A stretch of DNA of 64,000 nt from an uncultured Spirochaetota bacterium (GCA_903821875.1 CAIJMU010000124.1:62001-126000), one strand, 5' to 3'; shown: positions 1 to 64,000, counted from the stretch's first letter. Translations and numbers: made by a program. Notes: generated by a model not told the origin, from the letters alone.

Positions 1-1
1 G

Positions 2-493
2 GGCTCCTGGACGAGCACAACCCCTGTTTCCCGCGAGGGGAAGGGGGGGAAGGCGCAGCACCGCAAGGACTTTCCACTCATCATGGCCCTCCACGATCTT
101 CCCTATGTGGCTACCGCCTCGCCGGCCTTCATTCCCGACCTGGTTCGAAAAGTCGAGCGCGCGATGGAAGTCCGCGACGGCCTTGCCTATATCCATATCT
201 ACAACCCCTGCCCGACGGGCTGGTCCTTCAAGGCCGAGGATTCCATCGCGATTTCCCGCCTTTCGGTAAAGAGCCGCTTCTTCCCCCTCTGGGAGTCACG
301 GGGCAGGAAGCTCACCATCACCGTACGCGAACAACGACCAGTGCCCGTAGCCGACTATGTTGCGAAGATAGGCAAGTTTCGCCACCTCGGACCTGAGGGT
401 ATTGCAGAACTCCAGGCCCTGACGGACGAGCGATATCGCTATCTTGAAGCGATGGAGAAGAGTGGGGCGGGTGGCGATGGCACGGGCGCTTGA
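2..493 (+). CDS. porB: Pyruvate:ferredoxin oxidoreductase beta subunit, C-terminal part (partial at window edge)
   Basis: The reading frame is open from base 2, so only the C-terminal 163 residues are present. It includes TSTTPxSREGKGGK just before the first internal ATG, then LIMALHDLPYVATAS and YIHIYNPCPTGW. These are characteristic of the thiamine-diphosphate-binding beta subunit of 2-oxoacid:ferredoxin oxidoreductases, particularly pyruvate:ferredoxin oxidoreductase, which makes acetyl-CoA, CO2 and reduced ferredoxin in the cytoplasm. Its stop overlaps the start of the acetyl-CoA synthetase alpha gene by 17 nt. The pair therefore forms a pyruvate to acetyl-CoA to acetate plus ATP module. 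Another 2-oxoacid specificity (branched-chain or indolepyruvate) cannot be excluded from this fragment, because the other subunits lie outside the window. Confidence 0.87.
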   Translation, partial: GSWTSTTPVSREGKGGKAQHRKDFPLIMALHDLPYVATASPAFIPDLVRKVERAMEVRDGLAYIHIYNPCPTGWSFKAEDSIAISRLSVKSRFFPLWESRGRKLTITVREQRPVPVADYVAKIGKFRHLGPEGIAELQALTDERYRYLEAMEKSGAGGDGTGA

Positions 494-1910
494 GGAAATT
501 TTCAGGCCTGCCGGCTGCGCCATCGTCGGCGCCTCCGCAAACCCCTCGAAGGCGGGCCACCAGATCGTTGCGAACATGCTGGCTGCCGGATATGAGGGCG
601 GTCTGTATCCCGTCAATCCCGGAGGGGAGGCGGTCCTCGGACTGGCGGGTATCTCTTCGGTCTCGGCGATAGCGGGGCTGGTGGAACTCGTCGTCCTCGC
701 CTCCCCCGCCGCGACCACAGCGGCTGTCGTCGAGGATCTTGGCCATCGCATGGACGCGAGGGCTGACATCAAGGGGATCATCTGTTCTGCTGCAGGCTAC
801 GCGGAGCTGGGGACGCCCGAGGGCCGGGCATTCCAGGAGCAGCTCGCCGGTTTTTGCCGCCAACGCGGCATTCGGCTCATCGGACCTAATTGTGTCGGCA
901 TCATCGATACGGAATCAAGGGTAGATACGACCTTCATTGCCGGCATCGTCCACGCCCGGGGAGGCATTTCCCTCGCATCCCAGAGCGGAGCCTTGGGCGC
1001 CTGGCTCCTCATGGACTGGAGCGCGACTCCCGCGGGTCGGGTGGGCTTTCACCGATTCATCACGGTCGGCAACATGGCCGATGTCGATATCATCGAAGGC
1101 ATCGCCACCCTTGGTGACGATTCGCGGACGAAGGTCCTCGGACTCTATGTCGAGGGATCTCCCGAGGCGAGACGCCTCGTGGAGGCTGTCGGCGCGGTGG
1201 CTCGCACGAAGCCCGTCCTGGTGCTCAAGGTTGGAAGAAGCGACGATGGCGCCCGGGCGGCCAAGTCGCACACGGGTTCTCTCGCGGGGACAGACGCCCT
1301 CTATGAAGGGGCTTTCCGTCAGTTCGGGGTCCTCCGCGTAGCCAGCCCCCGTGAACTTTCGGACGGCCTTCGCGCCTTTGACGCCCTGCCCCTTCCCCGC
1401 GGCGGGGCGACCTTCATTCTCACCCAGGCCGGCGGTCCCGGAATATTCTGCGTCGATGAGATGTCAGCCGCAGGCAACCTCGGTTTCCCGGTGGTCACCG
1501 AGGCTACCAAAGAGGCGATCCGTCGCTCTGCCCCTGCCATCGCCTCGGTCTGCGAACCTGAGGGGCATGCCGACATAACGGCTGCAGCTGGAGCCGATCA
1601 TCACGTCGACTCGCTCGAGGCCATACTCCGGGACGATGCGGTCGATGCGGTAATCTTCATCACCGTGGCTACCTTGTTTCTCGATCTTAGCGGCATGGCG
1701 AAAAAGCTACTCGACATGCTCGCGGCCCTTCGCGTCGAGGGGATCGATAAGCCCGTCTTCCCGGTGATCCTCTCCGGCGCATGGGTACTGCCCTGCAGGC
1801 GGATACTCGAGGAAGGGGGGCTGCCGACCTGGGACTCCCCCGAGCGGGCGGTCCGCGCGCTTTCCCTCATGGTGGAACGTACTCACTCTACCGAGCGGGT
1901 GAGAACATGA
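477..1910 (+). CDS. acdA: Acetate--CoA ligase (ADP-forming), alpha subunit
   Basis: A 477-residue protein matching the alpha chain of ADP-forming acyl-CoA synthetase, which converts acetyl-CoA, ADP and phosphate to acetate, CoA and ATP. The N-terminal CoA-binding Rossmann region reads AIVGASANPSKAGHQ (residues 15-29). The succinyl-CoA-synthetase-like part carries IGPNCVGI (135-142), SQSGALG (168-174) and KSHTGSLAG (263-271); His265 is the expected phosphohistidine. The ATG at 477 is preferred over an upstream in-frame TTG at 444, which adds a basic stretch with no family match. The gene overlaps porB by 17 nt and the beta gene by 4 nt (ATGA), so alpha and beta are encoded separately and coupled. 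This enzyme is typical of amino-acid- and peptide-fermenting anaerobes. Confidence 0.9.
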   Translation: MARALEEIFRPAGCAIVGASANPSKAGHQIVANMLAAGYEGGLYPVNPGGEAVLGLAGISSVSAIAGLVELVVLASPAATTAAVVEDLGHRMDARADIKGIICSAAGYAELGTPEGRAFQEQLAGFCRQRGIRLIGPNCVGIIDTESRVDTTFIAGIVHARGGISLASQSGALGAWLLMDWSATPAGRVGFHRFITVGNMADVDIIEGIATLGDDSRTKVLGLYVEGSPEARRLVEAVGAVARTKPVLVLKVGRSDDGARAAKSHTGSLAGTDALYEGAFRQFGVLRVASPRELSDGLRAFDALPLPRGGATFILTQAGGPGIFCVDEMSAAGNLGFPVVTEATKEAIRRSAPAIASVCEPEGHADITAAAGADHHVDSLEAILRDDAVDAVIFITVATLFLDLSGMAKKLLDMLAALRVEGIDKPVFPVILSGAWVLPCRRILEEGGLPTWDSPERAVRALSLMVERTHSTERVRT

Positions 1911-2551
1911 GAGTCCTCGACGAATACGCTGCCCGCGAGTATCTCTCTGGCCGTGGCCCCCGGGTGGCCCGCGCCATCCTGGCCGTGTCGGCCGAGGAGG
2001 CGATCGCAGCTGCAGAGGAAATAGGCTGGCCGGTTGTAGTGAAGGCTTCGGTTGAGGGGGTCGGCCACAAGAGCGACTTTCATGGGGTAGAGCTCGATAT
2101 CAGGAACCCTGACGAGCTTCTAGCCGCGTGGCGCAGGATCGAGTCCGCGGCGAAGGCTTTCGCCTTTCCGCTGCGCGGTCTGCTTGTCGCAGAAAGGCTG
2201 AAGGGGGCGGAGTTCATCATTGGTGCCATCAGGGACGATTCCTTCGGCCCTGTCGTCATGGTCGGTTCCGGTGGCATCATGGCGGAATTGCTTCGCGATA
2301 CTGCTTTTCGTCTTGCACCGGTGACCCGTGACGAAGCGGAACGAGCCATCCTGCAGACGAGAGCCTCCCGCCTTCTCGCCGGTTTTCGCGGCTCGCCTCC
2401 CCTGCCCATCGGCCTCCTCGCGGAGGCTGTGGCCTCCGCGAGCCGCATCGTGGCAGAAGATCCCAACGTCATCGAACTCGACGTCAACCCCTTCATCCTC
2501 GGGCCTGATGGCGGAGCGGCAGCCGATCTCCTTCTCCGCCTCGCGGAATGA
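1907..2551 (+). CDS. acdB: Acetate--CoA ligase (ADP-forming), beta subunit (ATP-grasp)
   Basis: A 214-residue ATP-grasp subunit that pairs with the alpha chain. VVVKASVEGVGHKSDFHGV (residues 43-61) contains the His-Lys-Ser-Asp motif; His54 corresponds to the second, mobile phosphohistidine of the family. A glycine-rich loop (VVMVGSGGIMAELLRD) and the C-terminal VIELDVNPFILGPDG are also typical of ATP-grasp_5 proteins. The ATG overlaps the alpha stop as ATGA, so I take 1907 rather than the longer frame beginning at 1781, whose extra 42 residues are antisense-like. The stop overlaps the next gene by 4 nt. Length is normal for a stand-alone beta subunit. Confidence 0.89.
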   Translation: MRVLDEYAAREYLSGRGPRVARAILAVSAEEAIAAAEEIGWPVVVKASVEGVGHKSDFHGVELDIRNPDELLAAWRRIESAAKAFAFPLRGLLVAERLKGAEFIIGAIRDDSFGPVVMVGSGGIMAELLRDTAFRLAPVTRDEAERAILQTRASRLLAGFRGSPPLPIGLLAEAVASASRIVAEDPNVIELDVNPFILGPDGGAAADLLLRLAE

Positions 2552-3048
2552 TTTCGGTTAAAAGCGAGGGCGAGGAATCGGCTCGCCTCGCCCTGGTTCT
2601 ATTCCGCGCCCATCTGGGCGCTGTGTACTCTCAATTAAAAGACAGCTACGGTCTCGACTGGAACCTCGATGATGCGATGAGACACGAGGCTGCCGAAGTG
2701 ACAGTCTTTTTTCCTCCCGCAGGCCGCTTGCTCGTGGCGCGCGAGGATACTCTCCCCATCGGTATCGTCTGTCTTGCGCCCCTGGGATCGGGGGCTGGCG
2801 AAGTGAAGCACCTGTACGTCGAGCCTGGGCACCGGGGGAGGGGCATCGGCGGAAAACTGATGGGCACGCTTATCGGGGAGGGGCGCTCGATGGGCCTGGA
2901 CCGGCTCTGTCTCGACAGCGGATCCCTGCAAACCGATGCCCATCGCCTCTACCGTACCCTGGGCTTCGTGGAGACTCCCCGCTATGCAGGAAGCAAGGTC
3001 CCCGATTCACAACTCGACCTCGTCATATTCATGCATCTGGCGCTCTGA
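2548..3048 (+). CDS. GNAT-family N-acetyltransferase
   Basis: A 166-residue protein with the GNAT acetyl-CoA binding segment. VKHLYVEPGHRGRGIGGKLM (about residues 89-108) carries the R/Q-x-x-G-x-G/A motif as RGRGIG, followed by the usual helix and a C-terminal LYRTLGFVETPRY strand. Such proteins acetylate a primary amine of a small molecule, peptide or protein; the substrate cannot be read from the sequence. It starts inside the acdB stop (ATGA), so it is the last gene of the porB-acdA-acdB transcript. A role in acetylating or sensing that pathway is possible but is only an inference from position. Confidence 0.8.
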   Translation: MISVKSEGEESARLALVLFRAHLGAVYSQLKDSYGLDWNLDDAMRHEAAEVTVFFPPAGRLLVAREDTLPIGIVCLAPLGSGAGEVKHLYVEPGHRGRGIGGKLMGTLIGEGRSMGLDRLCLDSGSLQTDAHRLYRTLGFVETPRYAGSKVPDSQLDLVIFMHLAL

Positions 3049-3052
3049 GAGG

Positions 3053-3077
3053 AAAAAGCCCCGCGCCCTCGCGGGGC
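3053..3077 (-). terminator. Rho-independent terminator of the liv operon
   Basis: A perfect 7-bp stem, GCCCCGC (3058-3064) and GCGGGGC (3071-3077), with a 6-nt loop. On the minus strand it is followed by five T residues (A at 3053-3057). It lies 6 nt past the liv fusion stop and just after the plus-strand acetyltransferase stop, so it separates two converging operons. Confidence 0.8.
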
Positions 3078-3082
3078 CAGCT

Positions 3083-5680
3083 TCATTCCCCGGTCTCTCC
3101 GAGATAGGCCCGTTTCATGTCCTCGTTGGCGAGGAGCTTGTCCGCCCGATCGGTCATCACAATTGAACCAGTCTGGATGACATAGCCCCGATGGGCTATC
3201 GACAGGGCTTGCGTCGCATTCTGCTCAACCATGAAGATGGTCGTTCCCGTCTTGTTGATGCCGAGGATTATCTCGAAAACCTGCTCGACGAGGATGGGAG
3301 AGAGCCCCATCGACGGCTCGTCGAGGCAGAGGAGCCTAGGTTCCGTCATGAGAGCCCGCGCGATCGCGAGCATCTGCTGCTCGCCACCCGAAAGGGTTCC
3401 GGCCTTCTGCTGGCGCCGCTCCTTCAGTCTCGGGAATTGCTCGTATGCTCTCTCGATGCCACGCTTGACCATGGCGGGGTCGTTGCAGATATAGGCTCCG
3501 ACCTCGAGGTTCTCTTCGACGCTCAGCCTTGAGAAGATGCGCCTTCCCTCGGGTACGATCGCGATGCCGGAATTGATGATTTCGGGAGTTGGCCTGTTCT
3601 CGATCCGTTTGCCGTTGAATTCGATGCCGCCGTGCGTCGCTTTGACGTTGCCGATAATGGTCTTAATGGTCGTGGATTTTCCTGCGGCATTCGCCCCGAG
3701 GAGGCAGACGATCTCTCCCGGCCTGACCTCGAGCGATATTTCCTTAAGCACCCGGATCTGACCGTATTGGGCGTTGACACCCGTCAGGGCGAGTAGGGGC
3801 TTGCTGTCCGCACCGCTCGCCCTCTCACGCGCGATGACAACTTGATCATCGCGTCGTTTTCCGAGGTAGGCTTCGATGACTTCGGGGTTCGCCTGGATCT
3901 CATGTGGTGTCCCGTCGGCCAGCTTCTCGCCCTTGTTCATCACAACTATGCGATCGGAGATGTTCATGACGACCGACATCTGATGCTCGACGAGGACGAT
4001 GGTGTAGCCACGGCGGCGGAGCTCGGCAATGTGCTGGGTTATTTCATTGATCTCGCCCATGTTCATGCCGGCGGCCGGCTCGTCGAGGAGGAGGAGCTTG
4101 GGCGCCAGGGCGAGGGCTCGCGCGATTTCGACGCGGCGTCTGTCGGCGTAATTCAAGGTCGAAACGAAATCGTCCTTGCGCGAAAGGAGCTTGGGGCCGA
4201 AGAAGGCGAGGTGACGCGCGGCCTCGAGCTCGCCTTCTGCTTCGGCCTTCCTTACGCGAGGAGGTTGGATCACCGCCCCGCCCAGCATGACCTTGAGCCG
4301 CGGGTGCAGGCCGACCATCACGTTATCGAGGACCGAGAGCTGGGGAAAAACGCGGATGTTCTGGAAGGTGCGGGCGAGCCCCTTCCTTGCGACCTGGTAG
4401 GCAGTCTTCCCGACGAGTTCCTCGCCGTAGAACCGGACGCTTCCGCTGTCCGGCTTGTACATCCCCGTGACCAGGTTGAAGAGCGTGGTCTTGCCGGCCC
4501 CGTTCGGGCCGATGATACTGAGTATCTCCCCCTTCCTCACGTCGAAGGAGACGTCCGTCACGGCCCTGATGCCGCCGAAGGCCTTTGTCAAATTCCTCAC
4601 ACTTAGTGCGATTTCCGTTCCAGGTCGCAGGGTCGCGGGGTGCCTGTCCCTTTCCCTGGCTTCCTCGGGGAGGATGTCCTCTACCCTGATAGAACTCTTG
4701 CGCGGCTTGGCAATGAGGATGCCAGTCGGCCGGAAGCGCATCATCAGAAGGATGATCGTGGAATAGAGGATCATGCGGTAGATGCTGTAGTCGCGGAGGA
4801 CCTCGCCGAGGGTAACAAGGAGGGCTGCCCCAAGAAGGGCGCCAAGGGGGTTCCCCGTCCCCCCGAGGACGATCATGCAATAGATGTTGACCAGCTGGTC
4901 CATGTTGAAGACTTCAGGGAAGACCGACTGCTGCCATGCGGCGAAGAGGACGCCCGCGATGCCGGCGGCTGAGGCCCCCACGATGAAGGCAAGGAGCTTG
5001 TACATCGGGGGATTGATTCCCATGCAGCTAGCCGCTGTCTCATCATCGCGGATTGCCGCCCAGGCACGACCGATCCTTGAGTAGCGGATGCGGTAGGTTG
5101 CGATCATGACAATGAGGGCGAAGAAGCCGATGAGGAAGTAGTACGCGTGCGAGCTGTCGAAGACGAAGCCGAAGATCTTGACGGGGTCGATCCGGACGAT
5201 GCCGTTTGGCCCGTTCGTGATGTTGACGGGCTTGTCGAGGTTGAGGAGGAGGAGCCGCGTAATCTGCGCAAAACCCATGGTGGTGATCGCGAGGTAGTCA
5301 CCGCGCAAGCGGAGGCTCGGCAGGCCGATGATCAGGCCCGTGAAGGCAGCTACGAACATCGCGAATGGCATGAGAATCCAGAACGATACGTGCATATTGT
5401 GGAGCGGCGAGGCCAGGAGGGCGTAGCTGTAGGCTCCCATGGCGTAGAAGGCCGTGTAGCCCATGTCGAGGACGCCCGCGAGGCCGACGACGAAGTTGAG
5501 GCCCAGTCCCAGCAGCGTATACAGGAGGATCGTGCCGCCGATGCGGACGATGTACCCGTTTTCGACTGCGGCAGGAAAGGCAACGAAGATGACGGCGAGC
5601 GCTACCCACCAGACGCGAGGATCGATGCGGCCCACTGACGCGACCATTCGCGAGGCTACGGCCTTGAGAGTGTTTGGCAT
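3083..5680 (-). CDS. livM/livG/livF: LivM-LivG-LivF triple fusion: branched-chain amino-acid ABC permease plus two ATPases
   Basis: A single 865-residue frame. Residues 1-325 form a LivM permease with about eight to ten hydrophobic segments and the LivM loop GDYLAITTMGFAQITRLLLL (127-146). Residues 356-607 are a LivG ATPase: Walker A GPNGAGKTT 391-399, signature LNYADRRRVEIARAL, Walker B LLLLDEP 529-535. Residues 628-863 are a LivF ATPase: Walker A GANAAGKST 662-670, LSGGEQQ 763-769, Walker B LCLDEP 784-789. The three are normally separate proteins. The junctions are hydrophilic linkers of about 20-30 residues with no stop. It lies 10 nt downstream of livH, with livK further upstream, giving a complete importer for branched-chain or related amino acids. 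LivG has a degenerate signature sequence, as is common for that subunit. Confidence 0.93.
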   Translation of the reverse strand: MPNTLKAVASRMVASVGRIDPRVWWVALAVIFVAFPAAVENGYIVRIGGTILLYTLLGLGLNFVVGLAGVLDMGYTAFYAMGAYSYALLASPLHNMHVSFWILMPFAMFVAAFTGLIIGLPSLRLRGDYLAITTMGFAQITRLLLLNLDKPVNITNGPNGIVRIDPVKIFGFVFDSSHAYYFLIGFFALIVMIATYRIRYSRIGRAWAAIRDDETAASCMGINPPMYKLLAFIVGASAAGIAGVLFAAWQQSVFPEVFNMDQLVNIYCMIVLGGTGNPLGALLGAALLVTLGEVLRDYSIYRMILYSTIILLMMRFRPTGILIAKPRKSSIRVEDILPEEARERDRHPATLRPGTEIALSVRNLTKAFGGIRAVTDVSFDVRKGEILSIIGPNGAGKTTLFNLVTGMYKPDSGSVRFYGEELVGKTAYQVARKGLARTFQNIRVFPQLSVLDNVMVGLHPRLKVMLGGAVIQPPRVRKAEAEGELEAARHLAFFGPKLLSRKDDFVSTLNYADRRRVEIARALALAPKLLLLDEPAAGMNMGEINEITQHIAELRRRGYTIVLVEHQMSVVMNISDRIVVMNKGEKLADGTPHEIQANPEVIEAYLGKRRDDQVVIARERASGADSKPLLALTGVNAQYGQIRVLKEISLEVRPGEIVCLLGANAAGKSTTIKTIIGNVKATHGGIEFNGKRIENRPTPEIINSGIAIVPEGRRIFSRLSVEENLEVGAYICNDPAMVKRGIERAYEQFPRLKERRQQKAGTLSGGEQQMLAIARALMTEPRLLCLDEPSMGLSPILVEQVFEIILGINKTGTTIFMVEQNATQALSIAHRGYVIQTGSIVMTDRADKLLANEDMKRAYLGETGE

Positions 5681-5690
5681 ACTCTATGTC

Positions 5691-6620
5691 CTAGACTTTC
5701 ACGGGCACTTGCTCGCCCAGGAGGCCGGCTGGCTTGAAGATCAGGAGGATGATAAGCATCGAGAAGGCTATGACGTCCTTGTAGACGGGGGAGATGAAGG
5801 CGACACCGAGGCTCTCGACAAGTCCCAGGAGGATACCACCGAGCATCGCGCCTCGGATGTTGCCGATGCCGCCCAGGACGGCCGCCGTAAAGGCCTTCAT
5901 ACCGGCCGAGAAGCCCATGTAGAAGTCGATCTGGGTGTAATACATCCCAACCAGGACGCCGCCTGCCCCTGCGAGGGCCGAGCCGACCAGGAAGGTGGTC
6001 GAGATCACCCGATTGACGGAAATGCCCATGAAGGATGCGGCCTCGCGATCCTGCGCGGTCGCGCGCATCGCCTTGCCGGTCTTGGAGTGGCGGATGAAAT
6101 TGTCGAGTCCGATCATGAGCGCGAAGGAAACGGATATGACGAGGATCCTGATGAAGGAGATGGTCGCCGGACCCACTGTGATCTGCCAGCTGATCGGGAT
6201 GAGGAGCTGGGTTGCGTAGACCTTGGATCGTGCGCCCATCGTGAGGACGACCAAATTCTGGAGGAAGATCGAGACCGAGAGCGCGCTGATGAGGGGGGCA
6301 AGCCTGGGAGCGTTCCGGAGCGGCCGGTAGGCGAACCACTCGATACCGACGCCAAGGGCCGAGGTTCCTGCCATCGCGACCACAATCATCAGTATTATGA
6401 TGATGACGGGGCTCGCGATGATCGCTGCGCCATTCATGAATGCGCCAAGCACGCCCCATCCTATGAAGGCTCCTATCATGAAGACCTCGCCGTGGGCGAA
6501 GTTCAGCATTTCAAGGGTGCCGTAGACCATGGAGTAGCCGAGCGCTATGAGCGCGTACACGCTTCCCAGCGTAAGACCGTTCACAAGCTGTTGCGGAATC
6601 TGGGCCCATATTTCTTCCAC
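5691..6620 (-). CDS. livH: Branched-chain amino-acid ABC transporter permease LivH
   Basis: A 309-residue integral membrane protein beginning MEEIWAQIPQQLVNGLTLGS and continuing YALIALGYSMVYGTLEMLNFAHGE (split here), the hallmark N-terminal region of LivH. Later segments include RATAQDREAASFMGI and AAVLGGIGNIRGAMLGG, also family-typical. It forms the inner-membrane channel with the LivM domain of the downstream fusion. The gene lies between livK (78 nt upstream, with a stem-loop in the gap) and the fused livMGF (10 nt downstream). Length and topology are normal. Confidence 0.92.
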   Translation of the reverse strand: MEEIWAQIPQQLVNGLTLGSVYALIALGYSMVYGTLEMLNFAHGEVFMIGAFIGWGVLGAFMNGAAIIASPVIIIILMIVVAMAGTSALGVGIEWFAYRPLRNAPRLAPLISALSVSIFLQNLVVLTMGARSKVYATQLLIPISWQITVGPATISFIRILVISVSFALMIGLDNFIRHSKTGKAMRATAQDREAASFMGISVNRVISTTFLVGSALAGAGGVLVGMYYTQIDFYMGFSAGMKAFTAAVLGGIGNIRGAMLGGILLGLVESLGVAFISPVYKDVIAFSMLIILLIFKPAGLLGEQVPVKV

Positions 6621-6652
6621 CAGGGTCTCCTTCCCGGAATGAACCGGCGGCT

Positions 6653-6690
6653 AAAAGTCCCGGGGCGGGGGTTTGACCACTCTCCCCGGG
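6653..6690 (-). terminator. Attenuating stem-loop between livK and livH
   Basis: CCCGGGG and CCCCGGG arms (6684-6690 and 6659-6665) form a GC-rich stem with an 18-nt loop. On the minus strand it is followed by ACTTTT. It begins 9 nt past the livK stop. Partial termination here would explain the usual excess of binding protein over permease. The short T-run suggests it is leaky. Confidence 0.55.
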
Positions 6691-6698
6691 CAGATTCC

Positions 6699-7862
6699 TT
6701 ACTTGGTTACCTGGACGGCCTTGAGCTGGACGAAATCGTCTCCCTTGACCTGTACGACAAAGATCGCGCTTCCCATGAGATCACCCTTCGCGTCGAAGGA
6801 GATGGGAACGCCGAGAACGCCCTTGAAGTCCTTGGTGGCGTTCACGGCCGCGAGGACGGCCTTGCGGTCTACCTTGCCGTTCTTCACGCCGGCTTTGGCG
6901 ATGCCTGCGAGCAGCACGTTCGCGGCTTCGTAGCTCTGGCCCGAGTACATGGAGAGGGCGCCGTATTTTTTCTCGAAATTGGCCACGAAATCCTTGGCTT
7001 CGGGAACGGACTGGATGGTCGGCCCGATGCTCGTAGCGTAAACGCCTTCAGCGGCGCCGCCTGAACCCTTGATCAACTCGTCCTTTTCGCGGATGCCGTC
7101 GCCGCCCATGATCGCGGTCTTGATGCCCATCCCGGCGAGCTGTTTGATGATGGTCGCGGCCTGGGCCGGACTGGGAATCGCGAGGTAGAGGAGTTCAGGC
7201 TTGTTGGCCTTGATCTTCGTGAGGATGGCTGAGAAGTCCTTGTCGTCCGAGGTGATCTGCGCGCGGGCGATCTTGTCCACGCCCAGCTTCTTGAGATTCT
7301 TCTCGACCTCGTCGGCGAGGCCCTGTCCGTAGGTCCCCTTGTCGTCGATTATGTAGACGCTTTTAGCCATGATGTCATTCACGATGAAAGACGCGGCGGC
7401 TGGCGCCTGGTCGTCGTCGCGGGGACAGACGCGGTGCATGACCTTATAGCCCTGTTCGGTCAGGCTCGGATTGGTCCCCGACTGGGTTATGAGTGTAATG
7501 CTGTTTTTCTCGAGGATCGGGAGCGCGGCGACGACACCCGAGCTCGTCATTGGACCGATGACGCCCACTAGGGCGGGATCGGAGGCGAATTTTTCAGCGA
7601 CTGCCGCGGCCTTGGCGGGGTCGGCAGCGTCATCGCCCTCGACCACTTCGACTTTCATGCCCTTGAGCTGGCCCGAGGCATTGAACTCTTCAACGGCCAT
7701 CTTGATGGCGTTGAGGGAGTCAAGCCCGATCTTGGAGAGCTGACCCGTGAAGGGACCGGCCGCTCCGATCTTGACGACGTTCGGCTTGGCCGGGCCGCAG
7801 CCCGCTAAGGCGACAACGAGCGCGAAAGCAAGGCCGATAACGAAAAACCTAGTAATCCTCAT
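6699..7862 (-). CDS. livK: Branched-chain amino-acid substrate-binding lipoprotein LivK
   Basis: A 387-residue periplasmic-binding-fold protein. The N-terminus MRITRFFVIGLAFALVVALAGC is a lipoprotein signal with the lipobox ALAGC, so the mature protein is probably membrane-anchored. The KIGAAGPFTGQLSKIG start of the mature domain and later VIGPMTSSGVVAALP and VYIIDDKGTYGQGLADE are typical of the type 1 amino-acid-binding family. The ATG at 7862 has AAGGAGG five bases upstream; the longer frame to 7964 adds 34 residues without a signal-like character and is rejected. It is the first gene of livK-livH-livMGF. Confidence 0.92.
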   Translation of the reverse strand: MRITRFFVIGLAFALVVALAGCGPAKPNVVKIGAAGPFTGQLSKIGLDSLNAIKMAVEEFNASGQLKGMKVEVVEGDDAADPAKAAAVAEKFASDPALVGVIGPMTSSGVVAALPILEKNSITLITQSGTNPSLTEQGYKVMHRVCPRDDDQAPAAASFIVNDIMAKSVYIIDDKGTYGQGLADEVEKNLKKLGVDKIARAQITSDDKDFSAILTKIKANKPELLYLAIPSPAQAATIIKQLAGMGIKTAIMGGDGIREKDELIKGSGGAAEGVYATSIGPTIQSVPEAKDFVANFEKKYGALSMYSGQSYEAANVLLAGIAKAGVKNGKVDRKAVLAAVNATKDFKGVLGVPISFDAKGDLMGSAIFVVQVKGDDFVQLKAVQVTK

Positions 7863-8024
7863 GCAAACCTCCTTGAAGTTCAATTTCTCTAGCGAATAGC
7901 GTGGAACAGGGGCTGCCGCCTCCTTTGCTTGGATTTCGTTCCCTCGCGGAAACGATATCAACACATCACCACATCCCTACGGGACGGTTCAGGCTCCCCA
8001 CTAGCCCCAGTATCCAGACATGAA

Positions 8025-9233
8025 TCAGGACCCCAGGTGCCTGTCGAGGGACGCAAGAAGCCTATCGACATCTTCACCGTCGTTGAAGTAGTGGGTCGAG
8101 ACGCGAATCCCGCCCACGCCGGAAGTGTAGCGCATAGCTACGTAAACCCGGTCGGCGAGCAGTTTGGCGAGGAGGGCCTTGTTTTCGGCAACCCCGGGGA
8201 AGGCGCGGAAGATGGTGATGCCCGAACGCAGCTTCGGGTCCGGCTTGGAGACGACATGCATGCCGAGACGATGCAAGCCTTCGTGCAGCTGGGCGGTGAG
8301 CTTAAGGATATGTCGCTCCGAGTTCGCGATGCCGACCTCGTTGACGAGCTTGAGGGCTTTGCCAAGTCCAATCGCGCCTGGATAATTCGAAGTGCCGGCG
8401 ATCTCGAATTTCTTCGCCGTCCGCGGGTAGCGGTATTCCCTATATGGAGTGATGGTGGGGGTGCGGAAGTATTCGCCCCATCCTCCCTCTGGGTCCTCGA
8501 GCGCGAGGTAGCCCCAGGAACTTGGCTCGAGTTCGCGGAGGACGCGTTCAGAAATCGCCATCAGACCGCAGCCATGCGGTGCGTTGAGCCACTTGTGGCC
8601 TCCCGCGATGATGAAATCAGCCTTGATCTTGGAAAAATCCATCTCCATCGCACCGAGTTCCTGGATCACGTCGAGGACCAGCCAGATGCCCCTCGACGCG
8701 CAGAGTTCTCCCAGCGCCCGGGAGTCAAGACGATAGCCGGAGCACCATTGGACTGAAGAAACGCAGACAACCTTGGTACGGCTCGTCATCGCACGCTCGA
8801 AGTCCGCAACTTCCAGCACGCCCTCGTCGTGGGACTTTACAGGTACGACGACTACGCCGAGCGATTCAGCCTTCTTCACCCAGGGGATTGCTACCTGCAG
8901 GAATTCGGTATCGGCGAGGAGGACCTCATCACCCTTGGCGAGGGGGATGGAGTTTGCCGCGATGTTGAGCCCGTGCGTCGTGCTTTCGACGAGGGCTACT
9001 CGATCCCTCGGGATGCTCATGAGGGCGGCGGCCTCGTCAACGGCCTCGCGACGCATCGCGTCCATGGCGATGTGGTGGATGGAAGCGTCCTCTTCGGGAC
9101 AATTCATCGCCATGTCAAGAAAGGCCGTCATTCCATCATGGGCCTGTCGCGGGATCAAGCTGACGCAGGCGGCGTCCAGGAAGACTTTATCGGAAAGTCC
9201 GGGGTAGCACGAGCGAGCTGTCTTCAGATCCAT
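8025..9233 (-). CDS. PLP-dependent class V aminotransferase (cysteine desulfurase/epimerase-like)
   Basis: A 402-residue fold-type I PLP enzyme. VFLDAACVSLIP (17-28), VESTTHGLNIAANSIP (82-97), WLVLDVIQELGAMEMDF (184-200) and GGHKWLNAPHGCG (211-223) are the class V landmarks; Lys214 should form the Schiff base. It lacks the active-site-loop cysteine context typical of IscS or NifS, so an aminotransferase or isopenicillin-N-epimerase-like activity is more likely than sulfur mobilisation. It follows a racemase and RidA on the same strand and precedes livK. The context suggests catabolism of imported amino acids, but the substrate is unknown. Confidence 0.8.
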   Translation of the reverse strand: MDLKTARSCYPGLSDKVFLDAACVSLIPRQAHDGMTAFLDMAMNCPEEDASIHHIAMDAMRREAVDEAAALMSIPRDRVALVESTTHGLNIAANSIPLAKGDEVLLADTEFLQVAIPWVKKAESLGVVVVPVKSHDEGVLEVADFERAMTSRTKVVCVSSVQWCSGYRLDSRALGELCASRGIWLVLDVIQELGAMEMDFSKIKADFIIAGGHKWLNAPHGCGLMAISERVLRELEPSSWGYLALEDPEGGWGEYFRTPTITPYREYRYPRTAKKFEIAGTSNYPGAIGLGKALKLVNEVGIANSERHILKLTAQLHEGLHRLGMHVVSKPDPKLRSGITIFRAFPGVAENKALLAKLLADRVYVAMRYTSGVGGIRVSTHYFNDGEDVDRLLASLDRHLGS

Positions 9234-9266
9234 TTCAGTCTCCTGGTAAGGCTAGTGGGATGGGCG

Positions 9267-10022
9267 TCATTCCCGCCGACCGCGGAACGATCGATGGCTT
9301 TCGGGGAAGCGTCGAGCCGCAAAACCGGACGCAAATAGCTCGATCAGGCTTACAAGGTCGTAGACCGGAGCCCCGACAAGGTCCTGCACTTCTTCGCGAT
9401 AGGGTATGAGATTCGTGCATTCGATAATGACGGCTCCTATGTGGAGCTTCTCGGCCTTGGCCCTTTCGGTGAGAACAAGGCAACTGGAGCGTATGTCCCG
9501 TCGGAGCGCTTCCCCATCAAGCTCCTCCCCCCGATCGATGACCACTCGCTTGAATTCCGCCGAGTCTTCCATCCCGACCAGGACGATCCGTGAAGGGTCG
9601 GCGCCAGCTGCACGCAGATGGGTTTCAGAAAGCAGGCCGGTGTGCCCGGTGAGGACGCCTATCCGGGAGTGGGGCGGCAGGAAAGAAAGAATGAAGGGGA
9701 TGAGAGAGAGTGACGAACCTAGGAAGGGCACGCTTAGTTCCCGGGCGATCTTTTCCTGGAAAATCGAAAAAAGGCCACAGTCGGCGGCAACGAAGGAGAC
9801 CCCTTCGGATTCGAGGCCCCGTGCCGCCTCGATCGCGAGGCCGATGTTGTCGTGACTGGCCTCCACGAGGTCCTTGAACGGCAAGCCTCGAACCACGGCA
9901 TGAACCACGGGAAAGGGAAAGGTCTGAGAATGCCCCGGATCACCAGGCAGACGCGGAATGCGTGAATCGAGCATTAGGATACCAGCTACGTTCCCGTAGG
10001 TTGCGAACCCGCCTCGCACCAT
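9267..10022 (-). CDS. Aspartate/glutamate racemase family protein
   Basis: A 251-residue protein beginning near GILMLDSRIPRLPGDPGH, typical of a subgroup of the Asp/Glu racemase superfamily. The two active-site cysteines of cofactor-independent racemases are in place: AADCGLFS (Cys82) and IIECTNLIPY (Cys202). Members racemise amino acids or act on hydantoins or maleate-type substrates, so the precise reaction is open. It starts 5 nt after the RidA stop and precedes the class V aminotransferase. A cluster of racemase, PLP enzyme and RidA fits degradation of a D-amino acid, with RidA hydrolysing the reactive enamine or imine released. That pathway is an inference. Confidence 0.77.
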   Translation of the reverse strand: MVRGGFATYGNVAGILMLDSRIPRLPGDPGHSQTFPFPVVHAVVRGLPFKDLVEASHDNIGLAIEAARGLESEGVSFVAADCGLFSIFQEKIARELSVPFLGSSLSLIPFILSFLPPHSRIGVLTGHTGLLSETHLRAAGADPSRIVLVGMEDSAEFKRVVIDRGEELDGEALRRDIRSSCLVLTERAKAEKLHIGAVIIECTNLIPYREEVQDLVGAPVYDLVSLIELFASGFAARRFPESHRSFRGRRE

Positions 10023-10027
10023 GATGC

Positions 10028-10405
10028 TCAGACCCCGCAGATCGCAGAGATCTCGACCCTGACACCCTTCGGGAGCTTGGCGACCTGCATCGTCTCTCTC
10101 GAAGGCGCGCTCTGTCCCAGGTATGTGCCGTACACTTCATTGAAGCGTCCAAAGTCATCCATATCGGAGAGGAAACAACTGCAGCGCAGGACGTTTGCGA
10201 AACTCATGCCAGCTGCCACAATCACAGCCTCGAGGTTTTTCATCACGCGCTCGGTCTGTGCGACAATATCGCCCTCGACGACCGCCCCGGTGGCTGGATC
10301 GATCGGAATTTGCCCCGAAACGAAGAGATAGTCACCATGGCGAATGGCTTGGGAATACGGACCGATCGCTGCGGGAGCCGCGGTGGTGGAGATGGCTTTT
10401 TTCAC
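10028..10405 (-). CDS. ridA: RidA family enamine/imine deaminase
   Basis: A 125-residue protein with the RidA pattern: AAPAAIGPYSQAI near the N-terminus, LFVSGQIPIDPATG, and the C-terminal APSRETMQVAKLPKGVRVEI containing the catalytic arginine and the conserved glutamate. RidA hydrolyses 2-aminoacrylate and related enamines released by PLP enzymes. The start is GTG at 10405, preceded by GGGAGG. The longer frame to 10474 is excluded because a strong sigma-70 promoter occupies 10455-10482, so that ATG would lie upstream of the transcript start. It is the first gene of the ridA-racemase-aminotransferase operon. Confidence 0.92.
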   Translation of the reverse strand: MKKAISTTAAPAAIGPYSQAIRHGDYLFVSGQIPIDPATGAVVEGDIVAQTERVMKNLEAVIVAAGMSFANVLRCSCFLSDMDDFGRFNEVYGTYLGQSAPSRETMQVAKLPKGVRVEISAICGV

Positions 10406-10454
10406 GCATACCTCCCGGAAAAGTGGATAGGCACTCTCGGCCAATCTCCGCGTC

Positions 10455-10482
10455 AGTATACCCGACCAAAGCAATATGTCAA
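10455..10482 (-). promoter_or_regulatory. Sigma-70-type promoter for the ridA operon
   Basis: On the minus strand TTGACA (10477-10482), 16-nt spacer, TATACT (10455-10460): a full -35 match and a 5 of 6 match at -10. Transcription should begin near 10448, leaving a leader of about 43 nt before the ridA GTG. It lies in an AT-richer divergent region facing threonine aldolase. Confidence 0.78.
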
Positions 10483-10675
10483 TTTATTTCTAGTATTTCC
10501 TTCGTTTTGTACGATGCGATGAGAATTCATTGTTCGTTTTGCCATATGACTGTGATATTCCCTTCCCTATTTGTGCGGTCGCTTCACAGGGTGCGCAGGA
10601 GGATGCTAGGTTTGTATCCGACGGTGGATCCACTAGAGGGCATCCACCGACTACGTGGAAAGCGGGAGATGCCCC

Positions 10676-11698
10676 ATGATCGTCGACTTACGCAGCGATA
10701 CTGTTACCAAGCCTGGGTTCGCCATGCGGGACGCTATGATGTCCGCCCCTGTCGGCGACGATGTGTATGGGGAAGATCCAAGCGTCAACGCTTTGCAGGA
10801 GCTGGCCGCGACTCGTTTCGGGGTCGAGGCCGCCCTTTTCTGCCCTTCGGGTACCATGACCAACCAGATTGCCATCAATGTTCATGCCCTTCCAGGCGAT
10901 GAGGTTATGTGCGATCGATTCGCTCATATATACCGCTATGAAGCTGGCAGCATTGCCCGCTTGACCGGCGCCTCGGTGCAATTGCTCGAGGGGGACCACG
11001 GACGGTTTACAGCCGATCAGGTGAATGCGGCGATCAATCCTGATGACCCTCACTATCCCCGAACTCGAGTCGTCTCGGCGGAGAACACCATGAACAAGGG
11101 TGGCGGCTCCATCTGGGATCTTTCAGTCCTCGAGTCCATCTCGGGGATCTGCCAGGCAAGAGGGCTCGCCTTCCATCTGGACGGCGCCCGGCTCTTCAAT
11201 GCGCTGGTGGAGACCGGCGAATCGCCACAAGCCTACGGTCGCCTCTTTGACTCAATCTCAATCTGCCTGTCAAAGGGGCTGGGGGCACCCGTGGGTTCCC
11301 TCCTCCTGGGTTCACGCGATTTTATCGGGCGGGCGAAGAGGGTGCGCAAGGCCCTCGGCGGCGGCATGCGTCAGGCGGGTATGCTGGCGGCGGCGGGGAT
11401 ATACGCGCTCGAGCACAATATCGATAGGCTGAAGGACGATCATCGCCGTGCGCGCTCACTTGGAAAGACGCTCGCGGGGCTGTCCTGGGTCGGAGAAGTC
11501 CTGCCAGCGCAGACCAACATCGTCATCTGCAAAGTCAGGGCGGGCCTTTCGGAGGGAGCCGTGATCGCGGGGCTCCGGGAGTCGGGGGTGTTGGCCAGTG
11601 CCTTTGGCCCGGGTCTTGTTCGTTTTGTCACCCATCTGGACCTGGATGACACGGGTCTCGAACTGGCTACTGCGGCACTCAGGCGGCTCTCGCCTTGA
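10676..11698 (+). CDS. ltaE: Low-specificity L-threonine aldolase
   Basis: A 340-residue PLP enzyme that cleaves threonine or allo-threonine to glycine and acetaldehyde. It opens [13 protein letters not shown], followed by [13 protein letters not shown] (26-38), [13 protein letters not shown] (55-67), [12 protein letters not shown] (165-176) and [13 protein letters not shown] (196-208) with Schiff-base Lys200. I use ATG 10676, with GGGAG 7 nt upstream, rather than the GTG at 10655. The acetaldehyde or glycine produced fits the fermentation genes elsewhere in the window. It is divergent from the ridA operon, and the two may share control in the roughly 200-bp gap, where a weaker TTGTTC-N17-TGATAT element faces this gene. 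Confidence 0.92.
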
Positions 11699-11772
11699 CC
11701 GTCTCGACTCCTTACGCTGGAAGGCAGCCTGAGTAGGTATACTAGCCTTCCCAGAGGCGATCCTATTTTTGT

Positions 11773-11821
11773 ACCGGGGCTAAAGAAGATGGTCGAGAAG
11801 CGAGGGGGAGCTAGCCCCGGT
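11773..11821. repeat. 10-bp inverted repeat in the ltaE-glycosyltransferase gap
   Basis: ACCGGGGCTA (11773-11782) and its exact complement TAGCCCCGGT (11812-11821) are separated by 29 nt. No T-run follows. It could be a weak terminator for ltaE, an operator or part of a leader RNA. The remaining roughly 220 nt of this gap holds no recognisable gene. Confidence 0.4.
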
Positions 11822-11874
11822 CGAGCAATTCGAGTTGCGTTGCCACATGGTCCTGGACCCTCCGATAGGCGTCA

Positions 11875-11903
11875 TTGACGACTCTCCACCGCAGTGGTAG
11901 GGT
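11875..11903 (+). promoter_or_regulatory. Possible promoter of the five-gene glycan operon
   Basis: TTGACG (11875-11880), 17-nt spacer, TAGGGT (11898-11903). The -35 is good and the -10 is poor (3 of 6), and the spacing is right. It lies 65 nt before the first glycosyltransferase ATG, which otherwise has no upstream gene on this strand to read through from. Confidence 0.3.
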
Positions 11904-11968
11904 GACTTTTCACAATCCTATGGGTCGCAGACATCGAGCGAGGGAATCCACATCCGAGCGGGTATACG

Positions 11969-13135
11969 ATGAAGATAGCCTGGATAACGAGGGCCGCCGC
12001 TTTCACCGGCGGAGCTGAGCGCCATATCGCCGATGTCGTTTCGCTGCTCGCCGAGCGTGGAGCGTCTAACTATCTGCTCTACGAGCTGGACGCCCCGATG
12101 GATCCCGCCTTTGTTTCCCTCTTTTCCGGAGCCTTCCCGCAGGTCGAGCTAGCCCGCCAGCTCGAATCCCTCGCTCCCGACGTGATCTATGTCCACCAGG
12201 TCTCAGGCCGACGGACCCTCGAGGTTATCGCCGATACCGGCATCCCCTCGCTGCGCTTTTTCCATGATCACGCTCCCTTCTGCCTCCACGTCCATAAATA
12301 CACGACTATCGGGCGCCGCAGCTGCTCGCGCGTCCTGGGGCCCTACTGCAGCTTTCCCTGTCTCGGACCCGTCAACAGGCGCAGCGGCTTCCCCCCGGTC
12401 TCGTTCCGGACCTTAGGGGCGGCGAGGGCTGAGCTTCGGGCCAACATGCGCCTGACCGCCAGCGCCGTCGGTTCGGTCCACATGAAGGACCACCTGGTAG
12501 CCCATGGCTTTTCTCCAGCCGCCGTACGGGTCCTGCCCATGTTCACGAAGCTGCCGGACCAGGATCCGCCCGAGGCGAGGGAGGGCGGGCTCCTCCTCTT
12601 CGTCGGAGCCCTCCTCCGGGGCAAGGGACTTGATGTCCTTCTGTCGGCGCTGGCGAAGCTCGGCCCGGAATGCCGCCTCAGGGTCGCCGGATCGGGACAT
12701 CAGGAGGGCATGTTCAGGGAGCAGGCTGCGCGCCTGGGAGTGGCGGAGCGGGTGGAGTTCCTCGGACGGATCGGTCGCTCGGAGCTCGACACCCAGTACA
12801 GGGCTGCCTCCTGCGTCGTCGTGCCCTCGCGCGAGCCAGAGACCTTCGGCCTCGTGGGCCTCGAGGCCTTCCGTCACGCGACGCCTGTGGTTGCCGCACG
12901 GGTGGGGGGCATCGGCGATTGGCTCCGGGAAGGCAAGACCGGCTATGGGTTTCCCTCGGGAGACGCGGAGGCCTTGGCCGCTGTCCTTCGCCGGCTCCTC
13001 GACGACCCCGAGGCTGCCCTCGCCACGGGCAGGGCAGGGAAGGAGCTTCTCTTGGCCTGCTTTACTCCTGAACGCCACGCTACCGCCCTCATGGACCTTC
13101 TCGGCATTGTGATCCGGTCAAGGGGTCAGTCATGA
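11969..13135 (+). CDS. Glycosyltransferase family 4
   Basis: A 388-residue GT-B glycosyltransferase. The N-terminal half has the donor-independent start IAWITRAAAFTGGAERH and a cysteine-containing HDHAPFC...C...CSFPC segment (about residues 108-133), seen in a subset of GT4 enzymes. The C-terminal half has LLFVGALLRGKGLDVLL and EPETFGLVGLEAF, the E-x7-E donor-sugar motif. It transfers a sugar from a nucleotide-sugar at the cytoplasmic face of the membrane; the sugar and acceptor are unknown. It is the first of five coupled genes, and its stop overlaps the next start as ATGA. Relative to flanking genes the operon is strikingly rich in G and C at third positions. Confidence 0.87.
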   Translation: MKIAWITRAAAFTGGAERHIADVVSLLAERGASNYLLYELDAPMDPAFVSLFSGAFPQVELARQLESLAPDVIYVHQVSGRRTLEVIADTGIPSLRFFHDHAPFCLHVHKYTTIGRRSCSRVLGPYCSFPCLGPVNRRSGFPPVSFRTLGAARAELRANMRLTASAVGSVHMKDHLVAHGFSPAAVRVLPMFTKLPDQDPPEAREGGLLLFVGALLRGKGLDVLLSALAKLGPECRLRVAGSGHQEGMFREQAARLGVAERVEFLGRIGRSELDTQYRAASCVVVPSREPETFGLVGLEAFRHATPVVAARVGGIGDWLREGKTGYGFPSGDAEALAAVLRRLLDDPEAALATGRAGKELLLACFTPERHATALMDLLGIVIRSRGQS

Positions 13136-14343
13136 TGCGCTTCGGACGCTTTACGCAAAGGGGCGGGGACGCAGTCGAGGCCCGAATCCGGGACGTGGTC
13201 GTCGAGGGCGGAGAGATCGCCCGTTCGATCCTTCCCCCTGGTTCCTTCCGCTGTCTCGCCCTCATGGGCGGCTATGGCCGGGGCGAGGGCGGGGTCGAGG
13301 TAACCGGCGGTCAGGAACGACCCCACAACAACCTCGACTTCCTCCTTGTTACCACTGGCCCCTGGAAGCGCAGGACCGAGGAGCTCAGGAAGTCGCTGGG
13401 CGAGGCTCTCAGGCCCCTGGCTGAGCGCGCGGGCATCGGCATCGACGCTGGAGCCACCTCGGACGCTGCCCTCCTGCGCGCCCCCTGCCGGGTCATGTGG
13501 TACGACGTGCGCTTCGGCCACCAGACCATCCTTGGTGACCAGGGCTTTCTACCCTCCCTCGGGCGCTTCACGGTGGACCGCATCCTGTCCGACGACATCC
13601 GCGACCTCCTGGTAAACCGCGGCACCCTCCTCGTCATCAACGACGCGGTGGCGGCCCTGCCGATGCCCGATCCAGCAGCCTGGAAGGCCCTCGTCCGCCA
13701 CGCCGTCAAGGCTGTCCTGGGCTACGGGGACGCACTCCTCTACTGGCGTGGCGCCTACCACTGGAGCTATGCCGAGCGTCAGCGCCGTATGGCGGCGCGG
13801 GACGACGTGGGCGAGGACTTCCGTAAGCTCTACGACTCTTCCATGGAGTTCCGCTTCCGCCCCGACTACGCAGAATGGGAGGGCAGGGACCTCAAGGCCT
13901 GGCTCGGCGGGATCCGGAAGGCGGTTGAACCCGTGCACCTCGATGTCGAGGGTCTCCGCTGCGGGATGAGGGGGCAGGGATGGAAGGCCTATCCCGCCGC
14001 CGCCCTGTCCAAGGGCCTCGCCGACGGGCTCAGGAGCCCCCGGGAGGCGGCTCGGCGCGCCAAGGCCCTCATCAGCTCGCGCGGATCCCTCTCCTCGGCT
14101 GGCTTCGGTCTTGCACCCTCGCTGCTGCCGATGCGAGACCTCCTCGGCATCGTCTTCCCGGTGATCGCCTACGACCTGGCCGAGCCGGAGTTCCGCTGCC
14201 TCGCCCGCGCCGTCGTGGGAGGGCCCGACGATCCGGAGGGCCTGCGCCTGGCCTTCCTCAGGGCCTGGGGTGTCCACGGGGACCCCAATTTCGAGGCTGC
14301 AGCACGCAAGCTCGGCATTGAACTCCGGGGAGGTCACGCATGA
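13132..14343 (+). CDS. Uncharacterised protein with nucleotidyltransferase-like N-terminus
   Basis: A 403-residue protein I do not recognise as a named family. Residues 43-72 read LALMGGYGRGEGGVEV...PHNNLDFLLVT. This resembles the G-[GS]-x-G-R-G-E ... D-x-D/N-x-D pattern of the polymerase-beta-type nucleotidyltransferase fold (aminoglycoside nucleotidyltransferase or GlnE style), though the first acidic position is replaced by NNLD. No signal peptide or membrane segment is apparent. It overlaps the glycosyltransferase before it and the deacetylase after it by 4 nt each. A role in activating or attaching a non-sugar substituent (for example a nucleotidyl or phospho-alcohol group) to the glycan is an inference. 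It could also be catalytically dead. Confidence 0.6.
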   Translation: MMRFGRFTQRGGDAVEARIRDVVVEGGEIARSILPPGSFRCLALMGGYGRGEGGVEVTGGQERPHNNLDFLLVTTGPWKRRTEELRKSLGEALRPLAERAGIGIDAGATSDAALLRAPCRVMWYDVRFGHQTILGDQGFLPSLGRFTVDRILSDDIRDLLVNRGTLLVINDAVAALPMPDPAAWKALVRHAVKAVLGYGDALLYWRGAYHWSYAERQRRMAARDDVGEDFRKLYDSSMEFRFRPDYAEWEGRDLKAWLGGIRKAVEPVHLDVEGLRCGMRGQGWKAYPAAALSKGLADGLRSPREAARRAKALISSRGSLSSAGFGLAPSLLPMRDLLGIVFPVIAYDLAEPEFRCLARAVVGGPDDPEGLRLAFLRAWGVHGDPNFEAAARKLGIELRGGHA

Positions 14344-15143
14344 TCTGCCTGACCGGCGACCTCCACCATATGAGCCTCAAGACCGGCAACCAGAAGCACA
14401 GCGACATCTCCGAGCTCAGGACCGCCCAGCTCTACCTGGATCTTCTCAGGGATGCGGGGGTCAAGGTGACCTTTTTCGTGTCGGGGCTCTGCTTCGTGGA
14501 GGAGTGGGAGGACCTGAAGCCCATCGTGGAGGATCCCCTTGTCGAGCTTGGCGGCCACAACTACGACTGCTTCAAGCCCGAACTCTGGCACCGTGCCTGC
14601 AAGAAGCTCCTGGGCAGCTACAACGGGCCGAAGTGGTACCAGTCCCTCGACGCGCGGCGCACGATCAAGGCTGCCCGTGCGCACACCGGCAAGACCATCA
14701 CGGTGTGGCGCAACCACATGTACATGCACGGCCCGAATACGGAGACGGTCCTCGCCGGCAACGGTGTGGTCCTCGTGTCCGACGGGGTCAGGAAGGACGC
14801 CGTCGGTCCGGTCCGGGACCCGCGGGGGATCTGGTCCTTCCCCATCAACGTCATCCCCGACCACGAGCACATCTACCACGCCGAGCGCAGCGTCGAGTGG
14901 GTCGCCTGGTGGCAGAAAAGGTACAATTGGACGGATGATTTCGGGCCGGAGTCCTATCCTGTCTCGGAGTGGGCCGATCTCGTGCTGGCAAGGCTCAAGG
15001 AGAACGAGGGGCGGGGAGTGGTCTCGAACGTCATCATCCACCCCATCACCATGTACCTGGCCGACCGCTTCGAGAGCGCGCGCAGGATCATCGACTACCT
15101 GGCCACCCGCGAGTGCATCCATATCTCGGAGGCCCTGCCATGA
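14340..15143 (+). CDS. Polysaccharide deacetylase-like (NodB-fold) protein
   Basis: A 267-residue protein with degenerate versions of the NodB homology motifs: LTGDLHHMS at the N-terminus in place of TFDDG, VTFFVSG (about 42-48), ELGGHNYD (about 69-76), WRNHMYMHG (about 122-130) and VIIHPITMYLADRF near the C-terminus. Family members hydrolyse N- or O-acetyl groups from glycans using Asp-His-His-bound metal; here Asp7, His74 and the later His-Pro could serve. It has no signal peptide, so it would act on a cytoplasmic or lipid-linked intermediate. It is coupled by ATGA at both ends to the unknown protein and to the family 2 glycosyltransferase. Confidence 0.75.
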   Translation: MICLTGDLHHMSLKTGNQKHSDISELRTAQLYLDLLRDAGVKVTFFVSGLCFVEEWEDLKPIVEDPLVELGGHNYDCFKPELWHRACKKLLGSYNGPKWYQSLDARRTIKAARAHTGKTITVWRNHMYMHGPNTETVLAGNGVVLVSDGVRKDAVGPVRDPRGIWSFPINVIPDHEHIYHAERSVEWVAWWQKRYNWTDDFGPESYPVSEWADLVLARLKENEGRGVVSNVIIHPITMYLADRFESARRIIDYLATRECIHISEALP

Positions 15144-16069
15144 CGGTCCCGGAGGGAGGGACTTCGGTTCCGCGCTGTACCGTCATCCTGCGCTGCAAGA
15201 ACTCGGAGCGTGAGATCGGCATTGCCCTCGCGGCCCTCTTCTCGCAGGATTTCAGGGATTTCGAGCTGCTCGTCATTGACTCGGGCTCCACCGACCGTAC
15301 CCTGGAGATCGTCGCCGCCTGGCCCCACCGTCTCATCAGGATTGCCCCCGGGGACTACGTGCCGGGCAGGGTCCTCAACCGCGGCGCCTCCGAGAACGCC
15401 TCCCCCGTCTGCGTCTTCCTCAATTCAGATTGCGTGCTCCTGTCGCCGGGTTCCCTGGGGAGCCTTGTTGGTGCCTTCGACGACCCGGCTGTCATGGCGG
15501 CCTTCGCACGGCAGGTAGCCCGCCCCGAGGCCTGGCCCTGGGTGCGCCGCGAGTACCGCGAGAGCTTTCCCGAGGCCGGGAAGGCGGCGCCCTGGATCGA
15601 GCTTTCCCTCCCCTTTGCCGCCATGCGCCGCTCCGCCTGGGAGGAGCAGCCCTTCTACGACGAGGCCTGGGGCTCCGAGGACACCGCCTGGGGACATCGA
15701 GCCAGGGAGCGGGGCTGGGGCATCGCCTATGTGCCCGGAGCCCTCGTGATGCACAGCCACAACTACACCTTCAAGCAACTCTTTGGCCGCCGCTTCATCG
15801 AGGGCGAGGCAGACAGTTTCATCTACGGCAAGGTAGACCGACCCTTCCAGATAGCCCGGCGCGCGATCGGCAACATCCTCCGCGACTGGGCTGCCGATGT
15901 CCGGGAGGGCAGACTCGCCGATATTCCCGTCGCCCCGCTCCGGCGCTTCGTCGATGCCCGGGCCTATCTCAAGGGTGCCCGGCACGGCCGACGGCGCCGC
16001 GAGACAGGCGAGGCCGACATCAGCCACGGCCAGAAGACGGTCCTCGACCGTCACGTCTCCAAGAGGTGA
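15140..16069 (+). CDS. Glycosyltransferase family 2
   Basis: A 309-residue GT-A enzyme: TVILRCKNSEREIGIALAAL at the N-terminus, LLVIDSGSTDRTLEIV, CVFLNSDCVLLSPGS carrying the metal-binding D-x-D equivalent (NSD), and WGSEDTAWGHRARERGWGI with the ED catalytic-base motif. The C-terminal HSHNYTFKQLFGRRFIEGEAD resembles rhamnosyl- or galactofuranosyl-type GT2 enzymes. The start is the ATG overlapping the deacetylase stop (ATGA); the longer frame to 14969 is an out-of-frame shadow of that gene. It adds a sugar to the product of this operon, with specificity unknown. Confidence 0.87.
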   Translation: MTVPEGGTSVPRCTVILRCKNSEREIGIALAALFSQDFRDFELLVIDSGSTDRTLEIVAAWPHRLIRIAPGDYVPGRVLNRGASENASPVCVFLNSDCVLLSPGSLGSLVGAFDDPAVMAAFARQVARPEAWPWVRREYRESFPEAGKAAPWIELSLPFAAMRRSAWEEQPFYDEAWGSEDTAWGHRARERGWGIAYVPGALVMHSHNYTFKQLFGRRFIEGEADSFIYGKVDRPFQIARRAIGNILRDWAADVREGRLADIPVAPLRRFVDARAYLKGARHGRRRRETGEADISHGQKTVLDRHVSKR

Positions 16070-16074
16070 AAAGC

Positions 16075-17223
16075 ATGGGAACCCTGTCGCTCTTTGTGTT
16101 CATCGATGCCTTCGGCTGGGAGCTCGTGCGGAACCGCTCCTTCCTTGAGCCTGAGGCGCGCATCAAGAAGCCCCTCGAAACGGTCTTTGGCTACAGCTGC
16201 ACCTGCGACCCCACGATCATCACCGGCGTGCCGCCGCGCGAGCACGGCCATTTTTCCTTCTTCGCCTACGACCCGGTAAAGTCGCCCTTCAAGCCGCTCC
16301 AGGCCCTGCGCGTGCTGCCCCGGAGCCTCGTGGACAGGGGCAGGGTCAGGAACAAGATTTCCCAGTTTGTACAGAAAGCCTACGGATATACCGGCTACTT
16401 CCAGCTCTATGCGGTGCCCTTCAAGTACATCCACCTCTTCGACTACAGCGAAAAGCGGGACATCTACCTTGAGGGCGGTATCAACGGTGGCCAGCCGAGT
16501 GTCTTTGTCCTCCTCGACAAGGCGGGCATCCCCTATTTCCGTTCCGACTGGCGCAAGGGAGAGAAGGAGGCTGTGGCCGACCTCAGTGCCGCCCTTGCTG
16601 GGGGACGACCCCGACTGGCCTACCTCTACCTCGCCAAGATGGACGCCCTCCTCCACGCCAAGGGGACCCAGGCAGCAGAGGTCGGGGCGATGATCGACGG
16701 CTACCAGGACACGCTGCGGGCTGTCCTCGCGGATGCACGCAAGTCATATGACGAGGTTCGGCTCTTTGTTTTCTCCGACCATGGCATGACCGACATCGTC
16801 CGCTCGAGCCCTCTCATGGCGGAGATCGATGCTACGGGACTCGTCTTCGGCAGGGACTACGCCGCCGTCTACGATTCGACCATGGCGCGGTTCTGGTTCC
16901 TCCGCGAGGGCTCGCGGGCTACGATCGAGGCGATCCTGGGGAAGAGCAAGGACGGACGCATCCTCGACAACGCGACCCTCCACGACTGGGGCATCGATTT
17001 CGCCGACCGCAGGTACGGGGAGCTCTTCTTTCTCCTCCACCCCGGCGTCCTCCTCTGCCCGAGTTTCATGGGAACCAAGCCGCTGGCCGGCATGCACGGC
17101 TACGATCCCGGCTCTCCCGGATCGCGCGCCTCCTTTATCTCGACGGTCGAGCTGGAAAAGGCTCCGGAAAAACTCGCCGACCTCTTTTCCCTCATGAAAC
17201 GCGAGAGCGGCCTCGGAGTCTGA
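16075..17223 (+). CDS. Alkaline-phosphatase-superfamily protein (phosphodiesterase/sulfatase-like)
   Basis: A 382-residue protein with an alkaline-phosphatase-fold signature: LFVFIDAFGWELV (6-18, first metal Asp11), CDPTIITGVPPREHGHFSF (44-62, nucleophile Thr region and the PxxHG motif), and RLFVFSDHGMTDIV with the SDHGM metal site. Members are type I phosphodiesterases, phosphoglycerol or phosphoethanolamine transferases and phosphoglycerate mutases. No signal peptide or membrane segment is visible, which argues against a classical periplasmic transferase. GAGGTGA precedes the ATG by 5 nt, and the gene follows the GT2 gene after 5 nt. It ends the five-gene glycan operon, and a strong terminator follows. 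Confidence 0.75.
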   Translation: MGTLSLFVFIDAFGWELVRNRSFLEPEARIKKPLETVFGYSCTCDPTIITGVPPREHGHFSFFAYDPVKSPFKPLQALRVLPRSLVDRGRVRNKISQFVQKAYGYTGYFQLYAVPFKYIHLFDYSEKRDIYLEGGINGGQPSVFVLLDKAGIPYFRSDWRKGEKEAVADLSAALAGGRPRLAYLYLAKMDALLHAKGTQAAEVGAMIDGYQDTLRAVLADARKSYDEVRLFVFSDHGMTDIVRSSPLMAEIDATGLVFGRDYAAVYDSTMARFWFLREGSRATIEAILGKSKDGRILDNATLHDWGIDFADRRYGELFFLLHPGVLLCPSFMGTKPLAGMHGYDPGSPGSRASFISTVELEKAPEKLADLFSLMKRESGLGV

Positions 17224-17264
17224 GAGCCCTGAGCGCCCACTGCAGCCCTAAAGTAGCTCTACAA

Positions 17265-17305
17265 AAGATCGCCCCGTGCCAGCTTGTCTGGCACGGGGCG
17301 GTCTT
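17265..17305. terminator. Bidirectional terminator between glycan operon and enolase
   Basis: A perfect 12-bp core stem, GCCCCGTGCCAG and CTGGCACGGGGC, with loop CTTGT. It extends through flanking AAGATC and GGTCTT to about 18 bp with one wobble pair. The A-rich side serves as the T-tract for minus-strand transcripts from enolase; the plus-strand side ends in TCTT. Confidence 0.8.
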
Positions 17306-17332
17306 CGTGGAGTCAGGCGCTCCCCAATTCAG

Positions 17333-18640
<1,308 letters not shown>

Positions 18641-18670
18641 TTAGGAGGCAATGGATAGGGAAACGCTAAA

Positions 18671-18700
18671 ACAGTAGCGATTGAGGGTGGGGAGAGTCAA
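18671..18700 (-). promoter_or_regulatory. Likely enolase promoter
   Basis: On the minus strand TTGACT (18695-18700), 18-nt spacer, TACTGT (18671-18676). The -35 is 5 of 6 and the -10 is weaker. It lies 40 nt upstream of the enolase ATG in the gap after the sensor kinase gene. Confidence 0.45.
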
Positions 18701-18723
18701 GGAAGGGTGGGCGAGTGGCTGGC

Positions 18724-20769
18724 TCAGGGCGGCTTTTTTCTGCTGACACCAAGCATCGCGGCGATCAGGTTTTGACGGTCGATGGGCTTGGTAACGAAGG
18801 CTTCCATGCCGGCCAGCCTGCAGGCTTCGGCGTCATCGGTCGAAGCAGCAGCGGTCAGGGCAACGATGGGGGTGGTGAGGCCTTCTTTCTTTGCTGCCCG
18901 GGTTGCCTCCACTCCCCCCATGCGCGGCATCTGAACATCCATCAGGCAGAGGTCAAAATTTTTCCGGCGGAGTGCCTCAAGGGCCTCGATGCCATCGTTC
19001 GCGAACTCTGTCTCGCAGCCCATGGCCTTGAGGATGGCTCCGAGGAGCATCCTGTTGGTCGCGACATCCTCTACGACCAGGACGCGGAGGCCCTTGAGGC
19101 CTTCATCCGAAAGGCTGCGGTTGCGGTTGGCGGCTCGGATGATGCTGCTCTTGGTTGAAGCCACGATCGGCACGGTAAAGCTGAAGGTGCTGCCCTTGCC
19201 CGGTTCGGATTCGACCGAGATCCTGCCACCCATCAGCATTACGAGGGAGCGAGAGATCGCGAGTCCGAGGCCCGTTCCTCCATATTTTCTGGTGGTCGAA
19301 CCGTCGGCCTGCTCAAAGGCATCGAAGATCATGCCCTGGCGATCAAGGGGGATACCGATGCCGCTGTCCTTGACCGAAAAGCGCAGCTCGGCCTGGCCCT
19401 CCGCGTTGACTTCATGCTGGATCCCCGCCACGATTTCGCCCTTCTTCGTGAACTTCACTGCATTGGAAAGGAGGTTGATCATGACCTGTTTGAGGCGCGT
19501 GGGATCGGCGCTTACGCTTTCGGGAACCTCCGGTCCAACGACCGAGGAAAGGCGCACAGCGGAGGGAGCAACCCTGTTCTCGAACATGGCAGTGAGTTCC
19601 GCCATGATGCGTCGGGGATCGATATCGATGGATTCGAGGCTTATCTTGCCCGACTCGATCTTCGAAAAATCGAGGATGTCATTGATGATGGACAGGAGGA
19701 GGTGGCTGCTCGAAACGATGGTCTCGACATACATCCGCTGTTCCCGCGAAAGCTCCCCGCTGCAGACAATGTCCGAAAAACCGATGATGGCATTGAGGGG
19801 GGTGCGGATCTCGTGCGACATGTTGGCCAGAAAGCTGCTTTTGGCTGAGTTGGCTTCCATCGCTGTCTTGGCCAGGGCCTGGGCCGTGGCGTTGCTCTCC
19901 TGCAGGGCATTGTTCATGGCCAGGAGTTCTGCCTCGGCGCCTTTGCGGTCGGAGATGTCGCTGTGTGTGCCGCTCATCCACAGGGGGGCACCGGAGGCGT
20001 CGCGCTCGACTACCTGCCCGTGGGCTTGGACCCAGACCCAGTGGCCGTCCCTGTGGCGCATGCGGCACTCGATTTCGTAGAACTCCAGCTCCCCTGAAAA
20101 ATGCCGCTGGACCAGGTCATTCGACCGGGCTCCGTCATCGGGATGGACGAGGGAGTTCCAGGTGTCGATGTCGATGGGAGCCAGGCTTTCCAGACTATGG
20201 CCGATGATCTCGGCCCAGCGCTCGTTGATGATCAGGCGACCCGTCTGGACGTTCCACTCCCAGGTCCCGACCCTCGTGGCCTCGATGATGCGCCTGAGCC
20301 GCTCTTCGTTCCGCTTGAGGGTGCGTCGTCCCTCCCATTCCCTGAGGAGGGAGTGCACAAGGAGCTTGAACTCGTCGGCAGCGAAGGGCTTATGGACCAG
20401 GAAGACGCCGGCGTTGAGCCGCTCCTTGAGGGTATCGGCAGTGGCGTCGGAAAAGGCGGAGCAGATGATGATGGAGATTTCGGGATCCAGGTGGCGCAGG
20501 GCAACAGAAAGCTCGAGGCCGCTTTGCTCAGGCATGCGCATGTCCACGATGCACAGGGGGACAGACCTACCGGCCTCCTGTTCGATTGAAAACGCGGCGA
20601 GTAGTTCCGAGGGCCTTGCGAAAAGCCTGAGTGCTACCGAGTCCCCTACCCAGGCGGAGGGGACTCCCAGGATATTGAACTCGTCGACCTCGGGATTGAA
20701 GACCTTGCGGTAGTATTCCAGGATCGCCTTGTCGTCATCGACGATGAAGATCGAGCGCCTTTTAGGCAT
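18724..20769 (-). CDS. Hybrid sensor kinase: receiver-PAS-HisKA-HATPase-receiver
   Basis: A 681-residue soluble protein. An N-terminal receiver (residues 6-140, IFIVDDDKA, phosphoacceptor Asp76 in CIVDMRMPE, Lys127) is followed by a PAS/PAC sensor (about 155-277), HisKA with His319 in MSHEIRTPLNA, HATPase with the N box (about 430-440) and GGTGLGL (497-503), and a C-terminal receiver (about 562-675, Asp611 in LMDVQMP). The double-receiver layout indicates a phosphorelay node. The gene overlaps the upstream membrane kinase by 8 nt, so the two form one unit. No DNA-binding domain is present; the output protein is not next to it. Confidence 0.9.
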   Translation of the reverse strand: MPKRRSIFIVDDDKAILEYYRKVFNPEVDEFNILGVPSAWVGDSVALRLFARPSELLAAFSIEQEAGRSVPLCIVDMRMPEQSGLELSVALRHLDPEISIIICSAFSDATADTLKERLNAGVFLVHKPFAADEFKLLVHSLLREWEGRRTLKRNEERLRRIIEATRVGTWEWNVQTGRLIINERWAEIIGHSLESLAPIDIDTWNSLVHPDDGARSNDLVQRHFSGELEFYEIECRMRHRDGHWVWVQAHGQVVERDASGAPLWMSGTHSDISDRKGAEAELLAMNNALQESNATAQALAKTAMEANSAKSSFLANMSHEIRTPLNAIIGFSDIVCSGELSREQRMYVETIVSSSHLLLSIINDILDFSKIESGKISLESIDIDPRRIMAELTAMFENRVAPSAVRLSSVVGPEVPESVSADPTRLKQVMINLLSNAVKFTKKGEIVAGIQHEVNAEGQAELRFSVKDSGIGIPLDRQGMIFDAFEQADGSTTRKYGGTGLGLAISRSLVMLMGGRISVESEPGKGSTFSFTVPIVASTKSSIIRAANRNRSLSDEGLKGLRVLVVEDVATNRMLLGAILKAMGCETEFANDGIEALEALRRKNFDLCLMDVQMPRMGGVEATRAAKKEGLTTPIVALTAAASTDDAEACRLAGMEAFVTKPIDRQNLIAAMLGVSRKKPP

Positions 20770-22963
20770 TCCCGACCTCCATGGTTACGGTGGCTCCCAG
20801 ACCGGGACCTGGACTCTCGAGGCTGAGCTTTCCGTTGTTGCCCGACAGGAAGACAGCGAAGGAGTGCATCCCGAATCCGTTGCCGTCGGACTTTGTCGTA
20901 AAGCCTGCGCTCATGAGCCGCCCCTGGTCCTCCGCCCGGACGCCGGCCCCATTGTCCCGGATCGTCAGTCTGGCCCCACCCTCGGTTTCGACGAGTTCGA
21001 CCTCGACTTTTCCGCTCCCCTTTCCCTGGCAGGATTCCACGGCGTTCTTGATGAGGTTGACGATGCCGTTGAAGAGCTGGTTCCGGTGCTGGATGATGTC
21101 GAGCTGCCCGGGGAGCGAGAGGGTGACCTGGACGCCACCATCGAGGGGAGTTGAGACCTCGCCGGCTGATCGTACCAATGCCGACAGATCGAAGCGTTCG
21201 GGGCTCATGGCGGCCCGGGAGTCCCTGACGCTCTGCTGCTGGTGGCGGATCGTCTGCTGGATGTCCTCTTTGATGCGCTTGACGTCCGCGAGGGTGTCGC
21301 GGATCTTCGGGGCGGTCTTGTCGATGAGGACCGACCTGAAGCGCTCGAGGGTGGACTCGTCGCCGGCCGCGAGCCTTTCGAAAACCTCCGGGTATTGCTC
21401 AGTGCTCTTTGCGATGCCCGCGAGGTCCAGGAGGGAGCTATCGAGCCTCGTGATCGAGTTTCCGACATTGTGGAGGATGCCGCTCGCCGATTCGAACATG
21501 CCGCGGGCGAAGGCCAGCTCCGACTCCTTTTCCCCGACCCGCGCCCTGACTTCACTCTCGACCAAAGCCTTGGAACGCGCCTCGAGCTCGGTGGCCATCT
21601 GGGTGAAGGTATCGTTCAATTCGTCGAGCTCGTCGATGCCGGAGCTCGGAAGGCTGGTTTTCAGCGAGCCCTGGCCGAGTTCCCTGGCAGCGGCGGAGAT
21701 TTTGGAAACCGGTGTCGCTATGATACTCGCCATGCCGTGCGCACGGCGGCGAAGGAGGCCAAAGAAGGCCGCATAGAAGATGAGCATCGCCAGGACGAGG
21801 GCGAGGCCGATGCGGCTGGAGAGGGTCGCCACCTCATTCACCGAGCGGAGGACCGAGTCAGCCTCGATGAGGATAAAGAGCTTCCATCCAGTCGAAGCTA
21901 TCGGGTTGCCGACGACGAAAAGGTCTCCGGCACCAGGCTGGGCGATGAGTTTCACATGGTCGTCGGATGCGTAGATTTCCTTGAAGGTCGCGGCGATGCG
22001 GGGATTCTTGCTCTTGAAGAGGTTGAACTCCTCCGGCTTGAGCTGTTCCTTGAGGATGGCGGAACTGTAGACATGCTCCTTGAGCTCGGTGAGTCCGAGG
22101 GTCTTTTCGGCCTTGGGGGACATCGCCAGGATCATGCCGCTCTGGTCGGCGAGGAAGGCGGTAGCACCCCAGGGTAGTTCCTGGGAGAGGACCTTCTCGA
22201 CGATGTTGTTGATTGTCACATCCAGGCCTACCACTCCTTCGAGCTTTTGCCTGAGGTAGACGGGCGCAATACAGGAGAGCATCCAGCCCTGGCCGGCGGG
22301 ATCGAGGTAGACACCGGTCCAGACGGGCTTTTTCTCCGGATTGTGGGCAGCGTCGGCCAGATAATAGAAGTTGAAGTCTGCCATGTGGAGATCGGCGGGG
22401 TACTGCTTATAGACATCGGGGATATAGGGAAAGAGGCGGTTCATGTTGTCGGCTGTGTTCAGGTAGGCTGCCGCAATGTAGGGAACGTCGCTGACCATGT
22501 GCCGGTACAGGGGATCGAGGCCGGCGGTAAAGCGCGCCTTGTCCCGCTGCTGGGCCGTCAAATCCTTCCCGAAGCTGAAAAAGAGGGAGGTCTCGGTCTT
22601 CCTGTTGGTCTGGTAGAAGGCGCCGTCCGGGGCGATGGCGAAGGTCGGCGCCTCGCCCTGGATGGGACGGGAGCCCGGATCGGCGAAGAGGGCTGCGTGC
22701 TCCCTGGCGAAGTAGTCACAGGAACTCGCGATGGTCTTGAAGTCGGCGTCGATGAGGTCGGCCTGCATCTTGGTGAGGTGGGGCATGACGGCCACGACCT
22801 CGTTGCGCAGGGTCGCCGTCGACTGGCTGTTGGTGTACCAGTTGACCCCGAAGTAGATGACCAGGAGAAGGAGCTCGATCGTCAGTATTGGTATGAGCGC
22901 GCTCCGGGCATAGTGGTTGAAGATGAAACGGTCCATTCCCGAATGCTCAGGTTTAGGCTTCAT
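20762..22963 (-). CDS. Membrane-bound sensor histidine kinase with large extracytoplasmic sensor domain
   Basis: A 733-residue protein. Transmembrane helix about 21-41, then a roughly 340-residue external region resembling a double-Cache sensor (for example VYLDPAGQGWMLSCIAPVY and VVGLDVTINNIV), a second helix about 383-404, a HAMP region about 408-460, a dimerisation segment with ILHNVGNSIT (His498 the probable phosphoacceptor), and a C-terminal HATPase with NLIKNAVESC and TIRDNGAGV...GFGMHSF. The HNVGN phosphoacceptor motif differs from the common SHEIRTP type. It overlaps the downstream hybrid kinase by 8 nt, suggesting signal transfer to that protein. The ligand is unknown. Confidence 0.87.
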   Translation of the reverse strand: MKPKPEHSGMDRFIFNHYARSALIPILTIELLLLVIYFGVNWYTNSQSTATLRNEVVAVMPHLTKMQADLIDADFKTIASSCDYFAREHAALFADPGSRPIQGEAPTFAIAPDGAFYQTNRKTETSLFFSFGKDLTAQQRDKARFTAGLDPLYRHMVSDVPYIAAAYLNTADNMNRLFPYIPDVYKQYPADLHMADFNFYYLADAAHNPEKKPVWTGVYLDPAGQGWMLSCIAPVYLRQKLEGVVGLDVTINNIVEKVLSQELPWGATAFLADQSGMILAMSPKAEKTLGLTELKEHVYSSAILKEQLKPEEFNLFKSKNPRIAATFKEIYASDDHVKLIAQPGAGDLFVVGNPIASTGWKLFILIEADSVLRSVNEVATLSSRIGLALVLAMLIFYAAFFGLLRRRAHGMASIIATPVSKISAAARELGQGSLKTSLPSSGIDELDELNDTFTQMATELEARSKALVESEVRARVGEKESELAFARGMFESASGILHNVGNSITRLDSSLLDLAGIAKSTEQYPEVFERLAAGDESTLERFRSVLIDKTAPKIRDTLADVKRIKEDIQQTIRHQQQSVRDSRAAMSPERFDLSALVRSAGEVSTPLDGGVQVTLSLPGQLDIIQHRNQLFNGIVNLIKNAVESCQGKGSGKVEVELVETEGGARLTIRDNGAGVRAEDQGRLMSAGFTTKSDGNGFGMHSFAVFLSGNNGKLSLESPGPGLGATVTMEVGNA

Positions 22964-22985
22964 GCTGGCTCCTTGCCGTGTTGTG

Positions 22986-23017
22986 GGGAGTCGGTCTTCT
23001 CCGCCATCCGGACTCCC
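22986..23017 (-). other. Stem-loop between dcd and the sensor kinase
   Basis: GGGAGTC (22986-22992) and GACTCCC (23011-23017) form a 7-bp perfect stem with an 18-nt loop in the 79-nt gap. No T-run follows on either strand, so it may be a processing or stability element rather than a terminator. Confidence 0.4.
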
Positions 23018-23042
23018 GGACCTGGAATGGAGGAGGATCCCC

Positions 23043-23561
23043 TTACCACTTCCCCTTGTGCTGTCCGGCGAAGCGGCCCTCGTAGATGGCGCTTCCCTCG
23101 CAACGTTCGAAGACGAACTGGCAGATCCGCTCGCCGGGGATGAGTTTGAGGTAATTGGGTCCGGTATTGAGGATCTCGAGGACCTGGTTGTTGGAGATGC
23201 CCGGCTGCATGAAGGGGGCCGAGATGTGCACCATCAGGCCCAGTCGGGCGAAGCGAGAGCGCGAGCCGAGCCAGCCTGCTATGTCTCCCGGAAGGGTTAT
23301 GCGCTCGAGGGTCATGCCTAGCACGAGTTCCCCGGGCTTGATGACGTAACCCTTGTCCTCGAGTTCGAGGCGGTAGGTCATCTCCCTGAAGTCGGAGTCG
23401 ACCTTGATCGGAATGACCTGGGGCATCGGCGAGAAGATGCGGATTTCCGAACCGAGCCTGAGGTCGATGGAGGCGGGCCCGATGGCATCAGCCTCGAAGG
23501 GCTCGATGCCGATTCGGCCGGCGGTGATTTCGGCGAGGATTTCGTCGCGGGTGAGAATCAT
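23043..23561 (-). CDS. dcd: dCTP deaminase
   Basis: A 172-residue trimeric dUTPase-fold protein. GPASIDLRLGSEIRIF (28-43), GYVIKPGELVLGMTLE and LGSRSRFARLGLMVHISAPFMQPG... are the Dcd landmarks, including the Ser-Arg pair of the nucleotide-binding loop and a following VLEILN with the expected catalytic glutamate. It converts dCTP to dUTP in the cytoplasm for dTMP synthesis. A bifunctional dCTP deaminase/dUTPase cannot be excluded. No good ribosome-binding site precedes the ATG, and a GC-rich palindrome (CCCGGG repeated around GGC) lies in the 27-nt gap after the STAS gene, so it may be translated weakly or by read-through. Confidence 0.87.
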   Translation of the reverse strand: MILTRDEILAEITAGRIGIEPFEADAIGPASIDLRLGSEIRIFSPMPQVIPIKVDSDFREMTYRLELEDKGYVIKPGELVLGMTLERITLPGDIAGWLGSRSRFARLGLMVHISAPFMQPGISNNQVLEILNTGPNYLKLIPGERICQFVFERCEGSAIYEGRFAGQHKGKW

Positions 23562-23588
23562 GGGGAAGGGTTCCCGGGGGCCCCGGGA

Positions 23589-23939
23589 TCAGGCCTGCTC
23601 GAGGGCAGCGATGGCCTCGGCCCGTGTTCCGTGGATGTTGAGTATCTTGTGGAGGCGGACGAGTTCGAAGAGGACCTGTATGGGCTTGGCCACACAGCAG
23701 ACCCTGAGTTCTCCGCCCCGCTCGCCGAGGTTGCGCACGAGGGAAAGCATGACGCCAAGCCCGGCTGAATCGATGAACCTCACTCCGGTCAGGTCGAAGA
23801 CCACCTTCAGCGCAGACTGCGCGAGGGGGCCTACCTGGGTCCGAAAGCTTGCGGAGTTGCCCGCATCCAAGTGATCGATCGCGAGTGTCAGGATGAGGAC
23901 ATCCCCTGAATTCTCTCCACGTATCATTGGCTCATTCAT
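23589..23939 (-). CDS. STAS-domain anti-sigma-factor-antagonist-type protein
   Basis: A 116-residue single-domain STAS protein. VVFDLTGVRFIDSAGLGVML (46-65) contains DSAGLG with the phosphorylatable serine, and RGGELRVCCVAKPIQVLFEL is the second conserved half. Such proteins are switched by RsbW-like kinases and PP2C phosphatases and bind a partner only when unphosphorylated. GAGGAG precedes the ATG. It lies 115 nt beyond the last exopolysaccharide gene on the same strand, separated by a near-perfect palindrome, so it may be co-transcribed with or regulated alongside that operon. The kinase/phosphatase at 38.6 kb is a candidate modifier. Confidence 0.87.
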   Translation of the reverse strand: MNEPMIRGENSGDVLILTLAIDHLDAGNSASFRTQVGPLAQSALKVVFDLTGVRFIDSAGLGVMLSLVRNLGERGGELRVCCVAKPIQVLFELVRLHKILNIHGTRAEAIAALEQA

Positions 23940-23992
23940 CTTCGACTCCTCTTTGAAAAGGCGGAAGCGCAGTATCCCCCCGCAGAATGCGC

Positions 23993-24012
23993 GTGACGAC
24001 TAATAGTCGCAC
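23993..24012. repeat. Near-perfect palindrome upstream of the STAS gene
   Basis: CGACTA-A-TAGTCG (23997-24009) flanked by GTG and CAC gives a 9+9 bp dyad broken by one extra base, 54 nt upstream of the STAS ATG. No T-run follows. Symmetry and size suit a repressor or activator operator. A short direct repeat of GCAA units lies next to it at about 24023-24037. Confidence 0.45.
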
Positions 24013-24054
24013 AACTGGGGGATGCAAGCAAGCAAGCCGGAGTGTGCAACTCGC

Positions 24055-24816
24055 TCACCTTGTCCTCGTCGTGGAAAGGGCGGGATCCTCGGCTATATAT
24101 ACTGCATCGGAGCGGGGCTTGAAAAAGGCGCTGCCCTCGACGACCGCCTCCTCAATGTGGAGTTTTTCGCCTATGAGGGTCCAGGGCAGGGCGACGGAGT
24201 GGGCAAAATACGTGCCGGCACCTATGACGGAGCCCCGTTCCACAGAAGCGAAGGGACCGATCTCTGCGCCGGCGCCGATTTCCGCCCCCTCCCCGATGAA
24301 GAGGGGCGGGATGAGTCTGGCGCTGGGATGGATCCTCACATGGTGCGAAAGCCGCAGGCCCTGCGCTGTTTCCCTTCCCGAGGGGACGAAACCCGGGACC
24401 TTGCCGCCGAGGGTGAGGGCGACGCAATCGAGGTAGGCTACGAGGTCCAGGGCTCCCGGGAAGTTCCAGGAACCGTCGCCTCTTCCAGGCGGGGGAGGGG
24501 CGAGGGGATCGAAGACCTCGTCGGCTCCCAGTTCGGTTGAAAGCGATTCGGCGAAGGAGACATGATCGGTACCCGTCGGGCAGCGGTGGTAGGAGATGCT
24601 CGCACCCCAGCGCTCGCCCTCCTCGAGGAAGGTGGAAAAGCGCTCGGGCTCGTCCCGGAGGACAACAGCGATGTCCTTCCTGCCGGAGTCGGAAAGGTAT
24701 TCCACGTAGCGCTGGATGAGGGGCCGCCCCGCTATCGGCAGCAATTCCGCCGGTATCGTCACCTGGACGCCCCCGGTCCCGAGCCTGCGCCCGAGGGCGA
24801 GGAGTATGGTCTTCAT
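24055..24816 (-). CDS. Sugar-nucleotidyltransferase-like protein with left-handed beta-helix tail
   Basis: A 253-residue protein. Residues 1-100 resemble a shortened NDP-sugar pyrophosphorylase (TILLALGRRLGTGG... LLPIAGRPLIQRYVEYL), but the usual G-x-G-T-R signature is scrambled. Residues 160-235 contain hexapeptide-type repeats (IHPSARLIPPLFIGEGAEIGAG..IGPFASVERGSVIGAG, given in parts) of a left-handed beta-helix. GlmU-type and mannose-1-phosphate guanylyltransferases share this arrangement. The poor signature means activity is uncertain; it may be a regulator or a divergent pyrophosphorylase. It starts inside the WecG-family stop (4-nt overlap) and is the last gene of the exopolysaccharide operon. 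Confidence 0.7.
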   Translation of the reverse strand: MKTILLALGRRLGTGGVQVTIPAELLPIAGRPLIQRYVEYLSDSGRKDIAVVLRDEPERFSTFLEEGERWGASISYHRCPTGTDHVSFAESLSTELGADEVFDPLAPPPPGRGDGSWNFPGALDLVAYLDCVALTLGGKVPGFVPSGRETAQGLRLSHHVRIHPSARLIPPLFIGEGAEIGAGAEIGPFASVERGSVIGAGTYFAHSVALPWTLIGEKLHIEEAVVEGSAFFKPRSDAVYIAEDPALSTTRTR

Positions 24817-25574
24817 GGCTTGCTTCCTCTTCGGCGCCGCGCGATGACGCGGGCGATGAACTCGAAATTTCCGATGATGTAGCGACGCCACATCCGGCCC
24901 GGCTCCTGGTAGAGGCGGAAGAGCCACTCGATGCCGAGCCTTCGCATCCACTGGGGCGCACGAGGGATGGTACCAGAGAAAAAATCGAAGAGTCCACCGA
25001 CAGCGAGGGCAACCCGCGCTCCCGTGGCGTCGCCACAACGGTCTATCCAGAGTTCCTGCCGTGGCACGCCCATGCCGACGAAGACGACATCGGCCCCGAA
25101 AAGCTTGATAGCCTCGATCACCTCGGAGTCCTGCGAGAAGAATCCGACAGTCCAGCCGGTCAGTACGACACCCGGCCAGCGTTGGGCTACCGATTCCACG
25201 AGCTTGGCCAGGACGCCGCGCTTGGCGCCGACGAAAAAGACGCGGAGCCCCTCCTTGGCGAGGGCTGACATGAGGAGGGGGAAGAGGTCGGTGCCGTTGA
25301 CGTTGGCTTCGATGGGTGTGCCCTGGATTTTGCCGGCCAGCTTCACCCCCGAGCCGTCGGGAAAGACGTAGTCGGCGCGACATAGGGCCTCGAAGTAGGC
25401 GGGAACCCTGGCGGCCACGTTGCCGCAGTGGGCGTTGAGGAAAAAGATACGGGCGCAGTTCCGTCCCTCCGTGGCCGGTTTTTTCTGGCCCCGGGCAAAG
25501 GACATAATTGCTTCGATCGCCTCGTCCATGCCGCATGAGTCGACGGGGACATTGAGCATGTGGAGGCGTTCCAT
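24813..25574 (-). CDS. WecG/TagA/CpsF family glycosyltransferase
   Basis: A 253-residue GT26 enzyme. FFLNAHCGNVAA (44-55), ADYVFPDGSGVKLAGKIQG (68-86), VNGTDLFPLLM (92-102), LRVFFVGAKRGV and VFVGMGVPRQELWI are family signatures. It transfers a sugar (ManNAc, ManNAcA or glucose in characterised members) to a polyprenyl-diphosphate-linked acceptor at the inner membrane. The ATG begins inside the stop of the sugar-phosphate transferase gene (TGATG). Together with that initiating transferase it supplies early steps of the repeat unit. Confidence 0.92.
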   Translation of the reverse strand: MERLHMLNVPVDSCGMDEAIEAIMSFARGQKKPATEGRNCARIFFLNAHCGNVAARVPAYFEALCRADYVFPDGSGVKLAGKIQGTPIEANVNGTDLFPLLMSALAKEGLRVFFVGAKRGVLAKLVESVAQRWPGVVLTGWTVGFFSQDSEVIEAIKLFGADVVFVGMGVPRQELWIDRCGDATGARVALAVGGLFDFFSGTIPRAPQWMRRLGIEWLFRLYQEPGRMWRRYIIGNFEFIARVIARRRRGSKP

Positions 25575-26938
25575 CAGTAGGCTCCCTTGCCGGTCAGCAC
25601 GGCGGGGATGGTCGCTATCAAAATCCTGAGGTCCAGGATGATGTTCCGCTGCTCGAGGTACTCGACGTCGAGCTCGACCTGGCGGGGGAAGGGGATGTCG
25701 GAGCGGCCGCTGACCTGCCAGATGCAGGTAAGGCCCGGGACGGCCTCGAGGCGGCGGCGGTCGGCGGAGCTGTAGAGGGCCACCTCGCGGGGGACGGGTG
25801 GGCGGGGCCCGACGAGGGTGAGATCACCGCGGAGGATGGACCAGAGCTGGGGCAGCTCGTCGAGGCTGTACTTCCTGATTACCCGACCAATTGGTATGAC
25901 CCTGGGGTCGCGCTTCATCTTGAAGGTGATGCCGCCGGTCATCTCGTTCTTCGCCAGGAGCTTGTCCTTGAGCTTGTCGGCGTCCATGACCATGCTTCGG
26001 AATTTGGGAAAGCGGAAGTGCCTGCCGTGGCGGCCTACCCGCGTCTGTGTGTAGATCAAGGGACCGGGATCGCTCATCCAGATGAGTAATCCAACGAGGG
26101 CGTAGATCGGCCAGACTATCGATAAAAGGAGGGAGACGAGCCCCACGTCCATGGCACGCTTGGTCGTGGGGTAGAGGGTGTCGGCGACAAAGGCCCTCCA
26201 GGCGAGGCCGAGGCGGTTCGGGGGACGGGCCCGGGTCAGGCGCTCCTCGAGGGCGCGCGCTGCCTCGAGGCGGGAGCGGGCTTCCATGCGCTCCTCCATG
26301 CGTGCGAGGGAGCCCGTGGGAGACGCCGCGGCTGCTGCAGCAGCGCCTGCCGCGCCAGGCACCTTGGTGGGGCCGGGTGCGCGGGCTGTAGCCTGGCGGT
26401 CGCCGCGGGCGTAGAAGGCGATCTTGGAGGCGAGGGCGGCGGGGCCCTCCTCGTCGTCGAGGGTGACGTCAGCCTGTCGCAGGGCTCCAGCCGACCAGGC
26501 AGCGTAGCGCGGAACGATGAGGCTTTCGTGGAGGAGGAGGGCTTCCACGCCGCCAGGTGCCCCGGCTTCCATGAGGAGGTCAGCCCAGCGGAGGAGGGAG
26601 AGGCGCTCCTCGACCTCGACGAACATGAGGGCGGAGACAGTCTCCCGGGCTTCCCGAAGCGCTGCGAGGGGACCGAGGATCGCTACAAGGTACGGTGCTT
26701 CGGAGGCGGCCTGCCGGCGCAGTTCGGCGAAAAAAGCCACCGTATCGAAGGCCTCCGGCTGGTCGGCGGGGAGGGCCAGCCCCTGGCTTTCGGGCGTCGC
26801 GGCAGGCGGCCTGGCGAAGTCGTAGGCAGACACTATCCCGCCGGCAGGCAGTCCCAGTTCCTTCGATAGTTCGGCAGCGATCTCTGCGAGCCGGGCAGCA
26901 CGGCTGCCACCCAGTCCTATTACCTTCCCTGTTCTCAT
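25574..26938 (-). CDS. Undecaprenyl-phosphate sugar phosphotransferase with unusual N-terminal region
   Basis: A 454-residue protein. The C-terminal 200 residues are a bacterial sugar transferase: KRAMDVGLVSLLLSIVWPIY (membrane hairpin), YTQTRVGRHGRHFRFPKFRSM, IGRVIRKYSLDELPQLWSI, LRGDLTLVGPRPPVP and GLTCIWQVSGRSD. It starts the repeat unit by moving sugar-1-phosphate to undecaprenyl phosphate. Instead of the four helices and CoA-binding-like domain of WbaP/WcaJ proteins, residues 1-185 are a soluble-looking region, then an Ala-rich linker (about 200-220) and a charged helix (about 222-250). The N-terminal region is unrecognised. Four-nt overlap with the upstream glycosyltransferase. Confidence 0.9.
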   Translation of the reverse strand: MRTGKVIGLGGSRAARLAEIAAELSKELGLPAGGIVSAYDFARPPAATPESQGLALPADQPEAFDTVAFFAELRRQAASEAPYLVAILGPLAALREARETVSALMFVEVEERLSLLRWADLLMEAGAPGGVEALLLHESLIVPRYAAWSAGALRQADVTLDDEEGPAALASKIAFYARGDRQATARAPGPTKVPGAAGAAAAAAASPTGSLARMEERMEARSRLEAARALEERLTRARPPNRLGLAWRAFVADTLYPTTKRAMDVGLVSLLLSIVWPIYALVGLLIWMSDPGPLIYTQTRVGRHGRHFRFPKFRSMVMDADKLKDKLLAKNEMTGGITFKMKRDPRVIPIGRVIRKYSLDELPQLWSILRGDLTLVGPRPPVPREVALYSSADRRRLEAVPGLTCIWQVSGRSDIPFPRQVELDVEYLEQRNIILDLRILIATIPAVLTGKGAY

Positions 26939-28086
26939 TGTCGCTTCCTTTCGGCAGTCGATCGCAGCTGCGCGAGGGTTGCCTTCGCGGTCGAGTCCCA
27001 GCCGGAGGCTGCGGCGCGCGCGAGGCCAGCCTGGCGCATGCTTCCGAGGAGGCTACCGTCTGTGGCAGCCTCGAGGCTGGAGGAGATCGAGGCTTCGTCC
27101 TCGGGTTCGAAGTAACGGGCAGCGTCGCCGCCGACCTCGGGGAGCGAGGAGCAATTAGAGCAGAACACCGGCACTCCCGCCGCCATCGCCTCGAGGAGGG
27201 GCATCCCGAAACCCTCGAAGAGGGAGGGGAAAAAGAGGGCAGTGGCCCCACCGTAGAGGCCTGCAACGTCCTCGTTGGAGATAAAGCCGGTAAAGCGGAT
27301 GTCGGCCTTCGCTGGCGAGGCTTCCGCCTCGCGGTGGACCTGCTCGGCCCGGTCCCAGTCCTTGCCCGCCAGGACAAGGAGCATGGGCGACTGCGTGCGT
27401 CGCTTGAACTCCGCAAAGGCCCTGATGAGGCGCACATGGTTCTTGCCTGGATGCTCGATGCGGGAGATATAGAGGAAATAGGGAGCGCCTAGTCCGAACT
27501 TTTCGGCCACGGCAGGCGCTCCGGCCTTGCAGGCTTCGGGTGAAAAACGCGAGAGGTCCACACCGTGGGGAATCACCGTGATCCGCTCGGCCTTTGCGCC
27601 CGCCGATTCCACGGTGTCCTTTTTGGTGGCCTCGCTCACCGAGACGATCCTGTCGAGCCTCCGGATGAGGAAGGGCACAAACCACTTGATGTAGATCTCG
27701 TGGGAGAGGGGGTACTTCCCCGTCACGTGGAGGCTGGAAAGGTCGTGGACGGTGCCGACGACGGGGAGTCCGGCGGCAAAGGGCATGCGGCGGTTGGCTG
27801 CCGGAAAAAAGAGGAGGTCGAGCCTCTGGCTTTTCACGAAGCCGCGGAGGCCTGTCGCGTTCCAGAGGATGTTCTTCATTGCCGGTTCGGCCTTGCCGTC
27901 AGGGATGGCCTCGAGGGCGAAGCGCGGCGAGTGGGGGTCGTAGATGGCAAGGGCGGCCTGGCTCCCGAAGAGGAGGTACTCTTCGTCGCCCGGGAGCACT
28001 GCCAGTGCCTTGAGCAATTCAATGACATAGTGGCTGATGCCCGATTCGCCCCAGTCGCAGCCCGACACCGGTATTCCGATTTTCAC
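26935..28086 (-). CDS. Glycosyltransferase family 4 (exopolysaccharide cluster, third of three)
   Basis: A 383-residue GT-B enzyme: IGIPVSGCDWGESGISHYVI at the N-terminus, VGTVHDLSSLHV, RIVSVSEATKKDTVES and VIPHGVDLSRFSPE at the domain junction, then FLYISRIEHPGKNHVRLI and SLFEGFGMPLLEAMAAGVPV, the E-x7-E donor-binding motif. It resembles mannosyl- or rhamnosyl-type GT4 enzymes of capsule loci, but specificity cannot be read. Cytoplasmic or peripheral on the inner membrane. Four-nt overlaps link it to the genes on both sides. Confidence 0.9.
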   Translation of the reverse strand: MKIGIPVSGCDWGESGISHYVIELLKALAVLPGDEEYLLFGSQAALAIYDPHSPRFALEAIPDGKAEPAMKNILWNATGLRGFVKSQRLDLLFFPAANRRMPFAAGLPVVGTVHDLSSLHVTGKYPLSHEIYIKWFVPFLIRRLDRIVSVSEATKKDTVESAGAKAERITVIPHGVDLSRFSPEACKAGAPAVAEKFGLGAPYFLYISRIEHPGKNHVRLIRAFAEFKRRTQSPMLLVLAGKDWDRAEQVHREAEASPAKADIRFTGFISNEDVAGLYGGATALFFPSLFEGFGMPLLEAMAAGVPVFCSNCSSLPEVGGDAARYFEPEDEASISSSLEAATDGSLLGSMRQAGLARAAASGWDSTAKATLAQLRSTAERKRQ

Positions 28087-29345
28087 GATCCCCCCTTTGT
28101 GCTGCCACGTCTGGCTTCGATCGCTTCGTTGTAGATGGCGGAGACCCGGGCAGAGACCGCTTGCCAGGTGTAGTTCGCTTCCATGTCGCTGTGGCCCTGG
28201 CGGCTCAGGGCAGAGGCGAGGCCGGGCTCGGAGAGGAGCCGAAGGACAGCATTGGTGGCTGAGTCGACATCACCCGAGGGGAAGAGGAGGCCGTTGTCGC
28301 CGCTTTTCACGAAGGCGGGAATGCCCCCGACCTCCGAGGCTGCCAGGGGGAGGCCCGCTGCCCAGGCTTCCAGCGCGACGACACCGAAGGGCTCGTGCAC
28401 CGAGGGGAGGAGGAAGCAGTCGGCGGCCGCGTAGGCTGCGGCCAGCTCGCCATTGCCGTAGTCGAGCTGCCCGAGGAAATAGACAGCAGTGGAAAGGCCC
28501 AAAGCCCCGGCTTTTTCCCTGAGCTGGAGGAGGTAGTCCGGATTGGTGGCGGGTCCCGCCAGGGCGAGGACGGCTCCGGGGAGGCGTTCGCGGGCGCGCC
28601 TGAGGACGTCGATGGCGAGGGCCTGGTTCTTCTGCGGATCTATGCGACCGACGGTGAGGATGAGCTTAGCGCCCTGGGGAATGCCATACTTCCGGCGGAA
28701 CTCGAGGCCTGCTTCCTTAGGAGCGGAGAAGCGGCCCGGATCGACGCCGTTGGGCGTGAACTCGATGCGCTTACCGGGCATGAGCGTGCGGAGTTTTTCG
28801 GCCTCGAAGCGGTCGACGCAGAGGATGGCGTCGGCGTCTTCGACAACCCGGCGGCCTCCAAAGGCAAGACCGATCACCTTCCCCCACTCGAAGGCCTTTT
28901 TCGAGGCCTCAGCCAGGTCTTTCCTTTCCGACTCCGGGGCGCTCACGAGGCCTCCGTGGAGCTGGATCACGTAGGGGATGCCCCGCATCCGGGCAGCTGT
29001 GCGGACCAGTGCGCCAAGGCGCTTGCCGGTGTGGAGGTGGAATATTCCTGGATTGGGGAGGGCCAGGAGTTCGCGGAAGAGGCCGAAGGAGACGAGGTTT
29101 CCGCCCTTCCGGTCCATGCGCGCGCGGTCGTCTTTGGAAAGACCCCAATAGGGATAGAAATGCCTGAAACGCCTGACCTCGACCCCGTCGATGCTTTCTC
29201 GGTCGCCGCTGGCGAGGGCCATCGAGGTAAGGATGGAGGCCTCGTCCCCGCCCGCCATCTGCCGCCGGGCCAGCTCGAGCACGACCGTTTCGGTGCCGCC
29301 CCAGGCATCGCGAACAAACCTGCGGGGAATATGGACGATCCTCAT
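28083..29345 (-). CDS. Glycosyltransferase family 4 (exopolysaccharide cluster, second of three)
   Basis: A 420-residue GT-B enzyme. MRIVHIPRRFVRDAWGGTET opens the acceptor domain, followed by IFHLHTGKRLGALVRTAARM and DAILCVDRFEAEKL. The donor domain has FTPNGVDPGRFSAPKEA, LILTVGRIDPQKNQALAI and SVHEPFGVVALEAWAAGLPL with the E-x7-E motif. Slightly longer than its neighbour, with an insertion around residues 135-160. Specificity unknown. Four-nt overlaps with genes on both sides mean the frameshift in the upstream gene could lower its translation. Confidence 0.9.
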   Translation of the reverse strand: MRIVHIPRRFVRDAWGGTETVVLELARRQMAGGDEASILTSMALASGDRESIDGVEVRRFRHFYPYWGLSKDDRARMDRKGGNLVSFGLFRELLALPNPGIFHLHTGKRLGALVRTAARMRGIPYVIQLHGGLVSAPESERKDLAEASKKAFEWGKVIGLAFGGRRVVEDADAILCVDRFEAEKLRTLMPGKRIEFTPNGVDPGRFSAPKEAGLEFRRKYGIPQGAKLILTVGRIDPQKNQALAIDVLRRARERLPGAVLALAGPATNPDYLLQLREKAGALGLSTAVYFLGQLDYGNGELAAAYAAADCFLLPSVHEPFGVVALEAWAAGLPLAASEVGGIPAFVKSGDNGLLFPSGDVDSATNAVLRLLSEPGLASALSRQGHSDMEANYTWQAVSARVSAIYNEAIEARRGSTKGGS

Positions 29346-30543
29346 GCGCGGCCTTCGATCGTCTCAACAAAGATCTTTTCGAGGCGGTCGGCATAGCGCT
29401 CGATGCTGAACTCGCGAACGACGGTATCGCGTCCAGCCAGGGCGATGCGAGTGCGGAGGGCTTTGTCGCTGGCGAAGCGCTGCAAACAATCTGCGAGACC
29501 CGCTGGGTCCTCTTTGCCGAAGATGAGGGCGTTGACGTCGTCGACGAGGAACTCACCGGGACCCCCGTGGCCCACGCTCGCGACCGGAGTACCCGAGGCC
29601 ATGGCTTCGAGGTGGGTCAGGCCGAAGGGTTCGTCCCAGACGGAGGTGAAGGCGAGGACATCGGCCTCGCGGTAGAGTTCCCCCATGGCGACTTCGGCGA
29701 CACGTCCGAGAAAGCGAGCGTCGAGGCCGAGTTCGGTGGCGCGCGCCTTGAGTTCAGCTTCGTAGGCAGGGGCGCCGGTTCCGGCGACAGTCAGCGTGAA
29801 ATCCCCGCTGCCAGCGAGGCCCACGGCCTCGACGAGGGTGTGGACACCCTTGTAGCGGTGGAGCTGGCCTGCGTAGAGGACGCGGAAGGGCTTGTGCGCG
29901 GCTCCGATGTCTGCCTTGGGGGGGAAGAGCTCGAGGGGACGCCCTGCATGGCGATCTTCGAGCCGGCGAAACGGGGATCCTGGGAGGCGAGACGTGAACG
30001 GACCGTCTCGGAGATGGAGATGACGGGATCGAGCCGAAGGCCGCGCCAGGTCGAGGCGGGATAGACGATTTCCTCGATGACAGACCTCACTAGTCCCTTC
30101 AGTCCCTCGCGCGAACCAGGCATGAAGCCCAGGACATGGTCGTCGTTCATCGTATAGACCGTGGGGAAGCCCTCGGCCTCGGACTCGCGGGCTGCGGCCA
30201 GGCCCAGCCTGAGCTGGCTCCAGACAAAGACGAGGTCGGGCTTGAAGTCGCCTAACGCGTCCCGGGTAGCCCGGGCGTTCGGTCCCTCAGCGGACTGGCG
30301 CCCCGAACGGGCAAGGCTGGCATTTTTCCCGAAGGGCAGGGAAAAGCGGAGGGTCCTGAAGAGCTTCTCGCCCGCAGGCCCGGAGATCCGGGCCATCTGG
30401 GCAGTCTGCCCCTTCACGGCCGTGGTAAGGACCGCAACCTCATGGCCGCGCGCCATGAAGGAGGCGACTACCCTCGCGCAGAGGATCTCGTAGCCGCCGA
30501 GGACTTCCGGCGGATAGAGGTTGGAAATAAAGAGTATCCTCAT
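29342..30543 (-). pseudogene. Glycosyltransferase family 4 interrupted by a single-base frameshift (exopolysaccharide cluster, first of three)
   Basis: Two frames together make a complete GT4 enzyme. The first (from ATG 30543) gives MRILFISNLYPPEVLGGYE through ISISETVRSRLASQD and IAMQGVP. The second resumes at LFPPKADIG and continues through VLYAGQLHRYKGVHTLVEA and VWDEPFGLTHLEAMASGTPV to the stop at 29342. The break is at the G run 29935-29938: one additional base there would join GVP to LELFPP in frame, matching the usual GVD/PLERFxP junction of GT4 proteins. Both ends keep 4-nt overlaps with neighbours, so the lesion is recent, a phase-variable tract or a sequence error. As written, the donor domain is lost. 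Confidence 0.85.
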
Positions 30544-33230
30544 GCGTCCCTCGTGGCGAATACGGGTTCGATATCCGTGACTATGACCCCAAGTATGCGC
30601 TCCCTGCCGATCTCGTCGAGGGCCCGGGTGACCTTGGCGGGAGTGACCGTCCGTGAGCGGATGACGAGGATTATTGCGTTGCAGAGGCCCGCGATCATGG
30701 CAGCGTCTGCGCAGCTGAGGATGGGTGGGGCTTCGACGAGGATCATGTCGTAGACGTCGAAGGTTTCGCCCAGGAGTTCGGCAAAGCGGGTGGAGCCCAG
30801 GAGGTCGGGGTAGATCTCCTCGGTACCGCGGCCGATCAGCTCCACCCCTGGCATGACCGAGGAGGCGGCGATGTCAGCCAGGCCTTCGGCGCGGTAGACG
30901 AGGTAGTCACGGAGTCCCAGAGGGAGGCCCTTCTCGTCGGCGGCGAGGCTGTCGAGGGGCCAGGGCTTCGCGCTGCTCCTCGTTTCCGCGTCCAGGATGA
31001 GGACGCGCTCGTCGGCACGTCCCCAGGCGAAGGCGAGGTTGGCAGCGACGACGCTCTTGCCCGAGTCGGGCAGGATCGAGGCGATGAGGATCTTCTCACC
31101 CTTGCGGGAAAGGAGGCGACGGAGTTTGAGGGCGAGCATGCGGAAGTTCTCGAGGTGGATCGGGTCTTCCTTCCCACCTGGCATGAGGCGCTTCCGGTCG
31201 ACGCGCTGAAGGGTAGCCAGGACCTTGAGACCGAGGGCGGCCGAGGCTTCCTTGCCGGAGCGTATCCTTGAGTCTAGGAGTTCGAGGAGGATAAGGGATC
31301 CCCAGCCCAGGGCGAGCACGACAAAGGCTGCGCCGATGGCGAGGGTCTTCTTGTTGGAGCTGGCTGCGAAGATCGGGACGGGCGCCTTGGCGATGATGGT
31401 GAAGTCGCTGGTCCCCTTTTCGAGGGAGGTCCGCGCCTGCTGGACAAGGCGCTCGAGACCTTTTTTCTCAGCCTCGAGTCCGGCAGCCTCGGTGCTCAGG
31501 CGGGCATATTCCTTGTTGACGGCTGGTAGCCCGTCGATGGATGCCTGGATCCTGGCTACCGAGGCGTCATAGGCCTGGACATTGCCTTCGGCCGACACCA
31601 GCTCGAGCTGGGCTTCAAAGCGCTTCAGGGAGAGTTCCTCGACGAGTCGTTCACTCTGGGAACTGCTGGCCGGCAAGGCTGTCTGAAGCGAGCGCAGGTT
31701 TTCTATCTCGGTCAGCAGGGAGGAGAGTTCGGGGTCCTCCTGGCTGGCAGCCTTGGCCTTGGCCTTTTCGGATTCAGCGAGGTCGAGTTCAGCTTTGGAG
31801 GCCAGACCTTCGGAATAGAGCTGCTTTATGCGGTCGTACTCCGAGCTTCTGGTGACGAGGTCCGCCATGGCGTTCCGGCGCGCCTTGACGGCGTCGAGCC
31901 TCATGTTGATAGAGGCGATCTTGGCTTCGATCTGGGTGCTGTCCATCTTCTTGCCGGCGTCTGACTTTTCCTTGGCGATCTTGATATTCAGGTCTGCCAT
32001 GCTGGAGTCGAGGCTCTTGAGCTGGATCCTGAGCGAGTTCCTCCTCGAGGTGGCTTCGTCCTTCAAACCCCTCATCTTGATCAGTTCGAGGACGTATTGC
32101 TCGCTCTCGTTCTTGAGGGCCACGATCTGGTTTTTTGCGACAAAGGCGGCGAGGTCCCTCGCAGTTTTATCGTAGCCTGCAGTGACGTCCTTGAAACGGG
32201 CTTCGAGCTGGTCACGCATCGTGACGAGGGTCTCCCTGTTGATCTTCGAGTTGGTCTCGGTAAAGACCTGGACCATGGTGTTGGCTATCTGGGCCGACAT
32301 CTCCGCGGAGTCCCAGGTCGCCTTGATCATGAGGAGGTCGGTATCCTTCTGGGTCCGGACATCGATGGCGCTCCCGAGGGTGTTGATCGGAACCTGAAGG
32401 TTCAGGGTCGAGCGAACCGCCTCGAGGTTGGCGCCGATCTTGATCGTGTTGAGAAGGGTCTTGATCTGCACGGTAGCGATGGTCGTCTTGTCCTTCTGGG
32501 AACTCTGGCGGTAGACGAAGGTGGTACTTGGGTCGATGTTCTGGAGGACCTCGTAATCGTTGGAGATCTGGTTTTCCGTCGGCTTGTAGAGGAGGACGCA
32601 CTCCGCTTCGTAGGTGGACGAGCCAAAAAATTTCGCAGCGGCGATGCCCGCGCCGACGGCGACGACCGCGACTGCGGCCAGGATCAATTTCCGGGACATC
32701 ACCGCCGCGATGATGGTGCCGATGTCGGTCATCGAGGCTGCGTTGCCCTGGACGGGTATCTTGGGAATTGGTACGGATCGCGGCGTGGGCACGCGAGGGG
32801 CGGTGCGTCGTTCCGAATCGGAGCCTGGGGAGGCAGCGTCGTTGGGGGCCTTGGCTTCGGGCGCCGGGCCGGGCAATGCGTCGTTGGTCACAGTTGCACG
32901 GACTTCCGGAGCAGGCGGTGCCGCCACAGCTGGCGTCGCCGCTGCGGAGGGAGGTGCCGGCACCGCGAGTATGGCCGGTGCTGCGGGAGCGGGGGCCGCC
33001 TCGGCGGCAGGCTCCGGCAGCAGGTAGCTGGTGGCCAGTCCCCGGGCTTTCCGCTCCGCAGATGCGGCATCGAGGGCCTCCATTGCCGCAGGCTCGATAT
33101 TTGCCACTCCGCGGAGGTTCACGACCAGATCCACGTTCCCCAGGGTCAGGAGCTTGGCCGCAAAGGCCCTGCCCTTGGCTTCGCCCAGGGAAGGGCCCGA
33201 AAGCCGGACAGTCCGGGCTTCCCCGCTCAT
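30540..33230 (-). CDS. Wzc-like polysaccharide co-polymerase/BY-kinase with N-terminal STAS-like domain
   Basis: An 896-residue protein. Residues 1-70 resemble a STAS domain (VDLVVNLRGVANIEPAAMEAL at 33-53, given without the usual DS-G-LG). Then come an Ala/Pro-rich linker (71-155), a first membrane helix (about 181-199), a Wzz-type periplasmic region with long coiled coils (about 330-610), a second helix (about 629-650) and a BY-kinase-like ATPase: LPDSGKS 720-726, VLILDAET 743-750, MILVEAPP 829-836. The C-terminus has no tyrosine cluster. It should set chain length and assist export at the inner membrane. ATG 33230 overlaps the flippase stop by 4 nt; a longer frame to 34787 is antisense-like and rejected. 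Confidence 0.88.
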   Translation of the reverse strand: MSGEARTVRLSGPSLGEAKGRAFAAKLLTLGNVDLVVNLRGVANIEPAAMEALDAASAERKARGLATSYLLPEPAAEAAPAPAAPAILAVPAPPSAAATPAVAAPPAPEVRATVTNDALPGPAPEAKAPNDAASPGSDSERRTAPRVPTPRSVPIPKIPVQGNAASMTDIGTIIAAVMSRKLILAAVAVVAVGAGIAAAKFFGSSTYEAECVLLYKPTENQISNDYEVLQNIDPSTTFVYRQSSQKDKTTIATVQIKTLLNTIKIGANLEAVRSTLNLQVPINTLGSAIDVRTQKDTDLLMIKATWDSAEMSAQIANTMVQVFTETNSKINRETLVTMRDQLEARFKDVTAGYDKTARDLAAFVAKNQIVALKNESEQYVLELIKMRGLKDEATSRRNSLRIQLKSLDSSMADLNIKIAKEKSDAGKKMDSTQIEAKIASINMRLDAVKARRNAMADLVTRSSEYDRIKQLYSEGLASKAELDLAESEKAKAKAASQEDPELSSLLTEIENLRSLQTALPASSSQSERLVEELSLKRFEAQLELVSAEGNVQAYDASVARIQASIDGLPAVNKEYARLSTEAAGLEAEKKGLERLVQQARTSLEKGTSDFTIIAKAPVPIFAASSNKKTLAIGAAFVVLALGWGSLILLELLDSRIRSGKEASAALGLKVLATLQRVDRKRLMPGGKEDPIHLENFRMLALKLRRLLSRKGEKILIASILPDSGKSVVAANLAFAWGRADERVLILDAETRSSAKPWPLDSLAADEKGLPLGLRDYLVYRAEGLADIAASSVMPGVELIGRGTEEIYPDLLGSTRFAELLGETFDVYDMILVEAPPILSCADAAMIAGLCNAIILVIRSRTVTPAKVTRALDEIGRERILGVIVTDIEPVFATRDA

Positions 33231-34753
33231 GATACAGCCTTCCTGCGGCCGCCGAGGAAAAGGTGGCGTTCGGAGCTGTCGAGGGACAGGATGGAAAAGG
33301 ATACTCCGAAGACGGCGATGCCGAGTGCGCCGATAATCGCAATTGTGCCGAGATCCCGTGAGGGCAGGAGAAGGCCCAGGCCGTACATCGCGGCGAACTG
33401 GAGGGCTGCGGGTATCACCAGTTTGAACCAGACGCGGAGAAGGAGGTCCCTGCCTTTGAGGCCGATCGAATGATAGGCCCTGAGCGGCAGGACGATGCCG
33501 TCGATGATGAGGCTCGCGATAAGGGTGCCCAGTGCGATGCCGATGGCGCCGAGGGCGAAGGCTAGGATGATGCTCACGACCAGGTTGACGAGGGCCGAGG
33601 AGGACATGGCACGGGATGACCAGACGTGATCGCCCTTGAGCGTGAGGTAGGCAGCGCAGGGCAACTGCACGGAGATGATGACAAAGGCGGTTGTCAGTAT
33701 TCCCAGGATCGTCCCATAGGCATCGTAGCCGGGCCCTGCCCAGGCAGCCAGGAGGGGTGCGCCCAGGGACCAGGAGGCTACGGCGATGGAGCCCGCCATG
33801 GCCCCCGAGTATTTGGAAGCGTTGGTCAGGAAGAAGCGGGTTTTCTCCGGCTCCTTGGCCGGATCGAGGCGGGCGATCGAGGGGGTCAGGGCGTTGACTG
33901 CCTGCTTGACGAGGATAAAGCCGTATTCTGCTGCACGTCCTGCGACGCCGTAGCCGGCTACGACCGCAAGCGGTGCGAAGAACTTCAGTATTATGAGGTC
34001 CGATTGCATGAGGATGGCGCTGGACACCTGTACCATGAAACTCGATCCCGAGTAGGAGAAGGCTTCCCTGAAGCGCGCCATGGAGATCCGGCGCAAGGAG
34101 AGCCGGATCGGCGTCTCGTTCTGGTTCATCGCATGGCGGGCGGCGAGGTAGACTGCGGCCATTTCGAGGGCAGACAGTCCCAGGCCCGCTGCTGCGACGC
34201 CGATGGTGCCGACCCCGCTGTTCAGGAGGCCCCAGACGGCTGCGCCATAGGCGAGCGACGAAACGATCTGGACGCTGTTGAGGAGGAAGAGCCGGTCGCT
34301 GCCGAAGACCAGGCCGCGGAGAAAGCCCGCCGGTATGCCGACCGCCGTGACGCGGAGCCCGAGGAGGAGGAAGAGGGTGCTGCCCTCGGAGGCGAGATTG
34401 CCTGGAATGCTGAAGATCCCCGAGAAGAGGACGGAGAGGACCAGGACAGTGACGGTTCCGATGGTCGAAGCCGCGATGTGGACGGCGAGGGAGGTGGACA
34501 GGAGCTCGTCGCGCCGGCCTGCGTCCTCCGGCGAACGGGACTCGGCTGTCCATTTTACCGTGCCCGCCCCGAAGCCCGCGTCGAGGGACTGAAGGAAGCC
34601 CAGGAGGGATGAGGACAGGATCCACAGGCCATAGCGCTCGCCACCGAAGGACCGGGTCATCACCGGCACGAGGAGGAGGGCGACGATGGCTGCGACGATG
34701 AAGCGCAGCCAGTTGGAGACGGCTCCCAGGAGCACTTTTCGCGAGCCCTTCAT
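33227..34753 (-). CDS. wzx: Wzx-type polysaccharide flippase
   Basis: A 508-residue membrane protein with about 12-14 hydrophobic segments. The N-terminal VSNWLRFIVAAIVALLLVPV and RSFGGERYGLWILSSSLLGF are typical of the polysaccharide transporter (MATE/MOP) superfamily. It should move the undecaprenyl-linked repeat unit across the inner membrane. It lies between the polymerase-like and co-polymerase genes with 4-nt overlaps on both sides, as expected for a Wzx/Wzy pathway. The basic C-terminal tail is cytoplasmic. Confidence 0.9.
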   Translation of the reverse strand: MKGSRKVLLGAVSNWLRFIVAAIVALLLVPVMTRSFGGERYGLWILSSSLLGFLQSLDAGFGAGTVKWTAESRSPEDAGRRDELLSTSLAVHIAASTIGTVTVLVLSVLFSGIFSIPGNLASEGSTLFLLLGLRVTAVGIPAGFLRGLVFGSDRLFLLNSVQIVSSLAYGAAVWGLLNSGVGTIGVAAAGLGLSALEMAAVYLAARHAMNQNETPIRLSLRRISMARFREAFSYSGSSFMVQVSSAILMQSDLIILKFFAPLAVVAGYGVAGRAAEYGFILVKQAVNALTPSIARLDPAKEPEKTRFFLTNASKYSGAMAGSIAVASWSLGAPLLAAWAGPGYDAYGTILGILTTAFVIISVQLPCAAYLTLKGDHVWSSRAMSSSALVNLVVSIILAFALGAIGIALGTLIASLIIDGIVLPLRAYHSIGLKGRDLLLRVWFKLVIPAALQFAAMYGLGLLLPSRDLGTIAIIGALGIAVFGVSFSILSLDSSERHLFLGGRRKAVS

Positions 34754-36141
34754 GAGGCCACCTTGTTACGGTTGAATGCGAGCCCAAGACCCGACTCGCC
34801 TGACATTTCGGACCGCGATACTGCGGCGGCCATGATCGCGGAAACCGCGAAGTACTGGGAAGTCACCGGTGTGATACGGAAGGCCCACTCGAAGAAACAG
34901 GAGACGAAGAGGGCATATTGCCCTGCCAGCGTGGCGATGACTACCTGGGGAAGGAACCCGAGGGCGGCTTTTTGTGCCTTCGTTCGCTTCTTGAGGAGGA
35001 AGCCGATCAGGGGGACCTGCACCATCGCAAAGAACAGGACCAGGACGATCAGGCCGATGTAGCCCGTCTCGGCGGCTGTCAGCAGGTAAAGGTGATGGGC
35101 CACTCCTGACTGCTCCTCGTCTGCCATGACCTCCACCTGGGCGCGGTACTTCTCAACATTCGTCATCGTATATGAGAAGTTGTTGAGCCCTACCCCGAAG
35201 AAGTGTTCGGTAGCCATGAGCTTGGCGGCGACATTGAATTCGTCACGGGCCTCTGCGCTCGACTCAGGCGCGTTTTTGACACGGTCGATGAGGGTGTCGG
35301 AGACCATGATGCCGCCGATGACGGAAGCCATGACAAAGACCACAGCCGCTGCCCGCGAACGCTTGCTGGCTTCCCTCCCGTTGGAGACCAGGAGGGACGC
35401 GAAAACGGAAACGCCGGCCAGGAGGATGCCGAGGCGCGACTGGGTGGCCAGGACTGCGACGAGGGCGGCTCCCACCGCTCCGAAACCCAGGAAGAACTCT
35501 ATCCGTCCCATCTTGTGGTCGCCGAGGATCCAGGCGAAGACGGGGGCGGCGGCCAGGTTGACATAGAGGGGAATGGAGTTCGAGTGGTCGAAGGTGCTGT
35601 TGACGCGGTACATGTGGTCCACGAACTTCTGCTTGGCACCCATGATTCCTACCACCATGAGGCCTAAAATGAGGCCCCGGACCACTCCCTCGTAGAAGAC
35701 CTGGGGATCGGCCTCGACCCTTCCGGCCGACCAGACCAGCCAGTACAGGAAGAGCATCCTGAGCATTTTCCAGATCGTAAAAAAGCCGTAGAGCGGCATG
35801 AGGGAAGTCATGACTCCGATGAGGCCCAAGCCCAGGAAGAGGCAGAATACCAGGAATCCCGATGGGACTGTTTTCCTGGAAGCTTCGACGAGGGGTGCCC
35901 GCATGGAGCGGGAAAGCAGCAATCCAAAGGCGAACATGTCGGTAAAGGTCAGCTCGAAGCCGCGGTCAGTCCCCCGGTAGGACTCGTTCGAGACAAAGTT
36001 CACCCCCGACATGTCCCCGATGGCAATGCAACCCGTGAGTGCCATCCAGCACAGGGAGCGGATGGTCGCGTTCCGGGCGGAAAGCATTCCAATTATGGGA
36101 ATCCCCGAAAGGACGATGCCCAGAAAGATAAAGTACTTCAC
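34750..36141 (-). CDS. wzy: Wzy/O-antigen-ligase-like polymerase
   Basis: A 463-residue membrane protein with about 11-12 hydrophobic segments and a large loop containing HFFGVGLNNFSYTMTNVEKY and AHHLYLLTAAETGYIGLI, the pattern of O-antigen ligase/polymerase proteins. It joins repeat units at the periplasmic face. I choose the GTG at 36141 (VKYFIFLGIVLSG), 7 nt after the small upstream gene's stop. An ATG at 36195 would add 18 polar residues that overlap that small gene. A four-nt overlap with wzx follows. Confidence 0.85.
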   Translation of the reverse strand: MKYFIFLGIVLSGIPIIGMLSARNATIRSLCWMALTGCIAIGDMSGVNFVSNESYRGTDRGFELTFTDMFAFGLLLSRSMRAPLVEASRKTVPSGFLVFCLFLGLGLIGVMTSLMPLYGFFTIWKMLRMLFLYWLVWSAGRVEADPQVFYEGVVRGLILGLMVVGIMGAKQKFVDHMYRVNSTFDHSNSIPLYVNLAAAPVFAWILGDHKMGRIEFFLGFGAVGAALVAVLATQSRLGILLAGVSVFASLLVSNGREASKRSRAAAVVFVMASVIGGIMVSDTLIDRVKNAPESSAEARDEFNVAAKLMATEHFFGVGLNNFSYTMTNVEKYRAQVEVMADEEQSGVAHHLYLLTAAETGYIGLIVLVLFFAMVQVPLIGFLLKKRTKAQKAALGFLPQVVIATLAGQYALFVSCFFEWAFRITPVTSQYFAVSAIMAAAVSRSEMSGESGLGLAFNRNKVAS

Positions 36142-36148
36142 GCCATTC

Positions 36149-36277
36149 TCAGTTGCACCGTTTCCAGAGTCCGATGAAGTCGTCCATGCGTCCACACTCG
36201 GGAAAGGGGAGGTCCTTCGCGGTTTCCCGGGCGATCTCCCAGCCGAAAGTGAATATCGGGATGCTGCCTGACTTCAT
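36149..36277 (-). CDS. Small 42-residue protein between STAS gene and wzy (novel)
   Basis: ATG 36277 overlaps the STAS stop as ATGA, exactly the coupling used by most genes in this operon, and GGGGAGGA immediately precedes it. The protein starts MKSGSIPIFTFGWEIARETA and ends MDDFIGLWKRCN. It has two cysteines, no signal peptide and no obvious membrane segment. About 33 of 42 codons end in G or C, matching neighbours. Its stop lies 7 nt before the wzy GTG. I do not recognise the family. It could be a regulator of the polymerase or STAS protein, or a leader needed for wzy translation. Non-coding origin is possible, but the overlap pattern argues against it. Confidence 0.6.
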   Translation of the reverse strand: MKSGSIPIFTFGWEIARETAKDLPFPECGRMDDFIGLWKRCN

Positions 36278-36606
36278 TCCTCCCCGCCCCCATCGGCCAA
36301 GGCCTTCGAGGCCGATTCCACGTCATCAAAGATCCTGACCTTGAGCTTCAGAAACACGAGTTCAAAGGCTGCCTTGACTGCGGGCGAGGGCTGCGCCAGG
36401 ACGAGTTCCCCTCCACGTTCCTCGAGGTCCCGGGCCAGCGAGATGAGGGCTCCCATCCCGCTCGAGTCGATGAAATCGAGGCCGCTGAGGTCCACAACCG
36501 CCCAGGTGCAAGCGCCCGCCTGCTCGCGGAGGGAGCTGAGGAACCTGTCCTTGTTGCCTGCATCGAGGAAGGCACCCTTCAATGTGATCAATTGTACCTT
36601 TTTCAT
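36274..36606 (-). CDS. STAS-domain protein encoded within the exopolysaccharide operon (SypA-like)
   Basis: A 110-residue STAS protein. AVVDLSGLDFIDSSGMGALI (about 36-55) carries DSSGMG with a phosphorylatable serine, followed by EERGGELVLAQPSPAVKAAF. In Vibrio fischeri the STAS protein SypA, encoded first in the syp polysaccharide locus, must be unphosphorylated for biofilm formation; this gene occupies a comparable operon position. It starts inside the diacylglycerol-kinase-like stop and its own stop overlaps the 42-residue gene (both 4 nt). It is likely cytoplasmic and controlled by a serine kinase/phosphatase such as the one at 38574-40577. Confidence 0.88.
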   Translation of the reverse strand: MKKVQLITLKGAFLDAGNKDRFLSSLREQAGACTWAVVDLSGLDFIDSSGMGALISLARDLEERGGELVLAQPSPAVKAAFELVFLKLKVRIFDDVESASKALADGGGEE

Positions 36607-37085
36607 GGAACCTTTCCCGGTCCGGCGAGGAGCCTCACCGCTATTGAGAGGAGCCGCGGTCCGAAGACCAGGGCTCCCGCGACCACTGAGGATAGGGCCG
36701 CCAGAAGGACGGCCCCGGAGGCGGAATCCTTCGATCCCTTGGCCCCGTAGCTGTAATGTTCGGTCGACAGGTCCACGGACAGCTCGAGGGAGGTGTTCTT
36801 CGCCTCGAGGGCGAGGACAAGGAAGCAGTTGGTCAGAATCAGGACCCATTCTACGCGATCGATGCCCAGGAGGAGCCCGAGGGCGACTGCCAGGACGAAG
36901 CAGGCGGACTCGAAGCGGAAGTTCCTCCCGGTGAGGAAGGCGAAGACCAGACCCTTGACCGCGTTGCGGAGGCTGGCTCCGAAGCTGCGGTTCTTGCCCA
37001 CGCCTGAGCCGGCTGCGTCCTCGGCGATGAAGAGGATCAGGCGTTCGGCAAGGCCCTTCCGGAAGCCTCCTCTACCTACCTTCAT
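36603..37085 (-). CDS. Diacylglycerol/undecaprenol kinase family protein (DgkA-like)
   Basis: A 160-residue membrane protein matching the small prokaryotic DAGK family: SLRNAVKGLVFAFLTGRNFR, FESACFVLAVALGLLLGIDR, WVLILTNCFLVLALEAKNTS and LELSVDLS...KGSKDSASGAVLLAAL. The NTSLE segment replaces the more common NTAIE and the D-x-A-A/S-G motif is kept. It has three to four helices and an N-terminal extension of about 35 residues. Undecaprenol kinases of this family regenerate the lipid carrier used for glycan assembly, which fits the location better than diacylglycerol phosphorylation. Four-nt overlaps on both sides. Confidence 0.83.
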   Translation of the reverse strand: MKVGRGGFRKGLAERLILFIAEDAAGSGVGKNRSFGASLRNAVKGLVFAFLTGRNFRFESACFVLAVALGLLLGIDRVEWVLILTNCFLVLALEAKNTSLELSVDLSTEHYSYGAKGSKDSASGAVLLAALSSVVAGALVFGPRLLSIAVRLLAGPGKVP

Positions 37086-38497
37086 GGCGCAGCTCCCGGG
37101 GGAGGGGCTTCGAAAATACTCACGTAGCTTGAGAGCGGCAGGCCAGAAGCGGTGATGGCAGCCACTGCTGCCAGGAAATACCCCGATTTTTCCCGCTTGA
37201 GCGCAGCATGGGCTTCAGCCAGGCTGGAGGAGGCGGTGAGGGAGTCGAGGAGGGTCGCAGTGCCTGCCTCGACGAGCTTGGCCCAGGCTTTGGCCCGTGT
37301 TTCGCGGTCTTTTTCGAGGCCTTGCAGGCGGGTAATCCTCGCGCTGCGGAGTTCCATCGCGCGCCGGGCTTCGGCGAAGCGCAGGGAGGCGGAGGCGCTA
37401 GCTGCCGCTACTGCTTCGTTCCTGAGGCTCGTGACCAGGGCGACCTTCTGGTCATGCGCCTCAGCAGAGGAACCCAGGGGAATGGAAAGGTTGAGCGTTC
37501 CTGATCCCGAGGGGGAGAGGGGCTGCGTAATCGTCGGCATCGCCTTTAGTTCCAGGGTCACGCTTAGAAGGGGGGCATTGCCGAGGGCCTCGACAGCGAG
37601 CTCGGCGGCACGGAGATCCCAGGGTTCTACGGCTTCAGCGACCGCGATTGTCACAGGATCGGCAGAACCTAGCAAGGCTTCGAGCTTGGCTGCGATGAAA
37701 TAGAGGTCCTCGGCATCGAAGGAAGCCGAAGCCTCGGGGGGAGTGGCGAAGGATGCGGCTCGGGCTTGCCTGCCGAAGGATTCGGCGTTGTAGAGCAGAT
37801 CCTCGACCTCGATCCTGGCCCGCGCCACGACATCCTGGCTTTGGGCGAGTTGCGAATAAGATTGGAGTCCCCTGCCGAAGTCGATCTCGACGCGCCGAGC
37901 TTCCTTTTCCAGGAAGGCGACCTTGGCACGGGAGAAGACAGCATCGGCACTCGCAGCTCCCGAAAGCGAGGCGAGGTTGGCGGCGCCAAGGATGCGATCC
38001 ACTGCGCTCCTCTCGTTTCCGCGCAGCCTCCCAGAAAGTTCGAGGGCTCTCAGGCGATCCGAAGGACTGGTCTCGAAGCTTGTCGCGCCGGCAAAACGCA
38101 CTGCGCTCGACATCGACAGGACGGGGCCTGCGCTGACGAAAAGGGGGGCTGTACCCGAGGCGCGGGAGACTGTGGCAGCGGCCCCGGCGCCGAGTGTCCA
38201 GGCGTAGGCGTCGATGCTCGTAGTGGGAGAGGCGAGCTGGAGGGTGGCTGCAGGATCGATCTGGATTGTTCCGAGGCGGGCATCGGCTGACCAGGGCGAG
38301 GCCAACTCCCCAGACCAGCGGGGACCGGAGGGCCCGCTAGCCAGGCGGCTCGAGTCGAGGGCGGAAGCCGAGGACCGGGCATGGTCCACGGACTCGATGA
38401 CACCCTTGAACCAGACAACTTCCTCGGCGAAGGCGTGGCACCCGAACAGGTACAACACGATACACGAAACCAGGAGGTTTCCGCGGCTCTGAGACAT
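37082..38497 (-). CDS. TolC/OEP-like outer-membrane exporter, first gene of the exopolysaccharide operon
   Basis: A 471-residue protein with an N-terminal signal (VSCIVLYLFGCHAFAEEV; LFGC resembles a lipobox). The remainder is alanine- and serine-rich and largely helical, with SLRNEAVAAASASASLRFAE and ...SLTASSSLAEAHAALKREKSGYFLAA near the C-terminus (split here), resembling outer-membrane efflux proteins, whose helices form the periplasmic tunnel. Similarity is remote, so the outer-membrane export role is an inference from fold features and position. It is divergent from the regulatory operon, with a 76-nt gap to the ATG at 38574. It couples by a 4-nt overlap to the DgkA-like gene. Confidence 0.65.
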   Translation of the reverse strand: MSQSRGNLLVSCIVLYLFGCHAFAEEVVWFKGVIESVDHARSSASALDSSRLASGPSGPRWSGELASPWSADARLGTIQIDPAATLQLASPTTSIDAYAWTLGAGAAATVSRASGTAPLFVSAGPVLSMSSAVRFAGATSFETSPSDRLRALELSGRLRGNERSAVDRILGAANLASLSGAASADAVFSRAKVAFLEKEARRVEIDFGRGLQSYSQLAQSQDVVARARIEVEDLLYNAESFGRQARAASFATPPEASASFDAEDLYFIAAKLEALLGSADPVTIAVAEAVEPWDLRAAELAVEALGNAPLLSVTLELKAMPTITQPLSPSGSGTLNLSIPLGSSAEAHDQKVALVTSLRNEAVAAASASASLRFAEARRAMELRSARITRLQGLEKDRETRAKAWAKLVEAGTATLLDSLTASSSLAEAHAALKREKSGYFLAAVAAITASGLPLSSYVSIFEAPPPGAAP

Positions 38498-38573
38498 CGT
38501 CCCAGCCTATTGCATCGTAGCATCGGCCCGCAAGCACTTGCCAAACCTCGACCAAGTCCCGATTATCGGAGTC

Positions 38574-40577
38574 ATGGATGATAACAATAAAGAACTGGTG
38601 GAAACGGTCCTGATCGTCGATGACGATCCGGGTACCGTGCAATACCTCGCTCAACTCACGAAAGAGGCGGGCTATTCGGTGCTCGCGGTGAGGTCGGCGG
38701 AGAAAGTGCTTCCCATCCTCAGGGCCAAGCGCCCCGATATCGTGCTATTGGATGCGACTATTCCCGACATCGATGGCTACGAACTCTGCGCCCGCATCCT
38801 CGCGGAGCCCGGCCTTGGCCACACTCCCGTCATGTTCATCACGGGCAAGCAGGCAGTCGAGGATGTCGTCAAGGGATTCGAGGCAGGGGCGGTCGATTAC
38901 ATCATCAAGCCGGTCAGGAAGGTCGAGCTGTTGGCGCGCATGCGCAACCATCTCGACCGCAGGCATTATGAGCGATTGCTTTCCAGGGAGCGGGAACGCT
39001 TCCGGCTTCTCACGAACAACGTGGCCGAGGTCTATATCCTGTTCGACGCGAGTTTTTCGATGATCCGCTACGTCAATCCAGCCTTCGAGCGCATCTTCGG
39101 CGCTTCCCTGGGACGTTTGCCGGCCAATGCGAAGCGGTTTTTCGAGCTTTTCGACCCAGCCGAGGCAGAAGCCATCGTCGAGAAGATGGAACTCGCGATC
39201 ACCTCGGACCGGAGTTTCAGCCGCGAGTCAAAGCTGCGCAGACCTGATGGCACGCTTCGCTGGGTCTGGTCCCGAGCCTATGCCATAGAGGGCGAAGAGG
39301 AGCATGGCTTTGTCTGCGTCATCGAGGACATAACCGACCGGAAGGTGGCGGAGCAGCAGTTGCTCGAGGCCCTCGAGAAGGAGGCCAGGACTGCTGGAGC
39401 CATCCAGCAGAGCCTCCTTATGAACGAGGCGGAACTCACTGCGCCCGGAGTAGAGTCCATCCTGTTTTCCCGCCCCTCCCGGAACATCGACGGTGATTTC
39501 TTTGACGTGTATCCCTTCGAAGGAGTCTACTCTTCGAATTTCGATGTGGTCGTCGGCGACGTCATGGGCAAGGGCATCCATGCGGCGCTCATTGGAGCAG
39601 GCGCCAAGTCACGATTCCTGCGCGCCCATGCGAGCGTTGGGGGCCGTTGCGGAGTCGACCAGCTTCCGGAAATCAGCGAAATCGTCGAGTCTGTCGATCG
39701 GGCAATGGCCAAGCAGCTGATCGGTCTCGACTCCTTTTTCACAGTGCAGTACATGCGCTTCATGCAGAGCCGCGGCTATCTCGAGTACGTCGATTGCGGG
39801 CACATGCCCATCGTGATCTGGGACGGCGAAGCCTGCTGGGCCTACAAGGGAATGAATCCCCCGATCGGGTTCATGGAGAATCAGATTTTCACCTCCTGCC
39901 GAGTCCCCCTCCGGCCAGGCAACACGGTCCTCGTGTACTCTGATGGCGTGACCGAATGTGCTGCCCCGGATGGCGAACTCTTTGGTGAGACGAGGCTTCT
40001 TGATTCGATACGTCGTAATGTGGAGCTCGGGCCCGCAGCACTGGCTGGGCAGCTCCAGATCGAGCTCGAGGCCTATTCGAAGGGCATGGCCTTCCACGAC
40101 GACGTTACCCTTGCAGTTTTCAGGATCGGCTCCGAAGGCGCGCCCCCGCCAGCACGACTGGACTTGAGCATCGATTTTCCAGCCGATCTCGACACGCTGA
40201 AGGATATACGGGCAGCAGTCGCGAGGCTGCTTGAGGCCTACAGCATCACTGAGATCGGTGAGCGCGAACGCGACCTCGCGGTGCTCGCCGCGAGCGAGGC
40301 TGCCTCGAACGTCATCATTCACGGCCTGGGCAATGACCGCAGCCTGAGCTTGACGGTCAGGCTCGAGGCGCGGGATGACTGGTATTCCATCATCTTCCGC
40401 TATCAGGGCAGGGACTTCGACTGGACCCGAGACCGCAAACCCTCGGTGCTGGCCCTGGACGAAAGCGGCTATGGCCTTTTCATCATCAAGAGCACAATGC
40501 GGAGCTTTGTGGTTACACACAGCGACGCTGGCTCCATCGACATGATCCTCGCTGGGGATGTGAGGAGGGGAGCATGA
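38574..40577 (+). CDS. Receiver-PAS-PP2C phosphatase-RsbW-like kinase (SypE-like dual regulator)
   Basis: A 667-residue soluble protein. Receiver domain 10-128 with Asp60 (IVLLDATIPD) and Lys112; PAS 145-262; SpoIIE/RsbU-type PP2C domain about 275-520 with DGDFFD (306-311), GDVMGKG (328-334), DGVTE (457-461) and DDVTL (509-513) metal motifs; C-terminal HATPase/RsbW domain about 535-660 with AASEAASNVIIHG and GYGLFII. It can therefore both dephosphorylate and phosphorylate STAS proteins, switched by receiver phosphorylation. V. fischeri SypE has the same three activities in the order kinase-receiver-phosphatase. ATG 38574 is preferred to TTG 38538. The stop overlaps the hybrid kinase by 4 nt, and the polysaccharide operon is divergent. 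Confidence 0.9.
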   Translation: MDDNNKELVETVLIVDDDPGTVQYLAQLTKEAGYSVLAVRSAEKVLPILRAKRPDIVLLDATIPDIDGYELCARILAEPGLGHTPVMFITGKQAVEDVVKGFEAGAVDYIIKPVRKVELLARMRNHLDRRHYERLLSRERERFRLLTNNVAEVYILFDASFSMIRYVNPAFERIFGASLGRLPANAKRFFELFDPAEAEAIVEKMELAITSDRSFSRESKLRRPDGTLRWVWSRAYAIEGEEEHGFVCVIEDITDRKVAEQQLLEALEKEARTAGAIQQSLLMNEAELTAPGVESILFSRPSRNIDGDFFDVYPFEGVYSSNFDVVVGDVMGKGIHAALIGAGAKSRFLRAHASVGGRCGVDQLPEISEIVESVDRAMAKQLIGLDSFFTVQYMRFMQSRGYLEYVDCGHMPIVIWDGEACWAYKGMNPPIGFMENQIFTSCRVPLRPGNTVLVYSDGVTECAAPDGELFGETRLLDSIRRNVELGPAALAGQLQIELEAYSKGMAFHDDVTLAVFRIGSEGAPPPARLDLSIDFPADLDTLKDIRAAVARLLEAYSITEIGERERDLAVLAASEAASNVIIHGLGNDRSLSLTVRLEARDDWYSIIFRYQGRDFDWTRDRKPSVLALDESGYGLFIIKSTMRSFVVTHSDAGSIDMILAGDVRRGA

Positions 40578-42622
40578 ACGCAGATAAATACAGGCGCCTC
40601 CTGCACGCCTCGGCACAGGCTGTCGATCTCCTTCTCCGGGAACGGGATCCCGGAGTTTCCATCCCAGAGAGCCTGAAGCTCATCGGCGAGGCCTCCAAGG
40701 CCGACAGGGCCTACCTTTTCCGTTGCAGCTATGACGAATCGGGCGCGGGTCGCGCCAGTCAGGCTTTCGAATGGCATTCAGCGGCCTGCACTGAACATAC
40801 GGAAGATCCGAAGCTTCGGGACATCCCCTTCAGCCAGCTTGCGAGCCTCTTCGAGCGGCTCAAGGATGGACACTATTATGATGGTCACCTGAGCGAGCTT
40901 CCGGTGGACATGCAGGGCTATCTCCAGTCCCAGGGCATGCAGTCCTTCCTGGTACTCCCCATCATGATCGCCGGCATGCTCTGGGGCTTTGTCGGCTTCG
41001 ATGTCTGTTCCAAAGAACGGGAATGGAATGACGATGACAAGTTCACCCTTCTTTCGTACGCAGCCTCCATCGGATCCGCGGTGGAGCGTTCGGAATCGGA
41101 GCGGGCCCTCAAGGCTGCCAAGGAGGCAGCCGAGGAGGCGAACAGCTCGAAGAGCTTTTTCATCGCCAATGTCTCCCACGAGATCAGGACACCGCTCAAT
41201 GCCATCCTTGGCTTCTCGGAGCTCATCTCCGAACGCATGGCCGATCCCCAGACCCTCCACTACATCAGGGCGATCAAGACAGCCGGGGACAGCCTCCTTT
41301 CGCTCATCAACAACATCCTCGATCTGTCGAAGATGGAGGCGAGCCGTCTCGAGCTCCAGCCGGAGGCGATGGACCTCCGGGATTTCCTCCACGAGGTCGA
41401 GACGGTCTTCGGGACCCGGGTCAAGGAGAAGAGCCTCCTGTTCAGGCTCCGTGCCGAACCCGGCCTGCCTGCAACGGTCTGCCTTGATCAGACCAGATTG
41501 CGGCAGATCATCTACAACCTCCTGGGCAATGCCTATAAATTCACCGAGCGGGGCTCGGTCACGGTCGAGATCTCGGCGGGGCCGGAGCTAGGGGGGAGGG
41601 TAGAGCTGTCCTTCGCGACCGTCGATACCGGGGTGGGGATTTCCCGTGAGCTTTCGGAAGCGATCTTTGTACCCTTTACCCAGATCAGTGGTCTCGATTC
41701 TCGCCGGACGGGAGGCACTGGCCTCGGACTGACGATTTCACGACGTCTTGCCTCGCTTATGGGCGGACGGATCGAGCTTGCAAGCGAGCTGGGAAAGGGC
41801 AGCCGATTTACGCTTGTACTGCCCCAGGTTGAAGTCGTCTCCGCCTCGCGTCTCCCAGCACCCCTTGTCGCGAAGGGTCCCAAGGTCTTCATGCCAGCCG
41901 ATATCCTTCTTATTGAGGACAACTTCCTCAACCGAATGGTCATCAAGGGAAATCTCAAGGACAGCGGCCTCGAGGTAATCGAGGCTGAGAATGGGCTGCA
42001 GGGCCTCGAGCTCGCCCGTGCCATCATGCCGGCGCTGATCCTCCTCGACATGCAGATGCCTGAAATGGATGGCAAGGAAGTCCTGATCCGGCTCCGGAAC
42101 GATCCGATGACCTCTACGATTCCGGTCATCGTTCAGACAGCAGGCGTGATTTCCAGCGATGAGGAGATCGTAAGGAGCCTCTGCGATGGTTTCCTCAAGA
42201 AGCCCTTCATGAAGGCAGAGCTCATCCAGCTCCTGTCGCTCTATCTTCCCTCCTTCGAAGAGTCCTCCATCGAACGCTTTTCCGGAGAAGGGGTTTTGGA
42301 GAAGGACCGGGACAGCCATGAAGAGACCAATTCGGCGGATCTTTCTTCGGTTGCCGCGATAGGCCACTTCGAGGCAGATTTCAAACTGGCTGCTGAATTC
42401 ATGAAGGAGTGGACCGAAATCTCTGTCCTCGAAAGCATCGACGACATCTTGGCCTTCGCCCTTCGTGTGAAGCGGGCGGCCGCCCGCTTTGACGACCGTT
42501 CCGCCCTCCTCTGGGCTGGAATCCTCGCCCAGGCCTGCGAATCCTTCGACCTGCCCCGGGCCGAGCAGTTTTTCCGGGACTTTCCCTCGCTTGCCGGTGC
42601 TGTCGATGCGGGGCTTCGATGA
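40574..42622 (+). CDS. Hybrid histidine kinase: GAF-HisKA-HATPase-receiver
   Basis: A 682-residue soluble protein. A GAF-like sensor (about 5-170) is followed by a coiled helix, HisKA with His202 in NVSHEIRTPLNA, HATPase with NLLGNAYKF (315-323) and GGTGLGL (380-386), and a receiver (about 442-560) with Asp492 in LILLDMQMPEMDG. The C-terminal 120 residues are helical without a clear Hpt histidine. It is encoded between the PP2C/kinase protein and the sigma-54 activator with 4-nt overlaps on each side, so it probably phosphorylates one or both, as SypF or RscS does in Vibrio. The signal sensed by the GAF domain is unknown. Confidence 0.9.
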   Translation: MNADKYRRLLHASAQAVDLLLRERDPGVSIPESLKLIGEASKADRAYLFRCSYDESGAGRASQAFEWHSAACTEHTEDPKLRDIPFSQLASLFERLKDGHYYDGHLSELPVDMQGYLQSQGMQSFLVLPIMIAGMLWGFVGFDVCSKEREWNDDDKFTLLSYAASIGSAVERSESERALKAAKEAAEEANSSKSFFIANVSHEIRTPLNAILGFSELISERMADPQTLHYIRAIKTAGDSLLSLINNILDLSKMEASRLELQPEAMDLRDFLHEVETVFGTRVKEKSLLFRLRAEPGLPATVCLDQTRLRQIIYNLLGNAYKFTERGSVTVEISAGPELGGRVELSFATVDTGVGISRELSEAIFVPFTQISGLDSRRTGGTGLGLTISRRLASLMGGRIELASELGKGSRFTLVLPQVEVVSASRLPAPLVAKGPKVFMPADILLIEDNFLNRMVIKGNLKDSGLEVIEAENGLQGLELARAIMPALILLDMQMPEMDGKEVLIRLRNDPMTSTIPVIVQTAGVISSDEEIVRSLCDGFLKKPFMKAELIQLLSLYLPSFEESSIERFSGEGVLEKDRDSHEETNSADLSSVAAIGHFEADFKLAAEFMKEWTEISVLESIDDILAFALRVKRAAARFDDRSALLWAGILAQACESFDLPRAEQFFRDFPSLAGAVDAGLR

Positions 42623-44082
42623 GCGAGGGAGCCTTTGTCCTTGTCGTCGATGACGAGCCTTCAGTCATCTTTCTGGTCAAGGGGCTTCTGAATCGCGAGC
42701 GTGTTCTGGGCGTTTCAGATGGGAAGGCGATGGAAGCTGCCCTTGCCCACGAGCGACCCGACCTCATCCTTTTGGATGTAGGCTTGCCCGACACCAGTGG
42801 ATTCGTGCTGGCTGCCAGGCTGGCGGCGGATCCGAAGGCACCGCCCTTTGTTTTCCTGACCGCCGAGAACCAGGGGGAGGATGCCGCCCGGGGCCTGGCC
42901 CTTGGGGCCCTCGACTACATCCGGAAACCCTTTGCAGGGGCGGAGTTCGTTGCCCGCGTGCGGGGAATACTCGGGAGGACACTGGCAGCCCGGGCGAGAC
43001 TGGGGGAACAACCAGCAGCAGAGCGCTCCCTCGGTTCCACGGTGCCGCGCGATCGCAGGGAGTCGGTATACAGGAAGATCCTCGGGAAGAGCCGGGCAAT
43101 CGAGGCGGCTATTGCCCTGCTCGACCGTGCGGCGGGCTTTGACGCGGCAGTCCTTCTTCTCGGAGCCAGCGGTACGGGCAAGGAGCTTTTTGCCCGCGCC
43201 TTCCACGAGGCCAGTGGGCGCGGTACGAAGCCCTTTGTCGCGGTGAACTGTGCCGCCGTGCCAAGGGAACTCGCCGAGGGCCTGTTTTTCGGCCATGCGA
43301 AGGGAAGCTTTACTGGCGCCCAGGCTGACAAGCCTGGATGGTTCGAGGAGGCCAAGGCAGGCACCCTCTTCCTCGACGAGGTTGGGGAGTTGCCCCAGGA
43401 ACTCCAGGGGGCCCTCCTTCGCGCAGTCGAAAGCCGGAAGATCCGGCGGCTCGGCGAGAGCGGCGAGCGGGATCTGGATATCCGCCTGGTGGCTGCTACA
43501 AACCGTGATCTCGGCGAGGCCGTAAAACGGGGCAGCTTCCGTACCGACCTCTACTACCGTCTCGAGGAAATACCTATCCACGTTCCCTCGCTGGCAGAGC
43601 GCCGCGAGGACATTCCCATTCTTGCCGAAGCCTTTCTTGCCGAGTTCTCCGAGCTCTCCCCCCTGGGCAGGATAGAACTCAGCCGTCCGGCCCTTGAAGA
43701 GCTTGCCCGCCGTCCATGGCCGGGCAACGTTCGTGAACTCCGCAATGCGATGCGCCGCATCGTCATTTCCGCACCCACGAATTTCATCGAGGAATTGCCT
43801 GAATCGCGGCCATCGGTGCAGGTGGCCCCGGCAGCAGCGCAGCAAGCCCCAGAGGCGTCGCTTTCCATCGAGTCCTGTGGCGATCCGAAGCCCGCTGAAA
43901 AAGAATCCGTCGTGCCGGACGATCCGCGCCTCTCCGACCTGGAAAAGGCCGCGATCGATCGTGCACTTGCTACCTCGGGAGGCGATGTCGGAGCTGCTGC
44001 AGTGCAGCTTGGAATCAGTCGCGCGACCCTCTATCGAAGGCTCAAAAGGTACCGAATCGGCCTTCCCCGGATCTTGGACTGA
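42619..44082 (+). CDS. NtrC-family sigma-54-dependent response regulator
   Basis: A 487-residue bacterial enhancer-binding protein. Receiver 6-120 with Asp53 (LILLDVGLPD); AAA+ domain about 152-390 with Walker A GASGTGKE 182-189, GSFTGA 229-234 (a variant of the sigma-54-contacting GAFTGA loop), Walker B GTLFLDEVG 248-256 and WPGNVREL 367-374; a Fis-type HTH at the C-terminus (LEKAAIDRALATSGGDVGAA then LGISRATLYRRLKRY). It should bind an upstream dyad and remodel sigma-54 RNA polymerase. Two matching targets lie directly downstream, before each LruC gene. Last gene of the three-gene regulatory operon, equivalent by domain type to SypG. Confidence 0.95.
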   Translation: MSEGAFVLVVDDEPSVIFLVKGLLNRERVLGVSDGKAMEAALAHERPDLILLDVGLPDTSGFVLAARLAADPKAPPFVFLTAENQGEDAARGLALGALDYIRKPFAGAEFVARVRGILGRTLAARARLGEQPAAERSLGSTVPRDRRESVYRKILGKSRAIEAAIALLDRAAGFDAAVLLLGASGTGKELFARAFHEASGRGTKPFVAVNCAAVPRELAEGLFFGHAKGSFTGAQADKPGWFEEAKAGTLFLDEVGELPQELQGALLRAVESRKIRRLGESGERDLDIRLVAATNRDLGEAVKRGSFRTDLYYRLEEIPIHVPSLAERREDIPILAEAFLAEFSELSPLGRIELSRPALEELARRPWPGNVRELRNAMRRIVISAPTNFIEELPESRPSVQVAPAAAQQAPEASLSIESCGDPKPAEKESVVPDDPRLSDLEKAAIDRALATSGGDVGAAAVQLGISRATLYRRLKRYRIGLPRILD

Positions 44083-44122
44083 TAAACCCCTGAATTGTCT
44101 CAGGGTTCGCTGGTTCCAAAAT

Positions 44123-44153
44123 CCCTCTCATTCTCAAAGTGAGAATGAGAGGG
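44123..44153. promoter_or_regulatory. Activator-binding dyad upstream of the first LruC gene
   Basis: A perfect 14-bp inverted repeat around AAG with core TTCTCA-AAG-TGAGAA, centred at 44138, 116 bp upstream of the sigma-54 -24 GG. A second TCTCA half-site lies within the arm, and a further GTCTCA is at 44097-44102. The same TCTCA-N3-TGAGA core lies 114 bp upstream of the other LruC promoter. It could also act as a weak terminator for the activator gene, but no T-run follows. Confidence 0.75.
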
Positions 44154-44251
44154 GCTGATCCACAGCTCAACAAAGCAGGGAAAGGGCCAGCTTTGAGGTG
44201 CAGGACACACTTATTCCAACTCTGCGGCTTATGTTTTCAATTTTGTGATGG

Positions 44252-44268
44252 TTGGCATGGATATTGCT
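44252..44268 (+). promoter_or_regulatory. Sigma-54 promoter of the first LruC gene
   Basis: TTGGCATG-N4-TTGCT with GG at 44254-44255 and GC at 44266-44267, separated by exactly 10 nt. This matches the YTGGCACG-N4-TTGCW consensus with one substitution in the -24 element. Predicted transcript start is about 44279, 30 nt before the ATG. Confidence 0.87.
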
Positions 44269-44279
44269 TATTATATTTT

Positions 44280-44296
44280 GAGGGCTGTCAGCCCTC
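44280..44296 (+). promoter_or_regulatory. 5'-terminal stem-loop of the first LruC transcript
   Basis: GAGGGCT (44280-44286), loop GTC, AGCCCTC (44290-44296): a perfect 7-bp hairpin starting 13 nt after the promoter GC, at the predicted first transcribed base. The ribosome-binding site GGGGAG follows directly. Such hairpins can protect the 5' end from decay. Confidence 0.6.
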
Positions 44297-44308
44297 GGGG
44301 AGTCTGGA

Positions 44309-46444
44309 ATGAGCGAACTTTTCAAAGCGGCGAAGCACTCGCCTCTGCAGTACCTACCCAAGGCTGTTGCCTTTTCTCTTCTCACTGTGCTTGTCCTCGC
44401 AGGATGTACCTTCTCCTTCGGTGGCTCTGGTACCCCTTCGTCCGAGACACCTTGGAGCCAGGCTATACCGAGGAACTTCAGCTTCGACACCTCACGCAAT
44501 GTCGATGTGAGCCTCAAGGTCAGTGTGCAGGTGGACGGAGCCGTCAAGCTCTACACGGGAGAAATCGGGGTGTACATCCCGAACGCCGACGGAAGCTACG
44601 AGCTTCTCGGCTCGGGCATCGTGACGGATGGATCTGCAGACTTCACTATTCCTGTGCTTACCTCGGTCACTACGGTGACTATCCGGCCCTCGACCTTCGG
44701 CCTTTTCGAGCGGGAAGTGACGATAGATCCCGTTGCGACAACCCTGGACGTGACGATCGATCCGACGATCGACACTCCAGCATCGGTCGGCGGTGCATCA
44801 CGCTCCCTTATAGGAAGTGCCCGCACCCTTATCGGCAATGGTTTCAACGCTGTTTCGAGTTTCGATGCCAACGGCGTCCCATCGGCTCTCGATCCTGTAC
44901 GTGAGGTGTTTTCCCAAGGCTTCCTCGACGATATCACCGTGACCCTGCCCGAGTACGGCTCCCTCCCTAAATATAGACCCGATTACATGGATGATGCCGG
45001 ACGCTCCAACCTGGTCCTGACCGAGGATGCCGAAGTCACGGTCACCTTCGTCAACGAAGGTGCTGGCTATCGCAATGCCCTCGGCTACTTCGCCTACCCC
45101 ACGGGCACGACTCCTGCGAACCCCCTCCCCGCCTCAGCCATCTGGGTTGCCTTTCCCAACACCTCCTATGTCGGAAGCGGTGGCGGCCTTGTGGCGGGCG
45201 ACCGTCTCAAGCTGGTCAATCCGACCCCTGTCACCGGTCAGAGCAAGTACTTCTTCAAGGCTGGTACGACGATCTCCTGGGTCATCATGGCCAATGGTTA
45301 CAATGGCGTGAACGTAGGCGAGGGAAATGCCCGGTACTATTCAATTCCCTCCATGAACCCCGACTCTGGAACAACCGCTGACAAGACCCACGTCGCCCTC
45401 TTCTACTATGACAAGCCCTCCAAGCATGAGGGAGCTGTGCTTCTCCTCGCCTTCGAGGATCTTGCCCGGGCCAGCGCCGACAATGACTTCAATGATGTCC
45501 TGTACAGTGTGAGCATTACGCCGACCAGCGCGATTGATACCATCGGCATCCCCGGTCCCTCCGAGATTCTGGATACCGATCGAGATGGAGTCCCGGACAA
45601 CTTCGATGCATATCCCACAGATGCCCTCCGCTCGGCCATCGTCGGCTGGCCCTCGGTCAGCAGCTACGGCACTGCCCTCTTCGAGGACCTCTGGCCCTCC
45701 CTGGGTGACTATGACTTCAACGACCTTGTTACCAACATCAGAACCAAGACAGTAAAGAATGCCAAGGGAAAGGCAGTCGAGATGTATGTCGATGTCAAGC
45801 TTCGCGCAGCCGGTGGAGGGCTTCCCTCCGGCCTTGCCCTTACTCTTCCCGTTCCCTCTATGAGCATAGCCTCCGTCACCGGGCAGGGAACCCTTACCCC
45901 GGTCTTCGCTCCCTCAGCCAGCAACAAGGTCGAAGCTGACGGCCCCTTCTCCTCGGTCATCCCGATTTTTGCCGACAGCCACCTCGCCTTCAATCTGGCT
46001 TCGGCCGACGATCTCAAGGTCAATACGGTTGTTGGTGGTACCCCCAAGGCCGAGATCCAGTACAGTCTCCTGGTCACCTTCGTTACCGATGCGGTAGACG
46101 CCTCGACCCTCACGGTGACCCCCGACCTCTTTGCGGTCATAGGCGGAGACAGGGGCCACGAGATACACATAATTGGTAAGAAACCTGGATCGAAGGCCGA
46201 TATCACCCAGTTCACCCTTGTTGATGACGCCTCGGTAAGCCCCAGCGGTCCCTATTACAAGAGCAAGGCCGGCGCACCCTGGGCCATGCTGATCCCCGCC
46301 GAGATGCCCTGGGCGATAGAGCGCTCGGATATCTCGGCCGCCTACCTCAAGTTCAGCGCCTGGGTAAAAAGCGGCGGAACCCAGTACGCCGACTGGTACC
46401 AGGACAAGACGGGGTATCGCGCCACGGGCTACCTGTACAACTGA
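44309..46444 (+). CDS. LruC-domain lipoprotein, paralogue 1
   Basis: A 711-residue protein. The N-terminus has a lipoprotein signal ending VLVLAGC (Cys33). A beta-rich N-terminal part (about 50-160) is followed by a DUF4114-like segment ending LLLAFEDLARASADNDFNDV, a calcium-loop-like DTDRDGVPDNFDAYP (thrombospondin-type-3 pattern), and a C-terminal LruC domain (LWPSLGDYDFNDLVTN... to YADWYQDKTGYRATG). LruC is a Leptospira lipoprotein domain also found in other groups; function is unproved, but the design suggests a cell-surface or matrix adhesin. It has its own sigma-54 promoter, activator site, leader hairpin and terminator. Strongly similar in layout and motifs to the second copy at 48275. 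Confidence 0.88.
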   Translation: MSELFKAAKHSPLQYLPKAVAFSLLTVLVLAGCTFSFGGSGTPSSETPWSQAIPRNFSFDTSRNVDVSLKVSVQVDGAVKLYTGEIGVYIPNADGSYELLGSGIVTDGSADFTIPVLTSVTTVTIRPSTFGLFEREVTIDPVATTLDVTIDPTIDTPASVGGASRSLIGSARTLIGNGFNAVSSFDANGVPSALDPVREVFSQGFLDDITVTLPEYGSLPKYRPDYMDDAGRSNLVLTEDAEVTVTFVNEGAGYRNALGYFAYPTGTTPANPLPASAIWVAFPNTSYVGSGGGLVAGDRLKLVNPTPVTGQSKYFFKAGTTISWVIMANGYNGVNVGEGNARYYSIPSMNPDSGTTADKTHVALFYYDKPSKHEGAVLLLAFEDLARASADNDFNDVLYSVSITPTSAIDTIGIPGPSEILDTDRDGVPDNFDAYPTDALRSAIVGWPSVSSYGTALFEDLWPSLGDYDFNDLVTNIRTKTVKNAKGKAVEMYVDVKLRAAGGGLPSGLALTLPVPSMSIASVTGQGTLTPVFAPSASNKVEADGPFSSVIPIFADSHLAFNLASADDLKVNTVVGGTPKAEIQYSLLVTFVTDAVDASTLTVTPDLFAVIGGDRGHEIHIIGKKPGSKADITQFTLVDDASVSPSGPYYKSKAGAPWAMLIPAEMPWAIERSDISAAYLKFSAWVKSGGTQYADWYQDKTGYRATGYLYN

Positions 46445-46474
46445 CCCCAGGTCAAGCTCCAGGGCTTCTTTGAT

Positions 46475-46516
46475 GCGGCGGGTGTCGAGAGATCGACGCC
46501 AGCCGCTCTCTTTTGC
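46475..46516 (+). terminator. Terminator of the first LruC gene
   Basis: Fourteen-nt arms 46475-46488 and 46493-46506 pair with one mismatch and one wobble around a 4-nt loop, followed by TCTCTTTTGC. It lies 30 nt past the stop and before the converging pseudogene. Confidence 0.75.
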
Positions 46517-46541
46517 TGTCTCCCTGATTCCCGTCCGGCTC

Positions 46542-47833
46542 CTAGAAAAACCGGTACTCCGCATATCCAGAGCTGTAGACCAGGTGCCGTGAGCAGCTGC
46601 GGCCCGGGTGGACGGGCAAAAGCTCGCCGATGTAGCGATCCGCCTGCGCGACGTCTTCCGGCCGTGCTTCGGTCCATGATGCGAGGCCTTCCTTGTTAGC
46701 TCTTTCGCGGGACAGGTGCTTGAACATAAAAAGAACTAATTGGGCCGCAAATATCTCACCTGTGCGACCGTAGGCCACCAGGTCAGCCCGTCCGGAAGGC
46801 AGGTTGAGTTCGGCATTGAAGACGAAGTAACGCTGCAGATAGCGGGAACAGAGGGCGAAGAAGGTGCTGCGATGAAAATTCTCGTTGGCTTTGTCGAAAG
46901 TTTGCGCAGGGATGCTGCGGATGTAATGTTCCCAGTAGCCTGCAAAGAGGGCAGCCCAGTCCCCGTTTTCCGTAAAGCGCTGGAACAGCGGTGCGAAGAT
47001 ATCGACTGAGTCGAGGCGGTGAAGTTCATCATAGTAGCCGATGAAGATCTTCTTGACGGTGAGATTGGGGAACCCAAGGGCGAACTCGTCCTTGTAGGTG
47101 AGCTGTCCAAGGTAGAAGAGGGCGACCGGAAGAAACTTGGGGTCGAGGAAGCGGCTCATGCTGAATTTGGAGGCAAGCTGCTCGACGCTCGCCGGCAAGG
47201 AGCCCTCCAGCACAAGCCGATCCACCGCTTCCAAGGCTGATTCTGAACTGCCGGCCAGTCGCTCAAGCCAGGCACTATCCATGCGCAGGTTTTCGTCCAC
47301 CAGCTCGCGGGGTTGCCGGCCATTTCCCAAGGTAAGCTTTTGCAAATAGTAATTGAGGCTGGTCGAGTTGTAGAGGGTTTCCTCGGCGTCCGATCGGAAG
47401 CGATAGCCATTGTAGTGGGAGCGAAGCGTTTCACCCAATTCCCTTCTCCGATCGGAGGGATAGGCGTAGTCCTCGAATATGGCGTCCAGGTAACGATCCA
47501 CTTCCGTCTGGGTAAAACCCATCATGTTCTCGAACTCGGGGTCCAGGGTGAGAATTTGCGCGATATTGAAACCGCTGGTCAGGTCGTCTATCGTGACAGG
47601 GAGCACCCCCGTGATGAAAACGCGGCGAATTGCATCATTGCAGCCGGATTTGATCACTTTGAAGAAGGTACGCAAGAAGGAGTCTCCCGTCGTCAGATCG
47701 TGGTAGAGCGCGTCCTGGCGGGCAGTGATGAGCTGGTTGGTGAAGTTGTCGTACTCGTCAATTATGATAAACAGGCGCGGAGCGCCAGAATCCCGTAGGG
47801 AACTGCCTTGGGCGGGTTTCTGGTGATCGGCAT
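46542..47833 (-). pseudogene. AAA-ATPase-like/PD-(D/E)XK family gene lacking its Walker A region
   Basis: The frame contains LFIIIDEYDNFTNQL (Walker B and sensor region), VFITGVLPVTIDDLTSGFN, LRSHYNGYRF and a C-terminal DUF1703-like part, all typical of the AAA-ATPase_like plus PD-(D/E)XK family, whose members normally begin near xPYGIxDF and carry a FLRPRRFGKS Walker A about 40 residues on. Here PPKAVPYGI (from ATG 47833) runs into APRLFIIIDEYDN after a frame change, so roughly 150 codons including Walker A are missing. The nuclease E-x-K strand (expected xxELK after GRADLVA) reads AAQLVLFMFK. No ribosome-binding site is visible. It is a dead remnant between the two LruC genes. Confidence 0.8.
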
Positions 47834-48075
47834 GCGAGGAGGATAGCATGAATGCGGCGGCTGGCGAAAGGCGCGGCCGAGGCCTTCCCTTCGATGCCAT
47901 GCGAGCTTATCTGCCTTGAGCGACGCGAGAAGGTTTGAGTGAGAAACGCTGCTTTCGCTTCGTCGCTCCGCAATGGCAGCGAGATCGGAAAGATCCTCTA
48001 ACAATTAAGCATAGGTATCGATGGGCAGAATGACGGCGGTCTTGTGGCATTGCTCATCGGAGACCTCCTTGCCTG
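47834..48075. other. Intergenic stretch upstream of the second LruC regulatory region
   Basis: No gene is supported here. Short frames on both strands lack family matches and ribosome-binding sites. It probably contains decayed DNA from the neighbouring ATPase-like gene. The regulatory sites of the second LruC gene begin at 48076. Confidence 0.5.
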
Positions 48076-48112
48076 GTCTCAAGACTTCGCAGTGTGCGTC
48101 TCAAGCTGAGAC
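48076..48112. promoter_or_regulatory. Activator-binding dyad and extra half-site upstream of the second LruC gene
   Basis: GTCTCA-AGC-TGAGAC (48098-48112) is a perfect 6-bp dyad centred at 48105, 114 bp upstream of the sigma-54 -24 GG. A second GTCTCAAG half-site lies at 48076-48083, 22 bp (two helical turns) away. Core and distance match the dyad before the first LruC gene, identifying the probable binding site of the adjacent NtrC-family activator. Confidence 0.77.
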
Positions 48113-48216
48113 TCTCCCCTTAAGCGAAATGGCCGATCCCCTAGCGCGCGGGCAACTCAGGGCCAGCGATAGGCTCTGCGCCTGGTTTTCAGCACCATTC
48201 CTGGCTCTCTCCTGAC

Positions 48217-48234
48217 TTGGCACGCTTCTTGCAT
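48217..48234 (+). promoter_or_regulatory. Sigma-54 promoter of the second LruC gene
   Basis: TTGGCACG-N4-TTGCAT, a full consensus match, with GG at 48219-48220 and GC at 48231-48232, 10 nt apart. Predicted transcript start about 48244, 31 nt before the ATG. Confidence 0.93.
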
Positions 48235-48244
48235 CTTTCTAGGT

Positions 48245-48259
48245 GAGGACGCTGTCCTC
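48245..48259 (+). promoter_or_regulatory. 5'-terminal stem-loop of the second LruC transcript
   Basis: GAGGAC, loop GCT, GTCCTC: a perfect 6-bp hairpin starting 13 nt after the promoter GC, the same offset as in the first LruC leader, followed by AAAGGAG seven bases before the ATG. Confidence 0.6.
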
Positions 48260-48274
48260 CTAAAGGAGTTACCC

Positions 48275-50404
48275 ATGAAGGATCAGATAGCAGGAACAGG
48301 AAATGCGGAGATCAGGAGGATGCGGGGCCTGGTTGCGACAGGCGTGGCGGCACTCATTCTGACCCTGTCTGGATGCAGCTACGTGTTCAACCCTCCCCAA
48401 GCTGCCGACACGGTCTGGACAGACGCCATCCCTCAAAGCTTTGACTTTGCGACTGTTCGCTCCGTGGATTTCAAGCTCAATGTTTCGGTGCGAGTGGCCG
48501 CTGCGATCGAGCGCTATTCAGGAGAGCTCGGCGTCTACTCAGTCAATCAGGATGGTGACTACGTTCTTCTGGGATCGGGCCTGGCAGCAGATGGTGCGGC
48601 TGACTTCCCCGTGTCCGTACCTGTGGCGGTGACTCAGGTCACGATCCGCCCGGTTTCAGTTGGCCTCTTCGAAAGGGAAGTCAGACTTGCAAACGCGGAT
48701 ACCTTCTCCCTGAACATCTCCCCGAACGACATTCCACAACCCACTGCCCGCCAGGTCGCGAGCCGTTCGCTTGCCAGGGACACTGCCGAGACTCCATTGC
48801 AGAGCATCTCCACCTACGATTCCGAAGGAGTGCCGACAGACATCCTCCAGGAGCGACCCTACATGCCCCTGTCCGGTGACTTCCTGGCCACAGTCGGCCA
48901 GGCCCTCTCGGAAATAAATGGTCCCAACAGGGCCGATTACATCGACGAGCATGCTCATTCCAACATCAACATCACCGCCCCATCGAAAATCACGGTCAGC
49001 TTCCTCCACGAAAAAGCAGCAAACGCCAATGCCCTCGCCTACTACGTATACACGACCGGAAGCGCGCCAGCCAAACCCGCCAATGCCTCCCTGATGGTCG
49101 CCTTCCCCAATGTTTCCCTGGAGTTCAGCGGCGGCGGTCTCAAGCCCGGAGACAGCATCACCCTCGTCTACCACGATCCTGAGACCAACACTGACTCGAC
49201 TACCTTCCCCGCAGGCAGCACGATAGGCTGGGTCCTTGTACCGAACAGCTTCAGGAACGGTCAGCCCCATTCCGCTGCAGACAACTTCTACAGCACTCCC
49301 GGGTTCAACCCCGAGCCGGAATCCAGCTTCAGGGGCCACACTGCCTTTGTGCTCTATCGTAGCAGTGCTGAAAAAGATACGGCCTTTGTCCTGGGCTTCG
49401 AGGACAGCCAGCGCACAGAAAAGAAACCTGGCGACTTCACTGATGCCGTCTTTGCCATCAGTTCCAGCCCGATTTCGGCTGTCGAAACCAAGGATGTCAC
49501 AGAGGCTCCCGCACCGAGGGACAGCGACAGCGACGGTGTTCTCGATGCCAACGACGCGGATCCCTACGACGGGAGCTACTCCTCAACGGTTTCCTGGCCT
49601 TCGGCCACGACCTTAGGTACTGCCCTCTTCGAAGACCGCTGGCCCTCACTCGGCGATTACGATTTCAACGACCTTGTTGCCAGCCTCCGCGTGACAACCA
49701 GAAAAAACGCAGCAGACAAGGCTGTCAGCATGATTGTCGATCTCACGCTCAGGGCTGCTGGCGGTGGACTCCCCTCCGGGATTGCACTGAGCCTGCCTGT
49801 CCAAGCCTCGAACATCGCTTCCGTCACTGGCCAGCACCTCACTTCTGGACTCTTCTCAACCGATGCAAGCGGAGTGGAAGCCGATTCCCCGAACTCCTCC
49901 TCGGTCGTGCCGATATTCTCAGACAGCCACACCGAGTTCGGAGTCGCAGGCAGCCTGGAACTCAGGGTAAACACGCTGCTTTCAACCGCCTCACTGGCTG
50001 CCAGGACCTACCACCTCGTCATCACCTTCAACTCTCCCCTTGCAGCAGCTCCCCTGGCCGCCACTCCCGACCTGTTCATCGTCGTCGACAACAACCGCGG
50101 CAAGGAAGTTCATGCAATAGGCAAGCTACCGGGAAGCAAGGCCGACTTGAGCTTCTTCAACACCGCCGACGATGGATCGAGTCCCTCGCCGGGGATTCAT
50201 TACCGCAGCAAGAAGGGCGCTCCCTGGGCGCTTCTGGTTCCCGCCGAGATTCCCTGGACTGTCGAGGGCATCGAGATCTCCAGGGCCTATCTGAAGTTCA
50301 GCGACTGGGTGAAGAGCGGCGGAAGCCAGTACTCCGACTGGTACCTCGACAATGCCGGCTACCGGAACACGAGCCTTCTCTATAGCCCGACCCTCGCAAA
50401 ATGA
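48275..50404 (+). CDS. LruC-domain lipoprotein, paralogue 2
   Basis: A 709-residue paralogue of the protein at 44309. Lipoprotein signal ALILTLSGC (Cys34), then the same N-terminal motif (SFDFATVRSVDFKLNVSVRV), a DUF4114-like region with FVLGFEDSQRTE...GDFTDAVFAI, a calcium-loop-like DSDSDGVLDANDADPYDG, and the LruC C-terminal domain (DRWPSLGDYDFNDLVAS, then LRAAGGGLPSGIALSLPV, ending YSDWYLDNAGYRNTS). The probable location is an outer membrane or surface. AAAGGAG precedes the ATG. Full-consensus sigma-54 promoter, dyad and leader hairpin precede it and a strong terminator follows, so it is a separate transcript under the same regulator as its sister. Confidence 0.88.
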   Translation: MKDQIAGTGNAEIRRMRGLVATGVAALILTLSGCSYVFNPPQAADTVWTDAIPQSFDFATVRSVDFKLNVSVRVAAAIERYSGELGVYSVNQDGDYVLLGSGLAADGAADFPVSVPVAVTQVTIRPVSVGLFEREVRLANADTFSLNISPNDIPQPTARQVASRSLARDTAETPLQSISTYDSEGVPTDILQERPYMPLSGDFLATVGQALSEINGPNRADYIDEHAHSNINITAPSKITVSFLHEKAANANALAYYVYTTGSAPAKPANASLMVAFPNVSLEFSGGGLKPGDSITLVYHDPETNTDSTTFPAGSTIGWVLVPNSFRNGQPHSAADNFYSTPGFNPEPESSFRGHTAFVLYRSSAEKDTAFVLGFEDSQRTEKKPGDFTDAVFAISSSPISAVETKDVTEAPAPRDSDSDGVLDANDADPYDGSYSSTVSWPSATTLGTALFEDRWPSLGDYDFNDLVASLRVTTRKNAADKAVSMIVDLTLRAAGGGLPSGIALSLPVQASNIASVTGQHLTSGLFSTDASGVEADSPNSSSVVPIFSDSHTEFGVAGSLELRVNTLLSTASLAARTYHLVITFNSPLAAAPLAATPDLFIVVDNNRGKEVHAIGKLPGSKADLSFFNTADDGSSPSPGIHYRSKKGAPWALLVPAEIPWTVEGIEISRAYLKFSDWVKSGGSQYSDWYLDNAGYRNTSLLYSPTLAK

Positions 50405-50460
50405 ATTAACTATAAAGGTCTACGCGCAGACGCCAGCCTGATGGCCGGCGCCTGCGGGGA

Positions 50461-50493
50461 AAGCGGTTCCGGATCATGGCGGAGCCGCTTTTT
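50461..50493. terminator. Terminator between the second LruC gene and the converging GH9 gene
   Basis: An 11-bp stem (AAGCGGTTCCG, 50461-50471, with CGGAGCCGCTT, 50480-50490; one G-T wobble), an 8-nt loop and a TTTTT run on the plus strand. On the minus strand it also ends in TTT. A second GC-rich hairpin lies just before it at about 50423-50456. Confidence 0.82.
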
Positions 50494-53210
50494 CATTTGG
50501 CGAAGGGCAGGGCAATGGCAGCCATCGCGGCCGCCGTGTGGGAGCTGGCCTCGTTGATGACGAGCCAGCCGTCCACGTGGCGATGGAAGAGCGGCGTGGC
50601 TCCGAGGGAGGGTTCCATCCGCTTCGTGCGCGGCGCATTGTAGGCGCTGTCGAACCAGCCCGGGAAGTCGCCGTGCTGGATGTCCCCCACCACGAGGCCG
50701 GGGGGCGCTTCGAGCCAGCCCTTGCCGCCTCCGGCCTGGGCCCGCCATTGGTAGTCCCAGATCTCGTTGACCAGCCAGCGGACACGGTTCTGTGGGTCGC
50801 CGAGTCCGCTGATGTGGGACTTGGACAGGGGATTGGCGCCCAGCAGGTAGTTCCAGACAGCCACGACCCTGTCGCGGTAGCTGTTCCCAAGTGCTTCGTT
50901 CTTGGTCAGCCCCCAGGCCACCAGGTTGGGGAAGCCTGTCCGCTGGCCCGAGAACAGCCAGCCTACAGCTCCTTCGACCGCAGCCTGGTAGATGACGCCG
51001 AACACGGGCGACCCGCGCGGCAGGGCATTCATGCTGTCCACGACCTTGAACACGAATTTCCGTGCCTCGTCCTTCAGGGCCTGCGGGAGTTCGCTGCGTG
51101 TGGACAGGGCCACCGACAGATAGTCCTGGAGGGGCAAGCCGAAGGCATCCGAGCCATAGAGGACGAGGTCCATGGGATTGGAGGGCCACTCGGCTTTCAG
51201 GTGCTCGAGGTAGTCCTGGCTTCCGGTAGCTTCATAGAGGTTGGCTGCCGCGAAGATGAGCTGGCTCGAATAGGGATGCTTTCCGAGGCGCCATGCCCCG
51301 CCGTTCAGCGCAACGTCATCATACCACCAGCTGTTGTCATATTCGTGCGTGGCGTAGGCAGTCCAGGCGAGCACGGCGGCCTTCAGGTAGTTGCCGGCGC
51401 GGTCGGGATGCCGAGCCTTGCTATACTTGATGACCAATGGATCGGTGGCAGCCATCGCAAGGGCGCCGGCCACGGCGAGGGTAGCGCTCTTGAAGTGACC
51501 GTACTGCCCGTCGTACCAGATCCTTCCGCTCTGACCCTCGAGGGGGATCCCCTTTTCGAAATTGCCCTTCGCGGGCTTGATCCAGGCTGTCATCGCGCCT
51601 TCACCGTGGGTGTTGGCCACCATCCTGTAGAGCTCGTCGAGCTCATAGAAGGCCTCGTCGAGGTAGTCCGGGATGCCGTTGCCCGATTCGGGTATTTGGA
51701 GGGATTCGCCAAGGGCCTCGACCTTTTCGGGAAAGAGACGCGATGCAACGAGATAGTACGAAGAGGCCAGAGCCATGTTGAGAGGGATCTTTTCGCGGTC
51801 GCCTGCGTCCATGTGCCCGCCTGCGAGGTCAATCTTCAGGCCAGTGGACTGCTCGATCGCGTCATCGAGGTGGGCCGGCGGCCGGTTCCAGCGCGTCACT
51901 TCCGGGGCGCTGAGCCCGTGGTTTCCGTCACGGAGATGCATCATGCCCCTGAGTACGGTGTAGGCCACGAAATTGAAACCCTCGGCTCCGATCGCAAAGG
52001 GGGAGGAGAGACCCACCCCCGGCACGCTGATCCGGTAGCGCCCTGCCTTTGAAAAGGCCGAAAAATCAAGGACATAGACCTCCGAACCGGAGTAATAGTC
52101 CTCGGCGGCATTCGTCGTCCGTGCGATCGGACCCGTCCAGACGGCGGCTCCCCCCGCTTCCGGGACCACTGAAAAATTCCCCGTCCAGGAGGGAAGCTCT
52201 CCCGCAAAATCGATCCAGCCCTTGTTCCCGATGCCATCGACGCCAAGCCAGAGCGAAAGGTAGGCGAGCTTGGGCCCCACCGGCGGCAGGGCTTCCTGGT
52301 TGGCGTGGATGAGCTCCTTGGCGTCCTTGCCGGTGTAGGTGACCGACAGGCTGCCCGGTCTCGCGGGTCCGGGCCCGGTGGCTGCGGGCAGTACGGCGCC
52401 ATCGATGCTTATCCGGTAGTTCTTGCCGATCACCAGCGGTCTGTCGGCGGGAGCCTTTAAAAAGATCCGGTAGACCACCATGACATAGCCTGCCTGCCCG
52501 TCCTTGGTGGCCGCGCCCTGGGCGGCTGCCTCGGCGGGGGGGGTGAAGGGAGCGCGCTCAGGAAAGCTCCGACGCTGGACGCGCACGGGTCTTCGGGCAG
52601 AAATGTCGACACTCTCGTAATAGTTGGGATCATCGACGCTGGAGATCGAATAGCGGCCGACCTCGTTGACGGTATTCCGGTCATAGGGGAGTTCGGGGAG
52701 CCAGAGTTCGATCCATCGCTCCGCCAGGACGCGGGCAGAGGCAGCCTCGGAGGGCGGGGGGCTGGCCGGCCGCTCACGGAGGGCGGCCGGCAACCAGGAG
52801 TGCGTCAGGGCCGGCGCAGCGGGGAGGGCCGGGAGCGAGACCGGTGTCGAGGGCTGCACCGCGAGCACCACCATGTCGGAGCTGCCCCCGCCGCTTACGC
52901 TGATCAGGGCGGAACCGGGAGCCAGGGCTGTCGCCAGCCCCTCGGGCCCCACCGACACGATGGTCGGTGCGGAACTTAACCATGCGAGTCCTGTCAGGGA
53001 AGCTGTGGAAGCTGAGCCGATCGCGTGCAATTGAAGCTTGTCGCCGACGCGGAGTCTCGTATTGCCCTCTCGAATCTCGAGGATGCCTGCTGGGGCAGCC
53101 TGTGACTGGGGCCAGAGCATGCCGCCGCATAACGCGAGCGCTGCCAGGCATGACTGTCTCCTGCCGCGTTTTCCCGCCTTCCAGAACCCGCCCGAGATGG
53201 TCTCAGCCAT
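50493..53210 (-). CDS. Secreted glycoside hydrolase family 9 protein (endoglucanase-like)
   Basis: A 905-residue protein. Signal peptide (basic start, then SCLAALALCGGML, cleavage near SQAAPAG); a BIG2-type Ig domain (ILEIREGNTRLRVGDKLQL to VLAVQP); a long N-terminal beta region; the CelD_N-type Ig domain ending GRYRISVPGVGLSSPFAIG; then the alpha/alpha-barrel catalytic domain with GGHMDAGDREKIPLNMAL (DAGD motif with catalytic base) and a C-terminal NEASSHTAAAMAAIALPFAK containing the proton-donor glutamate. GH9 enzymes hydrolyse beta-1,4-glucans. GGHMDAGD departs from the usual GGWYDAGD. GGGGAGG precedes ATG 53210; the longer frame to 53465 is rejected. It may trim the cell's own polysaccharide or digest plant material. 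Confidence 0.9.
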   Translation of the reverse strand: MAETISGGFWKAGKRGRRQSCLAALALCGGMLWPQSQAAPAGILEIREGNTRLRVGDKLQLHAIGSASTASLTGLAWLSSAPTIVSVGPEGLATALAPGSALISVSGGGSSDMVVLAVQPSTPVSLPALPAAPALTHSWLPAALRERPASPPPSEAASARVLAERWIELWLPELPYDRNTVNEVGRYSISSVDDPNYYESVDISARRPVRVQRRSFPERAPFTPPAEAAAQGAATKDGQAGYVMVVYRIFLKAPADRPLVIGKNYRISIDGAVLPAATGPGPARPGSLSVTYTGKDAKELIHANQEALPPVGPKLAYLSLWLGVDGIGNKGWIDFAGELPSWTGNFSVVPEAGGAAVWTGPIARTTNAAEDYYSGSEVYVLDFSAFSKAGRYRISVPGVGLSSPFAIGAEGFNFVAYTVLRGMMHLRDGNHGLSAPEVTRWNRPPAHLDDAIEQSTGLKIDLAGGHMDAGDREKIPLNMALASSYYLVASRLFPEKVEALGESLQIPESGNGIPDYLDEAFYELDELYRMVANTHGEGAMTAWIKPAKGNFEKGIPLEGQSGRIWYDGQYGHFKSATLAVAGALAMAATDPLVIKYSKARHPDRAGNYLKAAVLAWTAYATHEYDNSWWYDDVALNGGAWRLGKHPYSSQLIFAAANLYEATGSQDYLEHLKAEWPSNPMDLVLYGSDAFGLPLQDYLSVALSTRSELPQALKDEARKFVFKVVDSMNALPRGSPVFGVIYQAAVEGAVGWLFSGQRTGFPNLVAWGLTKNEALGNSYRDRVVAVWNYLLGANPLSKSHISGLGDPQNRVRWLVNEIWDYQWRAQAGGGKGWLEAPPGLVVGDIQHGDFPGWFDSAYNAPRTKRMEPSLGATPLFHRHVDGWLVINEASSHTAAAMAAIALPFAK

Positions 53211-53240
53211 GTGTGCCTCCCCGCAGGGAGGCATCTTCCG

Positions 53241-53280
53241 GCTCCCCGACGGCCGCCAGTATACACGGCGACCGGGGAGC
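53241..53280 (-). other. Stem-loop in the surface-repeat to GH9 gap
   Basis: GCTCCCCG (53241-53248) and CGGGGAGC (53273-53280) with a 24-nt loop and partial inner pairing. It begins 7 nt beyond the surface-repeat stop on the minus strand. There is no T-run; the loop contains TATACT on that strand, so a GH9 promoter here is also possible. Confidence 0.4.
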
Positions 53281-53286
53281 GGGAAC

Positions 53287-54507
53287 TCAGATCCTGAAGC
53301 CGAAGAAGACCTTGGAATGGAGATCGAGGGAAAGGGAACCGAGGCTGAGCGAGCCGGCCAGGCCGGTGTGCATCCTGGCCGGCATGCCTTCCCAGCCGAC
53401 GATGTTCCCATCGACACGCACTCCGACAATCCCGTGGAGGCGCCAGATGAAGGGAATGCCGACACTCAGCTGCGTGCTTGGCCACAGGCGCTTGGGGCGT
53501 GCTGCCCACACTACGGCGGCAGGGGCTCTGAATGGGCCATTTCGCGCGAGGAAGGCCTCGGAAAGGGAACCGAAGTCGGCGTTCAGGTCGAGGTCGATAT
53601 CGACGTAGGTCGTCCTCTCGCTGGCCTTTCCGAAGTAGACGCGGCTGCCGAGTCCGAAGGACAGGGGCAGGGCATCGTAGACCGAGGCTGGACTCCCCCA
53701 AGGGTCCTTGGTTTCGGAGAATTCCTCCCAGGAAAGAATCATATACAGGGCCGGCGACCCGGACTGCCAATAGTACCAGCGGGAATTGTCGGGGATATCG
53801 TAGAGTACGCCGAAGCCCCCGATGCCGTTCCGGGCAACGTTGACGAGCCCGATCTGAAGGCCCTCGATCGAGTCGGCGACGTTGATGAGGCCAGCCTGCA
53901 CTCCGGTTACCCTGCCCGCGACGTTGACGATCGGAGAAATCTGGGCTCCTCGGACGCGGTCGGCGACCGTGAAAAGGCCCGCGATCTGGATTCCGTACAG
54001 GTCCCCTGCGATCGTGAAGAGACCAGCGAGCTGGAGGGGGCCGTTGTAGCGCTCTGCGATGTCGAAAAGACCAGCGGCCTGCATCCCGTCGACGGAACCG
54101 CCGGCGATGTTGAAGACCCCGCTGAGCTGGAGCCCGCTGACCTTGCCGCCTGCGATGTTGAAGACGCTGGCGAGTTGCATGCCCCCGACGTCACCGGTCG
54201 CTACGTTGAAGACCCCTGCGGATTGCAGACCCTGGACATCCCTGGCAATGTTGAAGACGCCCGAGCCCTGAATTCCGTCAACGTCTCGGGCCAGGGAGAA
54301 GACGCTTGCGACGCTTGCCCCGCGCACGTCCCTCGACAGGTTGCCGATAACGCCGAGCGCGAGTCCCGTATCCCCATAGCCGAAGGGGATGCCGACCCCG
54401 GGGACGAAGGAAATCTGGAGGGGGATGAAGTCTGATTCTTCGCTGCGATCCGCCGAAAGCGACCAGCCGAGTGAAAGCGTGCAGATGATCAAAAAAAGGC
54501 GTTTCAT
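53287..54507 (-). CDS. LA_2272-type surface-repeat protein
   Basis: A 406-residue protein with a signal peptide (MKRLFLIICTLSLGWSLSA). Residues about 51-236 comprise roughly 12 tandem repeats of 15-16 residues, consensus GxFNIAxxVxGLQxA, expected to fold as a beta-solenoid. The remainder looks like an outer-membrane or surface beta-rich domain ending in FFGFRI, an aromatic-rich terminus reminiscent of outer-membrane proteins. The repeat resembles the LA_2272 surface repeat described from Leptospira. GGAGAAGG precedes ATG 54507. It is followed by the GH9 gene after 76 nt and preceded by fdhD. The function is unknown, and surface display is an inference. Confidence 0.8.
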   Translation of the reverse strand: MKRLFLIICTLSLGWSLSADRSEESDFIPLQISFVPGVGIPFGYGDTGLALGVIGNLSRDVRGASVASVFSLARDVDGIQGSGVFNIARDVQGLQSAGVFNVATGDVGGMQLASVFNIAGGKVSGLQLSGVFNIAGGSVDGMQAAGLFDIAERYNGPLQLAGLFTIAGDLYGIQIAGLFTVADRVRGAQISPIVNVAGRVTGVQAGLINVADSIEGLQIGLVNVARNGIGGFGVLYDIPDNSRWYYWQSGSPALYMILSWEEFSETKDPWGSPASVYDALPLSFGLGSRVYFGKASERTTYVDIDLDLNADFGSLSEAFLARNGPFRAPAAVVWAARPKRLWPSTQLSVGIPFIWRLHGIVGVRVDGNIVGWEGMPARMHTGLAGSLSLGSLSLDLHSKVFFGFRI

Positions 54508-54615
54508 TACCTTCTCCCTTTCAGGCGAGAATTGGCCGAACCCCAGGCGGTACCGCATTCACGGAACCGCTGCGAATGGATCGGCATGCCCTCGTGATCG
54601 AGGCGCACGCCAAGG

Positions 54616-54644
54616 AAGATAGCGCTCGAAAAGTAAGAAAACAA
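54616..54644 (-). promoter_or_regulatory. Possible promoter of the surface-repeat gene
   Basis: On the minus strand TTGTTT (54639-54644), 17-nt spacer, TATCTT (54616-54621), in an AT-rich patch just past the fdhD stop and about 110 nt before the surface-repeat ATG. Confidence 0.35.
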
Positions 54645-55382
54645 TCACTCGGAGAGGAGACGGGTACCTCCGCAATACACGATTGCCTCGTGCGATCCGA
54701 TCCGGCCTATGAGGGTCAGGTCGTAGTCGCGGGCAAGCGCGTAAGCCGAGGAGGTCGGAATGCTGCGGGAGGCGAGGACCGGCACGCCCGCCCTGATGGC
54801 CTTGACGACCATGTCCGCTGCGATGCGTCCGCTCGTGAGGATAGCCATCGAAGGGAGGTCCTCTCCGTCGAGGAAGCCCCGGCCGACCACCTTGTCGACA
54901 GCATTATGACGACCTACGTCCTCGCGCACGGTTTCGCGGCGCTCCCCGTCGGGGGGGGCCAGGGCGGCGCAATGCATCCCGCCTGAGTCGCGGTACAGTT
55001 CCGCTGCGGCGAACATTTCGCGCGAACGCCCGGCCAGGGCTTCCAGGGAGAAGCGCGCCGGACCCGGGGGCAGGGGCCTTCCATCAAGCCCGAAGAGCTC
55101 CCCGGGAGTTGCACCGGCTCCGCAGGCCGAGGCGATGAGGGCGACTGGACCGAGGGGAAGGGAGGGGCCGCCATGCCGGCCAAGATCGACGCGCCCGCCA
55201 TCTGGACAGATGAACAGGGAAGCCAGGCTGTCCCGGTCGGACAGGAGCCCTCGCCCCACGAGGTGGCCGACTGCAAGTTCGTCGAGATTGAGGGGCGTGC
55301 AGAACAGCACACAGAGATCCTTCCCATCCACGCGGATGAGGACAGGGGCTTCGGGTGCCAGCGGGAAGGGATGACGGGACAT
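54645..55382 (-). CDS. fdhD: Formate dehydrogenase accessory sulfurtransferase FdhD
   Basis: A 245-residue protein with FdhD landmarks: CTPLNLDELAVGHLVGRGLL (28-47), REDVGRHNAVDKVVGRGFLD, SGRIAADMVVKAIRAGVPVL and ASRSIPTSSAYALARDYDLT. FdhD transfers sulfur from a cysteine desulfurase to molybdenum or tungsten cofactor. The usual CxxC site is represented by SACGAGA, so only one cysteine (Cys87) remains there. No formate dehydrogenase is in view. A tungsten-type aldehyde:ferredoxin oxidoreductase is encoded divergently 250 nt away, which suggests either a shared cofactor need or chance. About 30 residues shorter than the E. coli protein at the N-terminus. Confidence 0.9.
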   Translation of the reverse strand: MSRHPFPLAPEAPVLIRVDGKDLCVLFCTPLNLDELAVGHLVGRGLLSDRDSLASLFICPDGGRVDLGRHGGPSLPLGPVALIASACGAGATPGELFGLDGRPLPPGPARFSLEALAGRSREMFAAAELYRDSGGMHCAALAPPDGERRETVREDVGRHNAVDKVVGRGFLDGEDLPSMAILTSGRIAADMVVKAIRAGVPVLASRSIPTSSAYALARDYDLTLIGRIGSHEAIVYCGGTRLLSE

Positions 55383-55462
55383 CAGGGGAGCCTAGCCAGG
55401 GGGAGGGGAAGGGTCAACGGGCTGCGGCTGGCCAAGCGCTGCCGGCGGGCAGATATCCACGA

Positions 55463-55491
55463 TTGACAAGCGCAAGGGGAGCCCCTAGAGT
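55463..55491 (+). promoter_or_regulatory. Sigma-70-type promoter of the aldehyde oxidoreductase operon
   Basis: TTGACA (55463-55468), 17-nt spacer, TAGAGT (55486-55491): full -35 and 4 of 6 at -10. The transcript should begin near 55498 and carry the 28-codon dehydrogenase remnant before the oxidoreductase gene. Confidence 0.75.
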
Positions 55492-55520
55492 TTCATGGTT
55501 TCCAGCGTGAGGAGCATGAA

Positions 55521-55607
55521 ATGAAGAAGATCATGGTTCTGGGCACAGGAGCACAGGGCAGCATCAGAGCCCGCCGTCTGCTGGAAGAGGCCACCGTCGA
55601 GGCCTGA
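55521..55607 (+). pseudogene. 28-codon remnant of a Rossmann (saccharopine dehydrogenase-like) gene
   Basis: ATG 55521, preceded by GTGAGGAG, encodes MKKIMVLGTGAQGSIRARRL followed by eight residues and TGA. The G-x-G-A-Q-G dinucleotide-binding turn and the RRL helix match the N-terminus of saccharopine-dehydrogenase-type proteins, which are about 350-450 residues long; the rest is missing. The downstream gene starts 25 nt later with its own ribosome-binding site. An internal deletion of an ancestral operon gene is the simplest reading. A leader peptide is the alternative. Confidence 0.65.
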
Positions 55608-55632
55608 GAAACGGAATCCTGGAGGAAGCGAA

Positions 55633-57567
55633 ATGCCCAAGGGCTACTCTGGCGTCATCCTGCGCGTGAACCTCACGACGGGCAGCATCGGGAGGGAATC
55701 CCCGCCTGAGTCGTTATATCGGAGCTGTCTGGGTGGCTCCGCATTGGGGCTTCACTACATCCTGGCGGAGGTCCCCAAGGGGGCTGATCCACTCGGCCCC
55801 GAGAATGTCCTGACGCTCATGACGGGTGTGACGACAGGCGCGCCGATCAGCGGGCAGAGCCGCATCAACGCCAATGCGAAGTCCCCGATCTCGGGTGGGA
55901 TCGGCGACTCCCAGGGTGGCGGCTACTTCCCTGCCGAACTCAAGCTCGCGGGCTTCGATGGAATAATCATAACTGGTGCTTCGGCGACGCCGGTCTACCT
56001 CTGGATCAAGGACGGCAAGGCCGAGCTGCGGGACGCGGCCGGTCTGGTCGGGCTCGACACGGCAGCGGCGGAGGATCGCATCCGTGCGGAACTTGCCGAG
56101 GGAAAAACACAGATTCTCCAGCATGGTCCGGCCGCGGAGAAGGGTGTGCTCTTTTCCGCCCTGCTTTCAAACTCCAACCGAGCGAACGGTCGCACGGGCA
56201 TGGGCGCGGTCATGGCATCCAAGAAGCTCAGGGCAGTCGCTGTTCGCGGGACAGGGAAAGTTGCCATTGCGGATCAGGCGGCTCTGACCGAGCTTGCCCG
56301 CGAAGGAGCGAAGAACCTGCCCGACAACCCCGATGTCGCAGGGCTCGGAAAATACGGGACGGCGAGCGTCCTCATGGGCCAGAACACCATGGGTACACTG
56401 CCTACACGCAATTACAACGAAGGCCAGTTCGAGGAGGCGGAGTCACTCTCGGGCGAAAAGATATGGGACACTATCCTCCGCGGGCGGGAGACTGGCGACC
56501 AGGACAGGCTGGGCCGCGAGACCTGCCACGCCTGCATCGTGCGCTGCAAGCGCGTCGCGGAGGTGAAAGAAGGCAAGTACCGGGTCGATCCGCGCTACGG
56601 TGGGGCCGAGTACGAGACCCTCGCGGTCTTCGGCTCCTACTGCGGGATCTCCGACCTCGCGGCGATCAACCTTGCCAATCAGCTCTGCAATGCCGCTGGC
56701 ATTGATACGATAGCCTGCGGGGCGACAATCGCCTTCGCCATCGAGTGCTTCGAAAAGGGCATACTTACCACAAGGGATACCGGCGGACTCGAACTTGCCT
56801 TTGGCGACCCGGATGCCATGCTCGAACTTCTCAGGCAGATCGCTTCGGCCTCGACGCCCCTCGGACGGCTCCTCGGCAAGGGCTCCGCAAAGGCTGCCGC
56901 GGAAATCGGCAGGGGCGCCCAGGACTGCCTGGTCACCTTCAAGGGCGGCGAGGCTCCTGCGCATATGCCCCAGGCCAAGCGCTCGCTGTCCCTTATATAT
57001 ATGGTCAATCCCTTTGGCGCCGACCACCAGTCAAGCGAGCACGACTGGATTATCGAGGAGGGCATCGCGAGCGACCTCTACATGCAGAAGCTCTCGGAGA
57101 TAGGCCTCGACACGCGGATAGCAGCCTCCAGCCTCGAAGCCGACAAGATCCGCTTCGCCTGGCTCACCGAGGTTTTCTACTCCATGCTCGATTCCTTGGA
57201 ATTATGTCAATTCGTATGGGGGCCGGGCTGGACCCTCTACGGACCGAAGGACGTGGTGCGATTGGTCAAGGCCGTGACTGGCTGGGATGTCACGGTGGCC
57301 GAGCTCATGGCCGTGGGCGAGCGCCGCCTGAACCTCCTGCGCGCCTTCAACGCGCGGGAGGGCTTCGACCGTTCGCAGGACAGCATACCCACGAAATTCC
57401 TCAGGCCCCTCCTCGGCGCGGGTCCGACAGCGGGCTACGCCTTCGATGCGGTCGAGCTTCAGAAAAACCTCGATGAATACTACCGGCTCGCCGGATGGGA
57501 CGAACAAGGCATTCCGACGCCTGCGACCCTCCGGCGCCTCGGCATCGAAACAGTCGCCGAATTATAG
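55633..57567 (+). CDS. Aldehyde:ferredoxin oxidoreductase family tungsten enzyme
   Basis: A 644-residue protein, normal length for the family. The N-terminal domain has GYSGVILRVNLTTGSI and GVTTGAPISGQSRINANAKS; GRTGMGAVMASKKLRAVAVR (186-205) is the conserved pterin-binding region. CHACIVRC (Cys298, 301, 305) provides three [4Fe-4S] ligands, with a later Cys in LELCQFVW the fourth. Enzymes of this family oxidise aldehydes to acids with reduction of ferredoxin using a bis-pterin tungsten cofactor. CTGGAGGAAG precedes the ATG. Followed 11 nt later by a class III aminotransferase, it probably acts on an amino-acid-derived aldehyde. The substrate is not determinable. Confidence 0.92.
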   Translation: MPKGYSGVILRVNLTTGSIGRESPPESLYRSCLGGSALGLHYILAEVPKGADPLGPENVLTLMTGVTTGAPISGQSRINANAKSPISGGIGDSQGGGYFPAELKLAGFDGIIITGASATPVYLWIKDGKAELRDAAGLVGLDTAAAEDRIRAELAEGKTQILQHGPAAEKGVLFSALLSNSNRANGRTGMGAVMASKKLRAVAVRGTGKVAIADQAALTELAREGAKNLPDNPDVAGLGKYGTASVLMGQNTMGTLPTRNYNEGQFEEAESLSGEKIWDTILRGRETGDQDRLGRETCHACIVRCKRVAEVKEGKYRVDPRYGGAEYETLAVFGSYCGISDLAAINLANQLCNAAGIDTIACGATIAFAIECFEKGILTTRDTGGLELAFGDPDAMLELLRQIASASTPLGRLLGKGSAKAAAEIGRGAQDCLVTFKGGEAPAHMPQAKRSLSLIYMVNPFGADHQSSEHDWIIEEGIASDLYMQKLSEIGLDTRIAASSLEADKIRFAWLTEVFYSMLDSLELCQFVWGPGWTLYGPKDVVRLVKAVTGWDVTVAELMAVGERRLNLLRAFNAREGFDRSQDSIPTKFLRPLLGAGPTAGYAFDAVELQKNLDEYYRLAGWDEQGIPTPATLRRLGIETVAEL

Positions 57568-57578
57568 GGAGCAGCAGT

Positions 57579-58859
57579 ATGTCCAGGCTCTTTGATGACA
57601 ACTTTCCGAACATGTCACCGGTCTGGTCGAGGCTCTTCACCCTGGAAGTGGAAAGCGCCTCGGGCTCCTGGATCACAGCCACGGACGGTCGCCGCTTCCT
57701 CGACTTCACCTGTGGCATTGGCGTGACCAATACCGGCCACTGCCACCCCAGGGTGGTTGCGGCCATCGCGGCCCAGGCGGGGCTGTTCATCCATGCCCAG
57801 GCCAACATTGTCATACATAGGCCCATGCTCGAGCTCATAGGAGAGCTTAAGGGGATCCTGCCTTCCTCGCTGGACGGCTTTTTCTTCTCGAACTCAGGAG
57901 CCGAAGCCGTGGAGGGGGCTGTCAAGCTTGCGAGGGCCGTCACCGGGCGTCAGTCGCTGGTCGTATTCACCGGCTCTTTCCATGGACGCACAGGCCAGGC
58001 CATGGCCCTGACCACCTCCAAGGCGGGGTACAGGGGAAGGTCACAACTCATGCCATCCGGAGTCTTCGTCTCGCCCTATCCCTATCCGCTCCGTCTGGGA
58101 ATGAGTTCAGAGGCCTCGGTACGCTTCGCCCTCGAAAGCCTCGAGGAACTCTTCGCAAGTCAGGTGGCGCCGGGCGATGTGGCAGCCATCCTCATCGAAC
58201 CCGTCCTTGGCGAGGGCGGCTACGTCGAGGCTCCAACAGCCTTCCTCGCGGCCCTCCGCGAGCTCTGCGACAGGCATGGCATCATGCTCGTCTTTGACGA
58301 GATCCAGAGCGGCTTCGGCCGGACGGGAGCCTGGTTTTCCTTCGAGCGTGCCGGCGTAGTTCCGGATATCCTGATAGTTGCGAAGGGAATTGCGAGTGGA
58401 CTCCCCTTGTCGGCCGTTATCTCGAGGCTCGAGCATATGAAAAAGTGGCCCACAGGCTCGCATGGGGGAACCTATGGCGGCAATGCCGTGGCGATGGCTG
58501 CCGGAGTGGCGACCCTTCGCGCGATGCGTGATGAGGGTATGCCCGCCAATGCCGCCGCGATGGGGCAGCGCCTCCGCTCGGGGCTCCGCGACCTGGCGAG
58601 CCGCCATGGCAGCCTGGCCGAGGTGCGCGGACCGGGTCTCATGGTCGGGACGGAGTTCGCCGTGGATGGCAGCTCCCGCGGCTCAAAAACCTTAGTCAAG
58701 GCAATCATTGCGGAATGCGAGTCCAGGGGCCTCCTCCTCCTCAACTGTGGCACCTGGGACTCCACCATACGCTGGATTCCTCCCCTCAACGTGAGCGCCC
58801 AGGAGATAGACCGGGGCCTGGAAGTCTTCGCCGAAGCCCTCGTGGCTGCGAAGGCCTAG
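57579..58859 (+). CDS. Class III PLP-dependent aminotransferase
   Basis: A 426-residue omega-type aminotransferase. FLDFTCGIGVTNTGHCHPRV (40-59), FFFSNSGAEAVEGAVKLARA (101-120), GSFHGRTGQAMALTTS (132-147), VFDEIQSGFGRTGAWFSFE (238-256) and DILIVAKGIASGLPLSAVIS (263-282) are family signatures; Lys269 binds PLP. GABA, ornithine-type and lysine-6 aminotransferases look alike, so the substrate is open. ATG 57579 has GGGAG upstream. The context with an aldehyde oxidoreductase suggests it makes an aldehyde from a terminal amine for oxidation to the acid, with ferredoxin reduction. Confidence 0.92.
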   Translation: MSRLFDDNFPNMSPVWSRLFTLEVESASGSWITATDGRRFLDFTCGIGVTNTGHCHPRVVAAIAAQAGLFIHAQANIVIHRPMLELIGELKGILPSSLDGFFFSNSGAEAVEGAVKLARAVTGRQSLVVFTGSFHGRTGQAMALTTSKAGYRGRSQLMPSGVFVSPYPYPLRLGMSSEASVRFALESLEELFASQVAPGDVAAILIEPVLGEGGYVEAPTAFLAALRELCDRHGIMLVFDEIQSGFGRTGAWFSFERAGVVPDILIVAKGIASGLPLSAVISRLEHMKKWPTGSHGGTYGGNAVAMAAGVATLRAMRDEGMPANAAAMGQRLRSGLRDLASRHGSLAEVRGPGLMVGTEFAVDGSSRGSKTLVKAIIAECESRGLLLLNCGTWDSTIRWIPPLNVSAQEIDRGLEVFAEALVAAKA

Positions 58860-58894
58860 GGCAGGGCCCCGGGCTCAGCAGGGCTCGGCTGGGC

Positions 58895-59704
58895 TCAGCC
58901 ACCGCCGAGCGGGTCCCGGCGGAAAAAAAGAAGCAATTGTGAATATACCTCGGGATACTCCGAGCGGAGCAGGGCTGGTCGCTCGAAGAAATACTCGCAC
59001 ATGACGGCAAAGAACTCGTCGGGTCCCTCGGCGGCGTAGTCGTCGATGCGTGGCGCTCCGCTTTTTTTCAGCTTGCCACGGCGGGGCTTGCGCGAGGCCG
59101 GTGACTTGAGGCGTGCGCGGAAGTCTACAAAGGCGGCCGCGAAGACCCGTCTCCAGGCTTCGGGATCCATCTCCTTGTGGAGGGGGGGGCAGCCATCGTA
59201 GCCCCCATCCCGGCCGTCGAGCTTGTGGGCCATCTCGTGGATGACGACGTTGTAGCCATCCCCCCAGCCGGACTGCTCGATGTCCACCTTCGAAAGCGCG
59301 ACCGGACCGAGGTCGAAGGCCTCCCCGGAAAACTCGTCGTCATACTCGTGCACCACGCCGGAGTCGTCGTAGTCCTTCGTGTGTACGCCGTATTCTCGGG
59401 GAGTGATCATGAGGGTTGACCAGTCGTCATACCAGTCGATCCCGAGTCCGAGTATGGGAAGGCAGGCCTGGGCGGCAACCGAGACCCTGAGTTCATCGTC
59501 GAGCTCAACGTCACCGATCGGGTCGAAGATCTTCTCCCCGAGGAAGATCGTGGAAAGCTCCCGGAGCTTTTCCCTCTCGGCCTCCTCGAGTCCCGCGAAG
59601 ATCCTGTGCTCCTTCATGGCCCAGGCCCAGAGTTCGTCGGGAATGGGCTGCTTCGCGAGGATGCGACGGCGGCGCGAACGACGGAAAAAGGACAGGAGAC
59701 CCAT
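58895..59704 (-). CDS. mtfA: MtfA-type zinc-dependent peptidase/regulator
   Basis: A 269-residue protein of the MtfA family. VVIHEMAHKLDGRDG (residues 153-167) carries the HExxH zinc motif, and MCEYFFERPALLRSEYPEVY provides the downstream acidic region. The start SFFRRSRRRRILAKQPIPDE is typical. In E. coli MtfA binds and inactivates the Mlc repressor and has aminopeptidase activity; Mlc is not visible here. A strongly basic N-terminus follows the ATG, and no ribosome-binding site is seen. The longer frame to 59956 lacks support. It is a single gene converging on the aminotransferase. Confidence 0.85.
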   Translation of the reverse strand: MGLLSFFRRSRRRRILAKQPIPDELWAWAMKEHRIFAGLEEAEREKLRELSTIFLGEKIFDPIGDVELDDELRVSVAAQACLPILGLGIDWYDDWSTLMITPREYGVHTKDYDDSGVVHEYDDEFSGEAFDLGPVALSKVDIEQSGWGDGYNVVIHEMAHKLDGRDGGYDGCPPLHKEMDPEAWRRVFAAAFVDFRARLKSPASRKPRRGKLKKSGAPRIDDYAAEGPDEFFAVMCEYFFERPALLRSEYPEVYSQLLLFFRRDPLGGG

Positions 59705-60034
59705 GGAAGGGCAGGATAGCTGCGCGAAGGCTGCCTGCTCAAGGTGGCTTTCGCGCTGCAGAATCAGGCAAGAGGAGGAGCCACGCCCCGGCCTTTGCCC
59801 TGGAATTCGAGGCACAAGCCTTGAATCCGAAGGTTTTCCACCTCTAATGACCTTATTCCACAATAATCCGCAGTCCGAAGGCCTGGAGAACCGGATCTTT
59901 TCTGCAGGTCTGTGATAGCATGCCGTTGACTTAAGCGTGGGTATGTCAATATCCATGGTTCAGCCAGATCCACGCTAATCGTGGGTACATGTTAAGGGAA
60001 GCCCGGGGCAAGGCCTTGGGCGAAGGAAATGTTC
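59705..60034. other. 330-bp intergenic region upstream of the RRM gene with repeats
   Basis: No gene supported. AGCGTGG (59934-59940) and CCACGCT (59970-59976) form an inverted repeat, and CGTGGGTA is repeated directly at 59936-59943 and 59980-59987. A TTGACT at 59926-59931 with a poor -10 about 17 nt further could be the RRM promoter. The repeats then lie in the 5' leader and could fold or bind the RRM protein itself. Confidence 0.4.
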
Positions 60035-60307
60035 ATGGGCAGGAAAATCTATGTGGGCAATCTCAGCTTCAGCTCGAACGAGGATAGCCTCCGTAGGCTC
60101 TTTCAGTCGCACGGCACCGTAGCCTCGGCAAAGATCATCACCGATCGCGACTCCGGCGCTTCCAAGGGCTTTGCCTTTGTGGAGATGGGTACGGACGACG
60201 AGGCTCGCGCCGCAATCTCCGCATGCAACGGTATCGACCTCGATGGCCGCCAGATCAAGGTGAACGAAGCCATGGACAAGCCCCGCCGCGATAACGATCG
60301 CTACTGA
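60035..60307 (+). CDS. Small RNA-binding protein with one RRM domain
   Basis: A 90-residue single RNA-recognition-motif protein. RNP2 is KIYVGNLSF near the N-terminus and RNP1 is KGFAFVEM in the middle, both with the aromatic positions needed to stack on RNA. A short basic tail (KPRRDNDRY) follows. Similar stand-alone RRM proteins occur in cyanobacteria, spirochaetes and Bacteroidetes, often cold-induced, and are thought to act as RNA chaperones. I choose ATG 60035 because AAGGA lies 7 nt upstream; ATG 60029 would be too close to it. Monocistronic, with a strong terminator. Confidence 0.92.
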   Translation: MGRKIYVGNLSFSSNEDSLRRLFQSHGTVASAKIITDRDSGASKGFAFVEMGTDDEARAAISACNGIDLDGRQIKVNEAMDKPRRDNDRY

Positions 60308-60326
60308 GCTTGCTCTAGGTGAAAAG

Positions 60327-60354
60327 GGCCGCTCCTTCGGGGGCGGCCTTTCTA
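60327..60354 (+). terminator. Terminator of the RRM gene with UUCG loop
   Basis: GGCCGCTCC (60327-60335), TTCG tetraloop, GGGGCGGCC (60340-60348) with one G-T wobble, then TTTCT. Nineteen nt past the stop. Confidence 0.88.
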
Positions 60355-60415
60355 TTAATTTGCCCAGAAAGACTTAGCATTCCATTCAGGCAGCACGCCA
60401 ATTATCGAAGGCATT

Positions 60416-60461
60416 AAAAAAAGCCCCGGAATCAGCCGGCTATGCCAGGACTCCGAGGCTT
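60416..60461 (-). terminator. Terminator of the NifU-domain gene
   Basis: On the minus strand, arms at 60449-60461 and 60422-60433 (AAGCCTCGGAGTC and GATTCCGGGGCTT, with two wobble pairs) are followed by a run of seven T residues. It lies 17 nt past the stop. Confidence 0.8.
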
Positions 60462-60478
60462 CATCGATTCGCCGACCC

Positions 60479-60703
60479 TCACTCCTGGACAACTTCCTTG
60501 ACCTCGGGAATGGTCTTCTTAAGATAGTTCTCGACACCCTGCTTGAGGGTGAAGGTGGACATGGGGCAGGTTCCGCAGGCTCCGGTGAGGCGGACAGTTA
60601 CGAGACCATCGTCGCCGACCGATACGAGTTCAATGTCCCCGCCGTCAGCCTGAAGGGAAGGACGGACATCTTCAATGGCCTGGGCAACTTTTTCTTTGAG
60701 CAT
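60479..60703 (-). CDS. NifU C-terminal-domain iron-sulfur scaffold protein
   Basis: A 74-residue stand-alone NifU-like (Nfu) domain. RPSLQADGGDIELVSV (14-29) and LTGACGTCPMSTFTLKQGVE contain the invariant CxxC that binds a [4Fe-4S] cluster between two protomers. It delivers clusters to apoproteins, relevant here given the ferredoxin-linked oxidoreductases. GGGAGGAG lies 6 nt before ATG 60703; the longer frame to 60784 has no support. It is divergent from parA, with a 183-nt gap. Confidence 0.92.
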   Translation of the reverse strand: MLKEKVAQAIEDVRPSLQADGGDIELVSVGDDGLVTVRLTGACGTCPMSTFTLKQGVENYLKKTIPEVKEVVQE

Positions 60704-60886
60704 GGCAAACTCCTCCCGCACAATGTAGCTGTCTGAAGCCCTCGGGGTCAACGTCCGCAGTCCAGCCTCATGGCGGAGCTGCATCGCTTCGTGATAGATT
60801 CTTCGGAGTACCCGCTTATTTCACGACAAGCAAAGGACTCATCCCGGGTTTCACCCCTGGATTCGCGGGGTCGGTTGGAGAAGGAA

Positions 60887-61759
60887 ATGGCTCGCACGAT
60901 AGTGTTCGTCAACCAGAAAGGCGGCGTCGGGAAGACGACCACCGCGATAAACCTCGGGGCCTACCTGGCCATTCTTGGCAAACGCACACTCCTGGTTGAC
61001 TTCGACCCCCAGGCCAACCTCACAAGCGGCGTCGGCGGCAACGGCGAAGGTCGGGGAGTGTACGAAGTGCTCAGTGGTTCGCTCCCGGTGCGGGAAGCCA
61101 TCATCCGTACAAAGATCGACCGCCTCGCGCTCCTCCCCTCGTCAATCGACCTGTCTGGTGCCACGGTCGAGCTGGTCGATCGTGACGACCGCAACCTCTA
61201 CCTGAAGCGCGCCCTCGCCGAAGTCGTGCCTGACTATGACTACATCCTGATTGACTGCCCGCCCTCGCTCGGTGTCCTCACGCTCAACGGCCTGATGGCT
61301 GCGGACGAGGTGCTGATCCCCCTGCAGTGCGAGTATTTCGCGCTCGAGGGCCTGTCCCTCATCCTGAAGACCATCGAGCTTGTGCAGAAGAGCATGAACC
61401 AGAGACTCAAGATCGGCGGCATCGTGTTCACCATGTACGATTCGCGCACCAAGCTCGCGCAGGATGTCGTGCAGCAGGTGAGCGAATACTTCAAGGACCG
61501 CGTTTTCAGGACCATCATTCCCCGCAACGTGAGGCTTTCCGAGGCGCCATCCCACGGGCTGCCCGTCGCGTTGTACGATCCAAACTGCATCGGGGCACGG
61601 AGCTACGAGTCCCTCGCAAAGGAACTCGTGGCCCGCGTCGAGGGCGGGCCTGCCGTGCAGGCACCCGCTGCAAAGGCGAAGAAGCCCTCGGGGCAGGGAA
61701 GCCTGTTCGCGAAGGCGAGCCGTATCGATCAAGACGTTCGGACGGCGGAGGGCAAATAG
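60887..61759 (+). CDS. parA: Chromosome partitioning ATPase ParA/Soj
   Basis: A 290-residue ParA-type ATPase. The deviant Walker A QKGGVGKTTTAINLGAYLA begins at residue 10, LLVDFDPQANLTSGVG follows, and DYILIDCPPSLGVLTLNGL is the Walker B region; the C-terminal IPRNVRLSEAPSHGLPV is diagnostic of chromosomal Soj/ParA. The Ala/Lys-rich tail of about 35 residues is non-conserved. GGAGAAGGAA precedes ATG 60887, so the longer frame from 60770 is rejected. It forms an operon with parB (2-nt gap), but no consensus parS was seen in the window. Confidence 0.95.
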   Translation: MARTIVFVNQKGGVGKTTTAINLGAYLAILGKRTLLVDFDPQANLTSGVGGNGEGRGVYEVLSGSLPVREAIIRTKIDRLALLPSSIDLSGATVELVDRDDRNLYLKRALAEVVPDYDYILIDCPPSLGVLTLNGLMAADEVLIPLQCEYFALEGLSLILKTIELVQKSMNQRLKIGGIVFTMYDSRTKLAQDVVQQVSEYFKDRVFRTIIPRNVRLSEAPSHGLPVALYDPNCIGARSYESLAKELVARVEGGPAVQAPAAKAKKPSGQGSLFAKASRIDQDVRTAEGK

Positions 61760-61761
61760 GA

Positions 61762-62763
61762 ATGGCAAACAGGCAATTCGGTCTCGGCAAGGGACTCGCG
61801 GCTCTTATCCCCGAGCCCGGGCCGGTTCCCATCGAGGAGCCGATCGAGTGGTCCGAGGACTCCGCCGATGGCCGGGGCGACCAGCGGCGCGGGGGCCAGG
61901 CCTTCCAGGCTCCAGGCGAAGGCGGCATCCTCCGCGTCGGGCTTTCGCGCATCGAGCCGAACCCCGACCAGCCGCGCAAGAATTTCTCCGAGGAGTCGAT
62001 CGCCGAACTGGCCGCATCGATCCGCCTCCACGGGCTCATCCAGCCCATCATAGTCGAGACCATCGAGTCCGAGGGGACCGCGGTTCGCTACCGTATCGTC
62101 GCGGGCGAGCGCCGCTGGCGCGCCGCCGGAGTAGCTGCGCTCAAGGAAATACCAGTCATAGTACGTTCCTTTTCGAAGGAACGCCGTCTTGAGGTGGCCC
62201 TCATCGAGAACGTCCAGCGCGAGGATCTCAATCCCATAGAGGAGGCGGAGGCCTACCGCGGCATCATGGAGCTGACCGGTTGTACCCAGGAGGACGTCGC
62301 AGACAAGGTCGGAAAGTCGAGGCCTGCCATCGCCAACGCGCTGCGCCTCCTCAGGCTCACGCCGACGATGCTGGCAGCCATCCGCGGCGGGAATCTTTCG
62401 CCCGGGCACGCGCGCGCTCTTCTGGCCGTAGCCGATCCCACGGACCGCGAGCTGTTGTTCGCGCGCGTCATCGCGGAGGAGCTTTCCGTGCGGCAGGCCG
62501 AGGCAGCCGCCGGGGAATTCGGCCGCGGCAAACGGGTGAAGACCGCTGGTAACGGGGAGGGCGGCGGCGGCGGCGAAGGACCGCGCCCGGGCCAGCGCCA
62601 GGAACGGCGCGACCCGGACCTGGTGGCCGCCGAGCAGCGCCTGATCGAGGCTTTTGGTACCAAGGTGAGCGTCCGGGGCGACTTCGAAAAAGGGACAATT
62701 ACCATAGAATACTACAGCATGGAAGATCTCGAGCGCATCCTGGAGAAGGCCCGGGGCGGCTGA
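61762..62763 (+). CDS. parB: Chromosome partitioning protein ParB
   Basis: A 333-residue ParB/Spo0J CTP-dependent clamp. It starts RQFGLGKGLAALIPE, the ParA-interacting region. LSRIEPNPDQPRKNFSEESI, then GLIQPIIV and YRIVAGERRWRAA (GERR CTP-binding motif), IENVQREDLNPIEEA, and a helix-turn-helix from TQEDVADKVGKSRPAIANAL. A Gly-rich linker (about 268-280) and a C-terminal dimerisation helix close the protein. It loads at parS and spreads, aiding origin segregation. ATG 61762 follows the parA stop by 2 nt, so the genes are coupled. Confidence 0.95.
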   Translation: MANRQFGLGKGLAALIPEPGPVPIEEPIEWSEDSADGRGDQRRGGQAFQAPGEGGILRVGLSRIEPNPDQPRKNFSEESIAELAASIRLHGLIQPIIVETIESEGTAVRYRIVAGERRWRAAGVAALKEIPVIVRSFSKERRLEVALIENVQREDLNPIEEAEAYRGIMELTGCTQEDVADKVGKSRPAIANALRLLRLTPTMLAAIRGGNLSPGHARALLAVADPTDRELLFARVIAEELSVRQAEAAAGEFGRGKRVKTAGNGEGGGGGEGPRPGQRQERRDPDLVAAEQRLIEAFGTKVSVRGDFEKGTITIEYYSMEDLERILEKARGG

Positions 62764-62890
62764 TCAGAGGCCGCTCACGCTGTTTCCCTGACTTCGATGG
62801 TACTCAATTGTCCTTGCAGTCCGGGCAACGCGGATAATTGTCCCGGCACGCTTCGAGGCACGGCAAGGATGCCCGGATACGAAGGAGGCT

Positions 62891-63862
62891 CTACTTCCGT
62901 CCCAGTTCCTCCCGCATGAAAGCGAAGCTGCGATCGCCTTCCTCGGGCAGGCTTTCATGGCTGAAATCGGGATAGACGACCATGCGTTTTGGCGAGGTGA
63001 TCCGATTGTAGGCGGCGAACTGGCTTGAGGGGGGGCAGATCGTGTCCATCAGGCCAGTGAAAAAGAGGACCGAGCCCCGGATGCGCGGGGCCAGATGCTG
63101 GACATCGATGTAGCCTAACCTTTCGAAGATCTCGTTCTCCCTGGCGTGTGTTGGATCGAAGCGCCTGAAGTGCTCGCGGAGTTCCTTGTATGCGTCCCCT
63201 CCAAGGTCCATTTCCCAGACGCGCTGGTAGTCCGAGAGGAAGGGATAGACGGGCGCAAGGCAGGCTATGCGCGGCTCGAGGGCGGCGCAGGCGAGGGTGA
63301 GTGCACCTCCCTGGGACAGGCCCATGGCCCCGACACGGGTGGAGTCGACTTCGGGGAAAGCCATTACAATTGAGGCTAACTGCGCGGTGTCGAGGAAGAT
63401 CTGCCTGTAGAGGAGATTTTCCTTCGAGTCGTCGAGCCCGCGGACAATGTGTCCATTCAGGCTGTTGCCCCGGGTGCCTCCCCGGTCCTCGGACAAGCCG
63501 CCCTGTCCCCGGCAATCCATGGCAATGACGGAGAACCCGGCTGCGACATAGCCGAGCTTCGAGGACCATTCACCTGAGTTGCCTGAGTAGCCATGGAACT
63601 GGAGGAGGGCCGGATGCGGGGTAACCGCCGTGGAGGGGCGGAGATACTTGGCGTGGATGCGCGCGCTGCGGACGCCAGTGAAAAAGAGGTCGAAGCACTC
63701 GGCAAAACCGCATTCAAAGGATGAGGGCCTGAGCTCGACCTGGGGATCGACACTCCGCATTTCGCCAAGGGCATCTTCCCAATACTCATCAAAATCTGAC
63801 GGGCAGGGGTTCCTTCCCCTGTAGGTCTTCAGTTCCGCAAGGGGCAAATCGACGACAGGCAT
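62891..63862 (-). CDS. Carbohydrate esterase family 7 (acetyl xylan esterase/cephalosporin-C deacetylase)
   Basis: A 323-residue alpha/beta hydrolase. MDCRGQGGLS (115-124) is the CE7 RGQ motif; GAMGLSQGGALTLA (178-191) holds nucleophile Ser183; LMDTICPPS gives the acidic residue and PDFSHESLPEEG the catalytic His in the HE motif. N-terminal PLAELKTYRGRNPCPSDFDE is also typical. CE7 enzymes deacetylate small acetylated sugars or antibiotics and usually work in the cytoplasm as hexamers. No signal peptide. It converges on parB across a 127-nt gap with no clear terminator; a pathway partner is not visible here. Confidence 0.93.
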   Translation of the reverse strand: MPVVDLPLAELKTYRGRNPCPSDFDEYWEDALGEMRSVDPQVELRPSSFECGFAECFDLFFTGVRSARIHAKYLRPSTAVTPHPALLQFHGYSGNSGEWSSKLGYVAAGFSVIAMDCRGQGGLSEDRGGTRGNSLNGHIVRGLDDSKENLLYRQIFLDTAQLASIVMAFPEVDSTRVGAMGLSQGGALTLACAALEPRIACLAPVYPFLSDYQRVWEMDLGGDAYKELREHFRRFDPTHARENEIFERLGYIDVQHLAPRIRGSVLFFTGLMDTICPPSSQFAAYNRITSPKRMVVYPDFSHESLPEEGDRSFAFMREELGRK

Positions 63863-63962
63863 TGGCTGACTCCTCGGGTGTACGGTATGGCGACTATTCT
63901 GTGGGCATTGTCATTTCGGGATGGAAGGGCGTAAAGACCTGCCGGTGCTGCAGCCCCGAGTG

Positions 63963-64000
63963 TCAGCTCAGATCCGCGAAGAGCCTCTCGGGGTCGACGG
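63963..64000 (-). CDS. C-terminus of a minus-strand gene cut by the window edge
   Basis: The last bases read, on the minus strand, VDPERLFADLS followed by TGA (63963-63965). Codon choice (G/C-ending in 8 of 11) and composition look coding. Too short to identify. It would lie about 100 nt upstream of the CE7 esterase on the same strand. Confidence 0.35.
   Translation of the reverse strand, partial: VDPERLFADLS

Follow-up and report, generated by a model that had tools for sequence, protein, structure and literature searches.

A protein of predicted nucleotidyltransferase fold and a predicted NPP-type phosphodiesterase share a five-gene glycan operon that is probably a relocated arm of an exopolysaccharide locus in a Spirochaetota bacterium

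In Vibrio syp, a polymer locus includes a stand-alone STAS protein, SypA, which controls biofilm (PMC4517449). The single enzymes that lend themselves to comparison with the locus described here are AadA, ANT(9) and other ANT-type enzymes, the NPP/ENPP phosphodiesterases (PF01663) and the NodB/CE4 deacetylases, including ArnD. Among the NPP/ENPP enzymes, ENPP6 and ENPP7 cleave phosphocholine esters. In the 64,000-nucleotide stretch of an uncultured Spirochaetota genome analysed here (the window), an operon encodes a 403-residue protein (NT) that is like the ANT-type enzymes in predicted fold over residues of about 3 to 278 and likewise has a G-G/S loop, D69 and a third Asp. It is, however, 11–13% identical to them, has a longer C-terminal part, falls outside Pfam and sits in a glycan-locus setting, and in its clade the first Asp of the DxD motif is an Asn. 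A second protein (AP) shares its metal ligands and nucleophile position with Xanthomonas NPP (XacNPP) and ENPP7, but has a Ser at the nucleophile position, is apparently cytoplasmic and is tied to NT and to an exopolysaccharide locus. The NodB-like protein of the same operon shares the fold of the NodB/CE4 deacetylases and scores above the PF01522 cut-off, but shows HxxxC for HxxxH in eight out of eight copies and TGDLHH for TFDD. Like syp, the window holds a polymer locus in which a phosphoglycosyl transferase, glycosyltransferases, Wzz, Wzx and Wzy occur alongside a stand-alone STAS protein, and by analogy this protein may be likened to the syp regulatory arrangement. The pathway in the window is nevertheless partly detached and bears a CE4-like gene, and we know of no NT/AP pair in Vibrio syp.

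Five open reading frames on the + strand were verified. They encode a GT4 glycosyltransferase (11969–13135, 388 aa; PF00534, 9.8e-35), NT (13132–14343, 403 aa; placed by its model, fold match and motif alignment, with no family match), the NodB/CE4-like protein (14340–15143, 267 aa; PF01522, 1.1e-5), a GT2 glycosyltransferase with NSD and SED motifs (15140–16069, 309 aa; PF00535, 3.8e-16, and family alignment) and AP, which lies downstream of GT2 (16075–17223, 382 aa; PF01663, 3.5e-15). A preliminary description of the region as a five-gene glycan operon is hence backed by the reading frames and by the Pfam matches of the GT4, the deacetylase domain, the GT2 and the phosphodiesterase. It had all junctions coupled by 4-nt overlaps, which is correct for three of the four (ATGA stop/start overlaps at 13132, 14340 and 15140, joining GT4, NT, NodB and GT2), but GT2 and AP are 5 nt apart. 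The strong terminator in which the operon was said to end is a hairpin at 17270–17300 with its T-tract on the - strand; it is the terminator of the convergent enolase gene, and the terminator scan found none on the + strand near this position. Neither an N-terminal signal nor a membrane segment was evident by eye in any of the five proteins, in agreement with the signal peptides having been called absent.

Searches of Pfam, NCBIfam and PADLOC gave no family match for NT. For 11 members of its family, the best Pfam matches were only PF18765 (E 0.15) and PF01909 (E 0.16), the LicD profile gave zero matches at E-values up to 1, and a PDB sequence search with NT returned chance matches only; the protein, described earlier as unrecognised, is indeed claimed by no characterised family. 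Its AlphaFold2 model (pLDDT 83.4, built from 11 sequences) matches AadA, ANT(9) and ANT(3)(9) with Z 13.1–13.3 and an rmsd of 3.3–3.7 over 213–225 residues, compared to Z 6–7 for unrelated folds. Judged by this model, NT has the polymerase-beta/nucleotidyltransferase (aminoglycoside-adenylyltransferase) fold that had been suspected. The GGYGRGEG motif and the NNLD that follows it are present as reported, at residues 46–53 and 66–69, the latter in place of NDxD, and the third Asp is D105. Against the superfamily signature hG[GS] plus Dx[DE], the GG loop is present and the metal motif fails: D69 and D105 are there, but an Asn (N67) replaces the first Asp. A motif alignment shows the same replacement in each of the eight NTs linked to NodB; Dx[DE] is kept (as NDxD or DxE) in 22 other members of the family, NDxD being the family rule; otherwise the DxD motif is lost in the NTs of three genomes (L067–L069). 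As the NodB-linked NTs form one side of a branch (support 93/99), NNLD probably reflects one evolutionary event and not eight. Within this clade, G47, R50, E52, D69 and D105 are conserved. With Asn for the first metal-binding Asp, catalysis by NT in the NNLD lineage is putative and a guess. PADLOC gave no match for any of the window proteins, the resemblance to HalB/MNT being one of common fold only.

AP scores 56.9 bits against PF01663 (cut-off 23), with D11, S41, D190, H194, D235, H236 and H341 as predicted two-metal ligands and nucleophile position. These align in its profile matches to ENPP7 and XacNPP; ENPP6/7 are among its best PDB profile matches, other NPPs being about equally good. 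We class AP as a predicted NPP-type type I phosphodiesterase, with the subfamily assigned by sequence; the transfer or removal of a phospho-alcohol, put forward for it in the preliminary description, is a conceivable role. The Ser at the nucleophile position is lost in radical-SAM copies of AP and in some other fused or distant copies. The NodB-like protein has a CE4 fold (best Foldseek match 3rxz, E 4.6e-9, with many further CE4 matches), and a PDB sequence search with it gave no match. Its HxxxH metal motif is broken at the second His, which is Cys77, and HNxxC (HGYDC in L059) recurs throughout the eight copies, so that another metal set is possible. Being the most conserved member of the cassette (60–81% identity over eight genomes), it is suggested to be functional, possibly with an unusual metal site. 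The reciprocal best hit of the cassette GT4 is a GT4 inside exopolysaccharide loci of same-class genomes (34–35% identity). MshA-like and MftF-like functions for GT4 and GT2 were dropped, as their NCBIfam scores (95 bits against a cut-off of 462 and 67 bits against 280, respectively) are far too low.

Outside the window, the order GT4-NT-NodB-GT2 is found in seven genomes, which belong to two other phyla, making eight genomes in total. A first contig scan yielded two orthologous cassettes, one in a Desulfomonile MAG (L003; NT 72–73% identical to that of the window) and one in a MAG labelled Anaeromyxobacter (L004; 54–55%), and profile searches added five more (L054, L055, L056, L057 and L059), all from the same phylum as L004. 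At most readable junctions of the eight cassettes, stop and start codons overlap (ATGA, GTGA, TTGA). As the gene order recurs in other phyla, overlaps included, the operon is not a product of chance; the set reported earlier is kept as a unit. AP is present in all eight cassette genomes: it adjoins the cassette in the window and in L054, shares a contig with it at a distance of about 12–15 kb in G472, G501 and G673, and is found on a different contig in G336, G337 and G666. A NodB search of 296 genomes of the window's own phylum found the protein in the window's genome only. The window NT has 72% identity to the Desulfomonile copy and is far more distant from same-class copies (24–28%); the cassette may therefore have come in whole, and the glycan that it serves could be modified or a different one. 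Nothing marks the cassette as a phage or plasmid system, since tblastn found no NT relatives on plasmids and a profile search no NodB relatives on viral contigs. A weak match in G003 (E 6e-4) fell within a helicase-like ORF and was discarded.

The pairing of NT and AP extends beyond the cassette. Across three genome samples, taken as three different phyla, NT is carried by 19 of 282 genomes in the L004 (Myxococcota-sample) phylum, by 6 of 297 in that of Desulfomonile and by 4 of 393 in that of the window itself. The AP subfamily (E below 1e-47) is found in 17/282 genomes of the L004 phylum, namely in 16 of the 19 with NT versus one of the 263 others (Fisher p 3e-22), and in 7/297 of the Desulfomonile phylum, namely in all six with NT versus one of the 291 others (Fisher p 8e-12); both p-values treat genomes as independent and are too small because of shared ancestry. 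The three NT genomes without AP are those with the DxD-less NT (L067–L069). GT2-NT fusions exist (L060, L061, L065), as do radical-SAM or TPR megaproteins that carry NT, AP and GT2 in a row (L022, L070).

The main exopolysaccharide locus of the window lies at 23.6–36.2 kb on the - strand. It ends in the STAS-domain protein (23589–23939; PF01740, 6.1e-17, and reciprocal best hit), beside which are a hexapeptide-repeat sugar-nucleotide-type protein (24055–24813; PF00132, 1e-8, and reciprocal best hits), a WecG/TagA glycosyltransferase (24813–25574; PF03808, 6.9e-60), the phosphoglycosyl transferase, i.e., the initiating sugar transferase (25574–26938; PF02397, 2.1e-57), and two GT4s (26935–28086 and 28083–29345; PF00534, 2.7e-29 and 4.8e-36). 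A further GT4 (29342–30543) is split into overlapping ORFs (29342–29824 and 29791–30543), the halves of which match one GT4 of relatives. A Wzz-like polysaccharide co-polymerase with a P-loop domain (30540–33209, upstream limit not fixed) matches PF02706 and PF01656 weakly, both below the cut-offs, and has a reciprocal best hit to chain-length proteins. The Wzx-like flippase (33227–34753) has no Pfam match itself; its reciprocal best hit (L024, 13597–15240; 26% over 507 aa) is 73% identical to a relative in L023 that matches PF01943 at 8.3e-22. Wzy (34750–36195), of the polymerase/ligase type, is the only PF04932 (Wzy_C) protein detected in the genome, the genome-wide uniqueness of Wzy and AP being based on two family searches. 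The initiating enzyme, Wzy, Wzx and the co-polymerase are thus all found in this cluster, by PF02397, PF04932 and reciprocal best hits, respectively. The operon had been said to lack its own flippase and polymerase, which is true inside the operon, but both functions, the first as a flippase-like protein, are encoded at 33.2–36.2 kb of the same window. The ORF at 37082–38497, looked at for an outer-membrane export protein, has no Pfam match. A GH9-family glycosidase at 50493–53465 on the - strand (PF00759, 2.7e-24; reciprocal best hit at 24–32%) is the counterpart of a GH9 inside the loci of relatives.

Cassette and main locus complement each other. Three same-class genomes (L013–L015) carry GT4, AP, GT2, NT, STAS, the hexapeptide protein, WecG, the phosphoglycosyl transferase and GT4s together; by reciprocal best hits, the window has the counterparts of GT4, NT, GT2 and AP in the cassette and the remainder in the 23589–30543 cluster. 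What the window locus lacks, namely AP, GT2, NT and that GT4, corresponds exactly to the cassette without NodB. In L015, the genes for STAS, AP, GT2, NT and the hexapeptide protein are consecutive, while the STAS and hexapeptide genes are neighbours in the window, with AP, GT2 and NT missing between them. Elsewhere, the STAS protein adjoins AP-GT2-NT in relatives, STAS-GT2-NT-kinase-Wzy-Wzx is contiguous in L023/L024, and AP adjoins Wzy in seven Myxococcota-sample genomes. Since the four genes embedded in the loci of relatives are absent from that of the window, the operon is probably an arm, most likely with NodB added, that has been relocated from an exopolysaccharide locus of the Wzx/Wzy type; the remainder of this locus stands at 23.6–36.2 kb on the other strand. 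Several points count against such an arm. The two parts are non-contiguous and on opposite strands, so that co-regulation is putative; in G666, the cassette with NodB has no Wzy anywhere near it, although AP is beside one; and N67 in NT and Cys77 in the CE4 motif make the catalytic roles of both proteins putative as well.

We infer an exopolysaccharide as the product, together with the pathway membership and the order of steps. The phosphoglycosyl transferase would start a lipid-linked repeat unit, which the glycosyltransferases of the cluster and the GT4 and GT2 of the cassette would extend in the cytoplasm, and in which the CE4-like protein would probably de-N-acylate an amino sugar. NT and AP would act on the lipid-linked repeat unit as a two-protein module, NT most likely placing, or binding, a nucleotidyl or phosphoryl group and AP hydrolysing or transferring the resulting phosphodiester before flipping; the finished unit would then be flipped and polymerised. 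Although the exact chemistry of NT and AP is a guess, the pair most likely equips the repeat unit with a phosphate-containing substituent, which it also edits. A bolder version, which we regard as unlikely, is a new two-enzyme route in which an ANT-fold enzyme would nucleotidylate a sugar and an NPP-type enzyme would convert the diester to the final substituent, the NodB-linked lineage having reworked the metal site of NT while gaining the CE4-like protein.

The preliminary description suggested a self-standing lipid- or protein-linked oligosaccharide. A cassette that is transcribed apart from the locus could build such a product, separate from the nearby exopolysaccharide; a PMT_2-like membrane protein follows the cassette in G666, and in L004 a NifH-like gene instead of polysaccharide genes comes after GT2. 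We nonetheless consider it unlikely and have set it aside, as the counterparts of four of the five genes are inside Wzx/Wzy loci in relatives, the window locus is without these functions, and exopolysaccharide genes adjoin the NodB-type cassette in L056, L057 and L059. Decoration of a small molecule instead of a polymer, along the lines of mycothiol or mycofactocin synthesis, is a very improbable role for the operon: the MshA and MftF matches that point to it are far below the curated cut-offs, and the neighbourhoods contain polymer-export genes.

Other alternatives concern the chemistry of the pair. It is possible, though less likely than not, that the NodB-linked NT has no catalytic role and serves as a subunit for substrate binding or complex formation, leaving the phosphorus chemistry to AP alone. 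A fold can persist without activity, and the Asn for the first metal Asp in the whole clade, against Dx[DE] in the 22 others, fits this reading; yet the remaining motif residues stay conserved, AP is kept in each of the eight genomes, and the three otherwise motif-less NTs occur in genomes without AP. This alternative fits an exopolysaccharide role and competes on the chemistry of NT only. NT could also be a LicD-like phospho-alcohol transferase that uses a CDP-alcohol, with AP removing or transferring the phospho-alcohol. An APH-type small-molecule kinase directly 3' of NT in L023–L026 and the ENPP6/7 matches of AP speak for it, but the absence of a LicD match, the adenylyltransferases as nearest folds, the lack of a kinase in operon and locus of the window and the about equal matches of AP to other NPPs make it quite unlikely.

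A literature search for clusters of NT, Wzy and a phosphodiesterase returned nothing relevant. The probable relocated arm of the exopolysaccharide locus brings forward an unnamed NT family. Co-occurrence, adjacency and gene fusion tie this family to an NPP-type phosphodiesterase in at least three phyla, it is linked to exopolysaccharide loci as well, and N67, D69 and D105 in NT and S41 in AP are singled out. Should NT and AP indeed modify the repeat unit, the modification step would be an undescribed one, and phosphate or nucleotide substituents would be predicted that routine sugar analysis misses.

The preliminary description had the five-gene operon ending at a strong terminator, a claim that fails, as the hairpin at window positions 17270–17300 belongs to enolase on the reverse strand. 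Within the exopolysaccharide locus, two overlapping ORFs in different frames (29342–30543, reverse strand) represent one broken GT4 gene, both matching a single intact GT4 of relatives; this split is a frameshift or an assembly error.

Very large fusion proteins encoded at two other loci (L022, 1–5112; L070, 1–9320; both reverse strand) combine B12-binding/radical SAM, nucleotidyltransferase, NPP-type phosphodiesterase, GT2, TPR, SPASM and methyltransferase domains, and their phosphodiesterase part lacks the Ser nucleophile. In the MAG labelled Anaeromyxobacter (L004), GT2 is directly followed by genes (3347–7463, forward strand) for a NifH-like reductase, identified by a tested NifH match, and for what are apparently nitrogenase-like components, an unusual neighbourhood.

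One Desulfomonile MAG carries both an NNLD, NodB-linked nucleotidyltransferase (L003) and, in a separate locus (L025), an NDLD-type one. Directly downstream of the nucleotidyltransferase, four loci of Desulfomonile-class genomes encode an APH-type small-molecule kinase (L023, 7550–8476, L024, 11338–12264, and L026, 896–1822, forward strand; L025, 1666–2592, reverse strand), which is a possible clue to the nucleotidyltransferase substrate.
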